Shown here: positions 1 through 64,000 of the stretch, piece by piece
Numbering within the stretch: position 1 is the stretch's first letter
How the letters are laid out: each line of letters begins with the position of its first letter
Source of the DNA: Tardiphaga robiniae
Lineage (GTDB): Bacteria; Pseudomonadota; Alphaproteobacteria; Rhizobiales; Xanthobacteraceae
Length of the DNA stretch: 64,000 nucleotides
Direction: 5' to 3'
Assembly (NCBI RefSeq): GCF_001618955.1
Contig: NZ_LVYV01000008.1
Location: 1 to 64,000 of the forward strand
Made by a program: the position numbers and the translations under genes
Notes under the pieces: generated by a model
Database searches by the model: none
The model's input: the letters and a program-made list of their open reading frames with translations, nothing else
Told to the model about the DNA's origin: nothing

Positions 1-383
1 CGCACTCGGGAGGCCTTGGGTCACCGTCCGGCCCCACTACGGGGGTCTGCCACTCATGCTGGCTGGACGTGGCATTGGTGAACGGCGGGAAACCGTCGGG
101 ATCAGCGGAGTGCGGAGCTCTGCGCCTTTGCCCGGAAGAACGGTCCCGGGGACAGAAATCGCCGCGGTGGCGCGCCGTGAGGCGTTGCGCGGTTGCAGCT
201 TGCCGGCGTTCCGGTGGAGCGGATCGCGATAAAACCACCCTTTGCGCCTCACGGCGCGTCGCCGCCCCTCATCTTTCCGAGGGGCACTGCTCATACCTCG
301 GACGCGCAAGCGCCGCGAGAATGCGAAAGCGTGGCTGTTTGACAATTACATCCGATGATCGACGCAAATGACGCCGCGAGCGA
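1..383. other. Intergenic region with a 14-bp inverted repeat
   Basis: No convincing gene is visible; the open frames here are short, arginine-rich and lack a ribosome site. A perfect 14-bp inverted repeat (arms 171-184 and 245-258, CGCGCCGTGAGGCG and its complement) encloses about 60 bases. From memory, closely similar stretches are multi-copy in Bradyrhizobium-type genomes, so this may be a family-specific repeat; that is inference and not shown within the window. Confidence 0.4.
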
Positions 384-1091
384 TCAGCGCAGCCCGCTGA
401 GCTGCGTGGTCAGGCGATCCATGGCGTTGCCGACATCGCGCCATTGCTCAACCCAGCTACGTGGAAAGCGAAAGATGAGATCGGCGCCGCCGATGCGGCG
501 TTCGCTCATGCACATGCCGGGCGTGGCGCCGTCGCGCGTGCAGCGCGCCACCAGCGCCGGCGTCGTGCCGAGAAACAGATCTTCATTGCTGTAGGGCGAG
601 TTGTCGCGGAATGGCTGCGTGGTCAGGCCGTCTTCGCTTGATGTCGCGCGGTCGATATAGCGCGGATAGATCGTGCGCAAGCGCGTGTCCGGCGAGGTCG
701 CATCGTGATGCGCCGAGATCGAGACGAAGATGCGATCGATCGGCTGTGCGTTCTCATCGAAATTCTCGACGCTGACATGCCTCGGCAGGTTGCTCGCTTC
801 GAGCGACGGATAGACATAGCTCAGATCGACGCGTTCCTGCGGCCCTGAATGTTTCTGCACCTTGCGGCGAAAGGCATGCGTCGGGACGTTGAACAGGGTG
901 GCGCCCACGCTTACCGGAATGCGGTCGGGATCGCCGGGCTTCTGGCTCTGCCAGGTGGGCCACAACAGATACGCCACCACGGCGATAGCGGGGGCTGCAA
1001 GCGCTGCACCGATCAGCATCGGCACGACGTGGTTGCGGCGGTGGCGGCGCCGCGGCCGCGTCGTCGGGTGGGTCGGAAACAGCAGAGACAT
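384..1091 (-). CDS. Hypothetical membrane-anchored protein
   Basis: A 235-residue protein is read from the ATG at 1091; the frame stays open further upstream, but that extension is low-complexity and has no good start. The N-terminus is basic (several Arg and His), followed by one hydrophobic segment at about residues 25-45 (VPMLIGAALAAPAIAVVAYL), then a polar domain that should sit in the periplasm. No catalytic motif is recognised. It looks like a conserved hypothetical of the Bradyrhizobium group. It diverges from the gene at 1322, with a CtrA-like box between them. Confidence 0.6.
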   Translation of the reverse strand: MSLLFPTHPTTRPRRRHRRNHVVPMLIGAALAAPAIAVVAYLLWPTWQSQKPGDPDRIPVSVGATLFNVPTHAFRRKVQKHSGPQERVDLSYVYPSLEASNLPRHVSVENFDENAQPIDRIFVSISAHHDATSPDTRLRTIYPRYIDRATSSEDGLTTQPFRDNSPYSNEDLFLGTTPALVARCTRDGATPGMCMSERRIGGADLIFRFPRSWVEQWRDVGNAMDRLTTQLSGLR

Positions 1092-1234
1092 GCGCACGCT
1101 AAATTGGAACTGGGACGGTGTACCGGGTGGGCGAATCAACCGCGAATATGCCAGCCGATGGTTAACGGCCTCGCGCACCTCGCCGCAGGCGGTATCCGGG
1201 AGCCATGCACCGCGCGCGGTTCCCGACCGTGCCG

Positions 1235-1250
1235 TTAACCCTTTATTAAC
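1235..1250. promoter_or_regulatory. CtrA-type box, TTAA-N7-TTAAC
   Basis: The sequence TTAACCCTTTATTAAC matches the full TTAA-N7-TTAAC consensus of the alphaproteobacterial cell-cycle regulator CtrA. It lies between the divergent genes starting at 1091 and 1322, so it could act on either. Binding is inferred from the motif only. Confidence 0.5.
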
Positions 1251-1321
1251 GTTATGCTGGCGCGGAGCTTCGCATTTTGCGATGCAGGGGCGGTGTTTGT
1301 ATGTGTCGTGAAAGAGCTTCG

Positions 1322-1651
1322 ATGTCGCCGGATGCGTTGAATTCATTTTTCCAGCTATGCATTGGCTTCGCGCTCGCAGGCGCTATTGCAAGCGCCTATC
1401 AGGCCTTCGCCAAACGTCCCCCGAGCTTCAGCCTGCTCCAGCAGGGGCCATCCCCTGAAGCCTTCGCAGCCGTGCCGCTGCTCGTCTTCACAGCGCCTTT
1501 CATCATCATGCGCAACACCCTGCGCAACGGCGCGGCTGAGCAGCATCGCGTTCAGTTCGTGATGATCGCGACAGTGCTGGCCGGCCTCTGGAGCCTGATG
1601 TCGGGCACCTTCATCGTGATGACGCTGGAAGCGCTGGGCATACTGGCCTAA
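1322..1651 (+). CDS. Small membrane protein, hypothetical
   Basis: A 109-residue protein starting at ATG 1322; an in-frame ATG at 1301 is an alternative. Three hydrophobic stretches suggest an inner-membrane protein: about residues 7-25, 48-62 and 78-105. No known domain is recognised. It is followed after 48 bases by the gamma-carbonic anhydrase gene on the same strand, so the two could be co-transcribed. Its promoter region holds a consensus CtrA-type box. Confidence 0.6.
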   Translation: MSPDALNSFFQLCIGFALAGAIASAYQAFAKRPPSFSLLQQGPSPEAFAAVPLLVFTAPFIIMRNTLRNGAAEQHRVQFVMIATVLAGLWSLMSGTFIVMTLEALGILA

Positions 1652-1699
1652 GCGCAAGAATCCGTGGCAGTGTCTTCCGCAAAGGGAGACCACTCAATC

Positions 1700-2230
1700 A
1701 TGGCAATCTACGAACTCGACGGGCAGGGACCGGATCTTCCGGCCAGCGGAAATTACTTTATCGCCGACACGGCCGATGTGATCGGCAAGATTCGTTTGCT
1801 GGAGCAGGCGAGTGTCTGGTTCGGCGCGGTGCTGCGCGGCGACAACGAATGGATCGAGATCGGTGAAGGCTCCAATGTGCAGGACAACTGCACGTGCCAT
1901 ACCGACAAGGGCTTTCCCCTGATCATCGGCAAGAACTGCACCGTCGGTCACAACGTAATCCTGCACGGCTGCACGATTGAAGACGGTGCGCTGATCGGCA
2001 TGGGCTCGATCGTGATGAACGGTGCGAAGATCGGCAAGAACAGCATCGTGGGCGCCGGCTCGGTGATCACCGAGGGCAAGGAATTTCCGGAGAATTCGCT
2101 GATCATCGGATCGCCGGCGCGCGTCATTCGCACGCTGTCGCCGGAGCAGGTGACGGCGATGGGCAGCGCCGCGCGATTCTATGCGGCGAACGGCCCGCGC
2201 TTTCAGAAAGGTCTCAAGAAGATCGGCTAG
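1700..2230 (+). CDS. Gamma-class carbonic anhydrase family protein
   Basis: A 176-residue left-handed beta-helix (hexapeptide repeat) protein of the gamma-carbonic anhydrase/YrdA/PaaY family, which interconverts CO2 and bicarbonate or keeps the fold with another role. The family Arg-Gly-Asp turn is at residues 46-48, and the three zinc-ligand histidines are present as H67 (CTCHTD), H84 and H89 (GHNVILHGC). Imperfect hexapeptide repeats (IG..., VG..., IGMGS) run through the middle. The start at ATG 1700 follows AAGGGAG at a good distance; the upstream in-frame start would add 12 unrelated residues. Length is usual for the family. Confidence 0.92.
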   Translation: MAIYELDGQGPDLPASGNYFIADTADVIGKIRLLEQASVWFGAVLRGDNEWIEIGEGSNVQDNCTCHTDKGFPLIIGKNCTVGHNVILHGCTIEDGALIGMGSIVMNGAKIGKNSIVGAGSVITEGKEFPENSLIIGSPARVIRTLSPEQVTAMGSAARFYAANGPRFQKGLKKIG

Positions 2231-2331
2231 AGCGTTCTCGAGCGAAGTGGGTACCGGGTCGCATCAAGAAAACGCGTCTCAACAAAAAGTCAGAGCCTCG
2301 GGTCTGATTCTATCAGAACCGAAAGGGCTCT
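2229..2331 (+). repeat. Dispersed intergenic repeat, copy 1 of 3
   Basis: A repeat of about 100 bases starting AGAGCGTTCTCGAGCGAAGTGG, carrying AAGAAAACGCGT in the middle and ending in an imperfect hairpin around GATTCTATCAGAACCGA. Two more copies lie in the opposite orientation at 50446-50546 and 61558-61663. This copy begins at the stop codon of the carbonic anhydrase gene. Such elements are common between genes in the Bradyrhizobium group. Confidence 0.85.
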
Positions 2332-2354
2332 CGTTGCGATCGCACGCAGCGCGA

Positions 2355-2528
2355 TCACGTCCCTTCGGACTCGTTGGCTTCTGTCTCGCAGGCCACGCGC
2401 TCGTGGCCGGCGCTCCATAGCGAATGCTCCTCGCTGCCATCCTGATAGGGATTGGCCTCGGCAGGAATACCCTCGCTGGCGGCACGCTCGCCTTCCTCAA
2501 ATGGATCTTTTTGCGGATCGTTTGGCAT
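2355..2528 (-). CDS. RMF/CrpP-like small protein
   Basis: A 57-residue protein read from ATG 2528 to TGA at 2355. The core EGIPAEANPY followed by GSEEHSLWSAGHERVA resembles the ribosome modulation factor/CrpP family, which has a G-x-x-x-NPY...W..GW pattern; RMF binds 70S ribosomes in stationary phase. A strong Shine-Dalgarno, AAGGAAGAAGG, ends a few bases before the ATG. The gene overlaps the end of the upstream ribbon-helix-helix-like gene by 32 bases, so it is probably translated from the same message. The family assignment rests on a short motif. Confidence 0.65.
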   Translation of the reverse strand: MPNDPQKDPFEEGERAASEGIPAEANPYQDGSEEHSLWSAGHERVACETEANESEGT

Positions 2529-2775
2529 GGGCCTTCTTCCTTGCTGGACGTGACGGGGCGCGGCGCATCGCAGTGTTGCGGCTTGCTGCGGATGATGGAC
2601 CGGCGGCTTTCACGCTCTTGCGGAGCGCATCCTTGAGATCGATCGGAACGCCGTGCTTCTTCAGGAGGTCGGCGAAGGCTTCATCGGCGAGTTCTTGCGT
2701 CGTTGCCATGCGATCGCGACCGAGCTGGGTCAGCTTGTCGAGGGTCTCATCGTCGAAGTCGATCAGCTTGCGCAT
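2497..2775 (-). CDS. Ribbon-helix-helix-like small protein
   Basis: A 92-residue protein. The first 45 residues (RKLIDFDDETLDKLTQLG, then an amphipathic helix) look like a ribbon-helix-helix DNA-binding fold: one beta-strand, then two helices. The C-terminus is a basic Lys/Arg/Ala tail that could bind nucleic acid. It lies 11 bases after the gene ending at 2787 and overlaps the RMF-like gene downstream by 32 bases, forming a probable three-gene minus-strand operon. No toxin partner is evident. Confidence 0.6.
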   Translation of the reverse strand: MRKLIDFDDETLDKLTQLGRDRMATTQELADEAFADLLKKHGVPIDLKDALRKSVKAAGPSSAASRNTAMRRAPSRPARKKAHAKRSAKRSI

Positions 2776-2786
2776 GAGGATATATG

Positions 2787-3068
2787 CTAACTGAGGCCCG
2801 GCTTGCGCCAGCGCGATCGCTTGCGCGTCGGGTCGAATACTTTCTCCTGATGGCGATGCAGCGCCTGTGCAACGCCGAGCCGCGCGAAACTGACAGGGCC
2901 GCCGTAGTCAGCCGCCTCGATCAGGCAATGCATCGCGGTTTGCCACTCCTTTGCATCGTGTTCAGATGGTGACAGCTGTGTGATGTAAGCGCCGGCGTCG
3001 CGCAGCGACACCAGCGTGTTGCCGTCGGGCAATTCGATCGGTTCGCGAAACGGCTTGTCCCAGGACAC
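2787..3068 (-). CDS. Conserved hypothetical protein
   Basis: A 93-residue soluble protein starting MSWDKPFREPIELPDG; no transmembrane segment or signal peptide. The middle contains a helical stretch (SEHDAKEWQTAMHCLIEAAD). No catalytic motif is recognised. It is the first gene of the apparent operon with the RHH-like and RMF-like genes; its stop is 11 bases before the next start. Function unknown. Confidence 0.6.
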   Translation of the reverse strand: MSWDKPFREPIELPDGNTLVSLRDAGAYITQLSPSEHDAKEWQTAMHCLIEAADYGGPVSFARLGVAQALHRHQEKVFDPTRKRSRWRKPGLS

Positions 3069-3176
3069 GCAGGCTTCTCCTCGGCAATGTCAGGGATTCA
3101 AGCCGCCGGCGCCAAATTCGTTCCCGCAACGGAACCCGTTTCCGCTGGTCTCGTTGAACGCCAAAGGAGATTTCCA

Positions 3177-3473
3177 ATGGCGTATTCCTCGAAACTCATC
3201 GCGACTGCAACGGCTGCCGTCCTGTTGTCGTCAGTCGCGGCGTTCGCCCAATCGGGCGGCGCAGGCGGCGGCGCGACAGGTGGCGCTGCGGGCACCAATA
3301 GTGCAGGCACGGCGAATGCGAGCGGTGGACGCGCCGCGACCGGGATCACGGCAGGCGCGAGCGGGACCGGACAGGCGTCGCCCGATGGCAAGCCGGCGAC
3401 AGGCGATGCAGCGGTCGATGCGCAGGATCGTGCCGTCGATCGCAAGGTGAAGAGCATCTGCAAGGGGTGCTAG
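3177..3473 (+). CDS. Small exported Gly/Ala-rich protein
   Basis: A 98-residue protein starting at ATG 3177 after the ribosome site AAAGGAG. Residues 1-24 form a Sec signal peptide ending VAAFAQ. The mature part is rich in Gly, Ala, Ser and Thr, low-complexity, then has a charged C-terminus ending CKGC (two cysteines). Function unknown. The stop codon overlaps a perfect palindrome GCGCAACGTTGCGC (3473-3486). Confidence 0.65.
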   Translation: MAYSSKLIATATAAVLLSSVAAFAQSGGAGGGATGGAAGTNSAGTANASGGRAATGITAGASGTGQASPDGKPATGDAAVDAQDRAVDRKVKSICKGC

Positions 3474-3628
3474 CGCAACGTTGCGCGACAGGCGTTCAGC
3501 AACACACCGTAACCGACAGTCGCGAACAAGTGACGGCTATTGATCGTCGCACCGTGGCGGTTCATGAATGAAAGAGCTACCTATCTGACAGGGGCGCGCT
3601 GTGAGTGACCCGTGACGGAGTGTAGTTG

Positions 3629-4000
3629 ATGTTACGCAAATTGGTGTTTGGTCTGATGACCGTTGCCGCAGTCGCACTGATCGCCCCGACAGCCGCATCG
3701 GCGCGCGGTGGCGGCGGCCATGGTGGTGGAGGTTTTCACGGCGGAGGAGGCTTCCATGGCGGCGGATTTCACGGCGGTGGCTTCGGCCGTGGATTTCGCG
3801 GTGCTGGAATAGGATTGGGATTTGGCCTCGCCGGCGCCGGCCTTTATGGCGGTTACTACGGCTACGGCCCCTATGCGTATTACGGTGGGTACCCCTACGC
3901 TTATGGCGGTTATGATGACGAAGGCGGATGTTACATAACGCGTAAGCGCGTACGGACACCGGCTGGATATCGGGTGCGTCGTGTCGAGGTTTGTGACTGA
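3629..4000 (+). CDS. Small exported Gly/His-rich protein
   Basis: A 123-residue protein from ATG 3629 (an adjacent TTG at 3626 is in frame but less likely). A signal peptide ends near ASARG. The mature N-terminal half is built from repeats of GGGGFHGGG type, followed by a Gly/Tyr-rich segment (YGYGPYAYYGG) and a basic C-terminus with two cysteines (GGCYITRKRVRT...VEVCD). Such proteins are frequent in this group and have no assigned function; metal binding by the His-Gly repeats is only a guess. Confidence 0.7.
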   Translation: MLRKLVFGLMTVAAVALIAPTAASARGGGGHGGGGFHGGGGFHGGGFHGGGFGRGFRGAGIGLGFGLAGAGLYGGYYGYGPYAYYGGYPYAYGGYDDEGGCYITRKRVRTPAGYRVRRVEVCD

Positions 4001-4036
4001 TTGACCTTGAGCGACGCCACCTGATTACCTCGTCGG

Positions 4037-4058
4037 CTCCAGCATGGCTGTGCTGGAG
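4037..4058 (+). terminator. Candidate hairpin after the Gly/His-rich gene
   Basis: A perfect 8-bp stem (CTCCAGCA and TGCTGGAG) with a 6-base loop lies 37 bases after the stop codon. There is no clear T-run, so it may be an RNA-stabilising hairpin instead of a terminator. Confidence 0.35.
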
Positions 4059-4110
4059 CTACATCATGGCTGGTTAGACTGTCTGGTACGCGTTTTGCTA
4101 AATCGAAACG

Positions 4111-4305
4111 ATGACCATGACCCTCGATATTTCAAACCTGACGCTGCTGTTTGTCGCGACCGTCTTTGCGCTGGCGACGGCTTTCGTCTGGATGTTCTGT
4201 GAGTTCGAACGCCGGTTCGGGAAGCGGTTGACGGCGATTGCACTCGTGCGCTTCGGCTATCGGCCCGACGGCACCATCGACCGAAACGCAAATCGCCGCG
4301 ACTAG
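4111..4305 (+). CDS. Small single-pass membrane protein
   Basis: A 64-residue protein with one clear transmembrane helix at about residues 10-30 (LTLLFVATVFALATAFVWMF), then a basic cytoplasmic tail. No known family is recognised. The stop codon falls in the loop of a strong terminator hairpin, supporting this as a real transcription unit. The ribosome site is weak. Confidence 0.5.
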   Translation: MTMTLDISNLTLLFVATVFALATAFVWMFCEFERRFGKRLTAIALVRFGYRPDGTIDRNANRRD

Positions 4306-4335
4306 CGCGGCGATTTCGTCAGTTCGTTTTTCTTA
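4290..4335. terminator. Strong intrinsic terminator
   Basis: A perfect 11-bp stem, AAATCGCCGCG and its complement, with a 5-base loop that contains the TAG stop of the preceding gene. It is followed on the plus strand by GTTTTTCTT. It lies between the convergent genes ending at 4305 and 4351. Confidence 0.7.
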
Positions 4336-4350
4336 GACGGCAGTCTGAGA

Positions 4351-5253
4351 TCAGCCCAGCACTTTGTACTTTGTCAGCCAGGCCTGCATCTGCTTCCACG
4401 CGTCGTCAGCGGCTTCCTGCCGATAGCTTGGCCGGTAGTCGGCATGGAAGCCGTGCGGCGCACCGGGATAGATTTTGAACTCGGCGGTCTTGCCGGCCGC
4501 CGTCAGCGCCGCCTTCATCGCTTCGACCTGCGCCACGGCGATGCCCGTATCCGCTTCACCATAGAGGCCGAGCACCGGTGCCTTCATGTCGGGCGCAAGC
4601 TGCGTCGGGCTCTTCGGCCAGACCGGATTCGGCGCATCGACCAGCGGGCCGTAGAAGGCCACGGCGGCCTTCAGCGCTGAACTATAGGCGGCATATTCCC
4701 AGACATTGCGGCCGCCGCGGCAGAAGCCGATCATGCCGAGCCTGTCGGTATTGCCGCCCTGCGCCTTGGCGAAGGTGACCGTCGCATCGAGATCGGTTAT
4801 CAGCTCGGCATCCGGCTTGGAATTCACCAGCGGCAGCAACTGCGACATCTCGGTGATCTTGGTCAGATCGGTGCCCTTGCGGAAATAGTAGTCCGGCGCG
4901 ATAGCGAAGGTGCCGAGCTTGGCCAAGCGCCGGGTGACGTCCTTGATGTATTCGTGGAGGCCAAAGATCTCCATCGCCACGATCACGACGGGCGGGTTTG
5001 CGACGCCCTTGGGCCGGGCGAAGTAGCCGGGCATCTCGCCGTCGGCGACCTTGATCTTGATGTCGCCGGCGTCGAGCCCCGTCGTGTCGGTCTTGATGAC
5101 CTCGGCACGCACGGGACCGGCAGCCAGAGTATAGCCGGCAGCGACGGCGGCCGATGCGGTCATGAAGCCGCGACGTGACAATGGTGCGACTTTGGTGAGG
5201 CCGATCACGTCAGCGTCAAGCGTCTGGGCGTCGAGGATAGGCTCGGCAGTCAT
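4351..5253 (-). CDS. Dienelactone hydrolase family protein, Tat-exported
   Basis: A 300-residue alpha/beta hydrolase of the dienelactone hydrolase family, which cleaves carboxylic ester or lactone bonds. The triad is visible: nucleophile C178 (GFCRGG), D235 (YGEAD) and H267 (GAPHGFH). The N-terminus carries a twin-arginine signal, SRRGFMTASAAVAAG, ending at about residue 50, so the enzyme should be periplasmic; about 25 residues precede the RR, which is long but common. The start at 5253 follows GGAGAG. It stands alone, with a terminator beyond its stop. Confidence 0.88.
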   Translation of the reverse strand: MTAEPILDAQTLDADVIGLTKVAPLSRRGFMTASAAVAAGYTLAAGPVRAEVIKTDTTGLDAGDIKIKVADGEMPGYFARPKGVANPPVVIVAMEIFGLHEYIKDVTRRLAKLGTFAIAPDYYFRKGTDLTKITEMSQLLPLVNSKPDAELITDLDATVTFAKAQGGNTDRLGMIGFCRGGRNVWEYAAYSSALKAAVAFYGPLVDAPNPVWPKSPTQLAPDMKAPVLGLYGEADTGIAVAQVEAMKAALTAAGKTAEFKIYPGAPHGFHADYRPSYRQEAADDAWKQMQAWLTKYKVLG

Positions 5254-5346
5254 GGACTCTCTCCGGTGAAAAGTGCGCGCATTGAGCAGAGAAATTCGGC
5301 GAGGGGCAAATCACTGGAGCGCGAGAAGTCGCCTGACCATCACCCC

Positions 5347-5384
5347 AAAAAGTTGCGGCCAGCTCTTGGGGGAGAGCTGGCCGC
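5347..5384 (-). terminator. Intrinsic terminator of the transglutaminase-like gene
   Basis: A perfect 12-bp stem (GCGGCCAGCTCT and complement) with a 6-base loop, followed on the minus strand by a run of five T. It lies about 70 bases after the stop of the gene at 5453. Confidence 0.85.
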
Positions 5385-5452
5385 GCGCGATCCGGTCTGG
5401 GACGGGGAGGGGTGGGGATGTGACCGGGTCGCGTGTCTCGAATTCGTGTTGT

Positions 5453-6076
5453 TTAGCGATCCCGCGCGCTGGCCGTAGCCACTGCAGGACGGTTGTCGCC
5501 GAGCGAGACCCACACATTCGGATCGCTCTGTGACTGACGTTTGACGAAGCGGTAGCCGGTCTCGGTCCAGGCGAGGACGTTCTCATTCTGGTTGTCCAGA
5601 ACGTATTCGCCCTTGTCCGTCTTCACCGTGAGCACGGCGTGGCCTTCGCCCTTCTTGTCACGCACCACGGTGATCAGCAGCGCCTCACGTGGCCAGCCTG
5701 CTTCGATCAGCATCTTGCGCTTCAGGAGCACATAGTCTTCGCAGTCACCGTAACCGTCTGATGGCAGCGACCACTTTTCGATCACGCCCCAATGATCCAT
5801 GTCGGTCATTGGCTTGATGGTCTCGTTGACCCAGCGATTGACCCGCACCAGATCCTTCCACGCAGTCTGCGTGATGACGATGTCACGTGCTTGCGTCGTA
5901 CCGCCGCGGCAGTCGGTCGGATTGTCTGAACAGAATTCGACCCAGCCGATCGGTGCGCGCGTGCTGTCGCCCAGGCTTGCGTAGAGTTTTTCGTTGCCGG
6001 CACGTGCCGACGAAGTCACTCCAAGAAGGACTGCTAAAACGGCCAGTCCGAAGTATCGCCCCTTGTTACCAAACAT
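5453..6076 (-). CDS. Transglutaminase-like cysteine peptidase (BTLCP)
   Basis: A 207-residue exported protein of the bacterial transglutaminase-like cysteine proteinase family (COG3672), related to LapG, the periplasmic protease that releases adhesins. The triad is present: C112 in GDCEDY, H146 in GHAVL and D161 in VLDNQ. A Sec signal peptide covers residues 1-26 (ending SSARA). The start was set at ATG 6076; a longer open frame adds 25 residues unlike a signal. No LapD-type partner is adjacent, although a PilZ c-di-GMP protein lies upstream. The promoter region is unusually AT-rich with direct repeats. Confidence 0.88.
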   Translation of the reverse strand: MFGNKGRYFGLAVLAVLLGVTSSARAGNEKLYASLGDSTRAPIGWVEFCSDNPTDCRGGTTQARDIVITQTAWKDLVRVNRWVNETIKPMTDMDHWGVIEKWSLPSDGYGDCEDYVLLKRKMLIEAGWPREALLITVVRDKKGEGHAVLTVKTDKGEYVLDNQNENVLAWTETGYRFVKRQSQSDPNVWVSLGDNRPAVATASARDR

Positions 6077-6208
6077 TGTGGCCCCCGTTTTCTTGTTGGG
6101 ACCATGTTTCGCACAAAGGATTTTCGTCGCCGCTAAATCGCTCAAGTACAATTGAAGCGATTACAAGTAAAAGGCGCGGCGAATTCGAACTATACTTGAA
6201 TCGAATGC

Positions 6209-6247
6209 GATTCAAATTTTAGCTAATTGTATTTGATTCAAATTTTA
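6209..6247. promoter_or_regulatory. Direct repeats GATTCAAATTTTA in an AT-rich promoter region
   Basis: Two identical 13-base repeats, GATTCAAATTTTA, at 6209-6221 and 6235-6247, start 26 bases apart, in the AT-rich gap upstream of the transglutaminase-like gene. The spacing is about two and a half helical turns. A binding site for a regulator is inferred; none is identified. Confidence 0.45.
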
Positions 6248-6407
6248 CGCGTTAATGGCTTGAATGCTGCAATTCAGGAACTTGCGTGTGCAAAGCGGCG
6301 TGAAATTAACCCCTCGCGACAGAGTGCAGATGACGCGCAACGGTATCCGCTGACGCGGATAGCGCCTTCAGGACATTGAAAAACGAGGATCGGGGCCGTT
6401 CGGCCGT

Positions 6408-7022
6408 TTACCGGGCGTTGACGCTGTCTTCGAGCGTCTCTGCCAACTGCTCGTGGAAGAACTCCAGAGCGAAGCCTTCCTCGAGATGGCGGACCACGCG
6501 GGACTGGATTCGGCCAAGCATGACAATCGAGTTCAGCGGCGGACGCTTCTCTGCCGCAATGGCGGCGCCGGACAGCGACAGGTCGATAATGCGGCCGTTC
6601 ATCTGGACGCCATCCTCGAGGGTGAGGAGCACCATCGGATTGCGCGGCACGATACGGTCGTGGCGGCGGTCCTCCGGCAGATTGAGAATGTCGCGGTTGG
6701 CAAGCCAGGTGAGCTGGGCCGCCAGCTTGTCGCGCTTGCGCGGCGTCGCGCCCACAGTCATGGCGAAACCGTTGTCGATGATCCGGGTGACTTTACCTTC
6801 GACGCGGCCGATATGGTCGAGATAGGCGATGACGCGGTCGCCCACATTGCCGATGCCGGGACCGAGCAGCGCGAGGCCGCCGGGCGACATATTGATGACC
6901 TGGCACGGAAATTCGCGGCGATCCGGCAGCATATAGCGGCCAAGCAGGTGCACTTTCACCCGCTGAAAGCGACGGCGTTCTTCTGCAGACGGAAGAATCG
7001 ATTTTGTTTGCGCGAACGCCAT
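6408..7022 (-). CDS. PilZ domain protein with two PilZ-like modules
   Basis: A 204-residue cytoplasmic protein. The first module has the c-di-GMP binding signature RRRFQR at about residues 16-21 and NMSPGG at about 44-49; the second has RRHDRIVPR at about 118-126 and DLSLSG at about 147-152, matching RxxxR plus [DN]xSxxG. It should therefore sense c-di-GMP and change motility or envelope behaviour. A near-consensus CtrA-type box lies 56 bases upstream of the start. The GGDEF-EAL protein at 12355 could supply or remove its ligand. Confidence 0.85.
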   Translation of the reverse strand: MAFAQTKSILPSAEERRRFQRVKVHLLGRYMLPDRREFPCQVINMSPGGLALLGPGIGNVGDRVIAYLDHIGRVEGKVTRIIDNGFAMTVGATPRKRDKLAAQLTWLANRDILNLPEDRRHDRIVPRNPMVLLTLEDGVQMNGRIIDLSLSGAAIAAEKRPPLNSIVMLGRIQSRVVRHLEEGFALEFFHEQLAETLEDSVNAR

Positions 7023-7077
7023 CAGTGCCGTGCCGGTGATGCGGGTCGAGTTTCGACCGACCCTACGGCCCGCAGGG

Positions 7078-7092
7078 TTAACGCCGCGTTAG
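7078..7092. promoter_or_regulatory. Near-consensus CtrA-type box upstream of the PilZ gene
   Basis: TTAACGCCGCGTTAG is TTAA-N7-TTAG, one base from the CtrA half-site pair. It lies 56-70 bases upstream of the PilZ start on the minus strand, a position suited to promoter control. Motif evidence only. Confidence 0.4.
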
Positions 7093-7171
7093 CAAATACC
7101 GACGTGGCGCAACCAGTTGGCGTGATTGTTCTGCGCGACACTTAGAATGTGCGAGGCGCGCAGAAAGCTAC

Positions 7172-7729
7172 TCAGCGCAGCCCTTCATAGACCATCAGGC
7201 CACGGGCAACCTGCAGTTTGCGCAGGGCGCGCGGCGCAAAGCGCTGCGGCTGGTGGGCGAGATAGCGAAACGACGTCAGCTGGAATGCGCCGAGCCGACC
7301 GCGGACTTCATACATGGGTGCCAGCAGCCCGGTCAGGCTGATAGGGGAATGCGCGCGCGTCGCGAATGGCAGCAACAGCAGTTCCAGATGCGCCTTCTGG
7401 CCGAATTCGGTCATTGCGGTCACGCCTGCGACGGCGACGAGCTGCTCCTCGGATACGACGGTGATCATGTCCCGGATCTCTTCGCGACACTCGGGCGCGA
7501 ACAGCAACGGAAACGGCTGGTTCTTCAGGTCCCGGCCGAGCAGGGCACAAACTCTTGTGCCCGCCACGCGGAACGGGAATTCGACGGGCTTGTCATAGGA
7601 CAGCACGAAGATGTCGCCGAGCAACTCGCGGACGGGGCCGGGTTCCAGCTCGCTCCGATCGGGAGCGCGCGCAAAACCGCGTTTGTCGTCCCAATAGGCG
7701 AAGAACGCGCGGCTGGATGGATGTTTCAT
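7172..7729 (-). CDS. PAS_5-type PAS domain protein
   Basis: A 185-residue protein resembling the alphaproteobacterial PAS_5 family (formerly a DUF): a single PAS-like fold beginning FFAYWDDKRGFARAPDRSELEP, with the conserved FRVAGTRVCALLGRDL and LLLPF segments. Such proteins are thought to be sensory but have no output domain. The start at 7729 (MKHPSSRAFF) matches the family N-terminus; the frame is open 19 residues further. Two CtrA-type boxes lie in the gap upstream. Confidence 0.75.
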   Translation of the reverse strand: MKHPSSRAFFAYWDDKRGFARAPDRSELEPGPVRELLGDIFVLSYDKPVEFPFRVAGTRVCALLGRDLKNQPFPLLFAPECREEIRDMITVVSEEQLVAVAGVTAMTEFGQKAHLELLLLPFATRAHSPISLTGLLAPMYEVRGRLGAFQLTSFRYLAHQPQRFAPRALRKLQVARGLMVYEGLR

Positions 7730-7878
7730 TCGCCTGATCCTGACCCGGCTTGCAGTGGATCGGGGACATTTCTGTCCCGAATCCATCCACCGCTCGCCGC
7801 TACATGTTGTGCAGATCAGTCATTGCAGCGTCCATGCCGAAGGCGCGTTTTCCACCGCGTTCGGGCGGGTATCCGCCG

Positions 7879-7893
7879 TTAAGGTTAAGTTTA
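7879..7893. promoter_or_regulatory. Near-consensus CtrA-type box
   Basis: TTAAGGTTAAGTTTA is TTAA-N7-TTTA, one mismatch from TTAA-N7-TTAA. It lies 150 bases upstream of the PAS_5 gene start and 60 bases before a perfect box at 7953. Confidence 0.35.
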
Positions 7894-7952
7894 CTATGAT
7901 TTTTAGGATTTCATTAACCGTCCGGTTTCGTCGTGGGTGGGCAGGTTCGCCG

Positions 7953-7967
7953 TTAACTTTAAGTTAA
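7953..7967. promoter_or_regulatory. Perfect CtrA-type box TTAA-N7-TTAA
   Basis: TTAACTTTAAGTTAA matches TTAA-N7-TTAA exactly. It lies directly ahead of the terminator-ended region 7985-8204 on the plus strand and some 225 bases from the divergent PAS_5 gene start. It could drive or repress either unit. Confidence 0.5.
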
Positions 7968-7984
7968 GCATGCGCTTGGCAACG

Positions 7985-8204
7985 CCGGGATTGCCGGTAG
8001 TCTCCTGCTCACTCCAGAGCGGAACGGACTGTCTCCAGCAGTTCGTGACGCGCTTCGATAAACAGGTGGCTGAAAACAGAATTGGTCGTCACGCGAGGAG
8101 GGGTGGGGATGTCGGCTTGTCCGGCACACCGGGACATCCATCCGCGGGAAAAGATCAAGAGGGACCCGGGAGAGCCTTTCTCAGAGGCTCTCCCTTTTTC
8201 TTTT
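7985..8204 (+). ncRNA. Candidate small RNA ending in a strong terminator
   Basis: About 220 bases between a perfect CtrA-type box and a textbook rho-independent terminator, with no credible protein: the one open frame crosses the terminator. The interior is strongly foldable: at about 8105-8140 GGATGTC pairs with GACATCC around an inner CCGG-CACA-CCGG hairpin. The 5' end is a guess. It does not look like tmRNA, RNase P or SRP RNA. It could instead be a long leader of the rhomboid gene that is attenuated at 8204. Confidence 0.45.
8168..8204 (+). terminator. Strong rho-independent terminator
   Basis: A 9-bp perfect stem GGGAGAGCC/GGCTCTCCC (8168-8176 and 8186-8194) with a 9-base loop, followed by TTTTTCTTTT. 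It lies 100 bases before the rhomboid gene, so it ends transcription of something upstream and not of that gene. Confidence 0.85.
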
Positions 8205-8308
8205 CAAGCGGGTTTGCTGTCCTGCGGCGATCCTGAGCTTGCACCGCACCGCCAAAGCCGACTATCTGGGGCATCGCTCGCCAGAGCTGCTGACAGGCCG
8301 TTATTCCC

Positions 8309-9091
8309 TTGGACACATTGGCTTCCCCCGCTCCTCCGCGTGAACCGATCCTGACCCTGCCGGGGGCGCTGACGGCCTATGTCGGGTTGCTCGCCGCGAT
8401 CCATATCATCCGCATGCTGCTGCCGGTGGATCTGGAATACTGGACCATCGAGGTCTTCGGCTTCATTCCGAAGCGCTACGACCAAACGCTGCTGTCGATG
8501 CCGTTTCCCGGCGGCAATGGCGCCAAGGTTTGGACCTTCGTCACCTATTCGCTGCTGCACGCCAATCTCAGCCATATCGGCTTCAATGTGTTGTGGCTGC
8601 TGCCGTTCGGCAGCGCGCTGGCACGGCGCTTCGGCGCGGTCCGCTTCTTCATCTTCATGGCGGTGACGGCTGTGGCTGGCGCCGCTGCGCATCTGGTTAC
8701 CCATGAACACGCACTCGCCCCGATGATCGGCGCATCGGCTTCGGTCTCCGGCGCGATGGCGGCGGCCATCCGGTTTGCCTTCGTGCGCGGCAGCTTCCTG
8801 TCGTTCAACCGCGGCGATGCCGATGAGGCGGCACGTGTGCCGGCGCTTCCGCTGCTGCGTGCATTGCGCGATCCGCGCGTGATCGGATTTCTGGCGGTCT
8901 GGTTCGGCGTCAATATCATCTTCGGCGTCGGCTCGATTGCGATCGGCGCGGAAGGGGCAAGCGTCGCGTGGCAGGCGCATATCGGCGGCTTCTTCGCCGG
9001 GCTGCTGCTGTTTTCGCTGTTCGATCCCATTCCGAGGTTGCAGCGCACGGGTTCGCAGACGTCGTCTCGGGACATGTCCGACCTGCATTGA
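8309..9091 (+). CDS. Rhomboid family intramembrane serine protease
   Basis: A 260-residue polytopic inner-membrane protease that cuts transmembrane substrates. Rhomboid hallmarks are clear: the HxxxN-type motif SLLHANLSHIGFNVLWL (about residues 81-97), catalytic Ser143 in GASASVSG, and catalytic H224 in AWQAHIGGFFAG. Six or so hydrophobic helices are visible. No ATG is available near the N-terminus; TTG 8309, after GACAGG, is the best start. A loop of about 40 residues rich in Arg/Asp (residues 160-190) separates the Ser and His helices. Confidence 0.88.
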   Translation: MDTLASPAPPREPILTLPGALTAYVGLLAAIHIIRMLLPVDLEYWTIEVFGFIPKRYDQTLLSMPFPGGNGAKVWTFVTYSLLHANLSHIGFNVLWLLPFGSALARRFGAVRFFIFMAVTAVAGAAAHLVTHEHALAPMIGASASVSGAMAAAIRFAFVRGSFLSFNRGDADEAARVPALPLLRALRDPRVIGFLAVWFGVNIIFGVGSIAIGAEGASVAWQAHIGGFFAGLLLFSLFDPIPRLQRTGSQTSSRDMSDLH

Positions 9092-9330
9092 GCGCTACCG
9101 GCTTCTTGCGAGGCCGACGCATTTGATCCATCATCAAGTATTCGACAGGTGACTCACGTTGGCAGGTTCGGCCCTTGAGGTCGATCCCGTTCCCGGCGCG
9201 AATGGTGTGTCAGTTCGATCACCACATCTGAACGACTGTTGAACTGGCGCTGTCACACTGCATCTGTCTGACGACCCAAGAATGAAAGACCGCGCCCGAC
9301 AAAGGGCATGGTTCGACTTAGGAGGCGACA

Positions 9331-9759
9331 ATGACGGTACGTGCAATTCTCGATTCCAAAGGCCACCAGATCATCAGCGTTTCGCCGAACGATAAGGTCT
9401 CGTCGGTGGTGCAGATGCTGTCACAGCGAAAAATAGGTGCTGTGCTGGTGATGAGCCATCACCACATCGATGGTATCCTGTCTGAGCGTGATATCGTGCG
9501 GGTGATCGGAGAGCGCGGCGCCGCGGCGCTGGATGAAGACGTGAGCGCCGTGATGACGCGCAAGGTCATTGGCTGCAAACCAGCTGATACGGTTGGTGCA
9601 ATCATGGAAAAGATGACGACCGGAAAATTCAGGCATCTGCCCGTTATCGAGGACGAGAAGATCGTTGGCCTGATCTCGATCGGTGACGTCGTCAAATTTC
9701 GCTTGCGCGAATTCGAACGTGAACAGGAAGCGCTGCGCGAATATATCGCGACGGCCTGA
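9331..9759 (+). CDS. CBS-pair domain protein
   Basis: A 142-residue protein made of two CBS motifs (about residues 10-60 and 72-128), a Bateman module that usually binds adenine nucleotides. Typical signatures are GILSERDIVRVI and HLPVIEDEKIVGLISIGDVVK. No fused catalytic domain; stand-alone CBS pairs act as energy sensors or partners of other proteins. A near-perfect ribosome site AGGAGG lies 8 bases before ATG 9331. Confidence 0.9.
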   Translation: MTVRAILDSKGHQIISVSPNDKVSSVVQMLSQRKIGAVLVMSHHHIDGILSERDIVRVIGERGAAALDEDVSAVMTRKVIGCKPADTVGAIMEKMTTGKFRHLPVIEDEKIVGLISIGDVVKFRLREFEREQEALREYIATA

Positions 9760-9770
9760 GGCCGCCGTGC

Positions 9771-10808
9771 TCAGCTCTGCGAAGTGGTCGGCTTCTGCGC
9801 AACGACGGGCGCAGGCGAGTTTGCCACTTCGGGGGCGAGGATTTCGATCGCTTCTTGAATGGACTCGACGGCGCGTTCTGCGGCACGCGCGCCGAGCGTG
9901 ATCATTTCTTCGGCGCGGTGGAAATCGAACCAGCCGATGCGGCCAACGCGCGGTGCGATCAGGAGATCCGGCGGATCGCCGGCAAGGCGCGCGCGGGTGA
10001 TGCGATCCTGCATGATGTTGAAGGCATCGACCATTACGGTAGAGATGCCCGGCCGTCCGCCGCCGCCGAAGAATTCGCGCTTCATGGTGCGCTCGGCCGA
10101 GAAGAACTTGCTGAAACCGCGCTTGGGCTCTTCGACTTCGATGATGGGCTCGGCCACTTCCGGTCCCGTGCCATGGTCGAAAATCGTGGTCGAGTGGCCA
10201 AACACGTCATTGCTGAGATTAGCTGCGATGACAATCTCCGCACCCAGCGCGCGCGCCGCCGATACCGGCACCGGATTGACCAGCGCGCCGTCGACCAGCC
10301 AGCGATCGCCGACCAGAACCGGAGAGAAGATGCCCGGCAGCGCATAGGACGCGCGCATCGCATCGACCAGGCGACCATGAGTCAGCCAGATTTCATGACC
10401 GGTGCGAACTTCGGTGGCGACGCTGGCGAATTTCAGCGGGAGATCTTCGATCAGTGTATGGCCCAGCGATGCTTCGAGCTGCGCGGCCAGCTTGTTGCCG
10501 CCGATCAGGCCAGAACCGTTCAGGCGGATGTCGAGATAGCTGAGAATATTGCGGGGCTGCAGACTGCGGGCCCATTCCTCGAGCGTATCGAGGTGGCCAG
10601 CGGCGTAGGATCCACCAACTACGGCACCGATCGACGTGCCCACCACGACGTTCGGGACGATGCCATGAGCAAGCAAAGTGCGGAGGATGCCGATATGGGC
10701 GAAACCGCGCGCCGCACCGCCGCCGAGCGCCAGACCGATGATCGGACGTCGAACGCTGCCCAAACCAGGCTTGTCGCGACCGTTCGCGCCATTCTGGCCG
10801 CGCCCCAT
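9771..10808 (-). CDS. Patatin-like phospholipase, RssA type
   Basis: A 345-residue protein with the patatin Ser-Asp dyad: oxyanion loop GGGAARG (29-35), nucleophile Ser59 in GTSIG and Asp173 in VDGA. It is expected to hydrolyse acyl chains from lipids at the inner membrane. The start was placed at ATG 10808 behind GGAG; the open frame extends 21 residues more without a family match. The C-terminal 60 residues after the catalytic domain are acidic and helical, ending in an Ala/Pro-rich tail. Confidence 0.88.
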   Translation of the reverse strand: MGRGQNGANGRDKPGLGSVRRPIIGLALGGGAARGFAHIGILRTLLAHGIVPNVVVGTSIGAVVGGSYAAGHLDTLEEWARSLQPRNILSYLDIRLNGSGLIGGNKLAAQLEASLGHTLIEDLPLKFASVATEVRTGHEIWLTHGRLVDAMRASYALPGIFSPVLVGDRWLVDGALVNPVPVSAARALGAEIVIAANLSNDVFGHSTTIFDHGTGPEVAEPIIEVEEPKRGFSKFFSAERTMKREFFGGGGRPGISTVMVDAFNIMQDRITRARLAGDPPDLLIAPRVGRIGWFDFHRAEEMITLGARAAERAVESIQEAIEILAPEVANSPAPVVAQKPTTSQS

Positions 10809-11047
10809 CAAAATCTCCAGCACACAAAGCCTCCTCGACGCAGCCGATATTAAATGCAGCGGCGCCATCATTCCAGACGGTAGCTAATTCATGATTTATG
10901 TCGCGTTTGCGAGGTTTAGGCACCAAATGTGACTGCAGAGCGACCCGTTACCGCATGGTACACCTGTTCATGGGGCCTCACGCGATTGTGGGTCTGGCCG
11001 CGAGACAGCCGTCAAGGCTTGAATTTGTCACGTTTTCGGTGAAAAGC

Positions 11048-12115
11048 ATGACCATGACTGCATGGGGCCATGATTTGCGAACATCCGGCCGGAGCGGACG
11101 GCTGGCTATGATGCTGGCCCTCGCTCTGCTGCAGGCTGTTGCCTTGCCCCAAACCGCATCCGCGCAGTTCTTTTCGGACCGCCCGGCACCGGTTCCGCCG
11201 GGCTCGATCCCGGATGTCCCATCGGGTCCGGCCATCAGCCTCGCGCCGCCGTCCGGTCCTGCTTCCACCCCCCTGTTGCCGGCGCCGCTGACGCAACCGC
11301 CGGTCGCCAATGTCGCACCGCCCGTGCCATCGCCGGTCCAGGCTCCAACGGGGGCCGCACAGGGCGTGCTGGCGCTGACGGCGCGCTATGGCAAGGATAT
11401 GCCGGTCATCAATAGTGGGCTGGTCTGGCGAGTCTATTCGGATCGACCGGACGAGACGGGGGCCTTCAAGCTGATCCGCGAGGATCGCGGCGCGACGCCC
11501 AACATCGTGCTGCCGCCGGGCAGCTATGTGGTCCATGTGGCGCTGGGCCTTGTGAGCGCCGTTCGTCCGGTGACCATCAAGTCCGAGACCGATCGTGAAG
11601 CGTTCGTGCTCCCTGCGGGCGGATTGCGGATCGAGGGCCGCGTCGGCACCTCGAAGATTCCGCAGAACCAGATATCGTTCTCGATCTACAAGGGCAGCCA
11701 GTTCGAAGGCGGCGAGCGCACGCCGCTACTGCCGAGCGTTCCCGCCGGCGATGTCGTGCTGCTGCAGGAGGGCACCTACTACATCATCTCGAATTACGGC
11801 GACGCCAATTCGGTAGTGCGCTCGGATATTCGCGTGCAGGCGAGCAAGCTCACCGACGTGACCATCACGCATCGTGCGGCTGTCATCACCATGAAGCTGG
11901 TGAGCGACAAGGGCGGCGAGGCCCTGGCCAACACCGCATGGTCGGTGATCACGCCGGCAGGCGACGTCATCAAGGAATCGATCGGCGCATTCCCGCGCGT
12001 CACGCTTGCGGAAGGCGAATATCGCGCTATCGCAAAGAATGAAGGCAAGGTGTTCGAGCGCCCCTTCAACGTCGTGAACGGCGTCGATGGCGAGATCGAA
12101 GTCGTCGCGCGCTAA
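11048..12115 (+). CDS. Exported hypothetical protein with Pro-rich linker
   Basis: A 355-residue protein with a signal peptide (about residues 20-40, ending TASAQ), then a proline-rich linker of about 70 residues (PAPVPPGSIPDVPSGP...), then a beta-rich region of about 250 residues with repeated patterns of the type PPGSYVVHVALG and LAEGEYRAIAKN, like carboxypeptidase-regulatory or transthyretin-type repeats. Probably periplasmic. The start at 11048 is the last ATG pair before the signal; the frame is open 50 residues further upstream. Function unknown. Confidence 0.65.
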   Translation: MTMTAWGHDLRTSGRSGRLAMMLALALLQAVALPQTASAQFFSDRPAPVPPGSIPDVPSGPAISLAPPSGPASTPLLPAPLTQPPVANVAPPVPSPVQAPTGAAQGVLALTARYGKDMPVINSGLVWRVYSDRPDETGAFKLIREDRGATPNIVLPPGSYVVHVALGLVSAVRPVTIKSETDREAFVLPAGGLRIEGRVGTSKIPQNQISFSIYKGSQFEGGERTPLLPSVPAGDVVLLQEGTYYIISNYGDANSVVRSDIRVQASKLTDVTITHRAAVITMKLVSDKGGEALANTAWSVITPAGDVIKESIGAFPRVTLAEGEYRAIAKNEGKVFERPFNVVNGVDGEIEVVAR

Positions 12116-12354
12116 CTGCTGCTCGCAAGCTACCCAACAATCTTCCAGAACAAAGATTTCGTTGCAGACAACACGCTTCAAACGCGAATGAATTGTCATG
12201 CGCGTGTCATGGTCCTGAATCGCCAACTAACCATCGTGCCAGTTTGTCGCGTTATAACAGGTCGTTGCCGTCCGCGGCCGCGGAACGTTTACATGACGTT
12301 AATCCCCATGGCCCGAATAGCACGTATCGCTACAAGTGTTCCGAAGGGGATGTC

Positions 12355-14823
12355 GTGACCGCGGCCAGACAGTTATCCGGAAGCCCGGACGTCAAGTTGT
12401 TCGACGACATTCCCGCCTTGCAACGCAAATGGCGGGCGGCCGTTCGTCCCGGCCAAATTCTGCCCGGCTATGAAGAAGTGATGCTCGGCAGTCTTGGGCG
12501 GATGGCCGATCACATCGTCCTGCTGAAGGTCGAAGGTGAGACGCTCGAAGTGTCACGCAGCGGCCGCTATGTGCAACAGTGGCTGGGCGACGATCGCTGG
12601 GGCATTCCGCTCGACGTGCTGGCGCCTGATTGCGTGCGTGCGCTAACGGAAGCCGCGAACTGCGCGTTGCAGGCCAACAGGCCGCATCTGATGGTGGCGC
12701 ATTGTGTGCGTGACGGTCTCGTCCACACCTATGACATTCTGGCGCTGCCGACAGCGTCGCGTTGGGGTGGCCGGTTGGTCGGCGTCTATGTCAACGAGCA
12801 GGGCACCCGTTACAATCTGGTCGATGCGATCTTCTCGTCGACGGACGAAGGCATCGTGTCGCTTGCGGCAATCCGGGATTCCGCAAGCCAGGCTTTTGAC
12901 TTCCAGATCGTGCATCATAATCAGGGCGCTTCGCGCCTGCTGAAAGTATCACCCACCGACCTTCAGTGGCGCAAGCTGAGTGCAGGCGGCCACGCATTGT
13001 CGCTGCCGAGCGTGACGAAATGGCTGCTGTCCATGATCGCCAATGGCCAGAGCGGTCAGCTCGAAATCGACAGTGATGATCGCAACCTTCGGCTCAGCGC
13101 GACAGCCTTCGGCGATCTCGTGTCCCTCACGGTCTCCGACGTCACCGACATCAAGCGCCGCGAAGCTTCGTTCCGGCTGCTGTTCGACAGCAATCCGATG
13201 CCGATGTGGGTGTTCGATGCCGAGACGATGGACTTTCTCAGCGTCAATGACGCGGCTGTCGCGCATTACGGATACGATCGCTCCACTTTCCTCCGCATGC
13301 AGCTCAAGGAAATCTGGCCGCGCGATGAATGGGAGCTTCACACGCGCGCGTTGATGCAACTCGGAGATATCTATCAGTCGGATCGCAACTGGCGTCACCT
13401 GAAGGCCGACGGAAGCGAAATCGAGGTGCTGACCTATGGCCGCCGCCTGATGTTCGAAGGCCGCGACGGATTCCTCGTGGCTGTCGTCGACATCACCGAG
13501 CGTCGCAAGGCTGAGGCGCGCGTGGCGCATATGGCGCATCACGATGCGCTGACGGATTTGCCGAATCGTGTTTTTTATCAGGAGCGTCTGGCTCAGGCGC
13601 TCGATCACGACGATCAGAGCAAGCATGTCGCGGTGCTGTGCATCGACCTCGACCTGTTCAAGAATGTAAATGATTCCTTCGGTCATCCCATGGGTGACCG
13701 GTTACTGAAAATGGTCGCCACACGAATGCGCGCCGAGGTCCGCGGCAACAATCTCGCAGCCCGGCTCGGCGGCGACGAATTTGCCGTGGTGCTGGCAGCC
13801 GATATCACACCGAACGAAGCCAACGATTTTGCCGCGCGGCTGATCGAGATCATCAGCGCGCGCTATGACATGAACGGCGTCGAGGTCGTGATCGGCGCCA
13901 GCATCGGTATCGCCATGTCGCCGGGCGATGGCGATACCAGCGAAGAGCTGATGCGCAATGCCGATATGGCATTGTACCGGGCCAAGTCCGAAGGCGGCGG
14001 TGTGCATCGCTTCTTCGAGCGCGAGATGGATCGCCAGGCGCAGAAGCGTCGCGATATGGAGCTCGATCTGCGTAGCGCTTTCGCTGACGGCGACTTTGAA
14101 TTGCACTACCAGCCATTGGTCGATCTGGCCGCAGACCGCATCACCGGCTTCGAAGCGCTGCTACGCTGGAAACATCCCGAGAAGGGCATGATCTCGCCGG
14201 CGGATTTCATCCCGGTCGCCGAGGATATCGGCCTCATCGTCACGCTCGGCGAGTGGGTGCTGCGCAAGGCCTGCGCTGAAGCCGCCAAGTGGCCGGACGA
14301 CATCAAGGTTGCGGTCAATCTCTCGCCGGTACAGTTCCGCAGCCGCAATCTGGTGCAGGTCGTGGTTGCCGCGCTGGCTTATTCCGGCCTGTCGCCGCAT
14401 CGCCTTGAGCTGGAGATCACCGAGTCGGTTTTTCTTGCGGAAACCGAAGCCAACCTGGCCATCCTGCATCAGTTGCGCGCGCTGGGCGTCCGCATCTCGA
14501 TGGACGATTTCGGCACCGGCTATTCCAGCCTGAGCTATCTCCGGAGTTTTCCGTTCGACAAGATCAAGATCGATCGGTCATTCGTGAAGGATCTGATCGA
14601 GCGGCCGGATTGCGTTGCCATCGTGCGCGCGATCTCCGGGCTCGGTCGCAGCATGAACATCACCACAACGGCTGAGGGCGTCGAGACGATCGATCAGCTG
14701 GACTGGCTGCGCGCGGAAGGCTGCAACGAGGTGCAGGGCTTTCTGTTCAGCCCTGCGAAGCCAGCATCGGAAATCGAGAACCTGCTGCGCCGGTTTGGCA
14801 GCCAGGCGTCCCAGGCCGCGTAA
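12355..14823 (+). CDS. PAS-GGDEF-EAL cyclic-di-GMP turnover protein
   Basis: An 822-residue cytoplasmic signalling protein. Order: a PAS-like N-terminal half (about residues 1-265), a PAS domain (about 270-385), GGDEF domain with intact GGDEF at about 471, and EAL domain with EALLRW at about 599, DDFGTGYSS at about 715 and TAEGVET later. Both catalytic signatures are intact, so it could make and break c-di-GMP; the RxxD inhibitory site is degenerate (RGNN). No transmembrane segment is seen. The start chosen is GTG 12355 after GAAGGGGA; an upstream in-frame ATG at 12193 would add 54 atypical residues. Confidence 0.88.
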   Translation: MTAARQLSGSPDVKLFDDIPALQRKWRAAVRPGQILPGYEEVMLGSLGRMADHIVLLKVEGETLEVSRSGRYVQQWLGDDRWGIPLDVLAPDCVRALTEAANCALQANRPHLMVAHCVRDGLVHTYDILALPTASRWGGRLVGVYVNEQGTRYNLVDAIFSSTDEGIVSLAAIRDSASQAFDFQIVHHNQGASRLLKVSPTDLQWRKLSAGGHALSLPSVTKWLLSMIANGQSGQLEIDSDDRNLRLSATAFGDLVSLTVSDVTDIKRREASFRLLFDSNPMPMWVFDAETMDFLSVNDAAVAHYGYDRSTFLRMQLKEIWPRDEWELHTRALMQLGDIYQSDRNWRHLKADGSEIEVLTYGRRLMFEGRDGFLVAVVDITERRKAEARVAHMAHHDALTDLPNRVFYQERLAQALDHDDQSKHVAVLCIDLDLFKNVNDSFGHPMGDRLLKMVATRMRAEVRGNNLAARLGGDEFAVVLAADITPNEANDFAARLIEIISARYDMNGVEVVIGASIGIAMSPGDGDTSEELMRNADMALYRAKSEGGGVHRFFEREMDRQAQKRRDMELDLRSAFADGDFELHYQPLVDLAADRITGFEALLRWKHPEKGMISPADFIPVAEDIGLIVTLGEWVLRKACAEAAKWPDDIKVAVNLSPVQFRSRNLVQVVVAALAYSGLSPHRLELEITESVFLAETEANLAILHQLRALGVRISMDDFGTGYSSLSYLRSFPFDKIKIDRSFVKDLIERPDCVAIVRAISGLGRSMNITTTAEGVETIDQLDWLRAEGCNEVQGFLFSPAKPASEIENLLRRFGSQASQAA

Positions 14824-14842
14824 ACCCGGTTCAGAACCGGGT
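14824..14842. terminator. Hairpin between convergent genes
   Basis: ACCCGGTTC-A-GAACCGGGT is a near-perfect 9-bp hairpin directly after the GGDEF-EAL stop and overlapping the end of the convergent nitroreductase gene. No T-run is present; it may stop transcription from both sides weakly. Confidence 0.4.
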
Positions 14843-15397
14843 CACGACGTCCTTGAGTTCTGGCCGCGGCCGGTCCTCGATCACCTTGTCAGGCTTGCCG
14901 CCAATATGGATGAAGCCCGCCAGTTTTTCATTGGCGGCGAGGCCGAGACCTTCGAGCACGTCACGGTCATAGACCATCCAACCGGTCAGCCAGTTGGCGC
15001 CATAACCCATGGCTGTGGCGGCCGATACAATATTCATGCAGCTCGCACCTGCGGACAGTTCCTGCTCCCATGACGGAATCTTCGGATGCGGCTTGATGAT
15101 GCTCACTACGCCGATCACCAGCGGCGCTTCCGTCAGCTTGTGTTTCTGCGCCTCGATATCTTCGACCGGTGCGTCGGGATTCTTCCGAGCGAACACGGTA
15201 GCGATGACGTTGCCTGCGCGTTTGCGGGCGTCGCCCTCGAAAATGATGAAGCGCCATGGCGCCAACTTGCCGTGGTCCGGCACGCGTGCCCCAATGGTCA
15301 GGATGGTTTCGAGTTCGGCGGATGAGGGGCCGGAGCCGGTCATTTCGCGCGGCTTGACGGAGCGGCGGGTCTTCAGGAAGTCGATGATGTCGGGCAC
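14831..15397 (-). CDS. Nitroreductase family protein, YdjA-like
   Basis: A 188-residue FMN-dependent NAD(P)H oxidoreductase of the nitroreductase superfamily, short YdjA/TdsD subgroup. The N-terminal TRRSVKPREMT matches the flavin-phosphate-binding RRS motif; the segment PDHGKLAPWRF and GYGANWLTGW are typical of YdjA-like proteins. Natural substrate unknown. It is a single gene, with terminators on either side. Confidence 0.85.
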   Translation of the reverse strand: MPDIIDFLKTRRSVKPREMTGSGPSSAELETILTIGARVPDHGKLAPWRFIIFEGDARKRAGNVIATVFARKNPDAPVEDIEAQKHKLTEAPLVIGVVSIIKPHPKIPSWEQELSAGASCMNIVSAATAMGYGANWLTGWMVYDRDVLEGLGLAANEKLAGFIHIGGKPDKVIEDRPRPELKDVVTRF

Positions 15398-15460
15398 GGG
15401 CAGTTCTCACAGATGAGGATGCAAAGAATTTGCAGGAATTGAATGACCGCTTACCACGCG

Positions 15461-15484
15461 AAAAGGCCCGCCACGAGGCGGGCC
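15461..15484 (-). terminator. Intrinsic terminator of the thrS operon
   Basis: GGCCCGCC and GGCGGGCC with a 4-base loop, followed on the minus strand by TTTT. It lies 40 bases after the stop of the small gene at 15522, which follows thrS. Confidence 0.7.
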
Positions 15485-15521
15485 CTGCTGATTTAGACGG
15501 ATTGTGACCGCGCGTATCCGC

Positions 15522-15734
15522 TTAGCTGACCGTTTTGTGCTCCGGCATCTTGGAGGCACGGTCCAGCAGATCACGGCCCAGATCCTCCAGGACGGCCCGC
15601 GAGGCCAGATAGAGGCTATGGCCACGCTCCGTCTCGAATGCCAGCGCGACCACGTCCGGCCGGTTGGGATCGGCGATCAGCTGATAGGACCGAAGCGGAT
15701 AGGCTTCGATCTCGATCTCTTCATCGTCGCTCAT
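15522..15734 (-). CDS. Small conserved hypothetical downstream of thrS
   Basis: A 70-residue acidic protein (MSDDEEIEIEAYPLRSYQLIAD...) with no membrane segment. It begins 4 bases after the thrS stop, so it is almost surely co-transcribed and translationally linked with thrS; the terminator follows. No function is known to me. The protein has a short beta-rich core and a helix (ASRAVLEDLGRDLLDRA). Confidence 0.75.
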   Translation of the reverse strand: MSDDEEIEIEAYPLRSYQLIADPNRPDVVALAFETERGHSLYLASRAVLEDLGRDLLDRASKMPEHKTVS

Positions 15735-15738
15735 CGGC

Positions 15739-17772
15739 TCAGCCCTCTGCCAGTGTGCGCTTCACGTCGGGCGGTGTCGCCTCATCGACCAGTGCGGCAA
15801 GTGCTTCCTCGAGCGAACTCACCTTCTGGCCATCGCTGCCGAGACGACGCACCGAGACCTGGCCGGTTTCGGCTTCCTTCTTGCCGACGACGAGCAGAGC
15901 AGGGATCTTGGCCAGCGAGTGCTCGCGGACCTTGTAGTTGATTTTTTCGTTGCGCAGATCGATCTCGACGCGGAGGCCAGCCTTGCGCGCGGCCGCGGCG
16001 ACGACCTTGGCGTATTCATCGCCTTCCGAGGTGATCGTGGTGACCACCACCTGCACCGGCGACAGCCAGAGCGGGAAGTTGCCGGCGAAGTGCTCGATCA
16101 GGATACCGATGAAACGCTCCATCGAACCGCAGATCGCGCGATGCACCATGACCGGTGCCTTCTTCGAGCCGTCGGCGTCGATATAGAACGCACCGAAACG
16201 TTCCGGCAGGTTGAAGTCGACCTGCGTGGTGCCGCACTGCCAGTCGCGGCCAATGGCGTCGCGCAGCACGTATTCGAACTTCGGTCCGTAGAACGCGCCT
16301 TCGCCCGGGCTGATCTCGGTCTTGATCCGGCCGCCGGACTGGCTCTCGATTACCGACAGCACGGTGGCCATCACGCGTTCGGCGTGATCCCACATCTCGT
16401 CGGTGCCGACGCGCTTCTCTGGCCGCGTCGACAGCTTGACCACGATGTCGCCGAAGTCGAAGTCGGAATAGGTCGACAGGATCAGATCGTTGATCTTGAG
16501 GCATTCATCGGCGAGCTGAGCTTCCGTGCAGAACACATGGGCGTCGTCCTGCGTGAAGCCGCGCACGCGCATCAGCCCGTGCATGGCGCCCGACGGCTCA
16601 TAGCGATGCACGACGCCGAACTCGGCGAGGCGCAGCGGCAGGTCGCGATAGCTCTTGAGGCCATGCTTGAAGATCTGCACATGGCCGGGGCAGTTCATCG
16701 GCTTCAGCGCAAACCAGCGCTTGTCCTCGGCTTCGTCGCCGGCGGACTGCGCGGCGAACATGTTTTCGCGGTACCACTCCCAGTGACCGGAGGTCTCCCA
16801 CAGCACCTTGTCGAGGATCTGCGGCGCGTTGACCTCGCTATAATCGCCATTGAGACGGCGGCGCATGTAGGCAATCAGCGCCTGGAAGATGGTCCAGCCC
16901 TTGGGGTGCCAGAACACGACGCCCGGGCCTTCTTCCTGGAAGTGGAAGAGGTCGAGCTCGCGGCCCAGTTTGCGGTGGTCGCGCTTCTCGGCTTCCTCGA
17001 TCTGCTTGAGATAAGCGTCGAGGTCTTCCTGCTTGGCGAAGGCCGTGCCGTAGATGCGCGTGAGCATCGGATTGTTGCTGTCGCCACGCCAATAGGCGCC
17101 CGCCACCTTCATCAGTTTGAAGGCGTTGCCGACCTTTCCGACTGACGTCATATGCGGGCCGCGGCAGAGGTCGAACCAGTCGCCCTGGTAGTAGATCTTG
17201 ATCGGCTCGTTGCCGGGAATGGTATCGACCAGCTCGACCTTGAAAGCTTCGCCCTTGTCGCGGAACACCTGCTTGGTCTTCTCGCGATCCCAGACGTCCT
17301 TGGTGAACGGTTTGTCGCGCGCGATGATCTCGCGCATTTTCTTCTCGATCGCGCCGAAGTCCTCGGGCGTGAACGGCTCGTTGCGGAAGAAGTCGTAATA
17401 GAAACCGTTCTCGATCACCGGACCGATGGTCACCTGGGTGCCCGGCCATAGCGTCTGCACGGCTTCGGCGAGCACGTGCGCCGCGTCATGCCGGATCAGC
17501 TCCAGCGCGCGGGGGTCGTCGCGATTGATGAAATCGATCCTGGAGTCGGCATCAATCGGATCGGAGAGATCCGAGACGGTGCCGTCCAGCGCCATGGCGA
17601 CGGTGCGCTTGGCCAGCGACGGCGAGATGCCCTTGGCGATCTCGAAGCCGGTCGTGCCCCTGGCGAATTCGCGCTTGGCGCCGTCCGGGAAAGTAACGGT
17701 GATGTTGTTGGTTTCGGCGGGGGTGAGGTTGGCGAGGCCGAACTTGAATCCCGAGCCTTCATTCTCAGTCAT
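15739..17772 (-). CDS. thrS: Threonine--tRNA ligase
   Basis: A 677-residue class II aminoacyl-tRNA synthetase charging tRNA-Thr. Domains in order: TGS (about 18-80), editing domain with [10 protein letters not shown] (HxxxH) and CRGPH, catalytic core with the zinc cysteine in MNCPGH, motif 2 around [19 protein letters not shown], motif 3 [13 protein letters not shown], and an anticodon-binding domain at the C-terminus. The start ATG 17772 follows AGGAGAG; the frame is open another 113 codons upstream but that part is not ThrS-like. A tRNA-Thr lies at 38806. Confidence 0.97.
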
Positions 17773-17946
17773 GTCTTCTCTCCTGTGGCTCACTCCTGCA
17801 CACGGGCGCAGGTAAGCAGGATCGGAGGGATATAATAGAGCGAGGTCCTTGCGCAACAGCCATCGTCTGCAGCGGAAAACCTCGTCTGAAGTCAGCCGTT
17901 TACCACCTGCATTGGCCTTGCTAGGCTGAATTGTGTTTTCCGGATC

Positions 17947-19277
17947 ATGCACGTTCGGCTGGCTTTGATGATTCTCCGCACTTTGATCTTTATTGCCTTC
18001 GCAGCCAGCCTTGCTGCGTTGCCAAGAGGCTTGTCTGCCGCACCCGTGATGCCGGCCTCGCCGGGCCATTCGCCGAAGCTGCTCATCTACGTTGCCAAGG
18101 GGGCTCCCCATGCATGCGGGCCCGGCTGCGATCGCTGGATTGCGGTCGAAGGCGCGGTCGATACGGAGGCGGCGGCCCGGATCCGTAAGTTCCTGCGCGG
18201 CGTGAAGGACACCGGCCTGCCGTTCTATTTCAACTCGCCAGGCGGCGAGGTTCGGCAGGCTTTTGCGATTGGCCGCATGCTCCGTGCGCGCAAGGCGATC
18301 GGCCGCATCGGCCAGACCGTGGTTTCCGGATGTGCGGGAGCGCAGAGCGACGGTGCGTGCCTGAAGATCAAGGCGGGAGGCGGCGAGATCGAGGCCCGTA
18401 TCGTGATGCGCAACGCGATGTGCAACTCGTCCTGCGGCTATCTCTTTATGGGGGCGCGGCTACGCGTGAAGTCCCGCTCGATTCAGCAATCGCCGTTCAT
18501 GACAGCAAGCTGTTTACGGAATTTCACGGACATCCAACCGCCGCGCAGCGTCAGCAGGCCGTGAGCCGCCTCATGAGTCAGGCTGATCGCGACCGGGCGG
18601 CCTTTGTACGGGAGATGGGTATCGACCGCGAGCTCGTCGATCTCATCAAGACCGTCAAATTCGAGAGCAAGCACATTCTCACGCGGTCTGAAATCTACCG
18701 CTTTGGTATCGATACGCGGTCGATGATCGAAACCGGATGGAACGTTGAGACGGCGCAGCGGGCCGTCATCCGCAAGTTTGCCATGATGAAGCAGGGCGAT
18801 GGTCGTTCGTTTCGAGCCATGGAATGGCGCTTGTATTGCGAGAGCAGGGATCGTGCCCGCCTCATGTTCTTGCGCGAATTCGAAGCCGACGCGGCAGTCA
18901 CGAGCACCATCGCCATGACCGCAGGATCAGACAAACCTCCGGCATTCGGCCGCTACCCGGCCCGGCTGGGAGCTTTCGAAGCATGGACCGCCGTGATGAC
19001 GGCCAATGAGGTGAAAGCACTGTTCGCGGTGCCGCGCCTGCAGATCGGTGAAAGCGCATCGGTCGTCGAGGGCCCTCCCAGTCAATCGATGTTTGAAATC
19101 GAGACCGGCGGTCTTGAGACGGCGTGGATGCAGCTTGCTGCGACCTGTGCGACGGCGCCGGGTGTCGCTGCGCGCGCCGCCGCATCAGCTGCATCCGGCC
19201 CGATCCCGCATATTGTCCCGCCTTCCGAAAGCTTCGCTGCACCGAGTCCCGGGTGGGGCGCTTTTGTCCCGAAGTAG
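17947..19277 (+). pseudogene. ClpP-class periplasmic protein gene split by a frameshift
   Basis: Two overlapping frames together encode one exported protein of about 440 residues. The 5' part gives a signal peptide and the ClpP/crotonase-type pattern [16 protein letters not shown], then [11 protein letters not shown]; the reading should continue as [18 protein letters not shown], which is in the second frame. The break coincides with the GGGGG run at 18450-18454: one more G would restore the frame. Either a real mutation or a sequencing error in a homopolymer. The intact gene at 21980 shares the same SGG...CxSxC layout. The downstream half (about 270 residues) is otherwise open and has no stop. 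Confidence 0.7.
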
Positions 19278-19355
19278 CAAGTGTGGGACCCATCCATGCG
19301 GATGTGATGGTCTCGCCGTGGTTGCGCTCAAGAGGCTGTCTGTTAACAAGTCCGC

Positions 19356-20510
19356 GTGACCCGCCCTTACGCCCCCACCGCACTCATGATCGGCAATTTC
19401 GTCACCGGCATTGGCCTGCTGGGGCCGACGGCGATGCTCGGCGAGCTGTCGGCGGGCCTTGGCGTCACGATCCGCGAAGCGGGGCTTTTGATCACCTTCG
19501 GCGCGGTGATGCTCTGCATCTGCTCGCCCTTGATGTCGTGGCTGACCAGCCGGGTCGAGCGAAAACCACTGCTGCTGGGCATCATTGCGGTGGTGGCAGC
19601 GGCCAATCTCGCTTCGACCTTTGCGGCGAATTACGTGGTGTTGCTGGCGATCCGCCTGGTGATGTGCGTTGCCGCCGCGCCTTACACGCCGCAGGCTGCG
19701 GGCACAGTCGGGATGCTGGTGCCCCCGGACAAGCGCGGCAGCAGCGTCGCTTATGTGTTTCTCGGCTGGACGCTGGCGGCTGCGGTCGGTCTGCCGCTGG
19801 TGACCTTTATTGCCAGTCGCTACGGCTGGCGCGAGGTTTACGCATGCGTCGGTGTGATGAGCTGTCTGAGCTTCGTGCTGCTGGCGTGGCGGTTGCCCCG
19901 CGGGCTGTTCGGCATGCCGGTCGATCTCAGCACTTGGTCTTCGCTGGCGCGCAATCGTCTGGTCGTGCTGCTGCTGGTTATCACGACGCTGCAGATCTCC
20001 GGGCAGTTTGCGATCTTCACCTTCATGGCGCCGCTGCTCGAACGGCTGGCGGGGGCAGGGCACGATGCGGCAGCATCCGTCTTCGCGATCTACGGTTTCT
20101 GCGGCTTCCTCGGCATCATGACTGCGACCCGGATCGTCGATGGCTGGGGCGCGCTCAACACATCCATTCTGTCCACGTCGCTGGTGCTGGCGGGAATGTC
20201 GGTTTGGACGTTCGGTGCAGGCCTGCTGCCGGCAATGGCGCTTGGTGTTGCGGTCTGGGGGCTCGGTTTCGGCGCCATCACCTCGATGCAGCAGGTGCGG
20301 CTGATTGGAGCTGCACCATCGGCCGGAGCAGCATCGGTGTCGCTCAATACGTCGATGCTCTATGTCGGCCAGGCGATCGGATCGGGGATCGGTGGCGCGC
20401 TGTTCGCCGGCGGATACTTCCACGCCTCGGGATTTGTCGCGATGGGATTTTTGGCGACGGCGCTGGCGGCGATCGTGTTCAGCCGTAAAATGTCGGGACG
20501 TGTCGCCTAG
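19356..20510 (+). CDS. MFS transporter, AraJ/arabinose-efflux type
   Basis: A 384-residue inner-membrane transporter of the major facilitator superfamily, DHA1/AraJ-like, with 12 hydrophobic segments. The loop between helices 2 and 3 (SRVERKPLLLG) and the sequence PPDKRGSSVAYVFLGWTLAAAVGLPL in helix 5 are typical of this drug and sugar efflux group. Substrate unknown. GTG 19356 is taken as start; ATG 19386 (MIGNFVTG) is a possible later start. The stop overlaps the end of the convergent GrlR-like gene by 4 bases. Confidence 0.85.
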   Translation: MTRPYAPTALMIGNFVTGIGLLGPTAMLGELSAGLGVTIREAGLLITFGAVMLCICSPLMSWLTSRVERKPLLLGIIAVVAAANLASTFAANYVVLLAIRLVMCVAAAPYTPQAAGTVGMLVPPDKRGSSVAYVFLGWTLAAAVGLPLVTFIASRYGWREVYACVGVMSCLSFVLLAWRLPRGLFGMPVDLSTWSSLARNRLVVLLLVITTLQISGQFAIFTFMAPLLERLAGAGHDAAASVFAIYGFCGFLGIMTATRIVDGWGALNTSILSTSLVLAGMSVWTFGAGLLPAMALGVAVWGLGFGAITSMQQVRLIGAAPSAGAASVSLNTSMLYVGQAIGSGIGGALFAGGYFHASGFVAMGFLATALAAIVFSRKMSGRVA

Positions 20511-20833
20511 TCGCAGATGCGGGTCAGTTGCGCCTTGAACGGCACACCGGGCAATTGCAGCGCACTGCCTTCGAAATCGAGCAGGTCGCCATTGACGCGA
20601 CCGGTCAATGCCAGTGTGACACCTTCAAAGCCGAACACCGACTTGAAGCTCTGATCCGGGTTGAAGCGTTTCGATGATACCTTGACAGAGATCGTCTCGC
20701 CTCTGTTTTGATAGTTGCCCATGAAGGCGAAAGCGGAGTTGCCGCCGCGCAGCTTTCCGCCGATTGCATAGACGACGCCGGTCCCGGTGCCATGAATGGT
20801 GTGAAAATGTACTTCGTATAGGCCGTCTTCCAC
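20507..20833 (-). CDS. GrlR-like regulatory protein
   Basis: A 108-residue protein resembling the GrlR family (type III secretion regulator in enteropathogens), a small lipocalin-like fold: DGLYEVHFHT..GTGTGVVYAIGGKLRGGNSAFAF.GNYQ, ending in a FEGSALQ segment. The family usually starts M-x-DGLY; here GTG 20833 (V-EDGLY) fits, whereas the GTG at 20893 gives a 20-residue extension. No type III secretion genes are present in the window, so the name implies a fold and not a role. Confidence 0.55.
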   Translation of the reverse strand: MEDGLYEVHFHTIHGTGTGVVYAIGGKLRGGNSAFAFMGNYQNRGETISVKVSSKRFNPDQSFKSVFGFEGVTLALTGRVNGDLLDFEGSALQLPGVPFKAQLTRICD

Positions 20834-20971
20834 CTGCGTGCCCCGGGCAATGATGTTGAGTGAAGATGAATTGGCGAGATGAAGTGGCCGCACCCTATGG
20901 TATCAAATGTTGTTCAACAATCCCGCCGGCAGACATTTCGTAAAAATAGCTTTGATAATTTGAGGTTCGGC

Positions 20972-21406
20972 GTGCCGCGACATATCCGCCAACTGTTCTC
21001 CGCATGCATTGCTACATTAACAGTCAGTGTGCTGATGAGCGGCTGTGCATGGCTGCCGCCGCAAGCGTGTCTGCCGCCGTCGCGCATCATGGTGTCTGCG
21101 GAGATGATCTTCGGCCGCAACATTGGCGATCGGCCTGGTATCAGCGAATCTGCATTTGCAAATTTCGTCGCAAGGGAAATCACACCCCGCTTTCCCGATG
21201 GTCTCACCGTCATCGATGGAGACGGGCAGTGGCGCGACAGCGCTCGCAATGTTGATGTCCGCGAAAGGGCAAAGGTCGTTCTGATCACCTTCGCCGACGA
21301 CGCTCAGAAACATGCCGACCTCGTTGCCATCGCGGAAAGCTATAAGCGGCAGTTCAGTCAGCAGTCCGTGCTCACGAAGGTCGGCAATGTCTGCGTAAGC
21401 TTCTAG
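20972..21406 (+). CDS. DUF3574 family lipoprotein
   Basis: A 144-residue lipoprotein: lipobox LMSGC after a hydrophobic signal, then the DUF3574 core with FGRNIGDRPGISESAF..FVAREITPRFPDGLTVIDGDGQWRDS and the C-terminal YKRQFSQQSVL. The start is taken as GTG 20972 behind GAGG, which gives a proper signal peptide; ATGs at 20879 and 20897 would place about 30 non-signal residues ahead. The stop overlaps the convergent yidD end by 4 bases. Function unknown. Confidence 0.8.
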   Translation: MPRHIRQLFSACIATLTVSVLMSGCAWLPPQACLPPSRIMVSAEMIFGRNIGDRPGISESAFANFVAREITPRFPDGLTVIDGDGQWRDSARNVDVRERAKVVLITFADDAQKHADLVAIAESYKRQFSQQSVLTKVGNVCVSF

Positions 21407-21741
21407 TTTGGGCTGTCGTTGACACCGCGCCAGCGCGCGTAGCGCCACGGTGTATACCAACGGGCATCGGGCGACAGCTTGGCCGGCACGTTGTCGATAC
21501 CCGAAGTGCCCCATGGCTGGCAGCGGAGCAGCCGCGCCAGTGTCATCCAGCCGCCAGCCCACAATCCGTGGCGCTCGATCGCTTCGTCGCCATAGACCGA
21601 GCAAGTCGGAAGGTGACGGCAATTGTATCCGACGAGCGGAGACAGCGTGTGGCGGTATATCCAGATCATGCCGCGACCGGCATTGCGCGGCAGCCGTTGA
21701 ATAGTACCGGCGCAGTTCGGGCACATGGATGAATGTTTCAT
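21403..21741 (-). CDS. yidD: Membrane protein insertion efficiency factor YidD
   Basis: A 112-residue YidD protein, thought to help YidC insert membrane proteins. The signature is clear: YRHTLSPLVGYNCRHLPTCSVYGDEAIERHG and LARLLRCQPWG, with the three conserved cysteines. The N-terminal 20 residues (MKHSSMCPNCAGT) are an extra extension. It is not next to rpmH/rnpA/yidC here, which is a known alternative location in rhizobia. Confidence 0.92.
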   Translation of the reverse strand: MKHSSMCPNCAGTIQRLPRNAGRGMIWIYRHTLSPLVGYNCRHLPTCSVYGDEAIERHGLWAGGWMTLARLLRCQPWGTSGIDNVPAKLSPDARWYTPWRYARWRGVNDSPN

Positions 21742-21979
21742 GGTCGGATTGCTATCAGATCAGCCGGGTTTTGCCCGGTTCCTTTGCATGGAACCCATCT
21801 ACTTATGCATTGGAGACACACCTGCCAATTTATCGCATGCAGTGCAGCAAAAGTAACTGGACGCTGCGGTGAAGCCCGTTAGGTTTTCACTTAACGCCCG
21901 TGTGACAGAATCATGAGCGTTGTTTGGGGGCCGTTGCCATTGCTCATGAGAGTGCGGGGAAGGAACCGACTTGGGACGT

Positions 21980-22918
21980 ATGAGGTCGCTTCGATCAGGT
22001 AGTTCGGCGCTGTTTCGCGCCGCGGCCTTTTGCATCGTTCTTCCCGGACTTGCGACCGGCCTGCTGGCTTCGGTCGCGACCTCTGCCCAGGCTGCAGCGG
22101 TTCTCGAAGAACGCAAACTCCCGATGCGCTTCACCTGGGTCGCCTGCGAGCCGAATTGCCGTGGCTGGATCGGTGCGGTGGGGATCGTCACCGGCGACAC
22201 CGTCAGGGATTTCGACGAGTTTTCCAAAGGCCGCGATTTGACAGACGCGACAGTGGTGCTGGATTCCAGCGGTGGCTCGGTCAATGACGCCATCACCATG
22301 GGCCGGCGCTGGCGCAAGCTTGGTCTGCGCACCACAGTCGGTATCACGGTCGACCTGCAATCATCCTCGGGTGTCATGAAGCCGGCGGTCGTGCCGCAGG
22401 CCTATTGCGAATCCATGTGCGTGTTCCTGCTGCTGGCGGGCAAGACCCGCTATGTGGCCGAAGAATCCCTTGTGCGCGTCCATCAGATCTGGATGGGCGA
22501 CCGCGCCGACGACCCGAAGGCTGCGAGCTATACGGCAAACGATCTGATGATCGTCGAGCGGGATATCGGCCGTCTCGCCAAATACACCTTCGACATGGGA
22601 GGCACTGGCGATCTCTTGTCATTGTCGCTCAGCGTGCCGCCGTGGGACGATCTGCATCGGCTTACGGAAGCCGAATTGAAGCTGACCAATCTGGTCACTA
22701 GCCATAGTGTCGATGATGTGTTGCCCGAGCCTCGCGAGCAGGAGGCGCCGGTCGCATCAGTGGTGCCGAAGTCGGTACAGGATCGTTTCGTGAGCGGGCC
22801 GGAGAATGAAAAGACCCCGGTCGCTTCGGCGCCGGTCGTGTCTTCGACGAAGTCGACCAAGACGGCCGAGGCCTCGGTGCCGACTGGCGGCGTCGTATCG
22901 GCACCGTCAGGGAAATAG
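21980..22918 (+). CDS. ClpP-class periplasmic protein (COG3904-like)
   Basis: A 312-residue exported protein with a signal peptide ending TSAQAAA. The core shows the crotonase/ClpP pattern DSSGGSVNDAITMGRRWRK, then CESMCVFLLLAGKTRYVAEESLVRVHQI; the Ser in CESMC is at the place of a ClpP nucleophile and the VH histidine follows, as in predicted periplasmic proteins of COG3904. A Pro/Ser/Val-rich tail of about 70 residues ends the protein. It is a paralogue of the disrupted gene at 17947. ATG 21980 is preferred over the TTG at 21971. Confidence 0.75.
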   Translation: MRSLRSGSSALFRAAAFCIVLPGLATGLLASVATSAQAAAVLEERKLPMRFTWVACEPNCRGWIGAVGIVTGDTVRDFDEFSKGRDLTDATVVLDSSGGSVNDAITMGRRWRKLGLRTTVGITVDLQSSSGVMKPAVVPQAYCESMCVFLLLAGKTRYVAEESLVRVHQIWMGDRADDPKAASYTANDLMIVERDIGRLAKYTFDMGGTGDLLSLSLSVPPWDDLHRLTEAELKLTNLVTSHSVDDVLPEPREQEAPVASVVPKSVQDRFVSGPENEKTPVASAPVVSSTKSTKTAEASVPTGGVVSAPSGK

Positions 22919-22929
22919 CCGCGCTGGCG

Positions 22930-23394
22930 TTACGCTGGCGTCGGCTGGCTAGCTCCGGTGTTTGACTTGGCTTCAATCTGCCCGATGGCGTCCACGACTG
23001 CATCGAATGTGAGAAGCGTCGAGGCGTGGCGCGCCTTGTAGTCGCGCACCGGTTCGAGCAGGGCGATATCTGCCCACTTTCCGTCTGATGGCGGTGCGCC
23101 GTTTTCCTTCAGCATCTTGCGCACGGTCTCGCGCAGCGCACGCAATTCTTCGGCAGTCGATCCGACCACGTGGCTCGCCATGATCGACGACGAGGCCTGG
23201 CCAAGGGCGCAGGCCTTCACGTCATGGGCGAAGTCGGTGACCACATCGGCATCCATCACGAGGTCGATCTTGACGGTCGATCCGCAGAGCTTGGAGTGGG
23301 CGGTGGCTGACGCATCGGGGGCAGGGAGGCGGCCCAGCCGGGGAATGTTACCGGCGAGCTCGATGATGCGCTTGTTATAGATGTCGTTCAGCAT
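22930..23394 (-). CDS. IscU/NifU-like Fe-S scaffold family protein
   Basis: A 154-residue protein of the IscU/SufU/NifU N-terminal family: start LNDIYNKRIIELAGNIPRLGRL, KLCGSTV with C37, and KACALGQASSSIMA with C62. Only two cysteines exist in the whole protein; the third scaffold cysteine expected near ARHASTLL (residues 121-128) is absent, so classical cluster assembly is doubtful. It is next to folE, divergently arranged, the usual neighbour in this group. No iscS or suf genes are in the window. Confidence 0.8.
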   Translation of the reverse strand: MLNDIYNKRIIELAGNIPRLGRLPAPDASATAHSKLCGSTVKIDLVMDADVVTDFAHDVKACALGQASSSIMASHVVGSTAEELRALRETVRKMLKENGAPPSDGKWADIALLEPVRDYKARHASTLLTFDAVVDAIGQIEAKSNTGASQPTPA

Positions 23395-23657
23395 CTGATT
23401 CGGACCTTAACTGTGCCCTCAAGCGCCCGGATCATGCCCTTGGCGCTCGTGGAACTGGACCCTATATAGGGTGAACGCCTGGCCAAGAGAATGCCGGGCA
23501 TTCCCCAGATCGCCGGAATTTGAGAATTCAGTTCGGCGCGCTTGGTGTTATTGTCGCTCGACGAATTTATTGACGGACTCAGGCGTCCGGCGGCCCGGCC
23601 GCCCCGTCTGCCCGGTGACACTCCGGCCTCCCGTGGGGCCGGTCGAACGGAGTAAAG

Positions 23658-24380
23658 ATGGACGCAGTGATCAAGCCGCTTCGCGGCAAATCCCCGGATG
23701 GCAAATCTTCTGAAATCAGATCTGCCGACAACAAAGTGCAGGAATTTCGGCCGGCGGAACTAGACCCCGCCGAGTTTCTGGCTGCTGCGGTAAATCCCGA
23801 CCAGTTGCGGCCCTCGCGCGCCGAGGCAGAGCAGGCCGTGCAGACGTTGCTCGCCTATATCGGCGAGAATCCGCAGCGCGAAGGCCTCATGGACACCCCG
23901 CGGCGCGTGGTCGAAGCCTATGACGAGTTGTTCCAGGGCTATCATCAGTGCCCGGCCGAGGTTCTGAACCGGACCTTCGGCGAGACCGCCGGCTATGACG
24001 ATTTCGTGCTGATCCGCGACATGGCCTTCGTCTCCCATTGCGAGCATCACATGATGCCGTTCTACGGCAAGGCGCATATTGCCTATACGCCGGTGGAGCG
24101 CGTCGTGGGTCTCTCCAAGCTGGCGCGTCTCGTGGATATATTCGGCCATCGGCTGCAGACCCAGGAGCATCTGACCGCGCAGCTTGCTGCTGCGGTCGAT
24201 GAAGTGCTGAAGCCGCGCGGCGTTGCTGTCATGGTTGAAGCCGAGCACACCTGCATGTCGGCCCGGGGCATCCGCAAGGAAGGCTCGCGCACTTTCACGA
24301 CCCGTTTCACCGGCAATTTCCGCGACAATCCTGCCGAGCAGGCGCGGTTCATGTCGATGATCCAGTCCATGTCTCGTTAA
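23658..24380 (+). CDS. folE: GTP cyclohydrolase I
   Basis: A 240-residue FolE, first enzyme of folate/tetrahydropterin synthesis (GTP to dihydroneopterin triphosphate). Zinc ligands are seen in [10 protein letters not shown] and HTCMSARG; substrate motifs [14 protein letters not shown] and VGLSKLAR are intact. The first 50 residues are a variable N-terminal extension. ATG 23658 follows GGAG. A terminator closes the gene, so it is transcribed apart from hisI. Confidence 0.96.
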
Positions 24381-24412
24381 ACGCACATAGCGTTTCGATT
24401 TGCTGCTAGAGT

Positions 24413-24438
24413 ATCGGGCGCATCATGCGCCCGATTTT
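24413..24438 (+). terminator. Intrinsic terminator of folE
   Basis: ATCGGGCGCAT-C-ATGCGCCCGAT, a perfect 11-bp inverted repeat with a 1-base centre, followed by TTT then CGTTT. It lies 32 bases after the folE stop. Confidence 0.8.
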
Positions 24439-24467
24439 CGTTTGACGACCACAGCGAGAGATTTTCC

Positions 24468-24908
24468 GTGTCCAACACATCGCACGCGCACAGCCATGAT
24501 CTCGAAGAAGGCCTTGCGCTCACGCCGAAATTCGACGCCGCCGGTCTCGTCACCGTCGTGACCACCGACGTGGCGAATGGCGACGTGTTGATGGTGGCGC
24601 ACATGAATGAAGAGGCGCTGCGCAACACCATCGAAACCGGCGATGCCTGGTATTATAGCCGTTCGCGCAAGGCGCTATGGCGCAAGGGCGAGAGCTCGGG
24701 CAAGACCCAGCGCGTGGTCGAGATGCGGATGGATTGCGATCAGGATGCGATCTGGATCAAGGTCGAGCAGGTCGGCGGAGCTGCCTGCCACACTGGCCGT
24801 CGCTCGTGCTTCTACCGCGCGATCACCAAGGGCGAGGCTGGCGCAGCGAAGGTGTCGTTCATCGATGCTGACAAAGTGTTCGATCCGGCGTCGGTCTACA
24901 AGAGCTGA
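24468..24908 (+). CDS. hisI: Phosphoribosyl-AMP cyclohydrolase
   Basis: A 146-residue HisI, which opens the adenine ring in the third step of histidine synthesis. Conserved motifs: [45 protein letters not shown], and [12 protein letters not shown] with the zinc cysteines and aspartates. The start is GTG 24468. The N-terminal 20 residues with HAHSH are variable. It is not fused to HisE, as usual in alphaproteobacteria. Confidence 0.95.
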
Positions 24909-24926
24909 ACCGACTCCGGGCTCGAT

Positions 24927-25625
24927 TCATGCCAGCCGGCTGGCGAAATCCTGCCGGGATTTGGCGGCGCTGATGCCGGTCGGATCGGCGATCATGTCCA
25001 TGTAATCGACGGCCGCCGACCTGAGCTTGCCGTCCTTCATGGTCATGACACCGGACAGGGTCTGGATGTTCATCGAACGGATATTGTAGTTCTTCCAGGC
25101 TTCCGCCTGTTTCGCTTCGCTATTGGTCGATTTTTTCTGCTCGTTGTAGAGATCGAGCGAAGCTTGCGCCGCTTTCAGCGCATTCAGGCCCGACACTTCC
25201 TTCATCTCCTTGGCGAGCGCAGGATCGTCGCTGAACATTTTCTCGATCTTGGCCTTCCAGGGGCCTTCGGCAGTCACGTTGCCGAATTTGTCGACCTTCA
25301 TATGCGTCGCATATTCCGGCGGGATGTTCATTTTTTCGAATGCTTTCGAAAGGCGGTCGGCCAGGGCGTCGGTGCGCTTCATCAGCATTTCGTCGAACGT
25401 ATCGGTCAGGGTCTCGGTCGCGGCCTGATCGGCTTTGGCCTTTTCGACGATCGCCTTGGCGCGGTCTGACAGCGATACGAATGCAGCAGGGGCTATCGGC
25501 GCAGATGCAGCCTTGTCGGGTGAGATGGACGGCTTGGCGGGTGCAACGGAGGCGGGGGCCGCTTTGTCCCACGGTTGGGTCGACGTCGAATTCGCGTTTG
25601 CGACCGCAACCATCGTGAGCTCCAT
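24927..25625 (-). CDS. Hypothetical helical protein
   Basis: A 232-residue protein starting at ATG 25625 (MELTMVAVANANST); a longer frame extends across the divergent promoter. The N-terminal 60 residues are Ala/Pro/Ser-rich, the rest mainly helical and charged (SDRAKAIVEKAKADQAATETLTDTFDEML). No signal or known domain. It diverges from a transglycosylase gene across a CtrA-like box, which hints at a link to envelope or flagellar functions, but that is inference. Confidence 0.6.
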   Translation of the reverse strand: MELTMVAVANANSTSTQPWDKAAPASVAPAKPSISPDKAASAPIAPAAFVSLSDRAKAIVEKAKADQAATETLTDTFDEMLMKRTDALADRLSKAFEKMNIPPEYATHMKVDKFGNVTAEGPWKAKIEKMFSDDPALAKEMKEVSGLNALKAAQASLDLYNEQKKSTNSEAKQAEAWKNYNIRSMNIQTLSGVMTMKDGKLRSAAVDYMDMIADPTGISAAKSRQDFASRLA

Positions 25626-25737
25626 TCCCGCTGCCGACGGGAGCGAATCTCCGTCAGACACATACAGAAACACCCTCGCGTTAATGCTCTGTGAAATATT
25701 CAACCAGGGATGGAGCCATAGGGCGCACCGCGCCATC

Positions 25738-25753
25738 TTAGCATTGCGTTAAC
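25738..25753. promoter_or_regulatory. Near-consensus CtrA-type box in a divergent promoter
   Basis: TTAGCATTGCGTTAAC is TTAG-N7-TTAAC, one base from the CtrA consensus. It sits between the divergent genes that start at 25625 and 25842. Confidence 0.4.
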
Positions 25754-25841
25754 CATGAATGTCCCACTGTGTCCGCGGCTTCCGCACGGCTGGCAGGGCA
25801 CGATTCCCGGTAGTCATTTCGCGGCAGCGGGGCACCACACT

Positions 25842-26831
25842 ATGGCGGTCGACGCGACCAACCTCGCATCAGCACTCTCGGCAACGCGCAGTCAGGTGAC
25901 TGGCGCGATCAAGAATGCTGCCGGCACTACGGGCACGAGCTTCGAATATCTGCTCGCCACCGCCAAGATGGAATCCAATTTCAATCCCTCGGCCACGGCT
26001 TCGACATCATCGGCCAAGGGACTGTTCCAGTTCATCGAGCAGACCTGGCTCGGCACCGTGAAGGAAGCCGGCACGCAGCTCGGCTACGGCAAATACGCCG
26101 ACGCTATCACCAAGTCGCCGTCGGGAAGTTATTCGGTGAGCGATCCCGCGGCAAAGGCCGAGATCCTGAAGTTGCGTGACGATCCGGTTGCGAGCTCGGC
26201 GATGGCCGGCGTGCTGACGCAATCCAATGGTTTCAAGCTCACGGGCGAGATCGGTCGCAGGCCGAACGACTCCGAGCTTTACATGGCGCACTTCATGGGC
26301 GTCAGCGGAGCTTCGAAGCTGATTAACAATGCGGCAAGCAATCCGAACGCATCGGGTGCTGCGCTGTTTCCGAATGCCGCCGCAGCCAACCGTTCGATCT
26401 TCTACGATCAGAGCGGCAGCGCGCGCAGCGTGTCGCAGGTCTATTCGGTATTGTCGTCGCGCTATGACAGTGCTGCGAATTCCACGGCGACGCGGACGGC
26501 AATGGCATCCGCGGGCGTTGTGACGGCGCAGGCGGTCTCGCCACTGACGCCTTCCAGCAATGCCACATTCCTGTCGCGCTTCCCGGATCTGAGCACGGCG
26601 CAGGTCGCAAGCTTTGCATCCGATCAGTCATCGACGGCCGTGCAGGAACAGCCGATTTTCCGATCGCTGTTCCAGGGCGGCGATCGTACGCAACCTGTGT
26701 CGCCGGCCGTGCAGGAATTGTGGGGCAACCGCACGTCACTGACATCCACGTCGCTGCCGAAGGCGCCTGAAGTCGGCGTGCCCAAGCCGCTCGATCTGTT
26801 CAGCGATCGCGCCGGGACTTTCAGTAGTTAA
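25842..26831 (+). CDS. SLT-type lytic transglycosylase
   Basis: A 329-residue protein whose first half is a transglycosylase SLT-like domain: LLATAKMESNFNPSATASTSSAKGLFQFIEQTWL at about residues 38-71, with the catalytic Glu of KMESNFNP. It should cleave peptidoglycan glycan strands. No signal peptide is visible from the ATG chosen at 25842 (MAVDATNLA); similar enzymes accompany flagellar rod proteins and are exported through the flagellar apparatus. The second half is Ser/Ala/Thr-rich and disordered. A longer reading from 25755 begins within 2 bases of the CtrA-like box. Confidence 0.75.
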   Translation: MAVDATNLASALSATRSQVTGAIKNAAGTTGTSFEYLLATAKMESNFNPSATASTSSAKGLFQFIEQTWLGTVKEAGTQLGYGKYADAITKSPSGSYSVSDPAAKAEILKLRDDPVASSAMAGVLTQSNGFKLTGEIGRRPNDSELYMAHFMGVSGASKLINNAASNPNASGAALFPNAAAANRSIFYDQSGSARSVSQVYSVLSSRYDSAANSTATRTAMASAGVVTAQAVSPLTPSSNATFLSRFPDLSTAQVASFASDQSSTAVQEQPIFRSLFQGGDRTQPVSPAVQELWGNRTSLTSTSLPKAPEVGVPKPLDLFSDRAGTFSS

Positions 26832-27008
26832 GTAGTGCGCTGACGTAGTTCGGACGAAGCGTGGTGCAGTCCGAATTTGATCCCGCAGGCCTGAACTACA
26901 CTTTCAAATACACTACTATCTTCCGACGACCATATGTCGGATTGCGCTGCGTTTTATCCGCGTGCAGATTTCCGGGGCAGGCGGCACATTTCCCCGCATG
27001 TCCGATCC

Positions 27009-27059
27009 CTTAACAAAACCTCAATAAATCCATAAGCTTATGGTGAACCGTTTGTTAAG
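27009..27059. promoter_or_regulatory. Nested inverted repeats upstream of the DUF2336 gene
   Basis: An outer inverted repeat CTTAACAAA / TTTGTTAAG (27009-27017 and 27051-27059) encloses a perfect 14-base palindrome CCATAAGCTTATGG (27030-27043). It lies 75-120 bases before the DUF2336 start in a gap of 300 bases that holds no gene. It looks like an operator or paired binding sites. The regulator is unknown. Confidence 0.45.
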
Positions 27060-27131
27060 CGGCATGGTTTATTTTCTCTGACAGTGGCATCGCGTTACGG
27101 TGTTGATCTGGTTGCGTAGGCTGGCAGAACC

Positions 27132-28304
27132 ATGATTGTTCGGCAGTTCATTAGTTGGGTACGGACCGCTCCGGCCGGCGAGCGGGCAGAGGCAACGCGC
27201 TCTTTGGCGCGGGCCTGGATTTTTTCGGACCTTTCGGACGATGATCGCGCTGCCGCCGAAGGCGCGCTACTGATGCTGCTCGATGATGCATCGCCGCTGG
27301 TGCGCCAGGCCATGGCGCAGGTTTTCGCCCGCGCGCCGTCGGCGCCCCCGGCCATCGTGCAGGCGCTGTCGGTGGATCAGCCCTGCGTGTCGCTTCCGGT
27401 GCTCGAACATTCGCCGCTGCTGATCGATGCCGATCTGGTCGACATTGTCGCCACCGGCAACAGCGAGCTGCAATGCGCCGTCGCGCGCCGCATCAATCTT
27501 CCGATCTCGATCTGCGCCGCCGTTGCCGAAGTCGGCTCGGCCGCTGCGGCGCTCGAACTGATTGAAAATCCGTATGCCGAACTGGCGCAATTCTCCTGGG
27601 ACCGTATCGTCGAGCGTCACGGCCATCTCGCCGCCATCCGCGAAGCGATGCTGGCCCTCGACAACCTGCCAGCCACGACGCGCCTCGCGCTGGTGGCCAA
27701 GCTCTCCGAAACGCTGACCCGCTTCGTCGTTGCGCGGAACTGGCTGTCGCCGGATCGTGCCGAGCGCATTGCCGACGAGGCGATGGCGCGCTCCACGGTC
27801 AACATTGCCTCGCGTTCGCGCGGCGATGAGATGCGTGATCTCGTGCATCACCTGCGCGAAGCCGGGCAATTGACCGTCGGCCTGATCCTCCGTGCCCTGC
27901 TGTCGGGCAATCTCGACCTGTTCGACCAGGCGCTGGTGGAGCTGTCCGGCCTGCCGCAGAGCCGCGTGGCCGCGCTGGTCTATGACGGCGTCGGTACCGG
28001 GCTCAATGCACTGCTGATCCGCGCAGGCCTGCCGGAGTCGACATTCCCTGCCTTCCGCGCCGCGCTGGCTGCGCGCAATGAAATCGGTTTCATCGGCTCC
28101 GTCGGCGGCGCCGTGCGGCTGCGTCGTCGCATGGTTGAGCGCGTGCTGACGGTTTGCGAAACCGACGAGGCGGCGTCCGAGCCGCTGTTGATCCTGCTGC
28201 GGCGTTTCGCAACGGAGTCGGCTCGCGAGGAAGCGCGGCTGTTCTGCGACGAGTTGGCTGAGCAGGCGAATGCGCGTGACGAGTATCAGCTGATCGCGGC
28301 GTAA
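27132..28304 (+). CDS. DUF2336 domain protein
   Basis: A 390-residue soluble, largely helical protein of the alphaproteobacterial DUF2336 family, HEAT-like in character: repeated two-helix units such as RQAMAQVFARAPSAPPAIVQALSVDQPCVSLPVLEHSPLL and LVAKLSETLTRFVVARNWL. The conserved segment with VLEHSPLLIDADLVDIV is typical. Members are implicated in cell-cycle or stress signalling by association only. The gene stands alone behind a promoter with nested palindromes. Confidence 0.75.
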   Translation: MIVRQFISWVRTAPAGERAEATRSLARAWIFSDLSDDDRAAAEGALLMLLDDASPLVRQAMAQVFARAPSAPPAIVQALSVDQPCVSLPVLEHSPLLIDADLVDIVATGNSELQCAVARRINLPISICAAVAEVGSAAAALELIENPYAELAQFSWDRIVERHGHLAAIREAMLALDNLPATTRLALVAKLSETLTRFVVARNWLSPDRAERIADEAMARSTVNIASRSRGDEMRDLVHHLREAGQLTVGLILRALLSGNLDLFDQALVELSGLPQSRVAALVYDGVGTGLNALLIRAGLPESTFPAFRAALAARNEIGFIGSVGGAVRLRRRMVERVLTVCETDEAASEPLLILLRRFATESAREEARLFCDELAEQANARDEYQLIAA

Positions 28305-28321
28305 GCATCGAATATCTCAGT

Positions 28322-28409
28322 CGTCATGCCCGGCCTTGAGCCGGGCATCCATCGTTCGACATCAGCGCATTTCAATAGATGGACGGCCGGGTCAAGCCCG
28401 GCCATGACG
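28322..28409. repeat. Inverted repeat of the CGTCATGCCCGG type
   Basis: Two arms of about 32 bases (28322-28353 and 28378-28409), CGTCATGCCCGGCCTTGAGC... and a near-complementary ...CAAGCCCGGCCATGACG, separated by about 24 bases. It can form a long hairpin between two convergent genes. Elements with this core are dispersed in Bradyrhizobium-type genomes; only one is visible here. Confidence 0.75.
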
Positions 28410-28452
28410 TGGAGAGTGTTTCGATCGCATCAAACGAAATTGCGGAGCGACG

Positions 28453-29034
28453 CTATTCCTTCGGCGCGATGCTTGGCGCCGAGATCATCTCGAGATGGTC
28501 CGGCCGATCGCGATTGACGACCGTCAGATAATCATCCGCGACGGCACGCAGGCGGGCGCTGAGTTCGTTGGCCACGCCGGCCTTCTCGATGGTGTTGTGC
28601 TCGCGCACGATCGCCTGGATCGCATCGATGTGATGCTGGATCAGATCCGGCGGCACTGCGTCGAGATCGGGGGCGTGTTCGAGAATCCGGCACAGGCTTT
28701 CGGCGGCCGCACCGGCGGCGGGAAAGCCGAAGGTCGAGGCGTCGCCCTTGATGTCGTGCGCCGCACGAAACAGCTCGCCGCGGGTTTGCGTGTCGAAACC
28801 TTTTTTCAGGGTAACGGTATGCGCCGCAGAGAGGCGATCGCATTCGCTGCGCATCCAGGTCTTGAACTCGCCGGAGAGATTGGCCAAGGCCTGTTCGGCG
28901 CGCGCCACGGGATCGTCGAGCTCGCGATCGATGACGCGGCGGATCGCGTGCTTCAGCGTGTTCGGCGGCGTGATGACGTGGTGATCGGCGAAAGCCTGTA
29001 CCTTCGGCTGCGCCGGCGCTTTGTTCTTGGCCAT
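28453..29034 (-). CDS. Hpt domain phosphotransfer protein
   Basis: A 193-residue protein with one histidine phosphotransfer domain: ELFRAAHDIKGDASTFGFP contains the phospho-accepting H93 in the HxxKG context. The rest is helical (four-helix bundle expected). It lies 22 bases after the receiver-domain gene on the same strand, so the two form a phosphorelay pair without a histidine kinase nearby. ATG 29034 (MAKNKAPAQP) was chosen; the open frame continues upstream into the neighbouring gap. Confidence 0.82.
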   Translation of the reverse strand: MAKNKAPAQPKVQAFADHHVITPPNTLKHAIRRVIDRELDDPVARAEQALANLSGEFKTWMRSECDRLSAAHTVTLKKGFDTQTRGELFRAAHDIKGDASTFGFPAAGAAAESLCRILEHAPDLDAVPPDLIQHHIDAIQAIVREHNTIEKAGVANELSARLRAVADDYLTVVNRDRPDHLEMISAPSIAPKE

Positions 29035-29056
29035 GGTCGTTTCTCCGAACATTGCG

Positions 29057-29602
29057 CTAGCCAGTGACACGGGCTTTATCCAGCAGCGACGGCTGCTGCA
29101 GAACCTCGGCCTCACCGCCATTGCGGCGTTCCGGTCCGATATAGGCGACGGTGGTGTTGCGGCGGCGGTCGGGCCCGAAATAGTTCTTCGTCTTGATGAA
29201 GGGGCGGGGATGCGCGACCACGCTCATGATACGCAGATAGAGGCCCTTGGCCGAGATCGGCTTGGCCAGAAATTCGGTGACGCCGGCGTCGCGCGCCATG
29301 GTGATGCGGCGCTTTTCGGAGTGGCCGGTCAGCATGATGATCGGCGCGTAGGGGTTGCCCTTGGAATCCGGCTGTCGGATCATCTGCGCCAGTTCCAGCC
29401 CGTCGAAAATCGGCATCGCCCAGTCGGCGATCACGATGTCCGGCACGTAGTGGCTGTACATTTCCAGCGCCGTGGCGCCGTCTTCCGCTTCATAGACTTC
29501 GCGGGCGCCGAACGAATGCAGCAGCGTGCGCAGGATGCGCCGCATGTGCGGATTATCGTCGCAAACCAGAAAACGCAGCTTGTTGAAGTCGATACGGAAC
29601 AT
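29057..29602 (-). CDS. CheY-like response regulator with short tail
   Basis: A 181-residue receiver-domain protein. Acidic pocket D15/D16, phospho-acceptor D60 (IADWAM), T92 and K114 (AKP) are intact. After the receiver domain (to about residue 130) comes a tail with FGPDRRRN and GPERRNGG repeats that is common in alphaproteobacterial single-domain regulators. It is the first gene of an operon with the Hpt protein. Output target unknown. Confidence 0.88.
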   Translation of the reverse strand: MFRIDFNKLRFLVCDDNPHMRRILRTLLHSFGAREVYEAEDGATALEMYSHYVPDIVIADWAMPIFDGLELAQMIRQPDSKGNPYAPIIMLTGHSEKRRITMARDAGVTEFLAKPISAKGLYLRIMSVVAHPRPFIKTKNYFGPDRRRNTTVAYIGPERRNGGEAEVLQQPSLLDKARVTG

Positions 29603-29834
29603 GATGCGGCTCGAACCGGGCAGGGGCGGTTACCCGATGTTAACCATACCGCGCTGCGTCTTAACGAATGGTTGAGGCGGGCCGGTGGGCGAAGCGAAGC
29701 TTCTCAGGGTAGGTGGGGCTACGTCCAGCGGCAGGCGCACCTGCACGTTCATACAGCGAGCGTTGTCGGGATAGGCGCGGAGAGGTTGTTCCGGCAACGC
29801 ATTTCAAGTAGCCATAGACTCACAATACGGGGCG

Positions 29835-32800
29835 TTGGGGAATAAATTGGCGGGGAAATCGATCGAGAGCGCCGTTGCGGATTTCGGCGTGAGCGTCAAA
29901 TCAAAGTTGTCCAACCCCGCGATCATCGGCGCTCCGGAAGATCAACTTCGTGCACCGCTTGAATCGCTGTTGCACGCGCTGGCTGAACTCGGCGGGCTGC
30001 CGGCCAAGACCGTCAATTTCGTCGGCGAGACGACGCTGGCCCATCTCAAGACCCGGCCCGACTACGCGGTCACGGTCGGCAATGCACTCGTCGGCTTCAT
30101 CGAGGTCAAGGCGCCCGGCAAGGGCGCCGATCCGCGCAAGTTCTCCGACCCGCACGACAAGGAGCAGTGGGACAAGCTGAAGTCGCTGCCCAATCTGCTC
30201 TACACCGACGGCAACGCCTTCAGCCTGTGGCGCGACGGCAAGATCGAAGGTGCGGTGGTTCATCTCGGCGGCAATGTCGAGACCGCGGGCACCAAGCTGG
30301 CCGCACCCGCGACGCTGGTGCCGCTGATCAGTGACTTCCTGCGCTGGACGCCGATCGCTCCGAAGACCGCGAAAGCGCTCGCCGCCGTCAGCGCCCGGCT
30401 GTGTCGGCTGTTGCGGGACGAAGTCATCGAGCAAATGACGCTCGGCAATCCCGGCCTTACCGCGCTTGCGACCGACTGGCGCAAGCTGTTGTTCCCGCAG
30501 GCCGACGATGCGCAATTCGCCGATGGTTACGCACAGGCGGTGACGTTCGGCCTGCTGGTGGCGCGCGCCAAGGACATCTCCTTGTCCGGTGGCATCGACA
30601 AGGCGGCGCAGGAACTGCGCAAGTCCAATTCGCTGATCGGCACCGCGCTGCGGCTGCTCACCGACGACGCCACCAATCAAGAGGCGCTGAAGACCTCGAT
30701 TGGCACGCTGACCCGCGTGCTCGACGAGGTCAACTGGCATGTCATCAGCAAGGACAAGCCCGAGGCATGGCTCTATTTCTACGAAGATTTCCTCGAGGTC
30801 TATGACAACACGCTGCGCAAGCGAACCGGCTCCTACTACACGCCGCCTGAGGTCGTAGCTGCGATGGTACGCCTCGCCGACGAGGCGCTGCGCGGATCGC
30901 TGTTCGAGCGCCCCAAGGGCTTTGCGTCAAATGATGTGACGGTCGCCGATCCCGCGGTCGGCACCGGCACGTTCCTGCTCGGCGTGCTGCGCCACATCGC
31001 AGAGACAGTCGCGGACGATGAGGGCGAGGGTGCGGTGCGCGGCGCGATCGAAGCGGCGGCGAAGCGATTGTTCGGGTTCGAACTGCAATTCGGCCCGTTC
31101 GCCGTGGCGCAGCTTCGCCTCATCGCCGAGATGCAGGCGTTGATCGCGACGAAGAAGAATCCGCTGCCGGCGATTCCAGAATTGAATCTGTTCATCACCG
31201 ATACGCTCGGCAATCCGTTCATCGAAGAAGAGTCGCTTGGGCAGGTTTATGAGCCGATCGCGAAGTCGCGCCGTGATGCGAACATCGTAAAGAAGAGCAA
31301 GCCAATCACAGTCGTGATCGGCAATCCGCCATACAAGGAAAAAGCAGAAGGGCGTGGGGGCTGGGTTGAGGCGGGCGCAGGTGGGAAACTGGTTGCCCCC
31401 CTCGACCGTTGGCGACCGCCTCCTGTGTGGGGCGTCGGAGCGCACACCAAGCACCTGAAGAACCTCTACGTTTATTTCTGGCGGTGGGCGACATGGAAGG
31501 TGTTTGGCACCGGCAACTATGCGGCGACTGGCTTCCCGGACAAGGACCAGGAAGGAATCGTCTGCTTCATCACGGTGGCTGGCTTTCTCAACGGACCCGG
31601 TTTCGAGAAGATGCGGGACGATCTGCGGCGCACCTGTTCCGCCATCTGGATTATCGACTGTTCCCCGGAGGGTCATCAACCCGAAGTCGCGACCCGGGTT
31701 TTTCAGGGGGTGCAACAACCGGTCTGCATCGTGCTAGCGGCGCGCAAGTTGGAAAAGGACAGCGAAGCACCGGCGCGCGTGCGTTTTCTCGCATTGCCGG
31801 AGGGGCGGAGGGAAACGAAGTTCGCTGCATTGGGAAATGTCAGTCTCGCCAACAAGGACTGGTTAGATTGTTCGCCTGATTGGCGAGCACCGTTCCTACC
31901 AGATGCGACGGGATTGTGGGCTACGCTTCCTGCTCTCGCCGATTTGTTCAACTATGACGGTTCAGGTGTGATGCCAGGCCGCACATGGATCATCGCGCCG
32001 GATGTAGAGACGTTGAATGACCGATGGTCGCACCTCGTCGTAGAGAAGGATCTGACCAGAAAGGAGTTGCATCCGCATGAGGGCGGCGACAAAACCGTTT
32101 CGAAAGGCTCAACGAAGGGATTAGCTGGTCACGAAAATCGCTCGGATGCTGTGAAGAATGATAACGCGCCTTCTGTTTCTCCAACTCGATATGGCGTTCG
32201 ATCATTTGATCGTCAGTGGATTATTCCCGACGGACGGTTAATCAATCGGCCAAATCCGACACTCTGGAATGCGTACTCGCTTAAGCAAGTCTATTTGACG
32301 GCACCGGAGGATCGGTCACCGTCGAATGGGCCAGCTTTGACGTTCACGGATCTCATTCCCGACCTTCATCACTACAATGGTCGCGGTGGGCGCGTGCATC
32401 CGCTCTGGAGTGATCGAGCTGCCACCCAGCCCAACGTCAATCCTGCGCTTCTTGCGCATTTGGCGAAGATCTTCGGGCAAGCGGTCAAAGCCGAAGACGT
32501 GCTGGCCTATATTGCTGCCCTGATGGCGCATCCTGCGTTCACGACGCGATTTGCGCCTGATCTGGTTCGGCCAGGCCTGCGCGTGCCGTTCACCGCCGAT
32601 GCATCGCTTTTCGCCGAGGCTGTTGCGCTCGGCAGCGAAGTGATCTGGCTGCATTGCTACGGCGAGCGTTTCGCTGATCCAAAAGCCGGGCGGCCGAAAT
32701 CTCCGCCGCGTCTGCCGAAAGGAAGCTCCCCGACTATTCCGGAGGACGGCACGATTCCGTCGGCGCCAGAACCGCTGCCCGACACGATGGACTACGATCC

Positions 32801-33206
32801 CGCGACGCAGCGACTTAGTATCGGCAAGGGCTTTGTCGATAACGTCACGCCGCAGATGTGGGTCTATGAAGTCTCGGGCAAGCAGGTGCTGTGGCAGTGG
32901 TTCAGCTATCGCCGCCGAGATCGCACCCGGCCGATCATCGGCGATCGTCGCCCGCCGTCGCCGCTCGATAGCATCCAGCCTGAGGGCTGGCTCGCCGAAT
33001 ACACCACCGACTTGCTTGATCTGTTGAACGTGCTCGGTCGTCTTATCGCACTGGAGCCCAAGCAGGCCGATCTGTTGGAGCGCATCTGCTCCAGCAAGCT
33101 CATCACCGCCGACGAGTTCCGCGAAGCCGGCGCGTTCAAGGGGCCGGACGACGACGCGGGACATTCCATCGGCAAAGGCAAGAGCAAAAAAGCCTCATCG
33201 GCATGA
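29835..33206 (+). CDS. Type ISP-like restriction-modification enzyme
   Basis: An 1123-residue single-chain restriction-modification protein. N-terminus: PD-(D/E)xK-type nuclease signature with TRPDYAV and FIEVKAPGKG at about residues 75-97. Middle: N6-adenine methyltransferase with motif I DPAVGTGTFLLG (about 372) and motif IV NPPY (about 496). C-terminus: type ISP target-recognition region (about 700-1070). No helicase motifs are seen between nuclease and methyltransferase, unlike LlaBIII-type ISP enzymes, so it is more like a type IIG arrangement. No ATG start exists; TTG 29835 or TTG 29847 is likely. It is solitary. Confidence 0.85.
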   Translation: MGNKLAGKSIESAVADFGVSVKSKLSNPAIIGAPEDQLRAPLESLLHALAELGGLPAKTVNFVGETTLAHLKTRPDYAVTVGNALVGFIEVKAPGKGADPRKFSDPHDKEQWDKLKSLPNLLYTDGNAFSLWRDGKIEGAVVHLGGNVETAGTKLAAPATLVPLISDFLRWTPIAPKTAKALAAVSARLCRLLRDEVIEQMTLGNPGLTALATDWRKLLFPQADDAQFADGYAQAVTFGLLVARAKDISLSGGIDKAAQELRKSNSLIGTALRLLTDDATNQEALKTSIGTLTRVLDEVNWHVISKDKPEAWLYFYEDFLEVYDNTLRKRTGSYYTPPEVVAAMVRLADEALRGSLFERPKGFASNDVTVADPAVGTGTFLLGVLRHIAETVADDEGEGAVRGAIEAAAKRLFGFELQFGPFAVAQLRLIAEMQALIATKKNPLPAIPELNLFITDTLGNPFIEEESLGQVYEPIAKSRRDANIVKKSKPITVVIGNPPYKEKAEGRGGWVEAGAGGKLVAPLDRWRPPPVWGVGAHTKHLKNLYVYFWRWATWKVFGTGNYAATGFPDKDQEGIVCFITVAGFLNGPGFEKMRDDLRRTCSAIWIIDCSPEGHQPEVATRVFQGVQQPVCIVLAARKLEKDSEAPARVRFLALPEGRRETKFAALGNVSLANKDWLDCSPDWRAPFLPDATGLWATLPALADLFNYDGSGVMPGRTWIIAPDVETLNDRWSHLVVEKDLTRKELHPHEGGDKTVSKGSTKGLAGHENRSDAVKNDNAPSVSPTRYGVRSFDRQWIIPDGRLINRPNPTLWNAYSLKQVYLTAPEDRSPSNGPALTFTDLIPDLHHYNGRGGRVHPLWSDRAATQPNVNPALLAHLAKIFGQAVKAEDVLAYIAALMAHPAFTTRFAPDLVRPGLRVPFTADASLFAEAVALGSEVIWLHCYGERFADPKAGRPKSPPRLPKGSSPTIPEDGTIPSAPEPLPDTMDYDPATQRLSIGKGFVDNVTPQMWVYEVSGKQVLWQWFSYRRRDRTRPIIGDRRPPSPLDSIQPEGWLAEYTTDLLDLLNVLGRLIALEPKQADLLERICSSKLITADEFREAGAFKGPDDDAGHSIGKGKSKKASSA

Positions 33207-33284
33207 CCTTGTGCAACGGGGACAAGTCCGACGAAGCCCTCGCATCGGCCAACTTCTTCGCTCAGGATGCGCGCGATTCGTAAG

Positions 33285-33584
33285 ATGAGCGACCCTACCA
33301 TGACGTCCAGACAAGGTGACCTTTTCGGTCCCGATCCGCAATCCGATCTGTTCGACGAGGATGCGCCGACGCCGGTGTATCGTGCCGATCCCGACGAGGT
33401 GCGCGCGGAGTTGCTCCAGATTCTCGCCGAGGCGCGCGCTGCACGGACGCTGCCGTGGGAGCCATCCAAGGTTGCGTTCTATCGCACCGTGTTTCCGCAG
33501 ATGGCAAACTGGCTGCCGGACGACGAGGCCAATCAGCTGCGGTTCGATTTTGCGACCGAACTCGCCAGGCTGGACGCCGCCTGA
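33285..33584 (+). CDS. Small conserved hypothetical
   Basis: A 99-residue acidic protein starting at ATG 33285 (MSDPTMTSRQGDLFG). It has two similar N-terminal segments, QGDLFGPDPQSDLFDEDA, then helices with RAELLQILAEARAARTLPWEPSKVAFYRTVFPQMANWLPDDEANQL. No known function. It sits 78 bases after the restriction gene and converges on nadK. The relation with the restriction enzyme is unclear. Confidence 0.65.
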   Translation: MSDPTMTSRQGDLFGPDPQSDLFDEDAPTPVYRADPDEVRAELLQILAEARAARTLPWEPSKVAFYRTVFPQMANWLPDDEANQLRFDFATELARLDAA

Positions 33585-33612
33585 GACGGCGTCTGCGCAA
33601 TCGCCGCCGACC

Positions 33613-34392
33613 TCAATACCCGAACTGTTCGCTCAGGATGCGTTCTTCCAGGCTGTGGCCGGGGTCGAACATCATGCGCATCGAGATCGACCTGTCGGAG
33701 ATGATTTCGACCCGCCGGACGTCGCGGGCTTCCTCGTTGTCGGCGACGGCGGCCACCGGGCGCTTTTCGCCTTCCAGCACCTCGATTGCGACGATCGCCG
33801 TATTGGGAAGCAGCGCACCGCGCCAGCGCCGCGGGCGGAACGCGCTGATCGGCGTCAGCGCCAGCAGCGCGGCATTGATCGGCAGGATCGGTCCCTGCGC
33901 CGACAGGTTATAGGCCGTGGAGCCGGCCGGCGTAGCCACGAGGATGCCATCGGCGGCAAGTTCGGCCATCCGTTCGCGTTCATCGATGAGGATGCGCAGG
34001 CGCGCCAGTTGATGCGTCTGGCGAAACAGCGAGACCTCGTTGATGGCGTGATGGATGTGCACGCCGCCATGGACATCCGTGGCGCGCATCAGCAGCGGAT
34101 TGATCAACGTCTCGCGCGCCGCGGCGAGGCGCGCATGCAGATCAAGCGTTGAGAACTCGTTCATCAGGAAACCGACGGTGCCGCGATGCATGCCGTAGAT
34201 CGGTTTGCCAGTGCGCATGAAGTCATGCAGCGTCTTCAGCATCAATCCGTCGCCGCCGAGGGCTACGATGATATCGGCAGTGGCCGGATCTGCATTGCCA
34301 TAGAGCTGCGTCAGCTGGTCGAGCGCTGCTTGCGCTTCCGCACTGGTGCTGGCCACGAAGGCGATCCGGTCATAGCGCTTGGACGTGGTCAT
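33613..34392 (-). CDS. nadK: NAD kinase
   Basis: A 259-residue ATP-NAD kinase that makes NADP. Signature motifs are GGDG at residues 46-49, the NE motif in [11 protein letters not shown], and the [18 protein letters not shown] segment. Length is standard for alphaproteobacterial NadK. The start at ATG 34392 is followed by [15 protein letters not shown], a normal N-terminus. It appears monocistronic. Confidence 0.95.
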
Positions 34393-34584
34393 CGGGAAAT
34401 TGCGGGCCTTCGGCTCGATGCATGTCGGGCGAGGTCTGTATCGGCCTTCCCAGGGGTTGTCGAGGCAACACTAAGGGCAGTTTTCGCCGATATGTCGAGG
34501 GCAGGGAAGCTGGATGGTTACCGCGCCATGCAGAAGCCGGCACAATCCGAAGGACTGCGCCGGCTGACTGATCCGCGAACGGGA

Positions 34585-35145
34585 TCAGTAGGTGGGACCG
34601 GAGCCGGGCGCCTTGTCCAGCGCAGCAGCGAGCGATTTATATTCGGCGGAGTCCTTGCCGCTCAGCATCGCGATCTTGTTGAGATGATACTGCGCCTGAT
34701 CGCGGTTGCCCTGTTCGACTTGCCATAATCCGTAATACTGCCAGGTGCGGACATGGGCGGGGTCGGCCTTCAGCGCGCGCTCGTACCAGATCTGCGAGAC
34801 CTTGTAGTCGCCGAGCTTGCGATAGGAGTAGCCGATCAGGTTGGCGACATCGGCGCGGTCGTCCTGTCCAAGCGCCTTGAGCTGCGCGATGGCGGCCGTG
34901 TAGTCCTGCTTGTCATAGACCGTGGCATAGGCCGCGCGATAGTTGGCGAGGAACGCGGTATTCTCGCTGTTCGGATTCCTGGTCTCGGTTTTCTTCTTCT
35001 TGTCCTTGGTGCCCTTGGTGTCGGACGCCGGCGGTGCGGAAGGCGTATCGCCGCCCGCGGCATAGGCGGGGGTCAACGAGGGCGTGGCGGCAACGGCCAC
35101 GGAAAACATTGCCAGTGTCGTCAGCCTGATCGCGAGGTGGGTCAT
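34585..35145 (-). CDS. Exported TPR-repeat protein
   Basis: A 186-residue protein with a signal peptide (about residues 1-29, ending AYAAG), a charged linker with DTKGTKDKKKKTETRNPNSE, and TPR-like helix pairs (VANLIGYSYRKLGDYKVSQIWYERALKADPAHVRTWQYYGLWQVEQGNRDQA). Likely periplasmic and a binding scaffold. ATG 35145 chosen because the signal begins there. It stands alone. Confidence 0.8.
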   Translation of the reverse strand: MTHLAIRLTTLAMFSVAVAATPSLTPAYAAGGDTPSAPPASDTKGTKDKKKKTETRNPNSENTAFLANYRAAYATVYDKQDYTAAIAQLKALGQDDRADVANLIGYSYRKLGDYKVSQIWYERALKADPAHVRTWQYYGLWQVEQGNRDQAQYHLNKIAMLSGKDSAEYKSLAAALDKAPGSGPTY

Positions 35146-35438
35146 GCAGCGCTCCTGTTTGCAACAGTAATAATCTGACACGGAAGTCTCAGGTTGTGAA
35201 CACCGGACGTGGGTGTTCATTCCCGCTTGTGCCGACATGGGGAGCAGACGTGGGGCGGCAGACTTGGGGCAGGACGCCTGACCCAGCCGATCATGACGAG
35301 GATGTCACCGAGATGAACGAAGTCTGTCCGGCGCCGTCAGAGTGGGTTCAGCGCGGTGTCGCTAGCCTGACTGCATTGATCGACAAGCCCGGCCAACCGA
35401 CCGGTCAACTTCGTGATCGAGACCGACAGGAGACGACC

Positions 35439-35726
35439 ATGTTGAAGATGTTTTCCGCTGCTGTGATTGCCGCATCCATCCTCGCGGCGCCAGCGATGGC
35501 GGCCGGGCCGGGCCGCACCGTGACGACGCACAAGGTGGTGACGACCGAGCATCACGTGCAGCCGGGTGCGCTGAATGCCAATGCGAAGATGATCCATCGT
35601 CATCACGACTATCGGCATCACCAGCGCCATGTGCGCCCGCATTTCCACTTCCACAAGAAGCTGGGCGTGAGCCACACGCACAAGCACACCGCGATCCAGA
35701 CCACAGTCGTGCACAAGCGCGGCTGA
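35439..35726 (+). CDS. Small exported His-rich protein
   Basis: A 95-residue protein with a signal peptide ending PAMAAG. The mature chain is basic and very rich in histidine (MIHRHHDYRHHQRHVRPHFHFHKK). A metal-binding role is possible but unproven. The start at ATG 35439 follows ACAGGAG. A very long hairpin follows 58 bases downstream. Confidence 0.7.
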   Translation: MLKMFSAAVIAASILAAPAMAAGPGRTVTTHKVVTTEHHVQPGALNANAKMIHRHHDYRHHQRHVRPHFHFHKKLGVSHTHKHTAIQTTVVHKRG

Positions 35727-35783
35727 GGGGGCTCCGCGGTCGCGGCCTCATATTGCCCAGCCGCGATCGCGGAGTTTCAACGG

Positions 35784-35841
35784 CCGGCCTGCTGCACCTA
35801 TCCCTTGGGATGCATAACATCCCTGAGGTGCAGCAGGCCGG
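35784..35841. repeat. Perfect 16-bp stem-loop
   Basis: CCGGCCTGCTGCACCT (35784-35799) and its exact complement (35826-35841) enclose a 26-base loop that itself contains ATCCC/GGGAT. It lies between the His-rich and lipoprotein genes. There is no T-run, so it is more likely an RNA processing or repeat element than a plain terminator. Confidence 0.6.
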
Positions 35842-35947
35842 TTCGTCTGTGCTGGTCCGTCACCGAGATGCGAATTCCAATTCCGGAGCGAACCGTCTAG
35901 GACAGGCATGACGGGGACACGCCTGCGTAATTGAGACGGCACGACGG

Positions 35948-36379
35948 ATGAGACGACATTTGGGGATATCGGCGAAACGGGCAGCAGCGGTGCTGTTGCC
36001 GCTGTGGCTCGCAGCATGCGGAGGCGGCGCCGGTGGCGGCATCAGCTTCACGGATGATCAGGGCGTTGCCGCGCAGCCATTTCCGACCAATTATCGCGTC
36101 GATCTGCTGGCGTTCTTTAAGACCTATCTGAACAATCCCGTCGGTGTCCGCGACGCCATGATGGCTGAACCGGTGCAACGCACCGTTGGCGGTCGCCTGC
36201 GCTATGTCAGTTGCGTGCGCTACACGGCGAAGGATTTTGACGGCCGCTACACAGCGCCGCAGGAGCGGGCGGTATCCTATGTCGACAAGCGCCTCGATCG
36301 CATTGTCGAGAATGTCACTGAGGCCTGCGCCGGCGCCACCTACGCGCCGTTCCCCGAAATGGAAAAGATGACGCGGTAG
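35948..36379 (+). CDS. Lipoprotein, hypothetical
   Basis: A 143-residue protein with a lipoprotein signal (PLWLAAC, then GGGAGGG). The mature domain includes DLLAFFKTYLNNPVGVRDAMMAEPVQRTVGGRLRYVSCVRYTAKDFDGRYT, a pattern I have not tied to a named family. It is probably anchored in the membrane with its domain in the periplasm. No ribosome site of note. Confidence 0.65.
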   Translation: MRRHLGISAKRAAAVLLPLWLAACGGGAGGGISFTDDQGVAAQPFPTNYRVDLLAFFKTYLNNPVGVRDAMMAEPVQRTVGGRLRYVSCVRYTAKDFDGRYTAPQERAVSYVDKRLDRIVENVTEACAGATYAPFPEMEKMTR

Positions 36380-36690
36380 CGCGTTGTTGGTCTGAGCTCT
36401 TCAAATCTGCTGTCGGTGCTCGATGCAGGCGTTGTCGCCCTCAACTGACCGCAACGTCGCCACAAGATTGCCGCAGCCCGACGTGGGTATCTGGACACTG
36501 AACAACGCGATCAAGTTCGCGTGAGCGCTGAACCAAAAGCCATTTTGCGTCGTCTGAAAATGAATAAATCCAAAAGTGTTGCTGCTTTGTCGCAGTCGGC
36601 AAACATCGATGTGGCAACGCCTGCCGTGAAGCAACCAAACTGCCGCCACGTTGTTTTTCGATGGTCATTACGCAACACAGGGGAACAACC

Positions 36691-37410
36691 ATGAAGAAGC
36701 TTTTGCTCAGCGCGTCGGCCATCGTTGCCGTGGCCGCGATCTCGTCTTCAGCCTTCGCTGCCGACCTTCCGGCGCGGACCTATACCAAGGCCCCGGCCTA
36801 TACGGCGCCGGCTCTGGTCTACAACTGGACCGGTTTCTACATCGGCGGCCATCTCGGCGGCGCCTTCGGTGACGGCAACAGCCTCGTCGGCGATAGTGGC
36901 CGGTTCATGGGCGGTGTGCAGGGCGGCTTCGACTATCAGTTCGCCACCAACTGGGTAGTCGGTGTCGAAGCCCAGTACAGCTGGCTGGCGAGCAGCAATA
37001 CCAGCCTCGTCTTCCCGAACGGCACGACCATCACGGGCGGCGGTAACGATCAGCTCGGTTCGGTCACAGGTCGTCTCGGTTACACTTGGGGTCCGGCACT
37101 GCTCTACGCCAAGGGCGGTTACGCCTGGAAGGATAACAACAACCTGACCATCGCCGCCGTGGCTCCCGCGGTTGCTGTCATCGATGGCAACAAGAAGGAC
37201 GGCTACACGGTCGGTGGCGGTCTCGAATACATGTTCTCGCCGAACTGGTCGGGCAAGGTCGAGTATCAGTACTACAACTTCGGCAACACCACGGTCACCT
37301 CGACGGCCATTCCCGGCGGCTCGACGAGCTTTAACAACGACGAGCACACCATCAAGGCCGGCCTGAACTATCGCTTCGGCTGGGGTGGACCGGTGGTCGC
37401 CAAGTACTGA
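36691..37410 (+). CDS. Outer-membrane beta-barrel protein, Omp31-like
   Basis: A 239-residue outer-membrane protein: signal peptide (about 1-23, ending SAFAA), then eight or so amphipathic strands with aromatic ends such as WTGFYIGGHLGGAFGDG and a C-terminal strand AGLNYRFGWGGPVVAKY. This is the small porin-like Omp25/Omp31 type of rhizobia. The start MKKLLLSAS at 36691 is 14 bases after AGGGGA. The gene ends at a strong terminator. The 310-base gap before it holds no gene. Confidence 0.9.
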   Translation: MKKLLLSASAIVAVAAISSSAFAADLPARTYTKAPAYTAPALVYNWTGFYIGGHLGGAFGDGNSLVGDSGRFMGGVQGGFDYQFATNWVVGVEAQYSWLASSNTSLVFPNGTTITGGGNDQLGSVTGRLGYTWGPALLYAKGGYAWKDNNNLTIAAVAPAVAVIDGNKKDGYTVGGGLEYMFSPNWSGKVEYQYYNFGNTTVTSTAIPGGSTSFNNDEHTIKAGLNYRFGWGGPVVAKY

Positions 37411-37440
37411 GCAAGTACGAAACCGATTCAATCTTTGACG

Positions 37441-37473
37441 GAAAGGCCGGCATCCCGCCGGCCTTTCTTGTTT
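37441..37473 (+). terminator. Intrinsic terminator of the beta-barrel gene
   Basis: GAAAGGCCGGC / GCCGGCCTTTC (11-bp perfect stem) with a 5-base loop, followed by TTGTTT. It lies 30 bases after the stop. Confidence 0.85.
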
Positions 37474-37494
37474 GCGGGGCGTTGTCTTGCTTCT

Positions 37495-37664
37495 CCCTCC
37501 CTCAAGCGTGGCGTAGCCGCGCGCAGTGGGGAGGGTGGATCGACCGCGGAGCGGTCGAGACGGGTGGGGTGGTGCCGCGAAAGCCGCTCTCACGCGGGGA
37601 AACACCCCACCCCGGCCTATCGGCCGACCCTCCCCACTGCGCGGCTGCGCCGCTTGAGGGAGGG
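37495..37664. repeat. Large inverted repeat of the CCCTCCCTCAAG type
   Basis: Left arm at 37495-37536 (CCCTCCCTCAAGCGTGGCG...) and right arm at 37627-37664 (...CGCCGCTTGAGGGAGGG) are complementary apart from a few mismatches and a short indel. About 90 bases lie between. The whole could fold into one hairpin. Such elements are known as dispersed repeats in this bacterial family. No gene is seen in it. Confidence 0.75.
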
Positions 37665-38303
37665 ATGCCTCCGGCGCCTGTGCGTCGTTGCCGATTTGAA
37701 TTTCAAACAGCCGCTGCTCTGAACACAAGCATTCGCGATCTCGCGGCGCCAATGGCGTCCGAGCTATGAGCATTCCCACCCTCCCTTGAGAGGGCGTGCG
37801 GAACGCCAGGTGCCCGTTGCACCCTTGGGCCTGATGCGAATGCGGTCTTCCGCATGGGGTAATGCATCAGGACTTTCGGAGGCGCCGAGCAAGTGCCCAG
37901 CGTTCCGCATGCGGTGTTTTTCGGTTGCTTGCACTTTGCCTCAGCGAACGATCCGATCACCGAATTAAAGTCCCAAGGCGATGGGAAGGGAGCCTCAAGC
38001 GAGTAGGCCGAACGCGTTTCGATTTGGTCGTCCGTCACACTGTCCAGGGATCTTTCCATCTCAAGGTCGGCCGTGTCCTTGCCAGTGGCAGTGCTGGCGC
38101 AGATCCGTCCTGCCCGAAGACAGACGTCACCCATGAACCGCGTGACGCCGCATCTCCGGCGTCCACCGCATCCTGCCCCGCGAACGTGACGATCGCGCTC
38201 GCCCCTCTCGGTGGGGCAGGACGGAAGGGAATATAAACCTGAAAGGGATACTGTCAACTGGAGATAGGAAAAAATGTTTTGCGTGGTTGTGCCGTCCGGA
38301 GCT
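37665..38303. other. Intergenic stretch with no convincing gene
   Basis: About 640 bases between two large inverted repeats. Short frames on both strands lack ribosome sites and family resemblance. The region around 37850-38010 resembles, from memory, repeated intergenic sequence of Bradyrhizobium-type genomes; this is unproven. It may be a decayed element. Confidence 0.35.
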
Positions 38304-38427
38304 GTCATTCCGGGGCGTGGCCGGCACTTGCCGGACGCGAACCGGAATCTCGACATGTTCAGCGCAAAACACTCCGAGATTCCGGGCTCGCGCTCTCAGC
38401 TTCGCTGAGACCGCGCCCCGGAATGAC
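38304..38427. repeat. Inverted repeat of the GTCATTCCGGGGCG type
   Basis: Perfect 14-base ends GTCATTCCGGGGCG (38304-38317) and CGCCCCGGAATGAC (38414-38427), with inner complementary segments CGGAATCTCG and CGAGATTCCGG. The structure of 124 bases can form a cruciform or RNA hairpin. It is typical of family-specific dispersed repeats. Confidence 0.8.
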
Positions 38428-38560
38428 GAGCGCGGGGCAGTAGACAGTCTAGCTCTCCGCTGCCCGGCAGACCCAGGAATCGAAAGTAAACGAGTCCTGA
38501 ATCCGCCGGAAAATAAGGTGCGAGACTCCCTTGCCAGAATCGCTTGATGGTTATCGGGCG

Positions 38561-38668
38561 ATGAGAATGATCGACAATATCCGCAGCGACGGGGTGCAGG
38601 TGGCACTCACGGTCGCCCTGATGGCCGCCTGTGCGGTCAATCTGCTGCTGCTTTACGCGTGGCTGTAA
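38561..38668 (+). CDS. Possible 35-residue membrane protein
   Basis: A 35-residue frame from ATG 38561 (alternative ATG 38567): MRMIDNIRSDGVQ then a hydrophobic helix VALTVALMAACAVNLLLLYAWL. The length and composition fit a small inner-membrane protein, but the ribosome site is weak and it is too short to be sure. Confidence 0.35.
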   Translation: MRMIDNIRSDGVQVALTVALMAACAVNLLLLYAWL

Positions 38669-38805
38669 GCGCATGCGCCGGTTTGGCGCGTGCGGGAGTA
38701 GCCCTTGCCGGACAACTCTGATATCTGACTGCGCGACGCGGGCAGGCGACTGATCCGGACGTCCCATTTCGATCCTGGGAAATCAACTAACCCATTGATT
38801 TTGTT

Positions 38806-38880
38806 GCCGGTTTAGCTCAGCGGTAGAGCAGCGGTTTTGTAAACCGAAGGTCGGGAGTTCAATCCTCTCAACCGGCACCA
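38806..38880 (+). tRNA. tRNA-Thr (TGT)
   Basis: A 75-base tRNA with 7-bp acceptor stem GCCGGTT/AACCGGC, D-loop AGCTCAGCGGTAGAGC, anticodon loop TTTGTAA giving anticodon TGT (threonine), T-arm GGAGTTCAATCCTC and an encoded CCA. No attachment-site duplication was noticed downstream, though small genes of accessory look follow. Confidence 0.97.
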
Positions 38881-38941
38881 CCATTTCAATAACTTGGCCA
38901 AAACGGTCTTTTCGCACTGGCTCGCCATTGGTGGGTTCAAC

Positions 38942-39253
38942 CTATGAACGTTGTTCCAAGGTAGCCCGGACTTTTGCGATGACCTCCCGATAATCGGCCT
39001 CCCGCTTGTCCTGCATTTCCTGCTGCCGTGCCTTGAATGATGCCACGCGATTCCGGATGTCTTCCCGGAGATCAGTCAGCTTCATCGGCTGCGCAGGTTC
39101 CGGGACGATCTGCTTCGGATTTTCAGCAGCTTTCATCTCGGCGTCTACCGCAACGGTCAATTTCGCGGCCAGCTCGGGCTGGTTGCCCGAGACCTCTTTT
39201 ACAAATGCCAATGTCTCCGCGATTAAACGATCGCGCTCTTCAACCCAACTCAT
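38942..39253 (-). CDS. Hypothetical charged helical protein
   Basis: A 103-residue protein, mostly helical and rich in Glu, Lys, Arg and Ala (MSWVEERDRLIAETLAFVKE...FKARQQEMQDKREADYREVIAK). A coiled coil is likely in the second half. No named domain. It lies just downstream of tRNA-Thr and points toward it, an arrangement seen for accessory genes. Confidence 0.55.
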   Translation of the reverse strand: MSWVEERDRLIAETLAFVKEVSGNQPELAAKLTVAVDAEMKAAENPKQIVPEPAQPMKLTDLREDIRNRVASFKARQQEMQDKREADYREVIAKVRATLEQRS

Positions 39254-39427
39254 GGCGTCATCATTTAGATTGAGCGACGTTAGTGCAAGCGCGTCAGCGG
39301 GTTAAGCCTAACGGGGCACAGTGCAGAATCTGGCTCCGTCGTTGTGTCCGCGCCAATGCGTCTCCAAGCGGCCTGCTGACGCCTTTGGGCGGCTGGCTGT
39401 GGGAGGTTCGCCGAAGGCGAACGGGCG

Positions 39428-39571
39428 TCAAATAAACAGACAGGCTGCGAACGAGGCCGTCAGGCCGAAGAGTAGGGCGCCTGCGCAGAGGGCGCGCTCC
39501 AAAACCTCGCGTGCGTGATGTCGCTCGAAGCACTGCCGGCTGAAATACTGGTGAGTGAAGTGGTCTTCCAT
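39428..39571 (-). CDS. Small membrane protein
   Basis: A 47-residue protein from ATG 39571, which is preceded by an excellent ribosome site GGAGGCGGAG. The N-terminal half is polar with several His and Arg (MEDHFTHQYFSRQCFERHH), and the C-terminus is one hydrophobic helix (ALCAGALLFGLTASFAACLFI). A longer reading from 39622 is less supported. Function unknown. Confidence 0.55.
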   Translation of the reverse strand: MEDHFTHQYFSRQCFERHHAREVLERALCAGALLFGLTASFAACLFI

Positions 39572-39721
39572 CTCCGCCTCCCTGAACGGGGATAGAGAAT
39601 CCTTCATGTGATTCGCCGTCAAGCGGAGTGTGTGTTACGGTGTTAAATAAGCCCCGCGGCGAATTGAACCATTTTGCCGTTCGCGCGACCTAAGCGCTTC
39701 TCAATGAGTAAGGGGGATCGC

Positions 39722-39943
39722 ATGACCTTTCGCGAATCCATCACCCGGCTTTTCGGCAGCACCTCAACGCCCGAATCTGAAGAGCGCGCCAGGCGACTGA
39801 ACGCGTCCATGGATGAGTTTGTGCGGCTACTGCATACCAATGGCTACGACAGCAAAAGCCCCACCACCCTTAGAGAGGTGGCAGGACTTTCGGAACGTCC
39901 ATCCTGCGCTCAGGACGCTCAGTCTTCCAACCAAACCCAGTGA
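39722..39943 (+). CDS. Small hypothetical protein
   Basis: A 73-residue protein from ATG 39722, preceded by AAGGGGG. Residues 1-50 are amphipathic and charged (MTFRESITRLFGSTSTPESEERARRLNASMDEFVRLL), with a Ser/Gln-rich end. No membrane segment or known domain. Confidence 0.45.
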   Translation: MTFRESITRLFGSTSTPESEERARRLNASMDEFVRLLHTNGYDSKSPTTLREVAGLSERPSCAQDAQSSNQTQ

Positions 39944-39952
39944 AAGTCGTTC

Positions 39953-40174
39953 CTAGGTCACTGCCGGCGGTACCGCGATCGGCTTGCCCGTGTCCTCTTC
40001 GGTGCTGCACGGCTGAATAGTGTAGCCGTCCTCCAGCACCGTCTTGCCGTCCACAACGTCAACGAGTCCGGCTTCGTCGGCATGTTGCCAGACGTCTTCC
40101 TCGGTCGGGAATTCCCCGCTGAGCTTCTGGTCGTCTTCGCGGAGCCAGACCGCATCACCCCGCAGAGCCTTAAT
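39953..40174 (-). pseudogene. Conserved hypothetical lacking a normal start
   Basis: A frame of 73 codons with protein-like composition (GDAVWLREDDQKLSGEFPTEEDVWQHADEAGLVDVV...), but no ATG, GTG or TTG at its 5' end. Only an ATT at 40174 is available, overlapping the TGA stop of the upstream gene. It is probably a 5'-truncated remnant, joined to the end of the small exported gene. An ATT start by coupling cannot be excluded. Confidence 0.4.
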
Positions 40175-40437
40175 CAGAAGCAGGGATACGCCCGGCCGTC
40201 CTGGCCGCGATAGGCCGCGGCCGATTGCTTGCAGCGGGCGGCGAGGGAACCGTCGTAATAGGCGAAGGTGCCCGGCTGCAGACCCGGACCGTAATTGTGC
40301 CCGAACTGGATCCGGTAGGGCTGGCCGGGTGCGGCAAAGACGAAGGTTTCGGCGCCGTGATGATGCTTCCAGTGCCGCGCGAAAGCAGGGGTCGCGACCA
40401 GCGTCGACAGGATGATGGCTGCACTGAGGAACTTCAT
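40174..40437 (-). CDS. Small exported protein, hypothetical
   Basis: An 87-residue protein from ATG 40437 with a signal peptide (KFLSAAIILSTLVATPAFA), then a His- and Gly-containing mature chain (RHWKHHHGAETFVFAAPGQPYRIQFGHNYGPGLQPGTFAYYDGSLAARCKQSAAAYRGQDGRAYPCF) of unknown role. The two cysteines could form a disulfide. Its stop overlaps the truncated gene below. Confidence 0.6.
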   Translation of the reverse strand: MKFLSAAIILSTLVATPAFARHWKHHHGAETFVFAAPGQPYRIQFGHNYGPGLQPGTFAYYDGSLAARCKQSAAAYRGQDGRAYPCF

Positions 40438-40718
40438 CGGGGCTCTCCGGACATGACGATTGCAGATGTCTGCGACAACGGCTGAAGGGATCAGATCACG
40501 TTGCGACGGCGATGCGCAAGATGTGCGCGGCGCGCGTGCGGCGGCGTTCAACCGCGATCAGATCGCAATGCGGGCCCGTTGCGTTAACGAATCCACGCTG
40601 CAGTCCAGCGCATTTGAACTTCGCCTGATGCTTGCGCGTTAGGCTTACCGGCAGTTTAGACCGCGCCCTTAACCCATCCTGCCAGGCGTTCGAATATCGT
40701 ACCGCCGAGATGCAGGAC

Positions 40719-41150
40719 ATGGCCATGCGAATCCTTTCAGCAGTGCTTTTCGTGATTGCGACCACGCTTCCGGCCGCAGCCGCCGATGGTTTCAACATCG
40801 TCGTGCCCGGTCGTCCCGGCGTGCCGATCATCATCAACGGCGTCGATGCGTCCTATCGCGTGATCGAAGGCGACTGGGGCTTGCAGCGCGGCATTCATAT
40901 TCAACCGACAGTCTATGGCGGTCGTTACGTCGATCCGGTGCCGAATGTCGGCCACTACTATCCGAGCCTCGGCCACAAGCCCGGCTACGGGCGTCTGGAG
41001 ATCGAGCCGCCGGCCAATCGCAAATTGCCGCAGCCGGCCGAGAGTTTCCACGAAAGCTGGTCGGCGAGATCTGCGCCGATGGAGCGGCAAAATGAAGTGC
41101 CGTTCAATCCACCCGAAGTCATCGTCGCACCGCCGGAGTTCCGGCGCTGA
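40719..41150 (+). CDS. Exported hypothetical protein
   Basis: A 143-residue protein from ATG 40719 (MAMRILSAVLFVIATTLPAAAADG) with a signal peptide. The mature part has PGRPGVPIIINGVDASYRVIEGDWGLQRGIHIQPTVYGGRY and a Pro-rich C-terminus. A conserved small periplasmic protein of this group by appearance; no function known. It precedes the Tyr/Gly-rich gene on the same strand, 50 bases apart. Confidence 0.6.
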   Translation: MAMRILSAVLFVIATTLPAAAADGFNIVVPGRPGVPIIINGVDASYRVIEGDWGLQRGIHIQPTVYGGRYVDPVPNVGHYYPSLGHKPGYGRLEIEPPANRKLPQPAESFHESWSARSAPMERQNEVPFNPPEVIVAPPEFRR

Positions 41151-41200
41151 CCGATCAATCACCAACACCAAAAAAAGACACCCGACAGGAGAGAGTATTC

Positions 41201-41863
41201 ATGCGTAACGTGATTTCAAAATGGGTTGCGGCATTTGCCGTTATCACCGCCACTGCCGGCGCTGCGCCTGCGATGGCTTGTGGAGGCGGCCTGTTCACCT
41301 CAGGCGGCTGCTCGCCTTGCGGTCAGGCCTATGTCAGCCCTTGCGGCCAGAGCTATGGCGCTGGTTACGGTTACGCCGGTGTTGCCGCCTATGAGCGGCT
41401 GCCCGATCCGACGCCGGTGACGCGTCAGTACTATTACGCCAACCAGGGCCCGACCTTCAGCGGCCCGGGCATGTTCGCTCCGGTCCCGACCTATCAGGAG
41501 ACTGCGATTGGCTGGCGCGGCTATGGCCAAGGTTACGGTCAGGGTTACGGCTCCGGCTATCGTCGCGGTTATCACGGTGGCCCCTATGCCAATCCGGTGA
41601 ACTACTCCTATGGCCCGGCCTATCGTTCGCCCGCGATCTACAGCTATCCGCAGCGTTCGCAGTACCGCGCGCGTCCGAGCTATCGCTACGGCTACAGCAT
41701 GCAGCCGCGCACGCGTTACGGCTATGCGCAGCGCAGCTACGCGTCGCGCACCGGCTATCATCAGGCGCGTCGCTACGGCGCGCCGAAGGTGATGTATGCG
41801 CCGCGCGCCGCAGCCCCGCAGCGTGGTTATCATCAGCCGCAGCAGCATCGCCGCCCGTACTGA
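41201..41863 (+). CDS. Exported Tyr/Gly-rich protein
   Basis: A 220-residue protein with a signal peptide ending PAMACGG. Two cysteine-containing elements CSPCGQAY and SPCGQSY, then a Tyr/Gly/Arg/Pro-rich chain with GYGQGYGQGYGSGYRRGY repeats. Low complexity, presumably periplasmic or cell-surface. Ribosome site CAGGAG precedes ATG 41201. A terminator follows the stop. Confidence 0.7.
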   Translation: MRNVISKWVAAFAVITATAGAAPAMACGGGLFTSGGCSPCGQAYVSPCGQSYGAGYGYAGVAAYERLPDPTPVTRQYYYANQGPTFSGPGMFAPVPTYQETAIGWRGYGQGYGQGYGSGYRRGYHGGPYANPVNYSYGPAYRSPAIYSYPQRSQYRARPSYRYGYSMQPRTRYGYAQRSYASRTGYHQARRYGAPKVMYAPRAAAPQRGYHQPQQHRRPY

Positions 41864-41878
41864 TCTGATCGAACGACG

Positions 41879-41917
41879 AACGCCCGCTCGCAGCAATGCG
41901 GGCGGGCGTTTTCGTTT
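41879..41917 (+). terminator. Intrinsic terminator
   Basis: AACGCCCGCTCGCA / TGCGGGCGGGCGTT stem with one wobble, 4-base loop, followed by TTCGTTT. Between the Tyr/Gly-rich gene and the convergent rlmB. Confidence 0.75.
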
Positions 41918-41926
41918 GGATAGAGG

Positions 41927-42793
41927 CTAGCCCATCAGGCCGAGCTTGCTGGCGCCGACATAGAGCGCAAGCACGGCAGCGTTCGACACGTTGAGGCTCT
42001 TGATCTCGCCGGGCATATCGAGCCGCGCGACAACGCTGCAGGTCTCGCGCGTGAGCCGCCGCAACCCGCTGCCCTCGGCGCCGAGCACCAATGCCAGCGG
42101 CTGCTGCAGCGGGATCGCGCTGATGTTCTCAGCTCCTTCGCTGTCGAGGCCGACGGTCATGAACCCGAGGTCGTTCAATTCGTTCAGCGCCCGCGCCAGA
42201 TTGGGCACCGTGATCATCGGCACCAGTTCCAGTGCGCCGGACGCGGATTTCGCGAGAACGCCGGTGGCCTCCGGGCTGTGCCGCGCCGTGGTGATGATCG
42301 CTTTGACCGCAAAGGCCGCGGCGGAACGCAGGATGGCGCCGACATTGTGCGGATCGGTGATCTGGTCGAGCACCAGCACGATGCCGTCCTGGGGCAGGCT
42401 GTCCAGATCCGGCGATTCCAGCGGCTCGACCTCGGCCAACAGACCCTGATGGACGGCGTCAGGCCCCAGCCGGCGGTCGATCTCGTCCGGACGGACCATG
42501 ATCGGCGCCACGCGGGTGTCGATCTTCTCCTCGGCGAGGCGCCGGGCGGCGTTCTCGGTCAGAATCAGCTTGAGGATTTTCCGCTGTGGATTGGCCAGCG
42601 CCATGATGACGGTATGCCAGCCATAGAGGATGGCCGGGCCGTCGCCGCCGCCGGATTCCCGGCCCCGCCGGGGCTGGCGCCGTCCGTGATCTCGGCCCTG
42701 ATCGCGGGGGTTATCGCGGCCTTGGCCACTCTGACCGTCGCGCCCCTTGTCAGGGCCGCGCTGGAATCGCTGTTTTCGCTCTCGATCGCTCAT
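41927..42793 (-). CDS. rlmB: TrmH-family rRNA 2'-O-methyltransferase RlmB
   Basis: A 288-residue SPOUT methyltransferase. The N-terminus is a long basic Gly/Arg/Gln-rich tail (about 50 residues), then an RNA-binding L30e-like part starting ILYGWHTVIMALAN, then the knotted SAM-binding domain with LVLDQITDPHNVGAILRSAAAFAV, LVLGAEGSGLR and SLNVSNAAVLALY. It is expected to methylate G2251 of 23S rRNA. Confidence 0.93.
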   Translation of the reverse strand: MSDRERKQRFQRGPDKGRDGQSGQGRDNPRDQGRDHGRRQPRRGRESGGGDGPAILYGWHTVIMALANPQRKILKLILTENAARRLAEEKIDTRVAPIMVRPDEIDRRLGPDAVHQGLLAEVEPLESPDLDSLPQDGIVLVLDQITDPHNVGAILRSAAAFAVKAIITTARHSPEATGVLAKSASGALELVPMITVPNLARALNELNDLGFMTVGLDSEGAENISAIPLQQPLALVLGAEGSGLRRLTRETCSVVARLDMPGEIKSLNVSNAAVLALYVGASKLGLMG

Positions 42794-43030
42794 GCAGGGC
42801 TTGTCTCACGGGGCCGGAATAATGGCAATTTGGAGCCTCCGAATGAGGTTCGGAGAGGGCGGATATTCCGGTCCTGGTCGGTTGACTTTGCCCCATGGCT
42901 TCCGTCATAAACGCGCCAACCGGGAGCCCGTTTACGGGCGCGCGTTTTAACGTCATCCATGGCCGTCCAGCCACTGATTTGGTGGGACTGCCGTGTTGGG
43001 CCAAGGTCTTTGGGTCTGATGGCGTCAGGC

Positions 43031-43116
43031 GGGGGAGTGTCCCGAGTGGCAAAGGGAGCTGACTGTAAATCAGCCGTCTTATGACTTCGAAGGTTCGAGT
43101 CCTTCTTCCCCCACCA
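43031..43116 (+). tRNA. tRNA-Tyr (GTA)
   Basis: An 86-base class II tRNA: acceptor GGGGGAG/TTCCCCC (one G-T pair), anticodon GTA in ACTGTAAAT, a long variable arm GCCGTCTTATGACTTCG, T-arm GAAGGTTCGAGTCCTTC and encoded CCA. An AT-richer islet of poorly known genes begins just after it. Confidence 0.97.
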
Positions 43117-43168
43117 TTTTCAAATCGCTGACGAATTGGCCCTGCGGGGCGGCGGGTTGCCGCGAAGG

Positions 43169-43432
43169 TCAGTCATCCAGTTTCTCGGAGACAATCACGC
43201 CAGTCTTCGGATCTGCGTGAAAGTCCATCTTCTGACCGTTCTTGATGCCTTCACCTTCCCAGTGGCCATCGTCGGCTTCAAGCTTGGTAACCTGTGAGTA
43301 GCCGGACTGGAGCACCTTCGCCTTTACTTGCTCCATCGGCATCCAGTCCGGTCCAGGCTGGTCGGCTTGCGCCATGGTCAATGTACCGATCAGCAACGAT
43401 CCACATAGAGTAGCTGCAGCTAGTCTTTTCAT
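43169..43432 (-). CDS. PepSY domain periplasmic protein
   Basis: An 87-residue protein with a signal peptide (MKRLAAATLCGSLLIGTLTMAQA) and a PepSY-type domain: WMPMEQVKAKVLQSGYSQVTKLEADDGHWEGEGIKNGQKMDFHADPKTG. Such small proteins are thought to inhibit or bind peptidases in the periplasm. ATG 43432 follows GGGAGG. The upstream in-frame extension of 57 residues is not signal-like. Confidence 0.8.
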   Translation of the reverse strand: MKRLAAATLCGSLLIGTLTMAQADQPGPDWMPMEQVKAKVLQSGYSQVTKLEADDGHWEGEGIKNGQKMDFHADPKTGVIVSEKLDD

Positions 43433-43572
43433 TGCAACCTCCCTGTTTGTAGTTAAATCGAAAAACCAGCAGATCGTTCCTGCGGCACAAGAAGACCTTC
43501 GGTCAGCTTCACCGCTCTCCAGGCCACCAGACAGACGGTGGGTTTGAGCGGAGATTTTAACCTGCCGCAGCG

Positions 43573-43959
43573 CTACAGGCGCTCGTATTTTTCGTGATGG
43601 CAAAAATGCGAGGTCGGCACATTTTCGTTCCGAGCTGGATTATTTTTCTCAATGCTGATGAGGAAAGTCTGTTCGCCAATCGATCCGCCTGCAGCGCCGT
43701 TAATTGTTGCCCTGACACATACGGACCAGCCTCGAGCGGCCGGGCGCGGCGTTGAGTAGCTGATATTGGAAGCTCCTGCGGAGGGCAGAAAAAATTCTCC
43801 TAGCCTCGTTTGGAGCATCATCCGAATATCTGGCGGCGTCTCCGGGGGCAGTGCCACTCGTGCCGGGGCCTTTAACGCATCCGGTGCCCACGTTGCGCCT
43901 GGGTCAATGGAGCAGCCAAGGAGCGGGAAGGTTGTCGCTATGATTAGGAGCTGGCGCAT
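43573..43959 (-). CDS. Lipoprotein, hypothetical
   Basis: A 128-residue protein from ATG 43959 with a lipoprotein signal (MRQLLIIATTFPLLGC). Mature chain: Pro-rich start, then PDIRMMLQTRLGEFFLPSAGASNISYSTPRPAARGWSVCVRATINGAAGGS with a short C-terminal basic part. No named domain. It belongs to the AT-richer islet after tRNA-Tyr. A longer frame from 44082 is less likely. Confidence 0.55.
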   Translation of the reverse strand: MRQLLIIATTFPLLGCSIDPGATWAPDALKAPARVALPPETPPDIRMMLQTRLGEFFLPSAGASNISYSTPRPAARGWSVCVRATINGAAGGSIGEQTFLISIEKNNPARNENVPTSHFCHHEKYERL

Positions 43960-44142
43960 AGCCAACGGATATCGGGATGCCGTGAAATCGGCAACGCACT
44001 TCGTCGTTGTACGGGAGCGAAGGACCACGGTTCGTCCGCTGATACTACAGCCTCCCCGCAAGGATGATGGCGAGATCGACAAGTCAAAACAGAGCTAGCC
44101 TGCTATCTGCTTTCATTGAATCGCGCCAGTGGGCGGTCTCGT

Positions 44143-44253
44143 TCATTTTGGCGACCCTGAGGCAAGCCGGTGGATCGCTTCGAACCAATACGCTGCGCAG
44201 ATGGCCATGAATCCAACAAGCGCAACAATCCAGAATTTGTCATCGTAAGTCAC
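44143..44253 (-). CDS. 36-residue membrane protein, translationally coupled
   Basis: A 36-residue protein starting at GTG 44253, which overlaps the TGA stop of the upstream gene in a GTGA junction: the classic sign of coupled translation. The product is one hydrophobic helix (KFWIVALVGFMAICAAYWF) with short polar ends. It is too short for most gene callers. Role unknown; probably acts with the protein encoded just upstream. Confidence 0.55.
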   Translation of the reverse strand: MTYDDKFWIVALVGFMAICAAYWFEAIHRLASGSPK

Positions 44254-44690
44254 AGGGCCTGCCGATCTTTCTTAGGATCATCCTTTGGGCCATTGATGAA
44301 TGCTGCAGCGACATCTAAATGTCGTGAATGTACCACGCGCACGTCCGCGTAGACGATGTCACCGTGTCCGATGGCCGATGGTTTACGACCGAATTTTGCG
44401 TCTCTTGTCGGAGGGATTATTGTCATCCGTCCGTCAAGCTTGCCTACTGCAACCCAGTCTTTTTGCCAAAGGCGATCTCGCAGATATTCATGACCAGCAC
44501 CGGTTCGAACCTGATCATCAACGATGCTGAGAATCCCCCACATGATCAAATGCGTTTTTTCGAGCGACGGTCCTCCTCGCGAAACTGGCTCAGTCCTTCC
44601 CCATAGCTCCCCAATAGAATAGCCCTGCGCCCATAAGCGATCAGCTGCCTCCTGAGCGCTTGATTCCTGATTTGGTGCCTTGGCAATCAT
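44250..44690 (-). CDS. Hypothetical protein of the AT-rich islet
   Basis: A 146-residue protein from ATG 44690 (MIAKAPNQESSAQEAADRLWAQGYSIGELWG). No membrane segment; it is polar, with a conserved-looking core (YLRDRLWQKDWVAVGKLDG and GDIVYADVRVVHSRHLDVAAAFINGPKDD). No family recognised. Its stop overlaps the next start (GTGA), forming a pair with a small membrane protein. Confidence 0.55.
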   Translation of the reverse strand: MIAKAPNQESSAQEAADRLWAQGYSIGELWGRTEPVSRGGPSLEKTHLIMWGILSIVDDQVRTGAGHEYLRDRLWQKDWVAVGKLDGRMTIIPPTRDAKFGRKPSAIGHGDIVYADVRVVHSRHLDVAAAFINGPKDDPKKDRQAL

Positions 44691-45166
44691 CGTATCTCGC
44701 GATCTATCTGTTTCGGCTGCAACGACGTGCCCGTTGCTACTGCTGGTTATCTTGGCAGGTTCGGCGCTGCTATTCCATCCACGCTCAGGTGCCCCACGCA
44801 ATCTTGCGCGCTATTCCTAGTATACGGGAGAGCTTACCTGGGCCGGTTTACGAATGAGGAAGCGTGGTAAGCCTAAGGCCTAGTGGCTGGTCATCATCAC
44901 CCGGCACGGCCGTTTGTAGGCGCGACAATGACTATCAAAGTTCCCGAAATCGTTATTGGAACAGGCCTTGCCAGCACCTGCTGGGCTCTCGTCTGGATAC
45001 ATGTGCCGCCGCGGTGTGTCGTCACCGGATGAAGGCGATGCTGTGGCGCTGTGTTTCTCGGGGGCGGAAGGCGGCGCATATGTCGCGGTCAGCAACTTCA
45101 ATCGGAAGATTGAGTATCCGACGCATGCGGTTGCGTAGCGGGTGATGGATTATCGACTTTAGAGTT
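44691..45166. other. Gap with one weak candidate small ORF
   Basis: About 480 bases with no confident gene. A frame of 34 residues on the plus strand from ATG 44928 to TGA 45032 has a hydrophobic centre (IVIGTGLASTCWALVWIHV), and another open frame overlaps it at 44956. Neither has strong support. The base composition is AT-richer than that of the flanks. Confidence 0.3.
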
Positions 45167-46627
45167 TCAATCGAGATCTTGAATATGAGCATCAGGGAAA
45201 CGCGCAGTTTTCAACTTGTTGTAGCAAGCAACTTCAAGCACTGCGACGTCTGACTTCGGTGAAGAGCGTTCGCATGCCGCTATTGTTGCTAGATCCTTCT
45301 TTGGCATTAATACGAAATTGATGTGATCCTGGTTCGGCAACGTATCAGTTAGGATCCGTTCTCCTTCGATCATTGGTACCTTCATGTCGCCGATGGTCAT
45401 ACCGTAGCTTAAATTTCGCGGCCAAAGGGTGCTGATAACGACGGGGCGCTTGTCCTTGTCTTTGATTGTTGCGGTGACTTCCCTTGCTGCGTTCTGAAAT
45501 TTTACCACATCGCTAGTTCTAAGTAATGAAGGTGACAGGTCGGCGCGTGTCGTCACGAGAGCCAGCGTCAAACAGGCGACGAGAGCCAAATCTATCCTGC
45601 GCCATTTGAGATTTGCAGCCGGCTTTAATTCTAATGAAACATTGACAGCGAAGATGCATAGAAAGACTGACAGCAAAACGAACATGTTTTTGGCGATGGC
45701 ATAGTCCGATCCCATGCCGAGCCAGAAAGTAAATATTTGCAAGAGCGTATAGCAGCTCGTTCCGAGACCCATGGAAGCCAAAACGAGGCCCGCGCCTTCG
45801 TCCATTCGAGTTGATCGCAGAAGTTTAATCGCGGCCCATATTCCGCAACCGATTAACAGGATCTGCGGGCCTCGGTTGCCGAACAGATTGATGTGCGCAC
45901 CACCTTCGCTCTGGGCTATCTTATATACTTCTGCGGCGAACGGACTGCATAAGGTTGTAACGATGGTAATCGCCGCAAATATCACCAGTCTGCAAATTGC
46001 CGAGAGGCTGGGGCGATTGATCGCTAAAATGAGCAAGACGAAACAATATGAAGCTGCCAACTGGGCCGCAGGCAGCAAATGCGTGGCGACGATTAATTGA
46101 ACGGCGGCGATGACGAAAAGATCGAGTGCTACTGCGTGCCATTGCCTCAGCTTTGCTGCAACGACGAGCATCGTCATGGCTGCGATGGATGATCCAACGA
46201 CTTGGGCATAAAAGTAATTGTTCACAACCTGCCGGCCGAACAGAGGGCCCCGCATCATGGCGTAGATTACAATTATCACGCAGGCTATCAGCGGAGCGCG
46301 CCAATCTATGGCGTACATTATCCGGAATACGACGAAGTAGAAAATGCCGACCGACATCGCGGTGAAAATGGTCATGCCGAAAAGGCCGGATCCGGTGATC
46401 AGGCCAACCTGCGCCGCCAGCCAGTGGGAGAGGGGCGGGTAGCTTGTAAGACTTGCTGAGAGGTGCGGGGCGGTGATGCCGCGCCAACCGCCAGCGTCCA
46501 TAATCGCGCGCACTAGCGCATAGTGCTGCCCAGCGTCACTGCTGTAAGCGTGAAACTCATTGTAGAAGATGCCTGCACACAGCACCGCGATCAGGGCGCA
46601 GCCCAGCAATTGTAACCTGAGTGCCAT
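45167..46627 (-). CDS. Large polytopic membrane protein, GT-C-like
   Basis: A 486-residue inner-membrane protein with about 11-12 hydrophobic helices, a large N-terminal loop (NEFHAYSSDAGQHYALVRAIMDAGGWRGITAPHLSASLTSYPPLSHWL) and a C-terminal soluble region of about 90 residues. The layout, with an acidic Asp in the first loop and a proline-rich YPPLSHW segment, resembles GT-C type glycosyltransferases that use lipid-linked sugars, but no named family is recognised. Composition is clearly AT-richer than the surroundings, which suggests transfer. ATG 46627 chosen; 41 extra upstream codons are not membrane-like. Confidence 0.65.
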   Translation of the reverse strand: MALRLQLLGCALIAVLCAGIFYNEFHAYSSDAGQHYALVRAIMDAGGWRGITAPHLSASLTSYPPLSHWLAAQVGLITGSGLFGMTIFTAMSVGIFYFVVFRIMYAIDWRAPLIACVIIVIYAMMRGPLFGRQVVNNYFYAQVVGSSIAAMTMLVVAAKLRQWHAVALDLFVIAAVQLIVATHLLPAAQLAASYCFVLLILAINRPSLSAICRLVIFAAITIVTTLCSPFAAEVYKIAQSEGGAHINLFGNRGPQILLIGCGIWAAIKLLRSTRMDEGAGLVLASMGLGTSCYTLLQIFTFWLGMGSDYAIAKNMFVLLSVFLCIFAVNVSLELKPAANLKWRRIDLALVACLTLALVTTRADLSPSLLRTSDVVKFQNAAREVTATIKDKDKRPVVISTLWPRNLSYGMTIGDMKVPMIEGERILTDTLPNQDHINFVLMPKKDLATIAACERSSPKSDVAVLEVACYNKLKTARFPDAHIQDLD

Positions 46628-46760
46628 CTTGTGTTCCCCGCCACCGTTTGCGATTGGATCGCAACCTGGGGGCGCGTGCAATAGACAACCCGCATTAACG
46701 CTCCCCCGGCCACCACGTCGACCGCGGATATGCCGCGCTGCTGCAGGCAACGGCGGGCGG

Positions 46761-47102
46761 CTATTTCAAGACCGCGAATGTCCCGTCCGCCCGAGGCGTA
46801 AAGTCAATCGTCCCAACGATAGCTTCCAGATCGAGCGGACCGTAAATGTGGGGGTAAAGTTTTCCGTTGCCGGCATCTTCATATCGGATTGGTGAGGTCA
46901 CCTTGCTTGGATCAATCTTAAGGAGGATCAATCCGTCAATACCGTGATACAAGTAGTTCGCGACCTCAATGACTTGCTCAGGTGTAGAGCAATGGATGAA
47001 CCCCTCAGTCTCAAAGGTGTTGCCCTTGTAGGGCTGGCCTTGTTGTTCTGCGGCGATCCACACTGATCGCAATACTATGTGAAGAAGCGGTTTTTCGTTC
47101 AT
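46761..47102 (-). CDS. DUF952 family protein
   Basis: A 113-residue protein with the DUF952 signature: LLHIVLRSVWIAAEQQGQPYKGNTFETEGFIHCSTPEQVIEVANYLY and YPHIYGPLDLEAIVGTIDF. The family is annotated as related to glutathione S-transferases, function uncertain. ATG 47102 is the best start; the upstream frame begins with TTG. Confidence 0.8.
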   Translation of the reverse strand: MNEKPLLHIVLRSVWIAAEQQGQPYKGNTFETEGFIHCSTPEQVIEVANYLYHGIDGLILLKIDPSKVTSPIRYEDAGNGKLYPHIYGPLDLEAIVGTIDFTPRADGTFAVLK

Positions 47103-47152
47103 CTGCTCTCGCTTCAAGCTGCGCGTATTTGCCTCGTTCCGAACGCGCCAGC

Positions 47153-47467
47153 CTAATTCGATTTGGGGTCCGACGGCGGCTTCTGCAGGTTGGCGGTCTC
47201 GGGATCGAAGCCAATAGCGTAGACGTCTAAGACGCCAGCTTCACGCAGCTTCCTTAGCTCGCTCGCCGTCTGATCGAGGGTCTGTACGGTTCCGTAGCAG
47301 ACCTTCTCCGGCTGCCCGTGAGGGGTCCCGTAGATACTGTAGGCCACGACTGAAGCACCCCCCGTGATTGCTGCGAAAGATTTGCAAACGCTACCGCAGT
47401 CATTGGCATGTTGTCTATAAAAATAGACAACTTTGTGGTGGACTGCGTCAACACTTGTGGCCGCCAA
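47153..47467 (-). CDS. Hypothetical protein, uncertain start
   Basis: A frame of 104 residues (MAATSVDAVHHKVVYFYRQHANDCGSVCKSFAAITGGASVVAYSIYGTPHGQPEKV...). No ATG is present; the start is an assumed TTG at 47467, so the N-terminus may be wrong. Cys at two places (DCGSVC). No domain recognised. Confidence 0.4.
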   Translation of the reverse strand: MAATSVDAVHHKVVYFYRQHANDCGSVCKSFAAITGGASVVAYSIYGTPHGQPEKVCYGTVQTLDQTASELRKLREAGVLDVYAIGFDPETANLQKPPSDPKSN

Positions 47468-47509
47468 GACTTGCGCAGATTGGTCATGACCGGGTGGTGC
47501 TAAGCTTGT

Positions 47510-47875
47510 TCACGCATGCACGCTTCTCATTGGTTTATCTGACAGCCACGAACACACCGCGGCTGGAACTGCTCCGGCTATCGCAACGGGCACATCGAAA
47601 TATGGCTGGCCCATATAGCGAGCGACAAGCTCGGCCAGGATAGCCGCCACCGGCATCGTCGCGATGAGCCGCACGTAAAGCGGTTGGCCAGAAAGTGCCC
47701 AGTCCACTCCTGCCGTCAACCAAGCAGGAATGATGGCGAGCACATACGCAATTCCCACCAGCCACGCCAGGAACCCGATGCCGGGGAAACCATCGCTCAA
47801 CAACTGATCGGCGGCGATGTAGACGAACAGCACGAGTGGCGGAAACAGCAACGTGAAAATGAGTATTCGCTTCAT
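47510..47875 (-). CDS. Small polytopic membrane protein (DUF5413-like)
   Basis: A 121-residue protein from ATG 47875 (MKRILIFTLLFPPLVLFVYIAA), with four hydrophobic helices and short loops; TAGVDWALSGQPLYVRLIAT is conserved-looking. It resembles a small membrane protein family of the Bradyrhizobium group (DUF5413), by memory only. ATG 47896 seven residues earlier is an alternative start. Confidence 0.6.
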   Translation of the reverse strand: MKRILIFTLLFPPLVLFVYIAADQLLSDGFPGIGFLAWLVGIAYVLAIIPAWLTAGVDWALSGQPLYVRLIATMPVAAILAELVARYMGQPYFDVPVAIAGAVPAAVCSWLSDKPMRSVHA

Positions 47876-48347
47876 AAAACCATCTCCAAGATTCATTGGT
47901 CTGACTTGAAGAGGTTTTCGTTCAACTTTCTAAGTCGCATGAACTCAGGGTTGCACGGCCGTGCGGCCGGCGGTGTACACCCTTCGCCGAGCCCCGCCGT
48001 CCTCATTCGGGAGCGCGGGAGACTAGCCCTTGGTGTTGCTTTGATCGATGAAGCTTCAGATCCGCCTGCTGCGCCCTCCAAAGAACTGAGCGCTATGCCC
48101 CGTGTTGAGCCGGGCAAGATCGAAAATGCCGTTTCGAAAATTGGGTGCGAAACACCAGTGCGGCGATCTTTATCGCTCTAAGAGCGATAGTTATTCTGCA
48201 TCGTGTTCCGGGATATGATGGAATTATGTTTCCTGTTTTTCAGCGTCCGTAGAACTTCCTCCTTTAAATCAGGCTTCAACTGGACCGCTTCTGAAACTGC
48301 CAGTAGTAATCCAGCGTCATCACCTCAAAATCACGTTCGGACATTCG
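47876..48347. other. Non-coding stretch with a 19-base palindrome
   Basis: About 470 bases without a convincing gene. It contains a perfect palindrome TATCGCTCTAAGAGCGATA at 48171-48189 (9-bp arms, one central base), 160 bases ahead of the YeeE/YedE gene at 48348. It is a candidate operator for that gene. No ATTC-N8-GAAT element like the sox ones is seen here. Confidence 0.4.
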
Positions 48348-49397
48348 ATGTTTGCGCTCCCGGTTGTCGTGGGTTTTGCGATTGGCGCCGTTTTCGGCGT
48401 GGTCGGCCTGCTGAGCGGGTTCTGCCTCATGAGCAGCCTGCGCGACTGGTGGGCGCATGACGACGGACGAAAGATCCGGAGCTATGCACTGGCGGTTGCC
48501 GTGGCGATTGTCGGCACTCAATTCATCGCCGGCGCCGGGATCGTCGAGATCGCCAAGTCGCTCTATTTGCAGCCGTCATTCTCTGCTCCGCTGATCTTCG
48601 TCGGAGGGCTGTTGTTCGGCCTCGGCATGGTGCTGTCGAACGGCTGCGCGTCGCGTGCGCTGGTGTTGCTCGGCAAGGGAAATCTGCGCTCGCTGGTCGT
48701 CATCGCGATTATCGGCGTCACGGCGCAGATGACCTTGAAGGGGTTGCTCGCGCCGATGCGTCTGTCGATCCTGCAATGGACTCAGATGACGCCGGGCGCG
48801 AATTCGGTGCCGTCGCTGCTGGGGACACTCGGCCTGCAGGACACGACCGCGCGTATCGCGGCAACGCTGATCGTCGGCGGCGCGCTCCTCGTCTTTGCAT
48901 TATCGCATCGTGAGCTTCGTCGTTCGCCGGGGCAGCTCGTGGCGGGGTTGTTGATGGGCCTGCTGGTGGTCGCGGGCTGGCTGACGACCGGTTGGCTTGG
49001 CGCCGATGAGTTCGATCCGATCCCGGTGGCGTCGCTGACATTCGTGTCGCCGGCTGCCGATACGCTGCAATTCATCATGCTGTCGACCGGCATGACGCTG
49101 AATTTCGGAATTGCGTTGGTGGCGGGTGTGTTCATCGGCAGCCTGCTGACAGCCCTGCTGACCGGACGCTTCGAGTTCGAGGGCTATACGTCGGCACGTC
49201 ATACCGGCCGTTCGATGGCAGGTGCCGCGCTGATGGGGATCGGTGGTGCGATGGCTTATGGCTGTTCGATCGGGCAGGGGCTGACAGGTGTGTCCACGCT
49301 CGCACTGCCATCCTTCGTTGCGGCTGCGGGTATCTTTGTGGGCGCTGCAATAGCGATCCGCGGCCTGGCGCTGCGTCCTGCGTTTGCGGCGCAATAA
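48348..49397 (+). CDS. YeeE/YedE family sulfur transporter
   Basis: A 349-residue inner-membrane protein of the YeeE/YedE (TsuA) family, whose members move thiosulfate or sulfur groups across the membrane. Nine or so helices; the conserved cysteine motifs are SNGCASRALVLLGKGNLRSL (helix 3) and YGCSIGQGLTG (near the C-terminus). It is first of three same-strand genes, with two periplasmic DsrE-like proteins following. It parallels the minus-strand YeeE/YedE gene at 50551. Confidence 0.88.
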   Translation: MFALPVVVGFAIGAVFGVVGLLSGFCLMSSLRDWWAHDDGRKIRSYALAVAVAIVGTQFIAGAGIVEIAKSLYLQPSFSAPLIFVGGLLFGLGMVLSNGCASRALVLLGKGNLRSLVVIAIIGVTAQMTLKGLLAPMRLSILQWTQMTPGANSVPSLLGTLGLQDTTARIAATLIVGGALLVFALSHRELRRSPGQLVAGLLMGLLVVAGWLTTGWLGADEFDPIPVASLTFVSPAADTLQFIMLSTGMTLNFGIALVAGVFIGSLLTALLTGRFEFEGYTSARHTGRSMAGAALMGIGGAMAYGCSIGQGLTGVSTLALPSFVAAAGIFVGAAIAIRGLALRPAFAAQ

Positions 49398-49485
49398 CCC
49401 CTCCCAAGTCCGCTTCGTTAGTTTGATTGCGCTGGCGCAGGGCGATTGCTAATCAATCCCCTGATCGTCAGAGGTTTTGCGCGCG

Positions 49486-49959
49486 ATGAATAGGCGAGGG
49501 CTGTTTTTCTTTTTGTCGGTCCTTGCGCTGATGTCATTTGCAACAGGCCTGGTCACTGCGCAGACACGGCCCGCGAAGCAGGACGCCGCGCCGGACAAGC
49601 CGTTCGCCGAGCATTTCATCGCCTTGCAGCTGTCCGATTCCGATCCGAAGAAAGAACGTCTCGTTCTCAGCGTCGCCAGCAATCTCCTGAAAGCCTATGG
49701 GCCGGACAAGGTGGCCGTCGAGGTGGTCACTTTCGGCCCCGGCATCGATCTGCTGCGCGACACCAACGAGCATCGTGCGCTGGTCGATAGTCTGGTGGTC
49801 CAGGGCGTACGTTTCAGCGTCTGCGGCAACACGCTGGATACCATCGAGCGGGAGACCGGCAAGCGCCCGGCGCTCAATCCGCATGCGGTGGAAGTGCAGG
49901 TCGGCGTCGGCCATTTGCTGGATTTGACAGAGCGCGGTTTCACGATCGTGCGTCCCTGA
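49486..49959 (+). CDS. Exported DsrE-like protein 1
   Basis: A 157-residue protein with a signal peptide (ending VTAQ), then a DsrE/DsrF-type fold: FIALQLSDSDPKKERLVLSVASNLLKAYGPDKVAVEVVTFGPGIDLL, with a single-cysteine motif SVCGNTLDTIE and a C-terminal VEVQVGVGHLLDLTERGF. DsrE-like proteins carry sulfur on a cysteine; usually they are cytoplasmic, here the signal peptide places it in the periplasm. Starts at ATG 49486. It is followed 30 bases later by a paralogue. Confidence 0.75.
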   Translation: MNRRGLFFFLSVLALMSFATGLVTAQTRPAKQDAAPDKPFAEHFIALQLSDSDPKKERLVLSVASNLLKAYGPDKVAVEVVTFGPGIDLLRDTNEHRALVDSLVVQGVRFSVCGNTLDTIERETGKRPALNPHAVEVQVGVGHLLDLTERGFTIVRP

Positions 49960-49989
49960 AATTGCACGTCCCTGAAAAGGAGTTTTGAG

Positions 49990-50442
49990 ATGCGATCATT
50001 GTTGAGATCGATTGCCGGAGCCGTCCTGTTTGCGCTGATCGCGTCGTCCGCCCATGCGGCGGGCGCGAAGGAGCATCGTGTCGCCATTCAGGTCAATCAG
50101 AACGATCCAGCCCTGATGAATCTGGCTTTGAATAACGCGACAAACGTCATGGAGTTTTACAAGGCCAAGGGCGAGGACGTTCAGATCGAGATCGTCACTT
50201 ATGGGCCAGGTCTGCACATGCTGCGCGACGACACGTCGCCGGTGAAGGACCGTATCAAGCAGATTGTCGCTGCGAGCTTCCCGTCCAGTGTCAAATTCAT
50301 CGCTTGCGGAAATACCAAAGAGGGCATGGAGAAGCGTGAGGGCAAGGCGATCAGTGTCGTATCCGAGGCGACGGTGGTGCCATCGGGCGCTGTCAGGCTG
50401 ATTGAGCTGCAGGAAGCCGGCTGGAGCTATCTCAAGCCCTGA
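49990..50442 (+). CDS. Exported DsrE-like protein 2
   Basis: A 150-residue protein with a signal peptide (ending SAHAAG) and a DsrE-like core: HRVAIQVNQNDPALMNLALNNATNVMEFYKAKGEDVQIEIVTYGPGLHML, with the single-cysteine motif IACGNTKEGMEKREG. It is a clear paralogue of the gene before it; both share the CGNT motif and a VTYGPG/VTFGPG loop. ATG 49990 is preceded by AAAAGGAG. A tandem pair of periplasmic sulfur carriers is inferred. Confidence 0.75.
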   Translation: MRSLLRSIAGAVLFALIASSAHAAGAKEHRVAIQVNQNDPALMNLALNNATNVMEFYKAKGEDVQIEIVTYGPGLHMLRDDTSPVKDRIKQIVAASFPSSVKFIACGNTKEGMEKREGKAISVVSEATVVPSGAVRLIELQEAGWSYLKP

Positions 50443-50445
50443 CGC

Positions 50446-50546
50446 TAGAGCCTTATTGGTTCTGATTGAATCAGAACTAGGCTCTAGCTTTTTGTTTTGA
50501 CGCGTTTTCTTGACGCGAACCGGTCTCCACTTCGCTCGAAAACGCT
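50446..50546 (-). repeat. Dispersed intergenic repeat, copy 2 of 3
   Basis: The same element as at 2229, in reverse orientation: it begins AGAGCCTTATTGGTTCTGATT, holds AGCTTTTTGTTTTGACGCG and ends CACTTCGCTCGAAAACGCT. It fills the gap between the DsrE pair and the convergent YeeE/YedE gene. Confidence 0.85.
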
Positions 50547-50550
50547 ATGA

Positions 50551-51660
50551 CTACTTGGACGGCGGCGCTTTCCGCGCCAGCAGCATCCAGTTGCGCTGAA
50601 TGAGGTCGCGCGGGGAGCCGTCGACCAGGATCGCAATGCCGATGCGCGCGCCGAGCACCATGCCGCCAACGGCAATTGGCCAGGATAGCGCCAGCATCGA
50701 TCCCGCGGTGATGCCCTGACCGATGGTGCAGCCGCCAGCCAGAATGCCGCCGATACCCATCAGGCAGGCGCCGATCAGATGACGGCGCATTTCGTGATCG
50801 TCGTCGAAGGCTTCCCAGCGCAGTTCGGCCGCGAACCACGCTGCAGCCCATGCACCGGCAATGACGCCGAACACGCTGCCGACGCCGAAATCGGCGAAGT
50901 TCGCGACATTCAGAACCCCGGCATACAGTGCTTTTCCGATCGTCGATACGAATGTCAGGCTTTGCGGGTGGGGCGGACCCGCGAAATCGTCGTTCAATCC
51001 TACCGTGACGATCCAGCCGGCAATCGTGAGCAGTCCGAGTGCGACACCGGCAGTGAGCAGGCGCGGCGCGCGGCGCAGGCGCCTGTCGCTGAGCGCCAGC
51101 CAACAGAGGCCGCTGCCGACAATGATGGCGAGCGGCACGCGCAGATCGCGGCCGGTCGCTTGCGTCAGCAGCGATGCAAAGTCGGAGCGTATGCCGTCCG
51201 GCATCCGGATCGATAGCTGCTCAAGCACGCCAATGCGAAGATCGGCGAACAGTCCGCGCAAGGTCGCATAGGCCGTCGCACCCAACACGAGGATCACGAT
51301 CAGGCTCCTGAGATCGCCGGTGCCGAGCCGGACCAGCGAGCCGAAGCCGCAGGTGCCGACCATCGCCATGCCGGTGCCGAACATGATGCTGCCGATGATG
51401 ATAGCAACGAGGGGCAATGCGGTGGGAACGTAAGTGGTGTGTTCCGGTGCAAGAAAGCCGGACAGGATCAGCGCCTGGGTGCCGAGCATCGCAACGCCAA
51501 GCGCCAGACCGAAAATCTTGAGGCGACGGTTGTCACTGCCCATCAACGCATCTTCAATCGCGCCAAATGTGCAAAGGCGCGCGCGTCGCACGGCAAATCC
51601 CGCAGCAACGCCGATGGCAAAGCCAGCCAGCGCCGATAACCAGGCAGACATGTTCTGCAT
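50551..51660 (-). CDS. soxT: YeeE/YedE family transporter, SoxT-like
   Basis: A 369-residue inner-membrane protein of the YeeE/YedE family, in the position of SoxT in sox operons (soxS-soxR-soxT). Conserved cysteine motifs: RARLCTFGAIEDALMG near the N-terminus, VGTCGFGSLVRLGTGDLRSL and GGCTIGQGITAGSML near the C-terminus. Its role in sulfur import or signalling for SoxR is proposed for sox systems; here it is the last gene of the minus-strand soxS-soxR-soxT unit. Confidence 0.85.
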   Translation of the reverse strand: MQNMSAWLSALAGFAIGVAAGFAVRRARLCTFGAIEDALMGSDNRRLKIFGLALGVAMLGTQALILSGFLAPEHTTYVPTALPLVAIIIGSIMFGTGMAMVGTCGFGSLVRLGTGDLRSLIVILVLGATAYATLRGLFADLRIGVLEQLSIRMPDGIRSDFASLLTQATGRDLRVPLAIIVGSGLCWLALSDRRLRRAPRLLTAGVALGLLTIAGWIVTVGLNDDFAGPPHPQSLTFVSTIGKALYAGVLNVANFADFGVGSVFGVIAGAWAAAWFAAELRWEAFDDDHEMRRHLIGACLMGIGGILAGGCTIGQGITAGSMLALSWPIAVGGMVLGARIGIAILVDGSPRDLIQRNWMLLARKAPPSK

Positions 51661-51729
51661 GGGTTTCCTCCCGATGTGAGGTGCGCTGGCCTTACGGGCC
51701 GCGCTCCTCCGCCTGCCGGATCGGCGGCG

Positions 51730-52107
51730 TTATTTTTTCTTGGTCGGCGCCGGTGTGGCGCAGAAAATATCGTAGATGACCGAGATGACGCTTCGCACGT
51801 CGTCATTGGCCAGGCTGTAATAGATCGTCTTGCCGTCGCGGCGGGTCTCCACCATGCCGTCGTAGCGCAGACGCGCGAGTTGCTGCGATACGGCCGACTG
51901 GCGCAGCGACAGGATGTTTTCCAGTTCGGACACCGACCGCTCCCGCTCCGCCAGCAGACACAACAGCAGCAGGCGGTTTTCGTGCGAGATCGCTTTCAGG
52001 AAATTGCTGGCCTTGCGGGCCTTGCGCATCAACTGATCGAGTTCGGGCGAATATTCCGCGCCGTCCCGCAGTTCGTCTTCGAGTTCGGATGGGATGATAG
52101 AAGCCAT
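51730..52107 (-). CDS. soxR: ArsR-family sulfur-responsive repressor SoxR
   Basis: A 125-residue winged-helix regulator of the ArsR type, in the SoxR/SqrR/BigR branch. The DNA-reading helix is SLRQSAVSQQLARLRYDGMV. Two cysteines only, C50 (LLLLCLLAERERSVSE) and C116 (IFCATP), at the places of the per- and polysulfide-sensing pair in SqrR and BigR. It probably represses the sox operons until sulfane sulfur appears. The operators at 52551 and 56000 (ATTC-N8-GAAT type) fit it. Confidence 0.9.
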   Translation of the reverse strand: MASIIPSELEDELRDGAEYSPELDQLMRKARKASNFLKAISHENRLLLLCLLAERERSVSELENILSLRQSAVSQQLARLRYDGMVETRRDGKTIYYSLANDDVRSVISVIYDIFCATPAPTKKK

Positions 52108-52142
52108 GGCAGCGTGCGTGTCCCGCGAATGTTTGAAGAGGA

Positions 52143-52541
52143 TCAGGAACGATTGGCGTTGGGCTGTGAATTGCTCAGTCTGGCAGCATACTTCCCGAGC
52201 AGGCTCCAGAAGGATTCGTCGTTCATATAGCCGGTGATGCGGCCGATCTCGCGGCCGTTGTCGACGATCAGAAAGGTCGGTGTGAAACGCACCGGCGACG
52301 CCAATGCGATGCCGGGCGATTTGTCGCGATCCATATCGATGCGGCGCAGCGGAAGGAGCTTGGCTTCGTCGGTCTTGTCATAGACCGGCGCGATCTCGCG
52401 ATTCCAGCGCGCGCACCAGACGCAGCCATCGCGCTCGAACATCAGTAGTTCGGACGCATCAGCGATGCGCGGCGACAGCGCCGCAGTCATCACCAACAAA
52501 GTCGCGATCAACGAGGTTTTCAGAGGCAATTTCCACGTCAT
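52143..52541 (-). CDS. soxS: SoxS periplasmic thioredoxin-like protein
   Basis: A 132-residue exported thioredoxin-fold protein. Signal peptide to about residue 29, redox motif C40-V-W-C43 (ERDGCVWCARWNREIAP), and the FTPTFLIVDNGREIGRITGY segment. SoxS is known to reduce and re-activate SoxY in Paracoccus. It is divergent from soxV across a 49-base gap that carries an ATTC-N8-GAAT-like element. Followed by soxR after 35 bases. Confidence 0.88.
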   Translation of the reverse strand: MTWKLPLKTSLIATLLVMTAALSPRIADASELLMFERDGCVWCARWNREIAPVYDKTDEAKLLPLRRIDMDRDKSPGIALASPVRFTPTFLIVDNGREIGRITGYMNDESFWSLLGKYAARLSNSQPNANRS

Positions 52542-52550
52542 GTGTTACAC

Positions 52551-52566
52551 ATACACGAATTTGAAT
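52551..52566. promoter_or_regulatory. SoxR/SqrR-type operator, ATAC-N8-GAAT
   Basis: ATACACGAATTTGAAT is one base off the ATTC-N8-GAAT consensus that I recall for the SqrR/SoxR/BigR group. It lies in the AT-rich gap between the divergent soxS (start 52541) and soxV (start 52591). A similar perfect element is at 56000. Confidence 0.55.
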
Positions 52567-52590
52567 ATTTATGCCAGAACCGGATCCGCC

Positions 52591-53334
52591 GTGGTGTCCT
52601 CAATCTCGTTCCTTGGTGCGCTGGGCGCAGGGCTGTTGTCGTTCCTGTCGCCGTGCGTTCTGCCGCTGGTGCCGCCCTATCTCTGCTTTCTGGCAGGCGT
52701 CAGCCTGGACAAACTCGACGATCGCAGTGGTCAGGCCGGCTGGCGCCCGAACGGACGCGTGGTCGCGTTGTCCTTTGCGTTCGTATTGGGGTTTGCGACG
52801 GTCTTCGTCGCGCTCGGTGCATCGGCATCGCTCATCGGCAAGACGATCACGGCGCATTTCGAGACATTGGGCATCATCGCCGGTCTGCTGATCGTCATTC
52901 TCGGACTGCACTTTCTCGGCGTGTTCCGGATCGGGCTGTTGTTTCGTGAAGCGCGCTTTCAGGTGGTCCGCAAGCCGGCCGGATTTCTCGGCGCCTATCT
53001 GGTCGGGCTTGCCTTCGCTTTCGGATGGACGCCCTGCGTCGGTCCGGTGCTGGCTGCCATTCTGATGGTCGCAGGCGCCGAAGGTGCGCCGGCGCAGGGC
53101 GCGCTTTTGCTCGCCGCCTATGCGCTCGGCATCGGCACTCCCTTTATGCTGGCCTCGCTGTTTTCGGGACCTTTCATGCGGCTGATGGCGCGGCTGCGTC
53201 GGCATATGCTGGCTATCGAGAAGGTGATCGGCGCCGGCCTTGTCCTGACCGGTGTTCTGTTTTTGACTGGCGCCATGCCGCGGATTTCAGGTTGGATGCT
53301 GGAGACCTTTCCAGCCTTCGGCACCATCGGATGA
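52591..53334 (+). CDS. soxV: SoxV, CcdA-type thiol-disulfide transporter
   Basis: A 247-residue six-helix inner-membrane protein of the CcdA/DsbD family. Two redox cysteines are in SFLSPCVLPLVPPYLC and FGWTPCVGPVLAAIL. It carries reducing power from cytoplasmic thioredoxin to periplasmic SoxW. The start GTG 52591 gives the usual SFLGALGAGLLSFLSP N-terminus; ATG 52540 would overlap soxS and remove any promoter. Followed by soxW after 20 bases. Confidence 0.88.
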   Translation: MVSSISFLGALGAGLLSFLSPCVLPLVPPYLCFLAGVSLDKLDDRSGQAGWRPNGRVVALSFAFVLGFATVFVALGASASLIGKTITAHFETLGIIAGLLIVILGLHFLGVFRIGLLFREARFQVVRKPAGFLGAYLVGLAFAFGWTPCVGPVLAAILMVAGAEGAPAQGALLLAAYALGIGTPFMLASLFSGPFMRLMARLRRHMLAIEKVIGAGLVLTGVLFLTGAMPRISGWMLETFPAFGTIG

Positions 53335-53354
53335 TGCGGGATCGGGAGGATCGA

Positions 53355-53951
53355 ATGTCCAAGCGAGAGTCCATAACTGGCGTGATCACCAGACGGCATG
53401 CGCTCGCGGCCATCGGCCTCGGCGTGGTCGGGTTACACGCTGCACCGGCGTCGGCAGAGGCGACGCTCGGTGATGACGGGCTCTATCAGATGGACTGGTA
53501 TCTGGAGAGCTTCCTCGATCTCTCCGAGGATCTCGCAGGCGCGACCGCCAAGGGCAAGCGCTTCGCTGTGATGTGGGGGCTCAAGGGCTGTCCGGCGTGC
53601 AAGCGCATGCATGAGAGCTACATGACCGATCCGAAGATCGAGAGCTATATTCGCGACAATTTCGAGATCCTGCATCTCAATCACATCGGCGCGCGCGAGG
53701 TGACAGATTTCGACGGCCGCAAGCGCGGCGAGAAACCTTTCGGCGAATCCTACGGCATTCGCTTTACGCCGACGATCCAGTTCTTTCCGGAGACGACAAC
53801 GGGACTGGCTGCGAAAAGCGGGCAGGCGCGGGAAGTGGCGCGGATGCCGGGGCTGCTGGAGCCCGTGGAATTTCTGGCGATGTTCCGTTACGTGCGACAG
53901 AAGGGTTACGAGACGGCGACGTTTCCGGAGTGGCTGAAGAAGCAGGCTTAG
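53355..53951 (+). CDS. soxW: SoxW thioredoxin-like protein
   Basis: A 198-residue periplasmic thioredoxin-fold protein with the motif C79-P-A-C82 (KGCPACKRM). The N-terminus looks Tat-like (TRRHALAAIGLGVVGLHAAPASA). It should accept electrons from SoxV and keep SoxYZ reduced. ATG 53355 follows GGGAGG, and the frame is open upstream but out of family. Operon with soxV. Confidence 0.88.
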   Translation: MSKRESITGVITRRHALAAIGLGVVGLHAAPASAEATLGDDGLYQMDWYLESFLDLSEDLAGATAKGKRFAVMWGLKGCPACKRMHESYMTDPKIESYIRDNFEILHLNHIGAREVTDFDGRKRGEKPFGESYGIRFTPTIQFFPETTTGLAAKSGQAREVARMPGLLEPVEFLAMFRYVRQKGYETATFPEWLKKQA

Positions 53952-53959
53952 CCGGCAGC

Positions 53960-54460
53960 TCAGAAATCGAGCTTGTCCTGAATAGCCGCAATACCGGCCT
54001 TGGCGCAGGCCTCGTCCGCGTCGCCGCCCGGTGCGCCGGAAACGCCGATAGCGCCCAGCATTGCGCCGCCGCCTTCAATCATGACGCCGCCACCGATGAT
54101 CACGACATTCGGCAGGTTACGCAGCCCGGCCTGCATCATGCCGGGCTGGCTGATCGCATTGAGCTCGGTGGTGCTGTTGCGGAAACTCGCGGAAGTCCAT
54201 GCCTTGCCGGTCGCGGTCGGTGGCGTGTGCGGCCCGGCAAAGCGATCGCGCAGCAGGACTTGCGGTGTACCGAAGCGGTCGACCACGGCAACCGCCACCT
54301 GATAGCCGCGCTTCTGGCACTCCTTTAGCGCCGCACGCGCGGCGTCGAGCGCCAGCTCGAGCCCGAGGGACTTGTAGCTGACGACGGCTTCTTCCGCCCG
54401 TACCGCCGTCGACGAGAGCATCGACAGGACGATGGCAATCCATGCGTTTCGCATCGTCAT
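53960..54460 (-). CDS. GlcG/HbpS family heme-binding-like protein
   Basis: A 166-residue exported protein of the GlcG/HbpS/DUF336 family: signal peptide to about residue 22, then SLGLELALDAARAALKECQKRGYQVAVAVVDRFGTPQVLLR and a Gly-rich end GVMIEGGGAMLGAIGVSGAPGGDADEACAKAG. Some members bind heme or cobalamin-like cofactors. It lies within the sox locus, on the same strand as soxXA, 22 bases after soxX, and is presumably co-transcribed with it. Confidence 0.85.
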   Translation of the reverse strand: MTMRNAWIAIVLSMLSSTAVRAEEAVVSYKSLGLELALDAARAALKECQKRGYQVAVAVVDRFGTPQVLLRDRFAGPHTPPTATGKAWTSASFRNSTTELNAISQPGMMQAGLRNLPNVVIIGGGVMIEGGGAMLGAIGVSGAPGGDADEACAKAGIAAIQDKLDF

Positions 54461-54482
54461 GGCAATCCACTCTCAGCTTCGG

Positions 54483-55109
54483 TTACTTGTTGATCGGCGA
54501 TTCCGGATCGAACAGGAAAGCCACGATATCCTTGATCTGCTGTTCGCTCAGCACCTTGTTGACGCCGAACCGCGGCATGTTGGAGCAGGCGAACACGGCC
54601 TGGGAATCATAGACCTTGGTGAAGGCGTTCTTGATTTCCTGCGGATCGTATTTACGGTCCTTGCCGTAATTGGTCAGGCTCGGCCCGAGCGTGCCGTAGC
54701 TGACTTCCTTCTGCTCCATCTGGTGACAGGCATAGCAGTTGCCGCCGGCAACGGTGTCGGGCGGATCCGAGAACTGGCCGCCGCGGCCGTTATTGGCAAT
54801 CTTCGCGCCTTCCTTCCAGTTGCCGAGGAATTTGCCATCTCCGGGATACACCACCCGCGCCAGCTCGCGCGCGGTGATCTTGTCGGCCTCTGCGCTGGGC
54901 ACCTCGTTGTGATAGGCATTGCAGGTTTTCAGCGTCTCGTCGGGCTCGATCCGGGCCTGCCACTCCGCCGGCGCCTTGCCGAAGGTGGATTTCATATAGG
55001 CATCGACGAGAGCAGGATCCGGCGCCTTGGCGGCGATCTGCGCCGATGCGGCTGACGTGAATGAGCCTGCTGCGAGAACGAGCGCGGCGAGTGTCAAAAC
55101 GCGTTTCAT
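54483..55109 (-). CDS. soxX: SoxX monoheme cytochrome
   Basis: A 208-residue periplasmic c-type cytochrome, half of the SoxAX complex that joins thiosulfate to the SoxY cysteine. Signal peptide to about 23, heme site C125-Y-A-C-H129, and the axial Met in SNMPRFG. It is longer than the short SoxX of Paracoccus, with an N-terminal extra domain (about residues 25-115) as in other alphaproteobacterial long forms. ATG 55109 follows AAGGAG. It follows soxA by 11 bases. Confidence 0.92.
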   Translation of the reverse strand: MKRVLTLAALVLAAGSFTSAASAQIAAKAPDPALVDAYMKSTFGKAPAEWQARIEPDETLKTCNAYHNEVPSAEADKITARELARVVYPGDGKFLGNWKEGAKIANNGRGGQFSDPPDTVAGGNCYACHQMEQKEVSYGTLGPSLTNYGKDRKYDPQEIKNAFTKVYDSQAVFACSNMPRFGVNKVLSEQQIKDIVAFLFDPESPINK

Positions 55110-55120
55110 CTCGGAGCTCC

Positions 55121-55945
55121 TTATCGCTTGATCGACGGAACGTTGAGTTCCCCGGCCACCGCTTGTTTCTGCAGGAAGGAGGTGAGGGCGGTCAGTACGT
55201 CCGAGCCGTATTCCGGCACGGGCCAGCGTTGCTGACGGAAGCAATCCCACAGACGATGCTGCATGGTGCGCAGCGCGCCCTGCGAGACGCGGTAGGTCGG
55301 CCAGCCGCCCATGGTTTCCTGCGCCGGCTTGCCGGGCTTGGAGAAGTTCGGCAGTCCCTGCAGCCGGATGCGCTTGCCTTCGTCGGCATGGCAGGTGGCG
55401 CAGGAGAAATCGTTGACGCCGCCGCGGCGATAGAACAGCGCTTCGCCGACCGCCGCCATCTCCTGCTCCTTGGGATGGCTCAGCGGAATGTCGATCTTCA
55501 TACCGTTCGACTTGTTGGCGATGTAGGCGACGAGGTCTTCCATGTCGGACGCGCGGCCCGGGCCGGAAAAGCGCCGCGCGATGACGTCCTTGGTATCAAG
55601 TCCCTGAATGTTCTGCATGCACCACAACAGGCGCTGTTCGAGATCCATGACCTTGTCGGCATCGGCGAAGTAGCGCGGCAATTGCGCGAAGGCGCCTTCG
55701 AGCTTCCCCGCGCCGAGACCGAGATTGCAGGTTTCAAGCGAGACGTTCTTGGTGCCGCGGGCTTCGCCCCACAGCGCTTCACCGCGGTCGACAGCGAGAT
55801 AGCCGGGGTTGGACATCGGATCCGAGATCATCTCGCGATAGCGTTCGATCTCTTTTTCGCTGGCATCCTGCGCATGAATGCCGAAGCTCCCCGCGCAGAG
55901 TACCAGAATGGCCGCTGCCGCTGACCGAATGACGGTCTTCCTCAT
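55121..55945 (-). CDS. soxA: SoxA c-type cytochrome, single CxxCH
   Basis: A 274-residue subunit of SoxAX. Signal peptide to about 27. Only one CxxCH is present, C182-A-T-C-H186; the first heme site of diheme SoxA is reduced to C73 (ETCNLG), which may pair with C109 (LWCMQN) in a disulfide. C235 in [11 protein letters not shown] is the catalytic cysteine/persulfide ligand of the active heme. This is the monoheme type known from Starkeya-like bacteria. Divergent from soxY. ATG 55945 chosen. Confidence 0.93.
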
Positions 55946-55999
55946 CTGTCCCCTCCCACATCGCCGTCTGTGCGGCACTTGTGCATTTCAGATCTTTAC

Positions 56000-56015
56000 A
56001 TTCAAGAAAAAGAAT
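56000..56015. promoter_or_regulatory. SoxR/SqrR-type operator, ATTC-N8-GAAT
   Basis: ATTCAAGAAAAAGAAT matches ATTC-N8-GAAT exactly, in the AT-rich gap between the divergent soxA (start 55945) and soxY (start 56112). It is the counterpart of the imperfect element at 52551; together they place both halves of the locus under one regulator. Confidence 0.6.
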
Positions 56016-56111
56016 ATAATGATATGTCCCAGATAAGATAGATCAGACTTGGAATCGTCAAGCGATACTATTGTAAAGGGGATTGCTCAAATCCCGCAGG
56101 AGGAAGCACTC

Positions 56112-56576
56112 ATGATTTTGAAGTCGGTCGAGAAGACCCGTCGCGAAACGCTGGCCATGGCCGCGATCGCCGGTCTCGCAGCAATCCTTGCTCCCAGACT
56201 ATCGCTAGCCGATGAGCAGGCCGTCGCCGCCGAAATCAAGAAGCTGTACGGCGACAAGAAATTCGAAAGCGGCAAGATCAAGCTCGACGTTCCCGAGATT
56301 GCCGAGAACGGTCTCGTGGTCCCGGTCAATGTCGATATCGAAAGCCCGATGACCGACGCCGACTACGTCAAGTCGGTGCATGTGTTCGCCGAGGGCAATC
56401 CGTTGCCGGCCGTCGTCAGCTACCGGTTCACGCCCGCTTGCGGCAAAGCCTCGGCGTCGACGCGCATGCGCCTTGCGGAAACCCAGAACATCGTTTGCAT
56501 CGCCGAAATGTCCAACGGCAAGCTGCACATGGCCAAGGCCAATGTGAAGGTCACGATCGGCGGCTGCGGCGGCTAG
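56112..56576 (+). CDS. soxY: SoxY, sulfur-carrying subunit
   Basis: A 154-residue periplasmic protein that holds sulfur intermediates on the C-terminal cysteine C152 of the GGCGG tail. The N-terminus is Tat-like (TRRETLAMAAIAG). ATG 56112 follows AGGAGGAAG; an in-frame upstream start at 56049 adds 21 residues that do not look like a signal. First gene of the soxYZBCD unit. Confidence 0.95.
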   Translation: MILKSVEKTRRETLAMAAIAGLAAILAPRLSLADEQAVAAEIKKLYGDKKFESGKIKLDVPEIAENGLVVPVNVDIESPMTDADYVKSVHVFAEGNPLPAVVSYRFTPACGKASASTRMRLAETQNIVCIAEMSNGKLHMAKANVKVTIGGCGG

Positions 56577-56624
56577 TCGCGCGGCTTCGTTCACAGAACA
56601 GATTTATCAGGCGAGGATTTTCCC

Positions 56625-56954
56625 ATGGCAACCAAACCAACCCCGCGCGTTCGCGTTCCGACCCAGGCCAAGCCGGGCGAGCTGATCGAGATCAAGACGC
56701 TGATCTCTCACGAAATGGAATCGGGCCAGCGCAAGGATGCGGCCGGCAAGGTCGTGCCGCGCAAGATCATCAACAAGTTCACCGCAGCCTTCAACGGCAA
56801 GACGGTGTTCGAGGCCGACTGGAATCCTGCCATTTCGGCTAATCCCTATCAGTCGTTTTTCTACAAGGCTGCCGAGTCCGGCGAATTCACCTTCACCTGG
56901 AAGGATGACGACGGCTCCGACTATGTCGCGTCCAACAAGCTGACCGTGGCCTGA
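56625..56954 (+). CDS. soxZ: SoxZ, partner of SoxY
   Basis: A 109-residue protein forming the SoxYZ complex. It starts with basic residues and has the family pattern RVRVPTQAKPGELIEIKTLISHEMESGQRKD and FFYKAAESGEFTFTWKDDDGSDYVASNKL. No signal peptide: it is exported bound to SoxY. 48 bases after soxY. Confidence 0.95.
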   Translation: MATKPTPRVRVPTQAKPGELIEIKTLISHEMESGQRKDAAGKVVPRKIINKFTAAFNGKTVFEADWNPAISANPYQSFFYKAAESGEFTFTWKDDDGSDYVASNKLTVA

Positions 56955-57041
56955 CGGATTGCAGACTTTGAATTGCAGATGTTGATCTGACGTTCTTCTG
57001 AACATTCACCCTTCCATACCGGAAGGGATCATAGGTGGATC

Positions 57042-58739
57042 ATGATATCGAGGCGGGATTTCCTGCGAGCGACGGCGGCTGCGTCTGCGCTGACGATCGG
57101 AAGCGGCCTTGGCCCGCTCGGCCGCGCGGCGGCACAGCAACGCATCACACAGGCCGATATCCTGCGGTTCGATCCGCTGGGCACGGTGACGATCCTCTAT
57201 GTCGCTGACACGCACGCGCAACTGATGCCGCTGCACTTCCGCGAACCGTCGGTGAATCTCGGCGTCGGCGAAGTGAAGGGCATGCCGCCACATCTCACGG
57301 ATGCCGAGTTTCGCAACTACTTCAAGATTGCAGCCGGCTCCGCAGATGCCTTCTCGCTCACCGCCGATGACTTCGTCGCGCTTGCGAAGAACTATGGCCG
57401 CATGGGCGGCATGGACCGCATCGCCACACTGATCGGGGCCGTGCGTGCCGAGCGCGGCGACGACAAGGTGCTGCTGCTGGATGGTGGCGATAGCTGGCAG
57501 GGCAGCTGGACGTCGTTGCAGACCAAGGCGCAGGACATGGTCGACGTGATGTCGGCCCTGAAGCTCGATGCAATGGTCGGGCACTGGGAATTCACCTACG
57601 GCGCCGAGCGCGTCAAGCAGATCGCCGACAGCGCGCCCTTTGCCTTCCTCGCACAGAACATTCGCGACAACGAATGGCAGGAGCCGGTGTTCGAGGCGCG
57701 CAAGATGTTCGAGCGCGGCGGCGCTACCATCGCCGTGATCGGTCAGGCACTGCCGCGCACGGCCGTCGCCAATCCGCGCTGGATGTTCCCGAACTGGGAG
57801 TTCGGTATTCGCGAGGAAGACATCCAGAAGCAGGTGGATGAAGCCCGCGCTGCCGGAGCCTCCATCGTGGTCTTGCTGTCGCATAACGGCTTCGACGTTG
57901 ATCGCAAGCTGGCCGGCCGCGTGAAGGGGCTCGATGTCATCCTGACGGCGCACACCCATGACGCCATGCCCGGCCTGATCAAGGTCGGCAATACGGTGCT
58001 GGTCGCAACCGGTTCGCACGGCAAGTTCGTGTCGCGCCTCGATATCGAGGTGAAGGACAAGAAAGTTGCGGATATCCGCTTCAAGCTGATGCCGGTCTTC
58101 TCCGATGCGATCAAACCCGATCCGGCGATGACCGCGCTGGTGGAGAAGGTGAGGGCGCCGTTCGCTAGGGATCTGGCACGCGAAATCGGCAAGACGGATT
58201 CGCTGCTGTATCGCCGCGGCAATTTCAACGGCACCTTCGACGATCTGATCTGCAACGCCATGATGGCGGAGCGCGATGCGGAGATCGTGCTGTCGCCCGG
58301 CTTCCGCTGGGGCGGCACGCTGATCCCCGGCGATGCGATCACCTGGGAGCAGATCACCAACGCCACCGCGATCACCTATCCGAACTGCTATCGCAACCAG
58401 ATGACCGGCACCCAGATCAAGGAAGTGCTGGAAGACGTCGCCGACAATATCTTCCATCCCGATCCGTATTTCCAGGGTGGTGGCGATATGGTCCGCATGG
58501 GCGGCATGGGCTACGCGATCGATATTTCCAAACCGATGGGATCGCGCATTTCCGCGATGACTCATCTGAAGTCGGGCAAGCCGATCGAGGCCAGCAAGAC
58601 CTACACGGTGTCGGGCTGGGCCAGCATCAACGAGAACACGCAGGGGCCACCGATCTGGGACGTGGTTGCGGCTCATGTGGCGAAGGTGTCGACCGTGAAG
58701 ATCGAACCGAACACCGCGGTCAAGGTGACCGGTACTTAA
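57042..58739 (+). CDS. soxB: SoxB thiosulfohydrolase
   Basis: A 565-residue dimanganese enzyme that hydrolyses the terminal sulfone group from SoxY-S-sulfonate to free sulfate. Tat signal SRRDFLRATAAASALTIG, metallophosphoesterase motifs D57-x-H59 (VADTH), GGD (147-149), H180 in GHWEFTYG (the SoxB-type variant of GNHE), LSHNGF and LTAHTHDA. The C-terminal 5'-nucleotidase-like domain follows. No upstream shift to soxZ promoter; 87 bases apart. Confidence 0.96.
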   Translation: MISRRDFLRATAAASALTIGSGLGPLGRAAAQQRITQADILRFDPLGTVTILYVADTHAQLMPLHFREPSVNLGVGEVKGMPPHLTDAEFRNYFKIAAGSADAFSLTADDFVALAKNYGRMGGMDRIATLIGAVRAERGDDKVLLLDGGDSWQGSWTSLQTKAQDMVDVMSALKLDAMVGHWEFTYGAERVKQIADSAPFAFLAQNIRDNEWQEPVFEARKMFERGGATIAVIGQALPRTAVANPRWMFPNWEFGIREEDIQKQVDEARAAGASIVVLLSHNGFDVDRKLAGRVKGLDVILTAHTHDAMPGLIKVGNTVLVATGSHGKFVSRLDIEVKDKKVADIRFKLMPVFSDAIKPDPAMTALVEKVRAPFARDLAREIGKTDSLLYRRGNFNGTFDDLICNAMMAERDAEIVLSPGFRWGGTLIPGDAITWEQITNATAITYPNCYRNQMTGTQIKEVLEDVADNIFHPDPYFQGGGDMVRMGGMGYAIDISKPMGSRISAMTHLKSGKPIEASKTYTVSGWASINENTQGPPIWDVVAAHVAKVSTVKIEPNTAVKVTGT

Positions 58740-58779
58740 TCGCTGGCTGTCGCATTGCAGAGACACGAAAGCTTGTCGC

Positions 58780-60060
58780 ATGACTGATCGAACCTCAGTG
58801 GAAATGCTCAATCGCCGCCGCTTTCTCGGCGCAGCGGGTCTGACCGGTGCCGGTGCAGCACTTTCGGCGATTCCGGCGCTCGCGGGTGAGACGGCAAAAT
58901 CCGAAGCACTCATCACCGATGTGCAGGACTGGCAGCGCTATCTCGGCGATGGCGTCGACAAGCATCCCTACGGCGTGCCCTCGAAATTCGAGAAGAATGT
59001 GATCCGTCGCGATGTGCCGTGGCTTACCGCGTCGGCGGAGTCTTCGGTCAACTTCACGCCACTGCACGAGCTCGATGGGATCATCACGCCGTCCGGCCTG
59101 TGCTTCGAGCGGCATCATGGCGGTGTCGCCGAGATCAATCCGGCCGATCACCGGCTGATGATCAACGGGCTGGTGGACAAGCCGCTGGTTTTCACCATGG
59201 ACGACATCAAGCGGATGCCGCGTGTCAATAAGGTGTACTTCCTCGAATGCGCGGCCAATTCAGGCATGGAATGGCGCGGTAGCCAGCTCAATGGCTGCCA
59301 GTTCACCCACGGCATGATTCACAACGTAATGTATACCGGCGTGCCTTTGAAAGTGTTGTTGGATGAGGCCGGACTGAAGCCGAATGCCAAATGGCTGATG
59401 CTGGAGGGCGCCGATTCCGCCGGCATGAACCGCTCGCTGCCGATCGAGAAGGCGCTGAACGATGTCATGATCGCTTTCGCCATGAATGGTGAGGCGTTGC
59501 GTCCTGAGCAGGGCTATCCGTTGCGCGTGGTCATTCCCGGCTGGGAAGGCAATCTGTGGGTCAAGTGGCTGCGCCGCATCGAAGCCGGCGACCAGCCGTG
59601 GCAGACCCGCGAGGAGACGTCGAAATACACGGACCTTTTAGCCGACGGAAATTCCCGCAAGCATACATTCGTGATGGACGCAAAGTCGGTGGTGACCAAT
59701 CCATCGCCGCAGGCGCCGCTGAAACACAAGGGACGCAATGTGCTGAGCGGGCTGGCCTGGTCCGGCCGCGGCACCGTGAAGCGCGTCGATGTCTCGATGG
59801 ATGGCGGGCGCAACTGGCAGACCGCGCGCATCGATGGTCCGGTCTTCGACAAGTCCGTGGTGCGCTTCTATGTGGATTTCGACTGGAACGGACAGGAGCT
59901 GATGATCCAGTCCCGGGCCATCGACTCCACCGGCTACGTGCAGCCGTCGAAGGACGATCTGCGCAAGGTGCGCGGCGTCAATTCGATCTACCACAATAAC
60001 GGCATTCAGACCTGGCTGGTGCGTTCGGGCGGGGAGACTGAAAATGTCGAAATCGGCTAA
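58780..60060 (+). CDS. soxC: SoxC sulfane dehydrogenase, molybdenum subunit
   Basis: A 426-residue molybdopterin protein of the sulfite oxidase family that, with SoxD, oxidises the sulfane sulfur left on SoxY. Tat signal [15 protein letters not shown], molybdenum-ligating C157 in FLECAANSG, and the C-terminal dimer domain ([25 protein letters not shown]). The stop overlaps the soxD start by 17 bases. Confidence 0.94.
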
Positions 60061-60745
60061 TGCCCTGATGCTGGTGCTGACGATATGTCTGCTCGGCGGC
60101 ACGAGTGCGCCAAGCGCGGCCCAGCAGATGGCGGGCCGCGACGCAACCAGGCCCTCCGCGAAACTCGGGCTCGGCCGTGCAGCCACGCCGGAAGAAATCA
60201 CCGCATGGGATACCGACGTGCGGCCGGATGGGCGAGGTCTTCCGGTCGGCAAGGGCACCGTGAAGCAGGGCGACGATCTGTTTCAGGAGAAGTGCGCGTC
60301 CTGTCACGGCGAATTCGGACAGGGCGTCGGTCGATGGCCGGTGCTTGCCGGCGGCGCGGGGACATTGAAGGCGGATCGGCCGGACAAGACCGTCGGTTCG
60401 TTCTGGCCCGATCTTTCCACCGTGTTCGACTACATCAAGCGCGCGATGCCCTATGGTAACGCGCAGTCGCTGACCAATGACGAGGTCTATGCGCTGACGG
60501 CCTACATTCTCAGCATGAACGATATCGTCAAGGACGAGACATTCGAACTCAACGAGAAGAACTTCACGTCGATCAAGATGCCGAACGCTGCAGCATTTTT
60601 CGAGGACGACCGCGAGACGTCCGAGAAGCATTTCTGGAACAAGAGCCCCTGCATGAAGGATTGCCGGCCGGCGCCGAAGGTGACCGGGCGGGCCATGGCC
60701 ATCGACGTCACGCCTGACGGCAAGTCCGGCCCCAAGGTCGAGTAG
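60044..60745 (+). CDS. soxD: SoxD cytochrome subunit, single heme site
   Basis: A 233-residue periplasmic c-type cytochrome, electron-accepting partner of SoxC. Signal peptide to about 26, heme site C84-A-S-C-H88 and axial Met in AMPYG. Paracoccus SoxD is a diheme protein of larger size; here no second CxxCH is present (the CMKDC near the C-terminus lacks the His). The start overlaps soxC by 17 bases, so translation is coupled. Confidence 0.9.
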
Positions 60746-60816
60746 CAGGCGAGGGCATTCGTCTTTCGCGATGGCTCGCACGCCATAACAATCACTACAT
60801 TTGAGGTTTGATCAGG

Positions 60817-61206
60817 ATGACCTTCCGCTTTTCGCTGCTCGCTCTGTCGCTCGTACTGATGACAACCGATGCCATGGCGCAGGATGTTGCAGCCGGGGAG
60901 AAGTCCTTCAACAAGTGTCGCGCCTGCCATCAGGTGGGCGAGACCGCGAAGAACACCGTGGGGCCGATCCTGAACGGTCTGTTCGGGCGCAAATCCGGCA
61001 CTGTCGCGGGCTATAATTATTCCGACGCCAACAAGAATTCCGGCCTGACCTGGGACGATGCAGTGTTCACCGACTACATCAAGGATCCGAAGGGCAAGAT
61101 CCCCGGCACCAAGATGAGCTTTGCCGGCATCAAGAACGAGCAGGAGATCAAGGATCTCACCGCGTTCCTGAAGCAGTTCGCGGCGGACGGCAAGAAGGGC
61201 GGCTAA
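60817..61206 (+). CDS. Class I c-type cytochrome
   Basis: A 129-residue soluble periplasmic cytochrome c (cytochrome c2/c550-like). Signal peptide to about 21, heme site C34-R-A-C-H38, axial Met in GTKMSFAG. It is on the sox strand, 71 bases after soxD, and is a plausible electron acceptor for SoxAX or SoxCD passing electrons to an oxidase or reaction centre. Start ATG 60817. Confidence 0.9.
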   Translation: MTFRFSLLALSLVLMTTDAMAQDVAAGEKSFNKCRACHQVGETAKNTVGPILNGLFGRKSGTVAGYNYSDANKNSGLTWDDAVFTDYIKDPKGKIPGTKMSFAGIKNEQEIKDLTAFLKQFAADGKKGG

Positions 61207-61411
61207 AGCGCTGTCGTTTTTCAGGTGAGCAGCTCGCTTGATATGATCCGGACGAAATCGTTGCAGTTTTCGCCAGATGCTGCTGATCGGCAGACTGGAG
61301 ATTGCATCAAGGGTGGCGTCCCGGTCATCCGATAACCATGCTCAGAATGTTGGATGATTAGCCCACGGTACGCCGGGCATCCAATGAGTGGATGATCCAG
61401 CCATTCAATTG

Positions 61412-61428
61412 TTGGCACGACTCTTGCT
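61412..61428 (+). promoter_or_regulatory. Sigma-54 (-24/-12) promoter
   Basis: TTGGCACGACTCTTGCT contains TGGCAC-N5-TTGC, the full sigma-54 consensus. Upstream, at about 61350-61400, occurs a set of TTGGATGAT/CATCCA/TGGATGATCC motifs, including CATCCA-ATGAG-TGGATG, that could bind an enhancer protein. No recognised gene follows; only a 38-codon frame precedes a dispersed repeat. Confidence 0.6.
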
Positions 61429-61460
61429 GATCGTAAAAAGGAGATAGGGCGATAGCGAGA

Positions 61461-61577
61461 GTGAATCTTGAGAAACGTGTTGACCCAAAGAGCGAGAAAT
61501 TGGTGTGTGAACATCTGGCGCGAAATCAGGGATTCCTTGAAACACGTGCCAATGCACTAGAGCCTTTTCGATTCTGA
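61461..61577 (+). CDS. Possible 38-residue ORF behind the sigma-54 promoter
   Basis: A frame of 38 residues from GTG 61461 to TGA 61577 (VNLEKRVDPKSEKLVCEHLARNQGF...), ending 20 bases into the dispersed repeat copy at 61558. AAGGAG lies 18 bases ahead, too far for a strong start. It may be the truncated head of a gene whose rest was lost or overwritten when the repeat arrived. The gap 61207-62037 contains no other gene. Confidence 0.25.
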   Translation: MNLEKRVDPKSEKLVCEHLARNQGFLETRANALEPFRF

Positions 61578-61663
61578 TAGAATCAGAACCGAGGCCCTAG
61601 CTTTTTGTCTAGGCGCGTTTTCTTGACGCGGACCGGTCCCCACTTCGCTCGAAAACGCTCTAG
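61558..61663 (-). repeat. Dispersed intergenic repeat, copy 3 of 3
   Basis: Same element as 2229 and 50446, in the orientation of copy 2, beginning AGAGCCTTTTCGATTCTGATAG, containing AGCTTTTTGTCTAGGCGCG and ending CACTTCGCTCGAAAACGCT. It follows the sigma-54 promoter by 130 bases. Confidence 0.85.
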
Positions 61664-62037
61664 CCGGATGCCGACCGTGCGCCGCATGTAACCCGACCGA
61701 CTTTTTCGGCCGGTTTCCTTCGATTGGTCGCCTCGCACATTTTACCCAGCGACGGACGACGCCGCCTCCGGGCTTTTCACCTACGGCAAGAGCAACCTCT
61801 GAACCATACTGAAATCCGTCGAACCGCATAGGTTCTTTTGATTTCTGCAATGAGGCAGGTCTCTCTAAGGTTCAATTTCCGGATGCGCTGCGTCGATGCG
61901 TAGCTGCATGCGCCCTGTTGGCGAAGGGTTGAGCATCTGGGATCATCCGACGTCACTCGTTCGTTGGTATTTTCTCCCGGTTCGGTCTTGCCTCTCGAGA
62001 ATACCCGATTGCCCTCCAGACACATGAAAGCGCGGCC

Positions 62038-62493
62038 ATGACGTCTCCAGTTGTCTATTTCCTCAATGGTCCCAATGCCAATCTTTATGGGCTGGACAAA
62101 AGCGGCACCTATGGCCGCGAGAGTTTCGTCTCGATCAAGAAGCGCTGTGAAGACCACGCAGCTTCGCTCGGCTTGACGGTCGACTTCCGCCAGTCCAATC
62201 ACGAAGGCATTCTGGTTGACTGGATTCAGGAGGCGCGGGAGAAGGCCGAGGGGATCGTCATCAATGCCGCCGGTCTCACTTACTCGTCGGTACCCATTCT
62301 CGATGCATTGCTCGCTTTCGACGGTCCGATCATCGAGGCGCATATGAGCAATATCTGGAAGCGCGAGCCGTTTCGCCATCACTCCTATGTGTCGCGTGCC
62401 GCAACGGGTGTGATCGCAGGGCTCGGCGCACTCGGCTATGAACTGGCGCTGACTGCAGTGTCGCGTCTGATCGCCGAAAAGGCCGCGCAATGA
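62038..62493 (+). CDS. aroQ: Type II dehydroquinase-like protein (AroQ paralogue)
   Basis: A 151-residue flavodoxin-like dodecameric-type fold of the type II 3-dehydroquinate dehydratase family. Conserved: FLNGPN at the N-terminus, Y25 (TYGRES), VDFRQSNHEG, AHMSN and REPFRHHSY. Deviations: the loop Arg after NGPN...G is replaced by Leu-Asp, and the active-site His of the canonical N-x-x-x-T-H-T-S motif is Tyr82 (INAAGLTYSS). It may not be the housekeeping shikimate enzyme. The stop overlaps the next start (ATGA). Confidence 0.8.
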   Translation: MTSPVVYFLNGPNANLYGLDKSGTYGRESFVSIKKRCEDHAASLGLTVDFRQSNHEGILVDWIQEAREKAEGIVINAAGLTYSSVPILDALLAFDGPIIEAHMSNIWKREPFRHHSYVSRAATGVIAGLGALGYELALTAVSRLIAEKAAQ

Positions 62494-63419
62494 CGTCGGA
62501 GGTGATGGCATTCTACAGCGTCCTCGATGACTTCAAAACGTGGCGTGCGGCGCTGGCCGCGGAGGGGATCGATCTGCGTCAGGCTGACGATATCGCTGAC
62601 CCCGCCAGCATGCGGCAGGCACTTGTCTGGAAGCCGCCGCATGGCTTCTTTGCGCGCTTTCCCAATCTCGGGCTCGTTGTCAATCTGGGCGCCGGCGTAG
62701 ACGCGCTGGTCGGGCGTGACGACCTGCCGGAGGTTCCGATCACGCGCCTGTCCGATCCGAAGATGGCGCGGATGATGGCTGGCTATGTGTTGTTCGCGGT
62801 GATGCGGCACGCACGCGACATTCCGGCCTTCGAGCGCGCCCAGCGCGAGCGCCGCTGGCACTATATTCATCCGCGCGATCCCGAGACTATCACGGTCGGC
62901 ATTCTCGGCCTTGGCGAACTCGGCCTGACCGCGGCGCTCGAATGCGCCCGGCAAGGCTATCGCGTGCGTGGCTGGTCCAACACGCTGAAGTCGGTGGAGG
63001 GCATCGAGACATCTGCCGGTCTGTCTGCGTTGCCGGATATCCTGGGCGATAGCGACATTCTCGTCTGCATGTTGCCCCAGACGCCGCAAACGGGCGGACT
63101 GCTGAATGCCGAGCGTCTCGCGCAGATGAAGCCGGGTGCGGTCTTCGTCAATGTCTCGCGCGGGAGTATCGTCGATGAGTTGGCCTTGATCGAGGCGCTA
63201 CGCTCCGGGCATATCGCGGAGGCCACGCTGGATGTGTTTGCCTCCGAGCCACTGTCGCCGGACAGCGCGCTCTGGGCGATGGACAATGTGCTGATCACCC
63301 CGCATCTCGCATCGGTGGCGCTGCCGGGTTCGGCTGCGCGGCAAATCGGCGAGAACGTGCGCCGGCTGCGTGCCGGGCAGGAGCTGCTAAGCTGCGTCGA
63401 TCCTCGCCGGGGCTATTGA
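62490..63419 (+). CDS. D-2-hydroxyacid dehydrogenase, GhrA-like
   Basis: A 309-residue NAD(P)-dependent dehydrogenase of the glyoxylate/hydroxypyruvate reductase group. Rossmann motif GLGELG (about residues 135-140), catalytic Arg in VNVSRGSIVDE, Glu in ASEPL, and His in LITPHLAS. Start overlaps the aroQ-like stop by 4 bases, so both are one operon. The stop region overlaps the convergent LysR gene by about 33 bases. Substrate unknown. Confidence 0.88.
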   Translation: MTSEVMAFYSVLDDFKTWRAALAAEGIDLRQADDIADPASMRQALVWKPPHGFFARFPNLGLVVNLGAGVDALVGRDDLPEVPITRLSDPKMARMMAGYVLFAVMRHARDIPAFERAQRERRWHYIHPRDPETITVGILGLGELGLTAALECARQGYRVRGWSNTLKSVEGIETSAGLSALPDILGDSDILVCMLPQTPQTGGLLNAERLAQMKPGAVFVNVSRGSIVDELALIEALRSGHIAEATLDVFASEPLSPDSALWAMDNVLITPHLASVALPGSAARQIGENVRRLRAGQELLSCVDPRRGY

Positions 63420-64000
63420 GCCCGGCGCAAACTGGCCGCCAACGGCAAAGGCGTCGCGCGCGTAGTCGGCGAATGTCTGCACCGCCGGCCGTAGCGCGTG
63501 GCGCTTCAGGCGTAGCGCCATCACATGCGTGGCCGGAAGCTTTTCGGTGATGGGCACCACGGCGACGCGGCTGCCGTCATAGCCGATGGTGGTGCGCGGC
63601 ACGGCATTGTGGATCGAATATCCCTGGCCATTTCCAATCAGTCCGCGGATCAGCTCGAATGACCGGGTCCGGAAGGAAATGCGCGGCTCGATACCGGAGG
63701 CCGTAAACAGGCTGGCGAAGTAGTCGCGCGAATGCGGCAGGTCCAGCAGGATGAACGGCTCGTCGCGCATTTCGGTCAGGCTGATCGACGACCGATTTGC
63801 CAAAGGGTGATCCGCCGACAGTACGATATAGGGCGGTAGCTCGCAAAATTTCTCACCGACGATCTCGTCGGGAACAGCGAAGGAGTAGGACAGCGCGAGT
63901 TCGGTCCGTCCGGAGACCAGACCGTCGATGATTTCCTGCTGGTCGCCTTCTTCCAGCTTTACCGAAATGCCCGGCTGGCGCTCGCGAAAGCCGGAGAGGA
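63387..64000 (-). CDS. LysR-type regulator, 5' part cut by window end
   Basis: At least 204 residues of the C-terminal effector-binding domain of a LysR-family regulator; the helix-turn-helix end lies beyond 64000. Typical motifs: GISVKLEEGDQQEIIDGLVSGRTELALSYSF and RTTIGYDGSRVAVVPITEKLPATHVMALRL. It faces the aroQ-like/dehydrogenase operon from the other side, convergent and overlapping by 33 bases, and is the natural candidate to control genes nearby. Confidence 0.85.
   Translation of the reverse strand, partial: LSGFRERQPGISVKLEEGDQQEIIDGLVSGRTELALSYSFAVPDEIVGEKFCELPPYIVLSADHPLANRSSISLTEMRDEPFILLDLPHSRDYFASLFTASGIEPRISFRTRSFELIRGLIGNGQGYSIHNAVPRTTIGYDGSRVAVVPITEKLPATHVMALRLKRHALRPAVQTFADYARDAFAVGGQFAPGSIAPARIDAA

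Follow-up and report, generated by a model that had tools for sequence, protein, structure and literature searches.

The DsrE and YeeE genes that accompany sox clusters are an unexplained part of the well-known thiosulfate-oxidation pathway. In the window, which here denotes the whole stretch of 64,000 nucleotides analysed from the soil bacterium Tardiphaga robiniae, two small DsrE-like genes lie between two YeeE/YedE transporter genes beside sox, and the question is what a pair of apparently exported DsrE proteins would do in such a place. The most likely reading, in line with the preliminary description of the locus, is a periplasmic relay feeding sulfur import: DsrE1 and DsrE2 would be exported sulfane-sulfur carriers of the Sox system that hand sulfur to the transporter YeeE1. 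We assign it a probability of roughly 45%, and the analyses below support the earlier description in part.

Gene organization of the locus

ORF reading places YeeE1 (48348..49397, forward strand, 349 aa), DsrE1 (49486..49959, forward, 157 aa), DsrE2 (49990..50442, forward, 150 aa) and YeeE2 (50551..51660, reverse, 369 aa) next to each other, so that two YeeE genes do bracket two tandem small proteins, as first described. A four-gene operon is ruled out, YeeE2 being convergent and lying behind a terminator-like stem-loop followed by a U run (50444..50488, forward). The stem-loop has a fold energy of −28.4 kcal/mol (z −7.72; 0 of 200 shuffles as good) and is absent from the consensus scan listing. 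The promoter scan found no promoter. A 19-bp palindrome upstream of YeeE1 (48171–48189) was considered as a shared operator and dropped; allowing up to three mismatches, the window contains it just once, and locus L088 offers only a copy with three mismatches. The accessible parts of the SoxR literature searched state no operator site.

Beyond YeeE2 follow a SoxR-type ArsR repressor gene (51730..52107, reverse; HTH_5, 46.8 bits; BigR-like, 99.9 bits, below the cut-off of 155) and a gene for a SoxS-like exported thioredoxin (52143..52541, reverse), identified by Thioredoxin_2 (31.9 bits) and position. Next come a CcdA/DsbD-like SoxV (52465..53334, forward; DsbD_TM, 66.5 bits; start codon provisional) and a SoxW-like exported thioredoxin (53328..53951, forward; start approximate) recognized by position and ORF. 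The HbpS-like exported protein (53960..54460, reverse; PF03928, 112.2 bits) is recurrent in sox clusters, and its gene adjoins DsrE2 in many clusters of the soxB type described below. soxX and soxA (54483..55978, reverse) score above the cut-offs of TIGR04485 (98.5 bits) and TIGR04484 (242.7 bits). The ORFs at 56112..60745 (forward) we take, from their position and order, to be soxY, soxZ, soxB, soxC and soxD, which would make the Sox set complete.

Two YeeE transporters of apparently different affiliation

Both transporters belong to the YeeE/SoxT family: YeeE1 and YeeE2 match PF04143 with 214.5 and 186.9 bits, respectively (cut-off 27), and in both, all three cysteines seen in the TsuA/YeeE structure are kept, as judged from alignments and, for YeeE1, from comparison with 6leo. 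In the YeeE tree, built without a named Hyphomicrobium SoxT1 sequence, YeeE1, the second, SoxT-like transporter, falls into its own 19-row clade (support 100/98). YeeE2 groups tentatively with SoxT of Rhodobacter, Ruegeria and Paracoccus, as a SoxT2 member would, in a 15-row clade (100/97), for which the program flags long branches meeting. The soxS-ArsR-YeeE order is also found on Rhodobacter and Ruegeria plasmids, and YeeE2 is thus the separate SoxT of the soxS-soxR-soxT regulatory unit, in the classical place next to soxR and soxS. The Rhodobacter and Ruegeria units share the position and tree grouping of YeeE2 but contain no DsrE1 or DsrE2 match in the 13 kb examined; in Ruegeria, DUF6691 and a short YeeE gene are located further out. 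Four YeeE1 orphans have, by eye, no obvious sulfur neighbours.

Predicted fold, cysteine and export of DsrE1 and DsrE2

DsrE2 exceeds the PF02635 cut-off of 22.7 (26.9 bits), whereas DsrE1 remains below it (14 bits). Nevertheless, MTH1491 (1l1s) was found by both the DsrE1-led profile (6.8e-20) and the DsrE2-led profile (1.5e-16), each of which contains some rows of the other protein. The AlphaFold2 models have pLDDT values of 91.5 (DsrE1) and 96.4 (DsrE2), and Foldseek retrieved 1l1s with both, at 4.8e-10 (TM 0.78/0.92) for DsrE1 and 4.9e-10 (TM 0.78/0.88) for DsrE2. Matches to 2hy5 ranged from 6.7e-3 to 6.8e-4, the latter being DsrE (2hy5_A) with DsrE1, and 2d1p reached 0.13. Thus, the DsrE-like fold proposed earlier is seen in both models, which are of high confidence and DsrE-type, with MTH1491 as the nearest solved structure. 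By sequence and fold, the closest known proteins are the DsrE/DsrF-like MTH1491 and ST0148 (2pd2), presumably members of COG1416/DUF1791. The titles of their structures give an unknown function. MTH1491 shares the cysteine context (CSNT versus CGNT), but the match begins at residue 2–3 of the solved chains of MTH1491 and ST0148, with no signal peptide seen.

Each of the two Tardiphaga proteins has, as originally reported, a single cysteine within CGNT, and it is invariant in alignments of 52 rows (A3) and 65 rows (A4). When compared with E. coli TusD, the conserved cysteine falls on TusD position 78, although over 11 columns and with a probability of 0.1% this is not significant. Signal peptides were judged by eye to span approximately residues 1–25 in DsrE1 and 1–23 in DsrE2. 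Under a crude test that chooses the most favourable start and is biased towards detection, every sox-linked row has a signal-like N-terminus (81 of 81 for DsrE1, 93 of 93 for DsrE2), in keeping with the export predicted earlier for both proteins. Export is not peculiar to Sox, because 68 of 69 DsrE2-type rows away from sox also have a signal-like start. Three apparently signal-less DsrE2 homologues were attributed to start-codon choice: a longer ORF of L067 has a hydrophobic N-terminus, and L069 and L070 pass the test with the most favourable start.

DsrEFH and TusBCD are cytoplasmic hetero-hexamers with one reactive cysteine. DsrE1 and DsrE2 share their fold but differ in being predicted, from their N-termini, to be exported, and in that each can occur alone. 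In DsrE itself the reactive residue is Cys78 (PMC13047784).

Recurrence of the block and linkage to sox

Two YeeE genes with one or more DsrE genes between them occur in at least 26 of the 198 genomes sampled from the family; the block is therefore conserved beyond the Tardiphaga strain and its arrangement is not a product of chance. Among the matches listed, 12 of the 26 blocks have both DsrE genes, 5 have DsrE1 only and 9 have DsrE2 only. A heteromer of the two proteins had been suggested, but since either of them can be the only DsrE of a block, an obligate one is not required. Among the same matches, one genome (G016) lacks a DsrE match and has just 87 bp between YeeE1 and a convergent YeeE2, and in G141, L095 and L152 (the first two may be one genome) DsrE2 and YeeE2 are found with no adjoining YeeE1.

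All 44 strong DsrE1 genes of the family sample are either immediately adjacent to soxB (27) or part of a YeeE block (17). At 40 of these loci sox genes were themselves in view; the other four (G026, G066, G107 and G189) were placed in the block by YeeE1 and YeeE2 coordinates alone. The earlier link to sox is thereby borne out. The proposed coupling to YeeE holds in so far as a DsrE adjoins YeeE1 in at least 26 genomes, but YeeE is not an obligatory neighbour, because 27 of the 44 DsrE1 genes lie beside soxB, and YeeE1 is in view at two of those 27 loci (L059 and L064). In its gene neighbourhoods DsrE1 is tied more closely to Sox itself than to YeeE. DsrE2-type genes range more widely: 30 of 80 named loci, some on short contigs, are without a sox marker.

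A persulfide dioxygenase-rhodanese gene follows in 21 of the 27 soxB-DsrE1 loci, its product sharing 81% identity or more with the L188 protein, L188 being one of the 21. Eight genomes with the soxB-DsrE1-dioxygenase order are without soxCD in the locus. In whole-genome searches three of the eight had SoxC and SoxD elsewhere; the remaining five had no SoxD at 1e-5 and SoxC relatives at only 33–35%, and all five had a YeeE1 relative elsewhere (61–64%). The Tardiphaga genome has the dioxygenase-rhodanese (84%) and one TusA match, located on another contig than the block.

Possible function in the Sox system

As exported MTH1491-type proteins serving Sox, DsrE1 and DsrE2 would collect sulfane sulfur in the periplasm, where SoxYZ carries it, and hold it as a persulfide on their single conserved cysteine. 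In this block, their genes would probably be co-transcribed with the YeeE1 gene that directly precedes them in the same orientation, and the proteins would present the sulfur to this SoxT-like channel; the three cysteines of YeeE1 could then pass it inward, where TusA or the persulfide dioxygenase-rhodanese, for example, might accept it in the cytosol. SoxT1A of Hyphomicrobium denitrificans does import sulfur, and in the accessible text little is said to be understood of how sulfur enters the cytoplasm (PMC11582611). Exported DsrE proteins whose genes stay next to soxB or to a SoxT-like channel gene are concrete candidates for the missing sulfur carrier. Against this reading, the window has SoxC and SoxD, so oxidation can be completed without bringing sulfur into the cytosol. 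The soxB-DsrE1-dioxygenase genomes without SoxCD suggest one possible way in which a truncated Sox system could finish oxidation: DsrE1, with or without DsrE2, would strip SoxYZ, a SoxT-like YeeE would import the sulfur and the cytosolic dioxygenase-rhodanese would convert it to sulfite. That such a branch replaces SoxCD is somewhat doubtful; if true, it would be the main route in Bradyrhizobium-type truncated Sox and would run beside SoxCD in the Tardiphaga genome.

The preference of DsrE1 for soxB over YeeE1 as a neighbour (27 versus 17 of 44) would also fit a periplasmic buffer or repair function, in which DsrE1 and DsrE2 take excess sulfane sulfur off SoxYZ, freeing or protecting its cysteine, with no hand-over to YeeE. 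Likewise, DsrE1 is kept in SoxCD-less genomes, and outside the family, other orders included, DsrE2 relatives stand after soxD or have soxW and soxV on either side (L170, L182, L224, L229–L231). We nevertheless consider this fairly unlikely, given that YeeE1 adjoins a DsrE in those 26 or more family genomes and is one gene away from DsrE2 in a soxB-type cluster (L059, L109).

Delivery of a signal instead of bulk import appears unlikely. Here the exported DsrE proteins would load sulfur onto SoxT (YeeE1 and/or YeeE2) and SoxR would thereby sense thiosulfate. YeeE2 does adjoin soxR, and, according to the accessible part of the study, SoxT1B serves SoxR signalling in Hyphomicrobium, as its authors also expect of SoxT in Alphaproteobacteria with complete Sox, the apparent situation here (PMC11582611). 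However, the DsrE genes run in the direction of YeeE1 and are separated from YeeE2 by the terminator-like stem-loop, no DsrE1 or DsrE2 match was found near soxS-soxR-soxT of Rhodobacter, Paracoccus, Ruegeria and Ciceribacter (11–13 kb each), and the persulfide dioxygenase linkage points to metabolism. A role as a structural part or anchor of the Sox complex, with no sulfur chemistry involved, would be allowed by sox linkage and recalls the 'membrane anchor' proposed for Starkeya Orf1, a DUF1791 protein (PMC3797975, in part), but is very improbable: the hydrophobic N-terminus is shaped like a cleavable signal peptide, and neither alignment shows any variation at the single cysteine.

Comparison with related systems

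The described parts of the Hyphomicrobium denitrificans system resemble this locus in having two YeeE-like transporters with three cysteines, SoxT1A and SoxT1B, beside sox, SoxR and SoxS, but SoxT1A lies next to genes for a DsbA-like thioredoxin and for a rhodanese, and no exported DsrE is named there (PMC11582611). The YTD cluster of Desulfobulbales (YeeE, TusA, DsrE-like, Chp1, Chp2) likewise links a YeeE transporter to a DsrE-like protein; as far as the source was available, it differs by TusA and two more DsrFH-like proteins and by a tie to sulfur disproportionation, not Sox (PMC13047784). Neither TusA nor DsrFH-like partners are among the block genes.

Titles and abstract openings found by literature search contain no description of an exported DsrE relay. 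Sox clusters that contain DsrE and YeeE genes have been published before, with these genes as unknowns: in the accessible text, Starkeya Orf1 (DUF1791; PMC3797975) and Sulfitobacter orf2 (DsrE family; PMC11034169) are each a single gene of unknown function inside a sox cluster, and neither a tandem pair nor a tie to YeeE is described. L083 has its genes in an order like that of Starkeya, soxD being followed by a DsrE2 at 38%.

Gene order in the block and the adjoining sox cluster

The transporter gene YeeE1 (48348-49397, plus strand) is followed on the same strand, after 88 bp, by DsrE1 (49486-49959) and, after a further 30 bp, by DsrE2 (49990-50442), and the second transporter gene, YeeE2 (50551-51660, minus strand), is convergent to these three. 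A long stem-loop with a U run lies between DsrE2 and YeeE2 (-28.4 kcal/mol, z -7.7; equally stable in 0 of 200 shuffles). Its place downstream of soxS and soxR on the same minus strand makes YeeE2 the soxT gene in a soxS-soxR-soxT unit, beyond which the sox order is soxV, soxW, an HbpS-like gene, soxX, soxA and soxYZBCD. SoxX and SoxA reach their NCBIfam cut-offs; the names SoxW and SoxYZBCD are putative assignments from position and homologues. The HbpS-like gene (53960-54460, minus strand; PF03928) encodes an exported protein that is recurrent in sox clusters. Where DsrE1 instead lies directly beside soxB (soxB-type clusters), the HbpS-like gene is often found directly 3' of DsrE2.

About 160 bp 5' of YeeE1, at 48171-48189, there is a 9-bp perfect inverted repeat (TATCGCTCT/AGAGCGATA), which occurs once within the window and has a copy with three mismatches at locus L088. 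It is possibly an operator or a piece of a terminator.

Linkage of DsrE proteins to sox and to YeeE

The linkage of the DsrE proteins to sox is wider than that to YeeE. Strong DsrE1 matches (E < 1e-43; n = 44) are spread over 43 of the 198 sampled genomes of Xanthobacteraceae; 17 lie within a YeeE block and 27 directly adjoin soxB, in the order soxCD-soxXYZAB-DsrE1-DsrE2-HbpS or a shorter version of it. Sox genes are directly visible at 40 of these 44 loci, and the remaining four (in G026, G066, G107 and G189) were placed from YeeE coordinates alone. Among named relatives (the best 80 of 155 confirmed loci), a sox marker (sox genes or soxR/soxS) is present at 50 and none at 30, some of the latter being short contigs. 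The DsrE1-DsrE2 tandem occurs at 41 of the 80, with a marker visible at 40; the exception, L141, ends 36 bp 5' of DsrE1, and all other marker-less loci have DsrE2 only.

In at least 26 of the 198 family genomes, one or both DsrE genes lie between YeeE1 and a convergent YeeE2. Among the matches listed, both DsrE genes are present in 12 blocks (three genomes of genus g26 and nine of the 11 that were sampled from the window's genus), DsrE1 only in five, all g26, and DsrE2 only in nine, from g6, g17, g28 and g45. The matches listed also include G141, which has DsrE2 and YeeE2 but no YeeE1, and G016 (G016:C5:42153-44282), in which 87 bp separate YeeE1 from the convergent YeeE2 and no DsrE match lies between the two, a natural control for what the DsrE genes contribute. 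Named relatives, again from the best 80 of 155 loci, include Tardiphaga robiniae, Tardiphaga P9-11 and Afipia Root123D2 with the block, and Rhodopseudomonas palustris XCP and R. pentothenatexigens with the DsrE2-only block.

Aligned with the TsuA structure (6leo), both YeeE proteins retain its three cysteines. In a tree of 38 rows YeeE1 belongs to a clade apart (19 rows, 100/98), and YeeE2 falls together with proteins that hold the SoxT position in Rhodobacter, Ruegeria, Paracoccus and Ciceribacter, a placement that is unsure because of long branches; the order soxS-ArsR-YeeE is annotated on two of the source plasmids. Within soxB-type clusters, YeeE1 is one gene (HbpS) from DsrE2 at L059 and L109 and adjoins soxR at the opposite end of the cluster at L064. 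In four genomes with such clusters, the YeeE1 relative is located elsewhere, with no obvious sulfur neighbours.

Fold, cysteine and export of the DsrE proteins

DsrE1 and DsrE2 each have a single cysteine, in the sequence CGNT, and this cysteine does not vary in either alignment A3 (52 rows) or alignment A4 (65 rows). DsrE2 scores above the Pfam DsrE cut-off of 22.7 bits (26.9) and DsrE1 below it (14); profiles led by either protein match MTH1491 in the PDB (1l1s; 1.5e-16 for DsrE2, 6.8e-20 for DsrE1). The DsrE-like fold proposed in the preliminary description is also predicted by confident models of the mature proteins (pLDDT 96.4 for DsrE2, 91.5 for DsrE1), whose top Foldseek match is again 1l1s (4.9e-10 and 4.8e-10, respectively), followed by 2pd2, by a designed DsrE-like protein and, at weaker scores, by DsrEFH subunits. 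In a local match that is not significant, the cysteine aligns to position 78 of E. coli TusD, the site of its reactive cysteine. DsrE carries Cys78 (PMC13047784). A tree of 112 rows separates DsrE1 and DsrE2 into two sides (100/100), each with YeeE-linked and soxB-linked members; its finer branching is unsure because the alignment is short.

The N-terminus of each of the two proteins is signal-peptide-like. By a crude hydrophobicity score, biased towards signals because the most favourable start of each row was chosen, such N-termini are present in 81/81 sox-linked DsrE1, 93/93 sox-linked DsrE2 and 68/69 sox-unlinked DsrE2 rows; one mature cysteine is found in 80/81, 90/93 and 66/69, respectively. 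Of the sox-linked rows, 44 of 81 for DsrE1 and 23 of 93 for DsrE2 have a Tat-signal-like twin arginine among their first 16 residues, and the two proteins may possibly differ in export route.

Persulfide dioxygenase-rhodanese and SoxCD

A gene with Lactamase_B and Rhodanese Pfam domains, a putative persulfide dioxygenase-rhodanese of the ETHE1 family, lies downstream in 21 of the 27 soxB-type DsrE1 loci (81-100% identity to the L188 copy, itself among the 21). Across the family sample it is encoded (E < 1e-80) in 36 of 43 genomes with DsrE1 versus 51 of 155 others (Fisher 2e-9, kinship ignored); none of the 10 genomes in which DsrE2 alone accompanies YeeE2 encodes it. The window's genome encodes both this protein (84%) and TusA, off this contig.

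Eight family loci combine DsrE1, an adjacent soxB and the dioxygenase and show no soxCD. Three of these genomes (G064, G153 and G196) encode SoxC and SoxD elsewhere. Whole-genome searches of the other five (G024, G086, G167, G187 and G093) found SoxC relatives of 33-35% only and no SoxD at 1e-5; their loci (L188, L190, L194, L195 and L202) pair a truncated Sox with the dioxygenase. SoxYZA accompanies soxB-DsrE1-dioxygenase in four of the five, and at L202 (G093) soxB is the sole sox gene detected.

Proposed role

The DsrE proteins are most likely periplasmic sulfane-sulfur carriers of Sox, which in the window's block would serve YeeE1. Here we infer loading, transfer and import of the sulfur, the steps observed being genetic and structural. 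In the best-tested relatives, those of Hyphomicrobium, SoxT1A imports sulfur and SoxT1B signals to SoxR, and the sulfur presenters proposed by the authors are DsbA-like and SoxS thioredoxins (PMC11582611); the window's DsrE genes occupy a comparable place. Two other roles, signalling to SoxR and protection of SoxYZ, are live alternatives to that of carrier.

The neighbourhood itself is already in print: Starkeya Orf1, a DUF1791 protein of the sox cluster, has been proposed to be a membrane anchor and its peptides were detected (PMC3797975), and Sulfitobacter sox-cluster genes of unknown function encode DsrE-family (between soxB and soxC), heme-binding, DUF302 and YeeE/YedE proteins (PMC11034169). 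An exported DsrE pair with a relay role was not found in the open-access literature searched, which excludes most subscription journals.

Relatives outside the family and outside sox

At order level, 20 loci were picked by the author from 57 genomes with a match. At L170, L177 and L182 sox or soxT genes are no more than about 1.5 kb from a DsrE2 relative, and at L174 sox is ~6 kb away; L175 and L176 have a SoxW-like match only, and the other 14 show no sox. Another 20 loci were picked at class and phylum level, where 18/337 and 29/349 genomes have matches: six (L224, L225, L229, L230, L231 and L235) are in sox clusters, L222 has SoxC/SoxW-like matches ~8 kb off, and the other 13 show no sox cluster. 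L235, from the same phylum and another class, reads soxCDXYZAB-DsrE1-HbpS. Exported-type DsrE-family genes are also in tandem in another lineage, as soxZ-soxB-DsrE-DsrE-DUF302 on plasmid pOB3b1 of Methylosinus trichosporium OB3b (L219, 3792-7439), the second protein having a different cysteine context. An Azospirillum plasmid relative has no sox nearby.

The window's genome has two more DsrE2 paralogues off sox, at G000:C54:182548-182925 (L067) and G000:C11:20040-20456 (L068), which are 57% and 44% identical to DsrE2, respectively, and have signal-like N-termini. In Bradyrhizobium BTAi1 (L101, about 10001-11838) a sox-free DsrE2 adjoins a gene whose product by eye resembles a TAXI-type solute-binding protein, and a similar-looking protein lies ~2 kb from the paralogue at L067.
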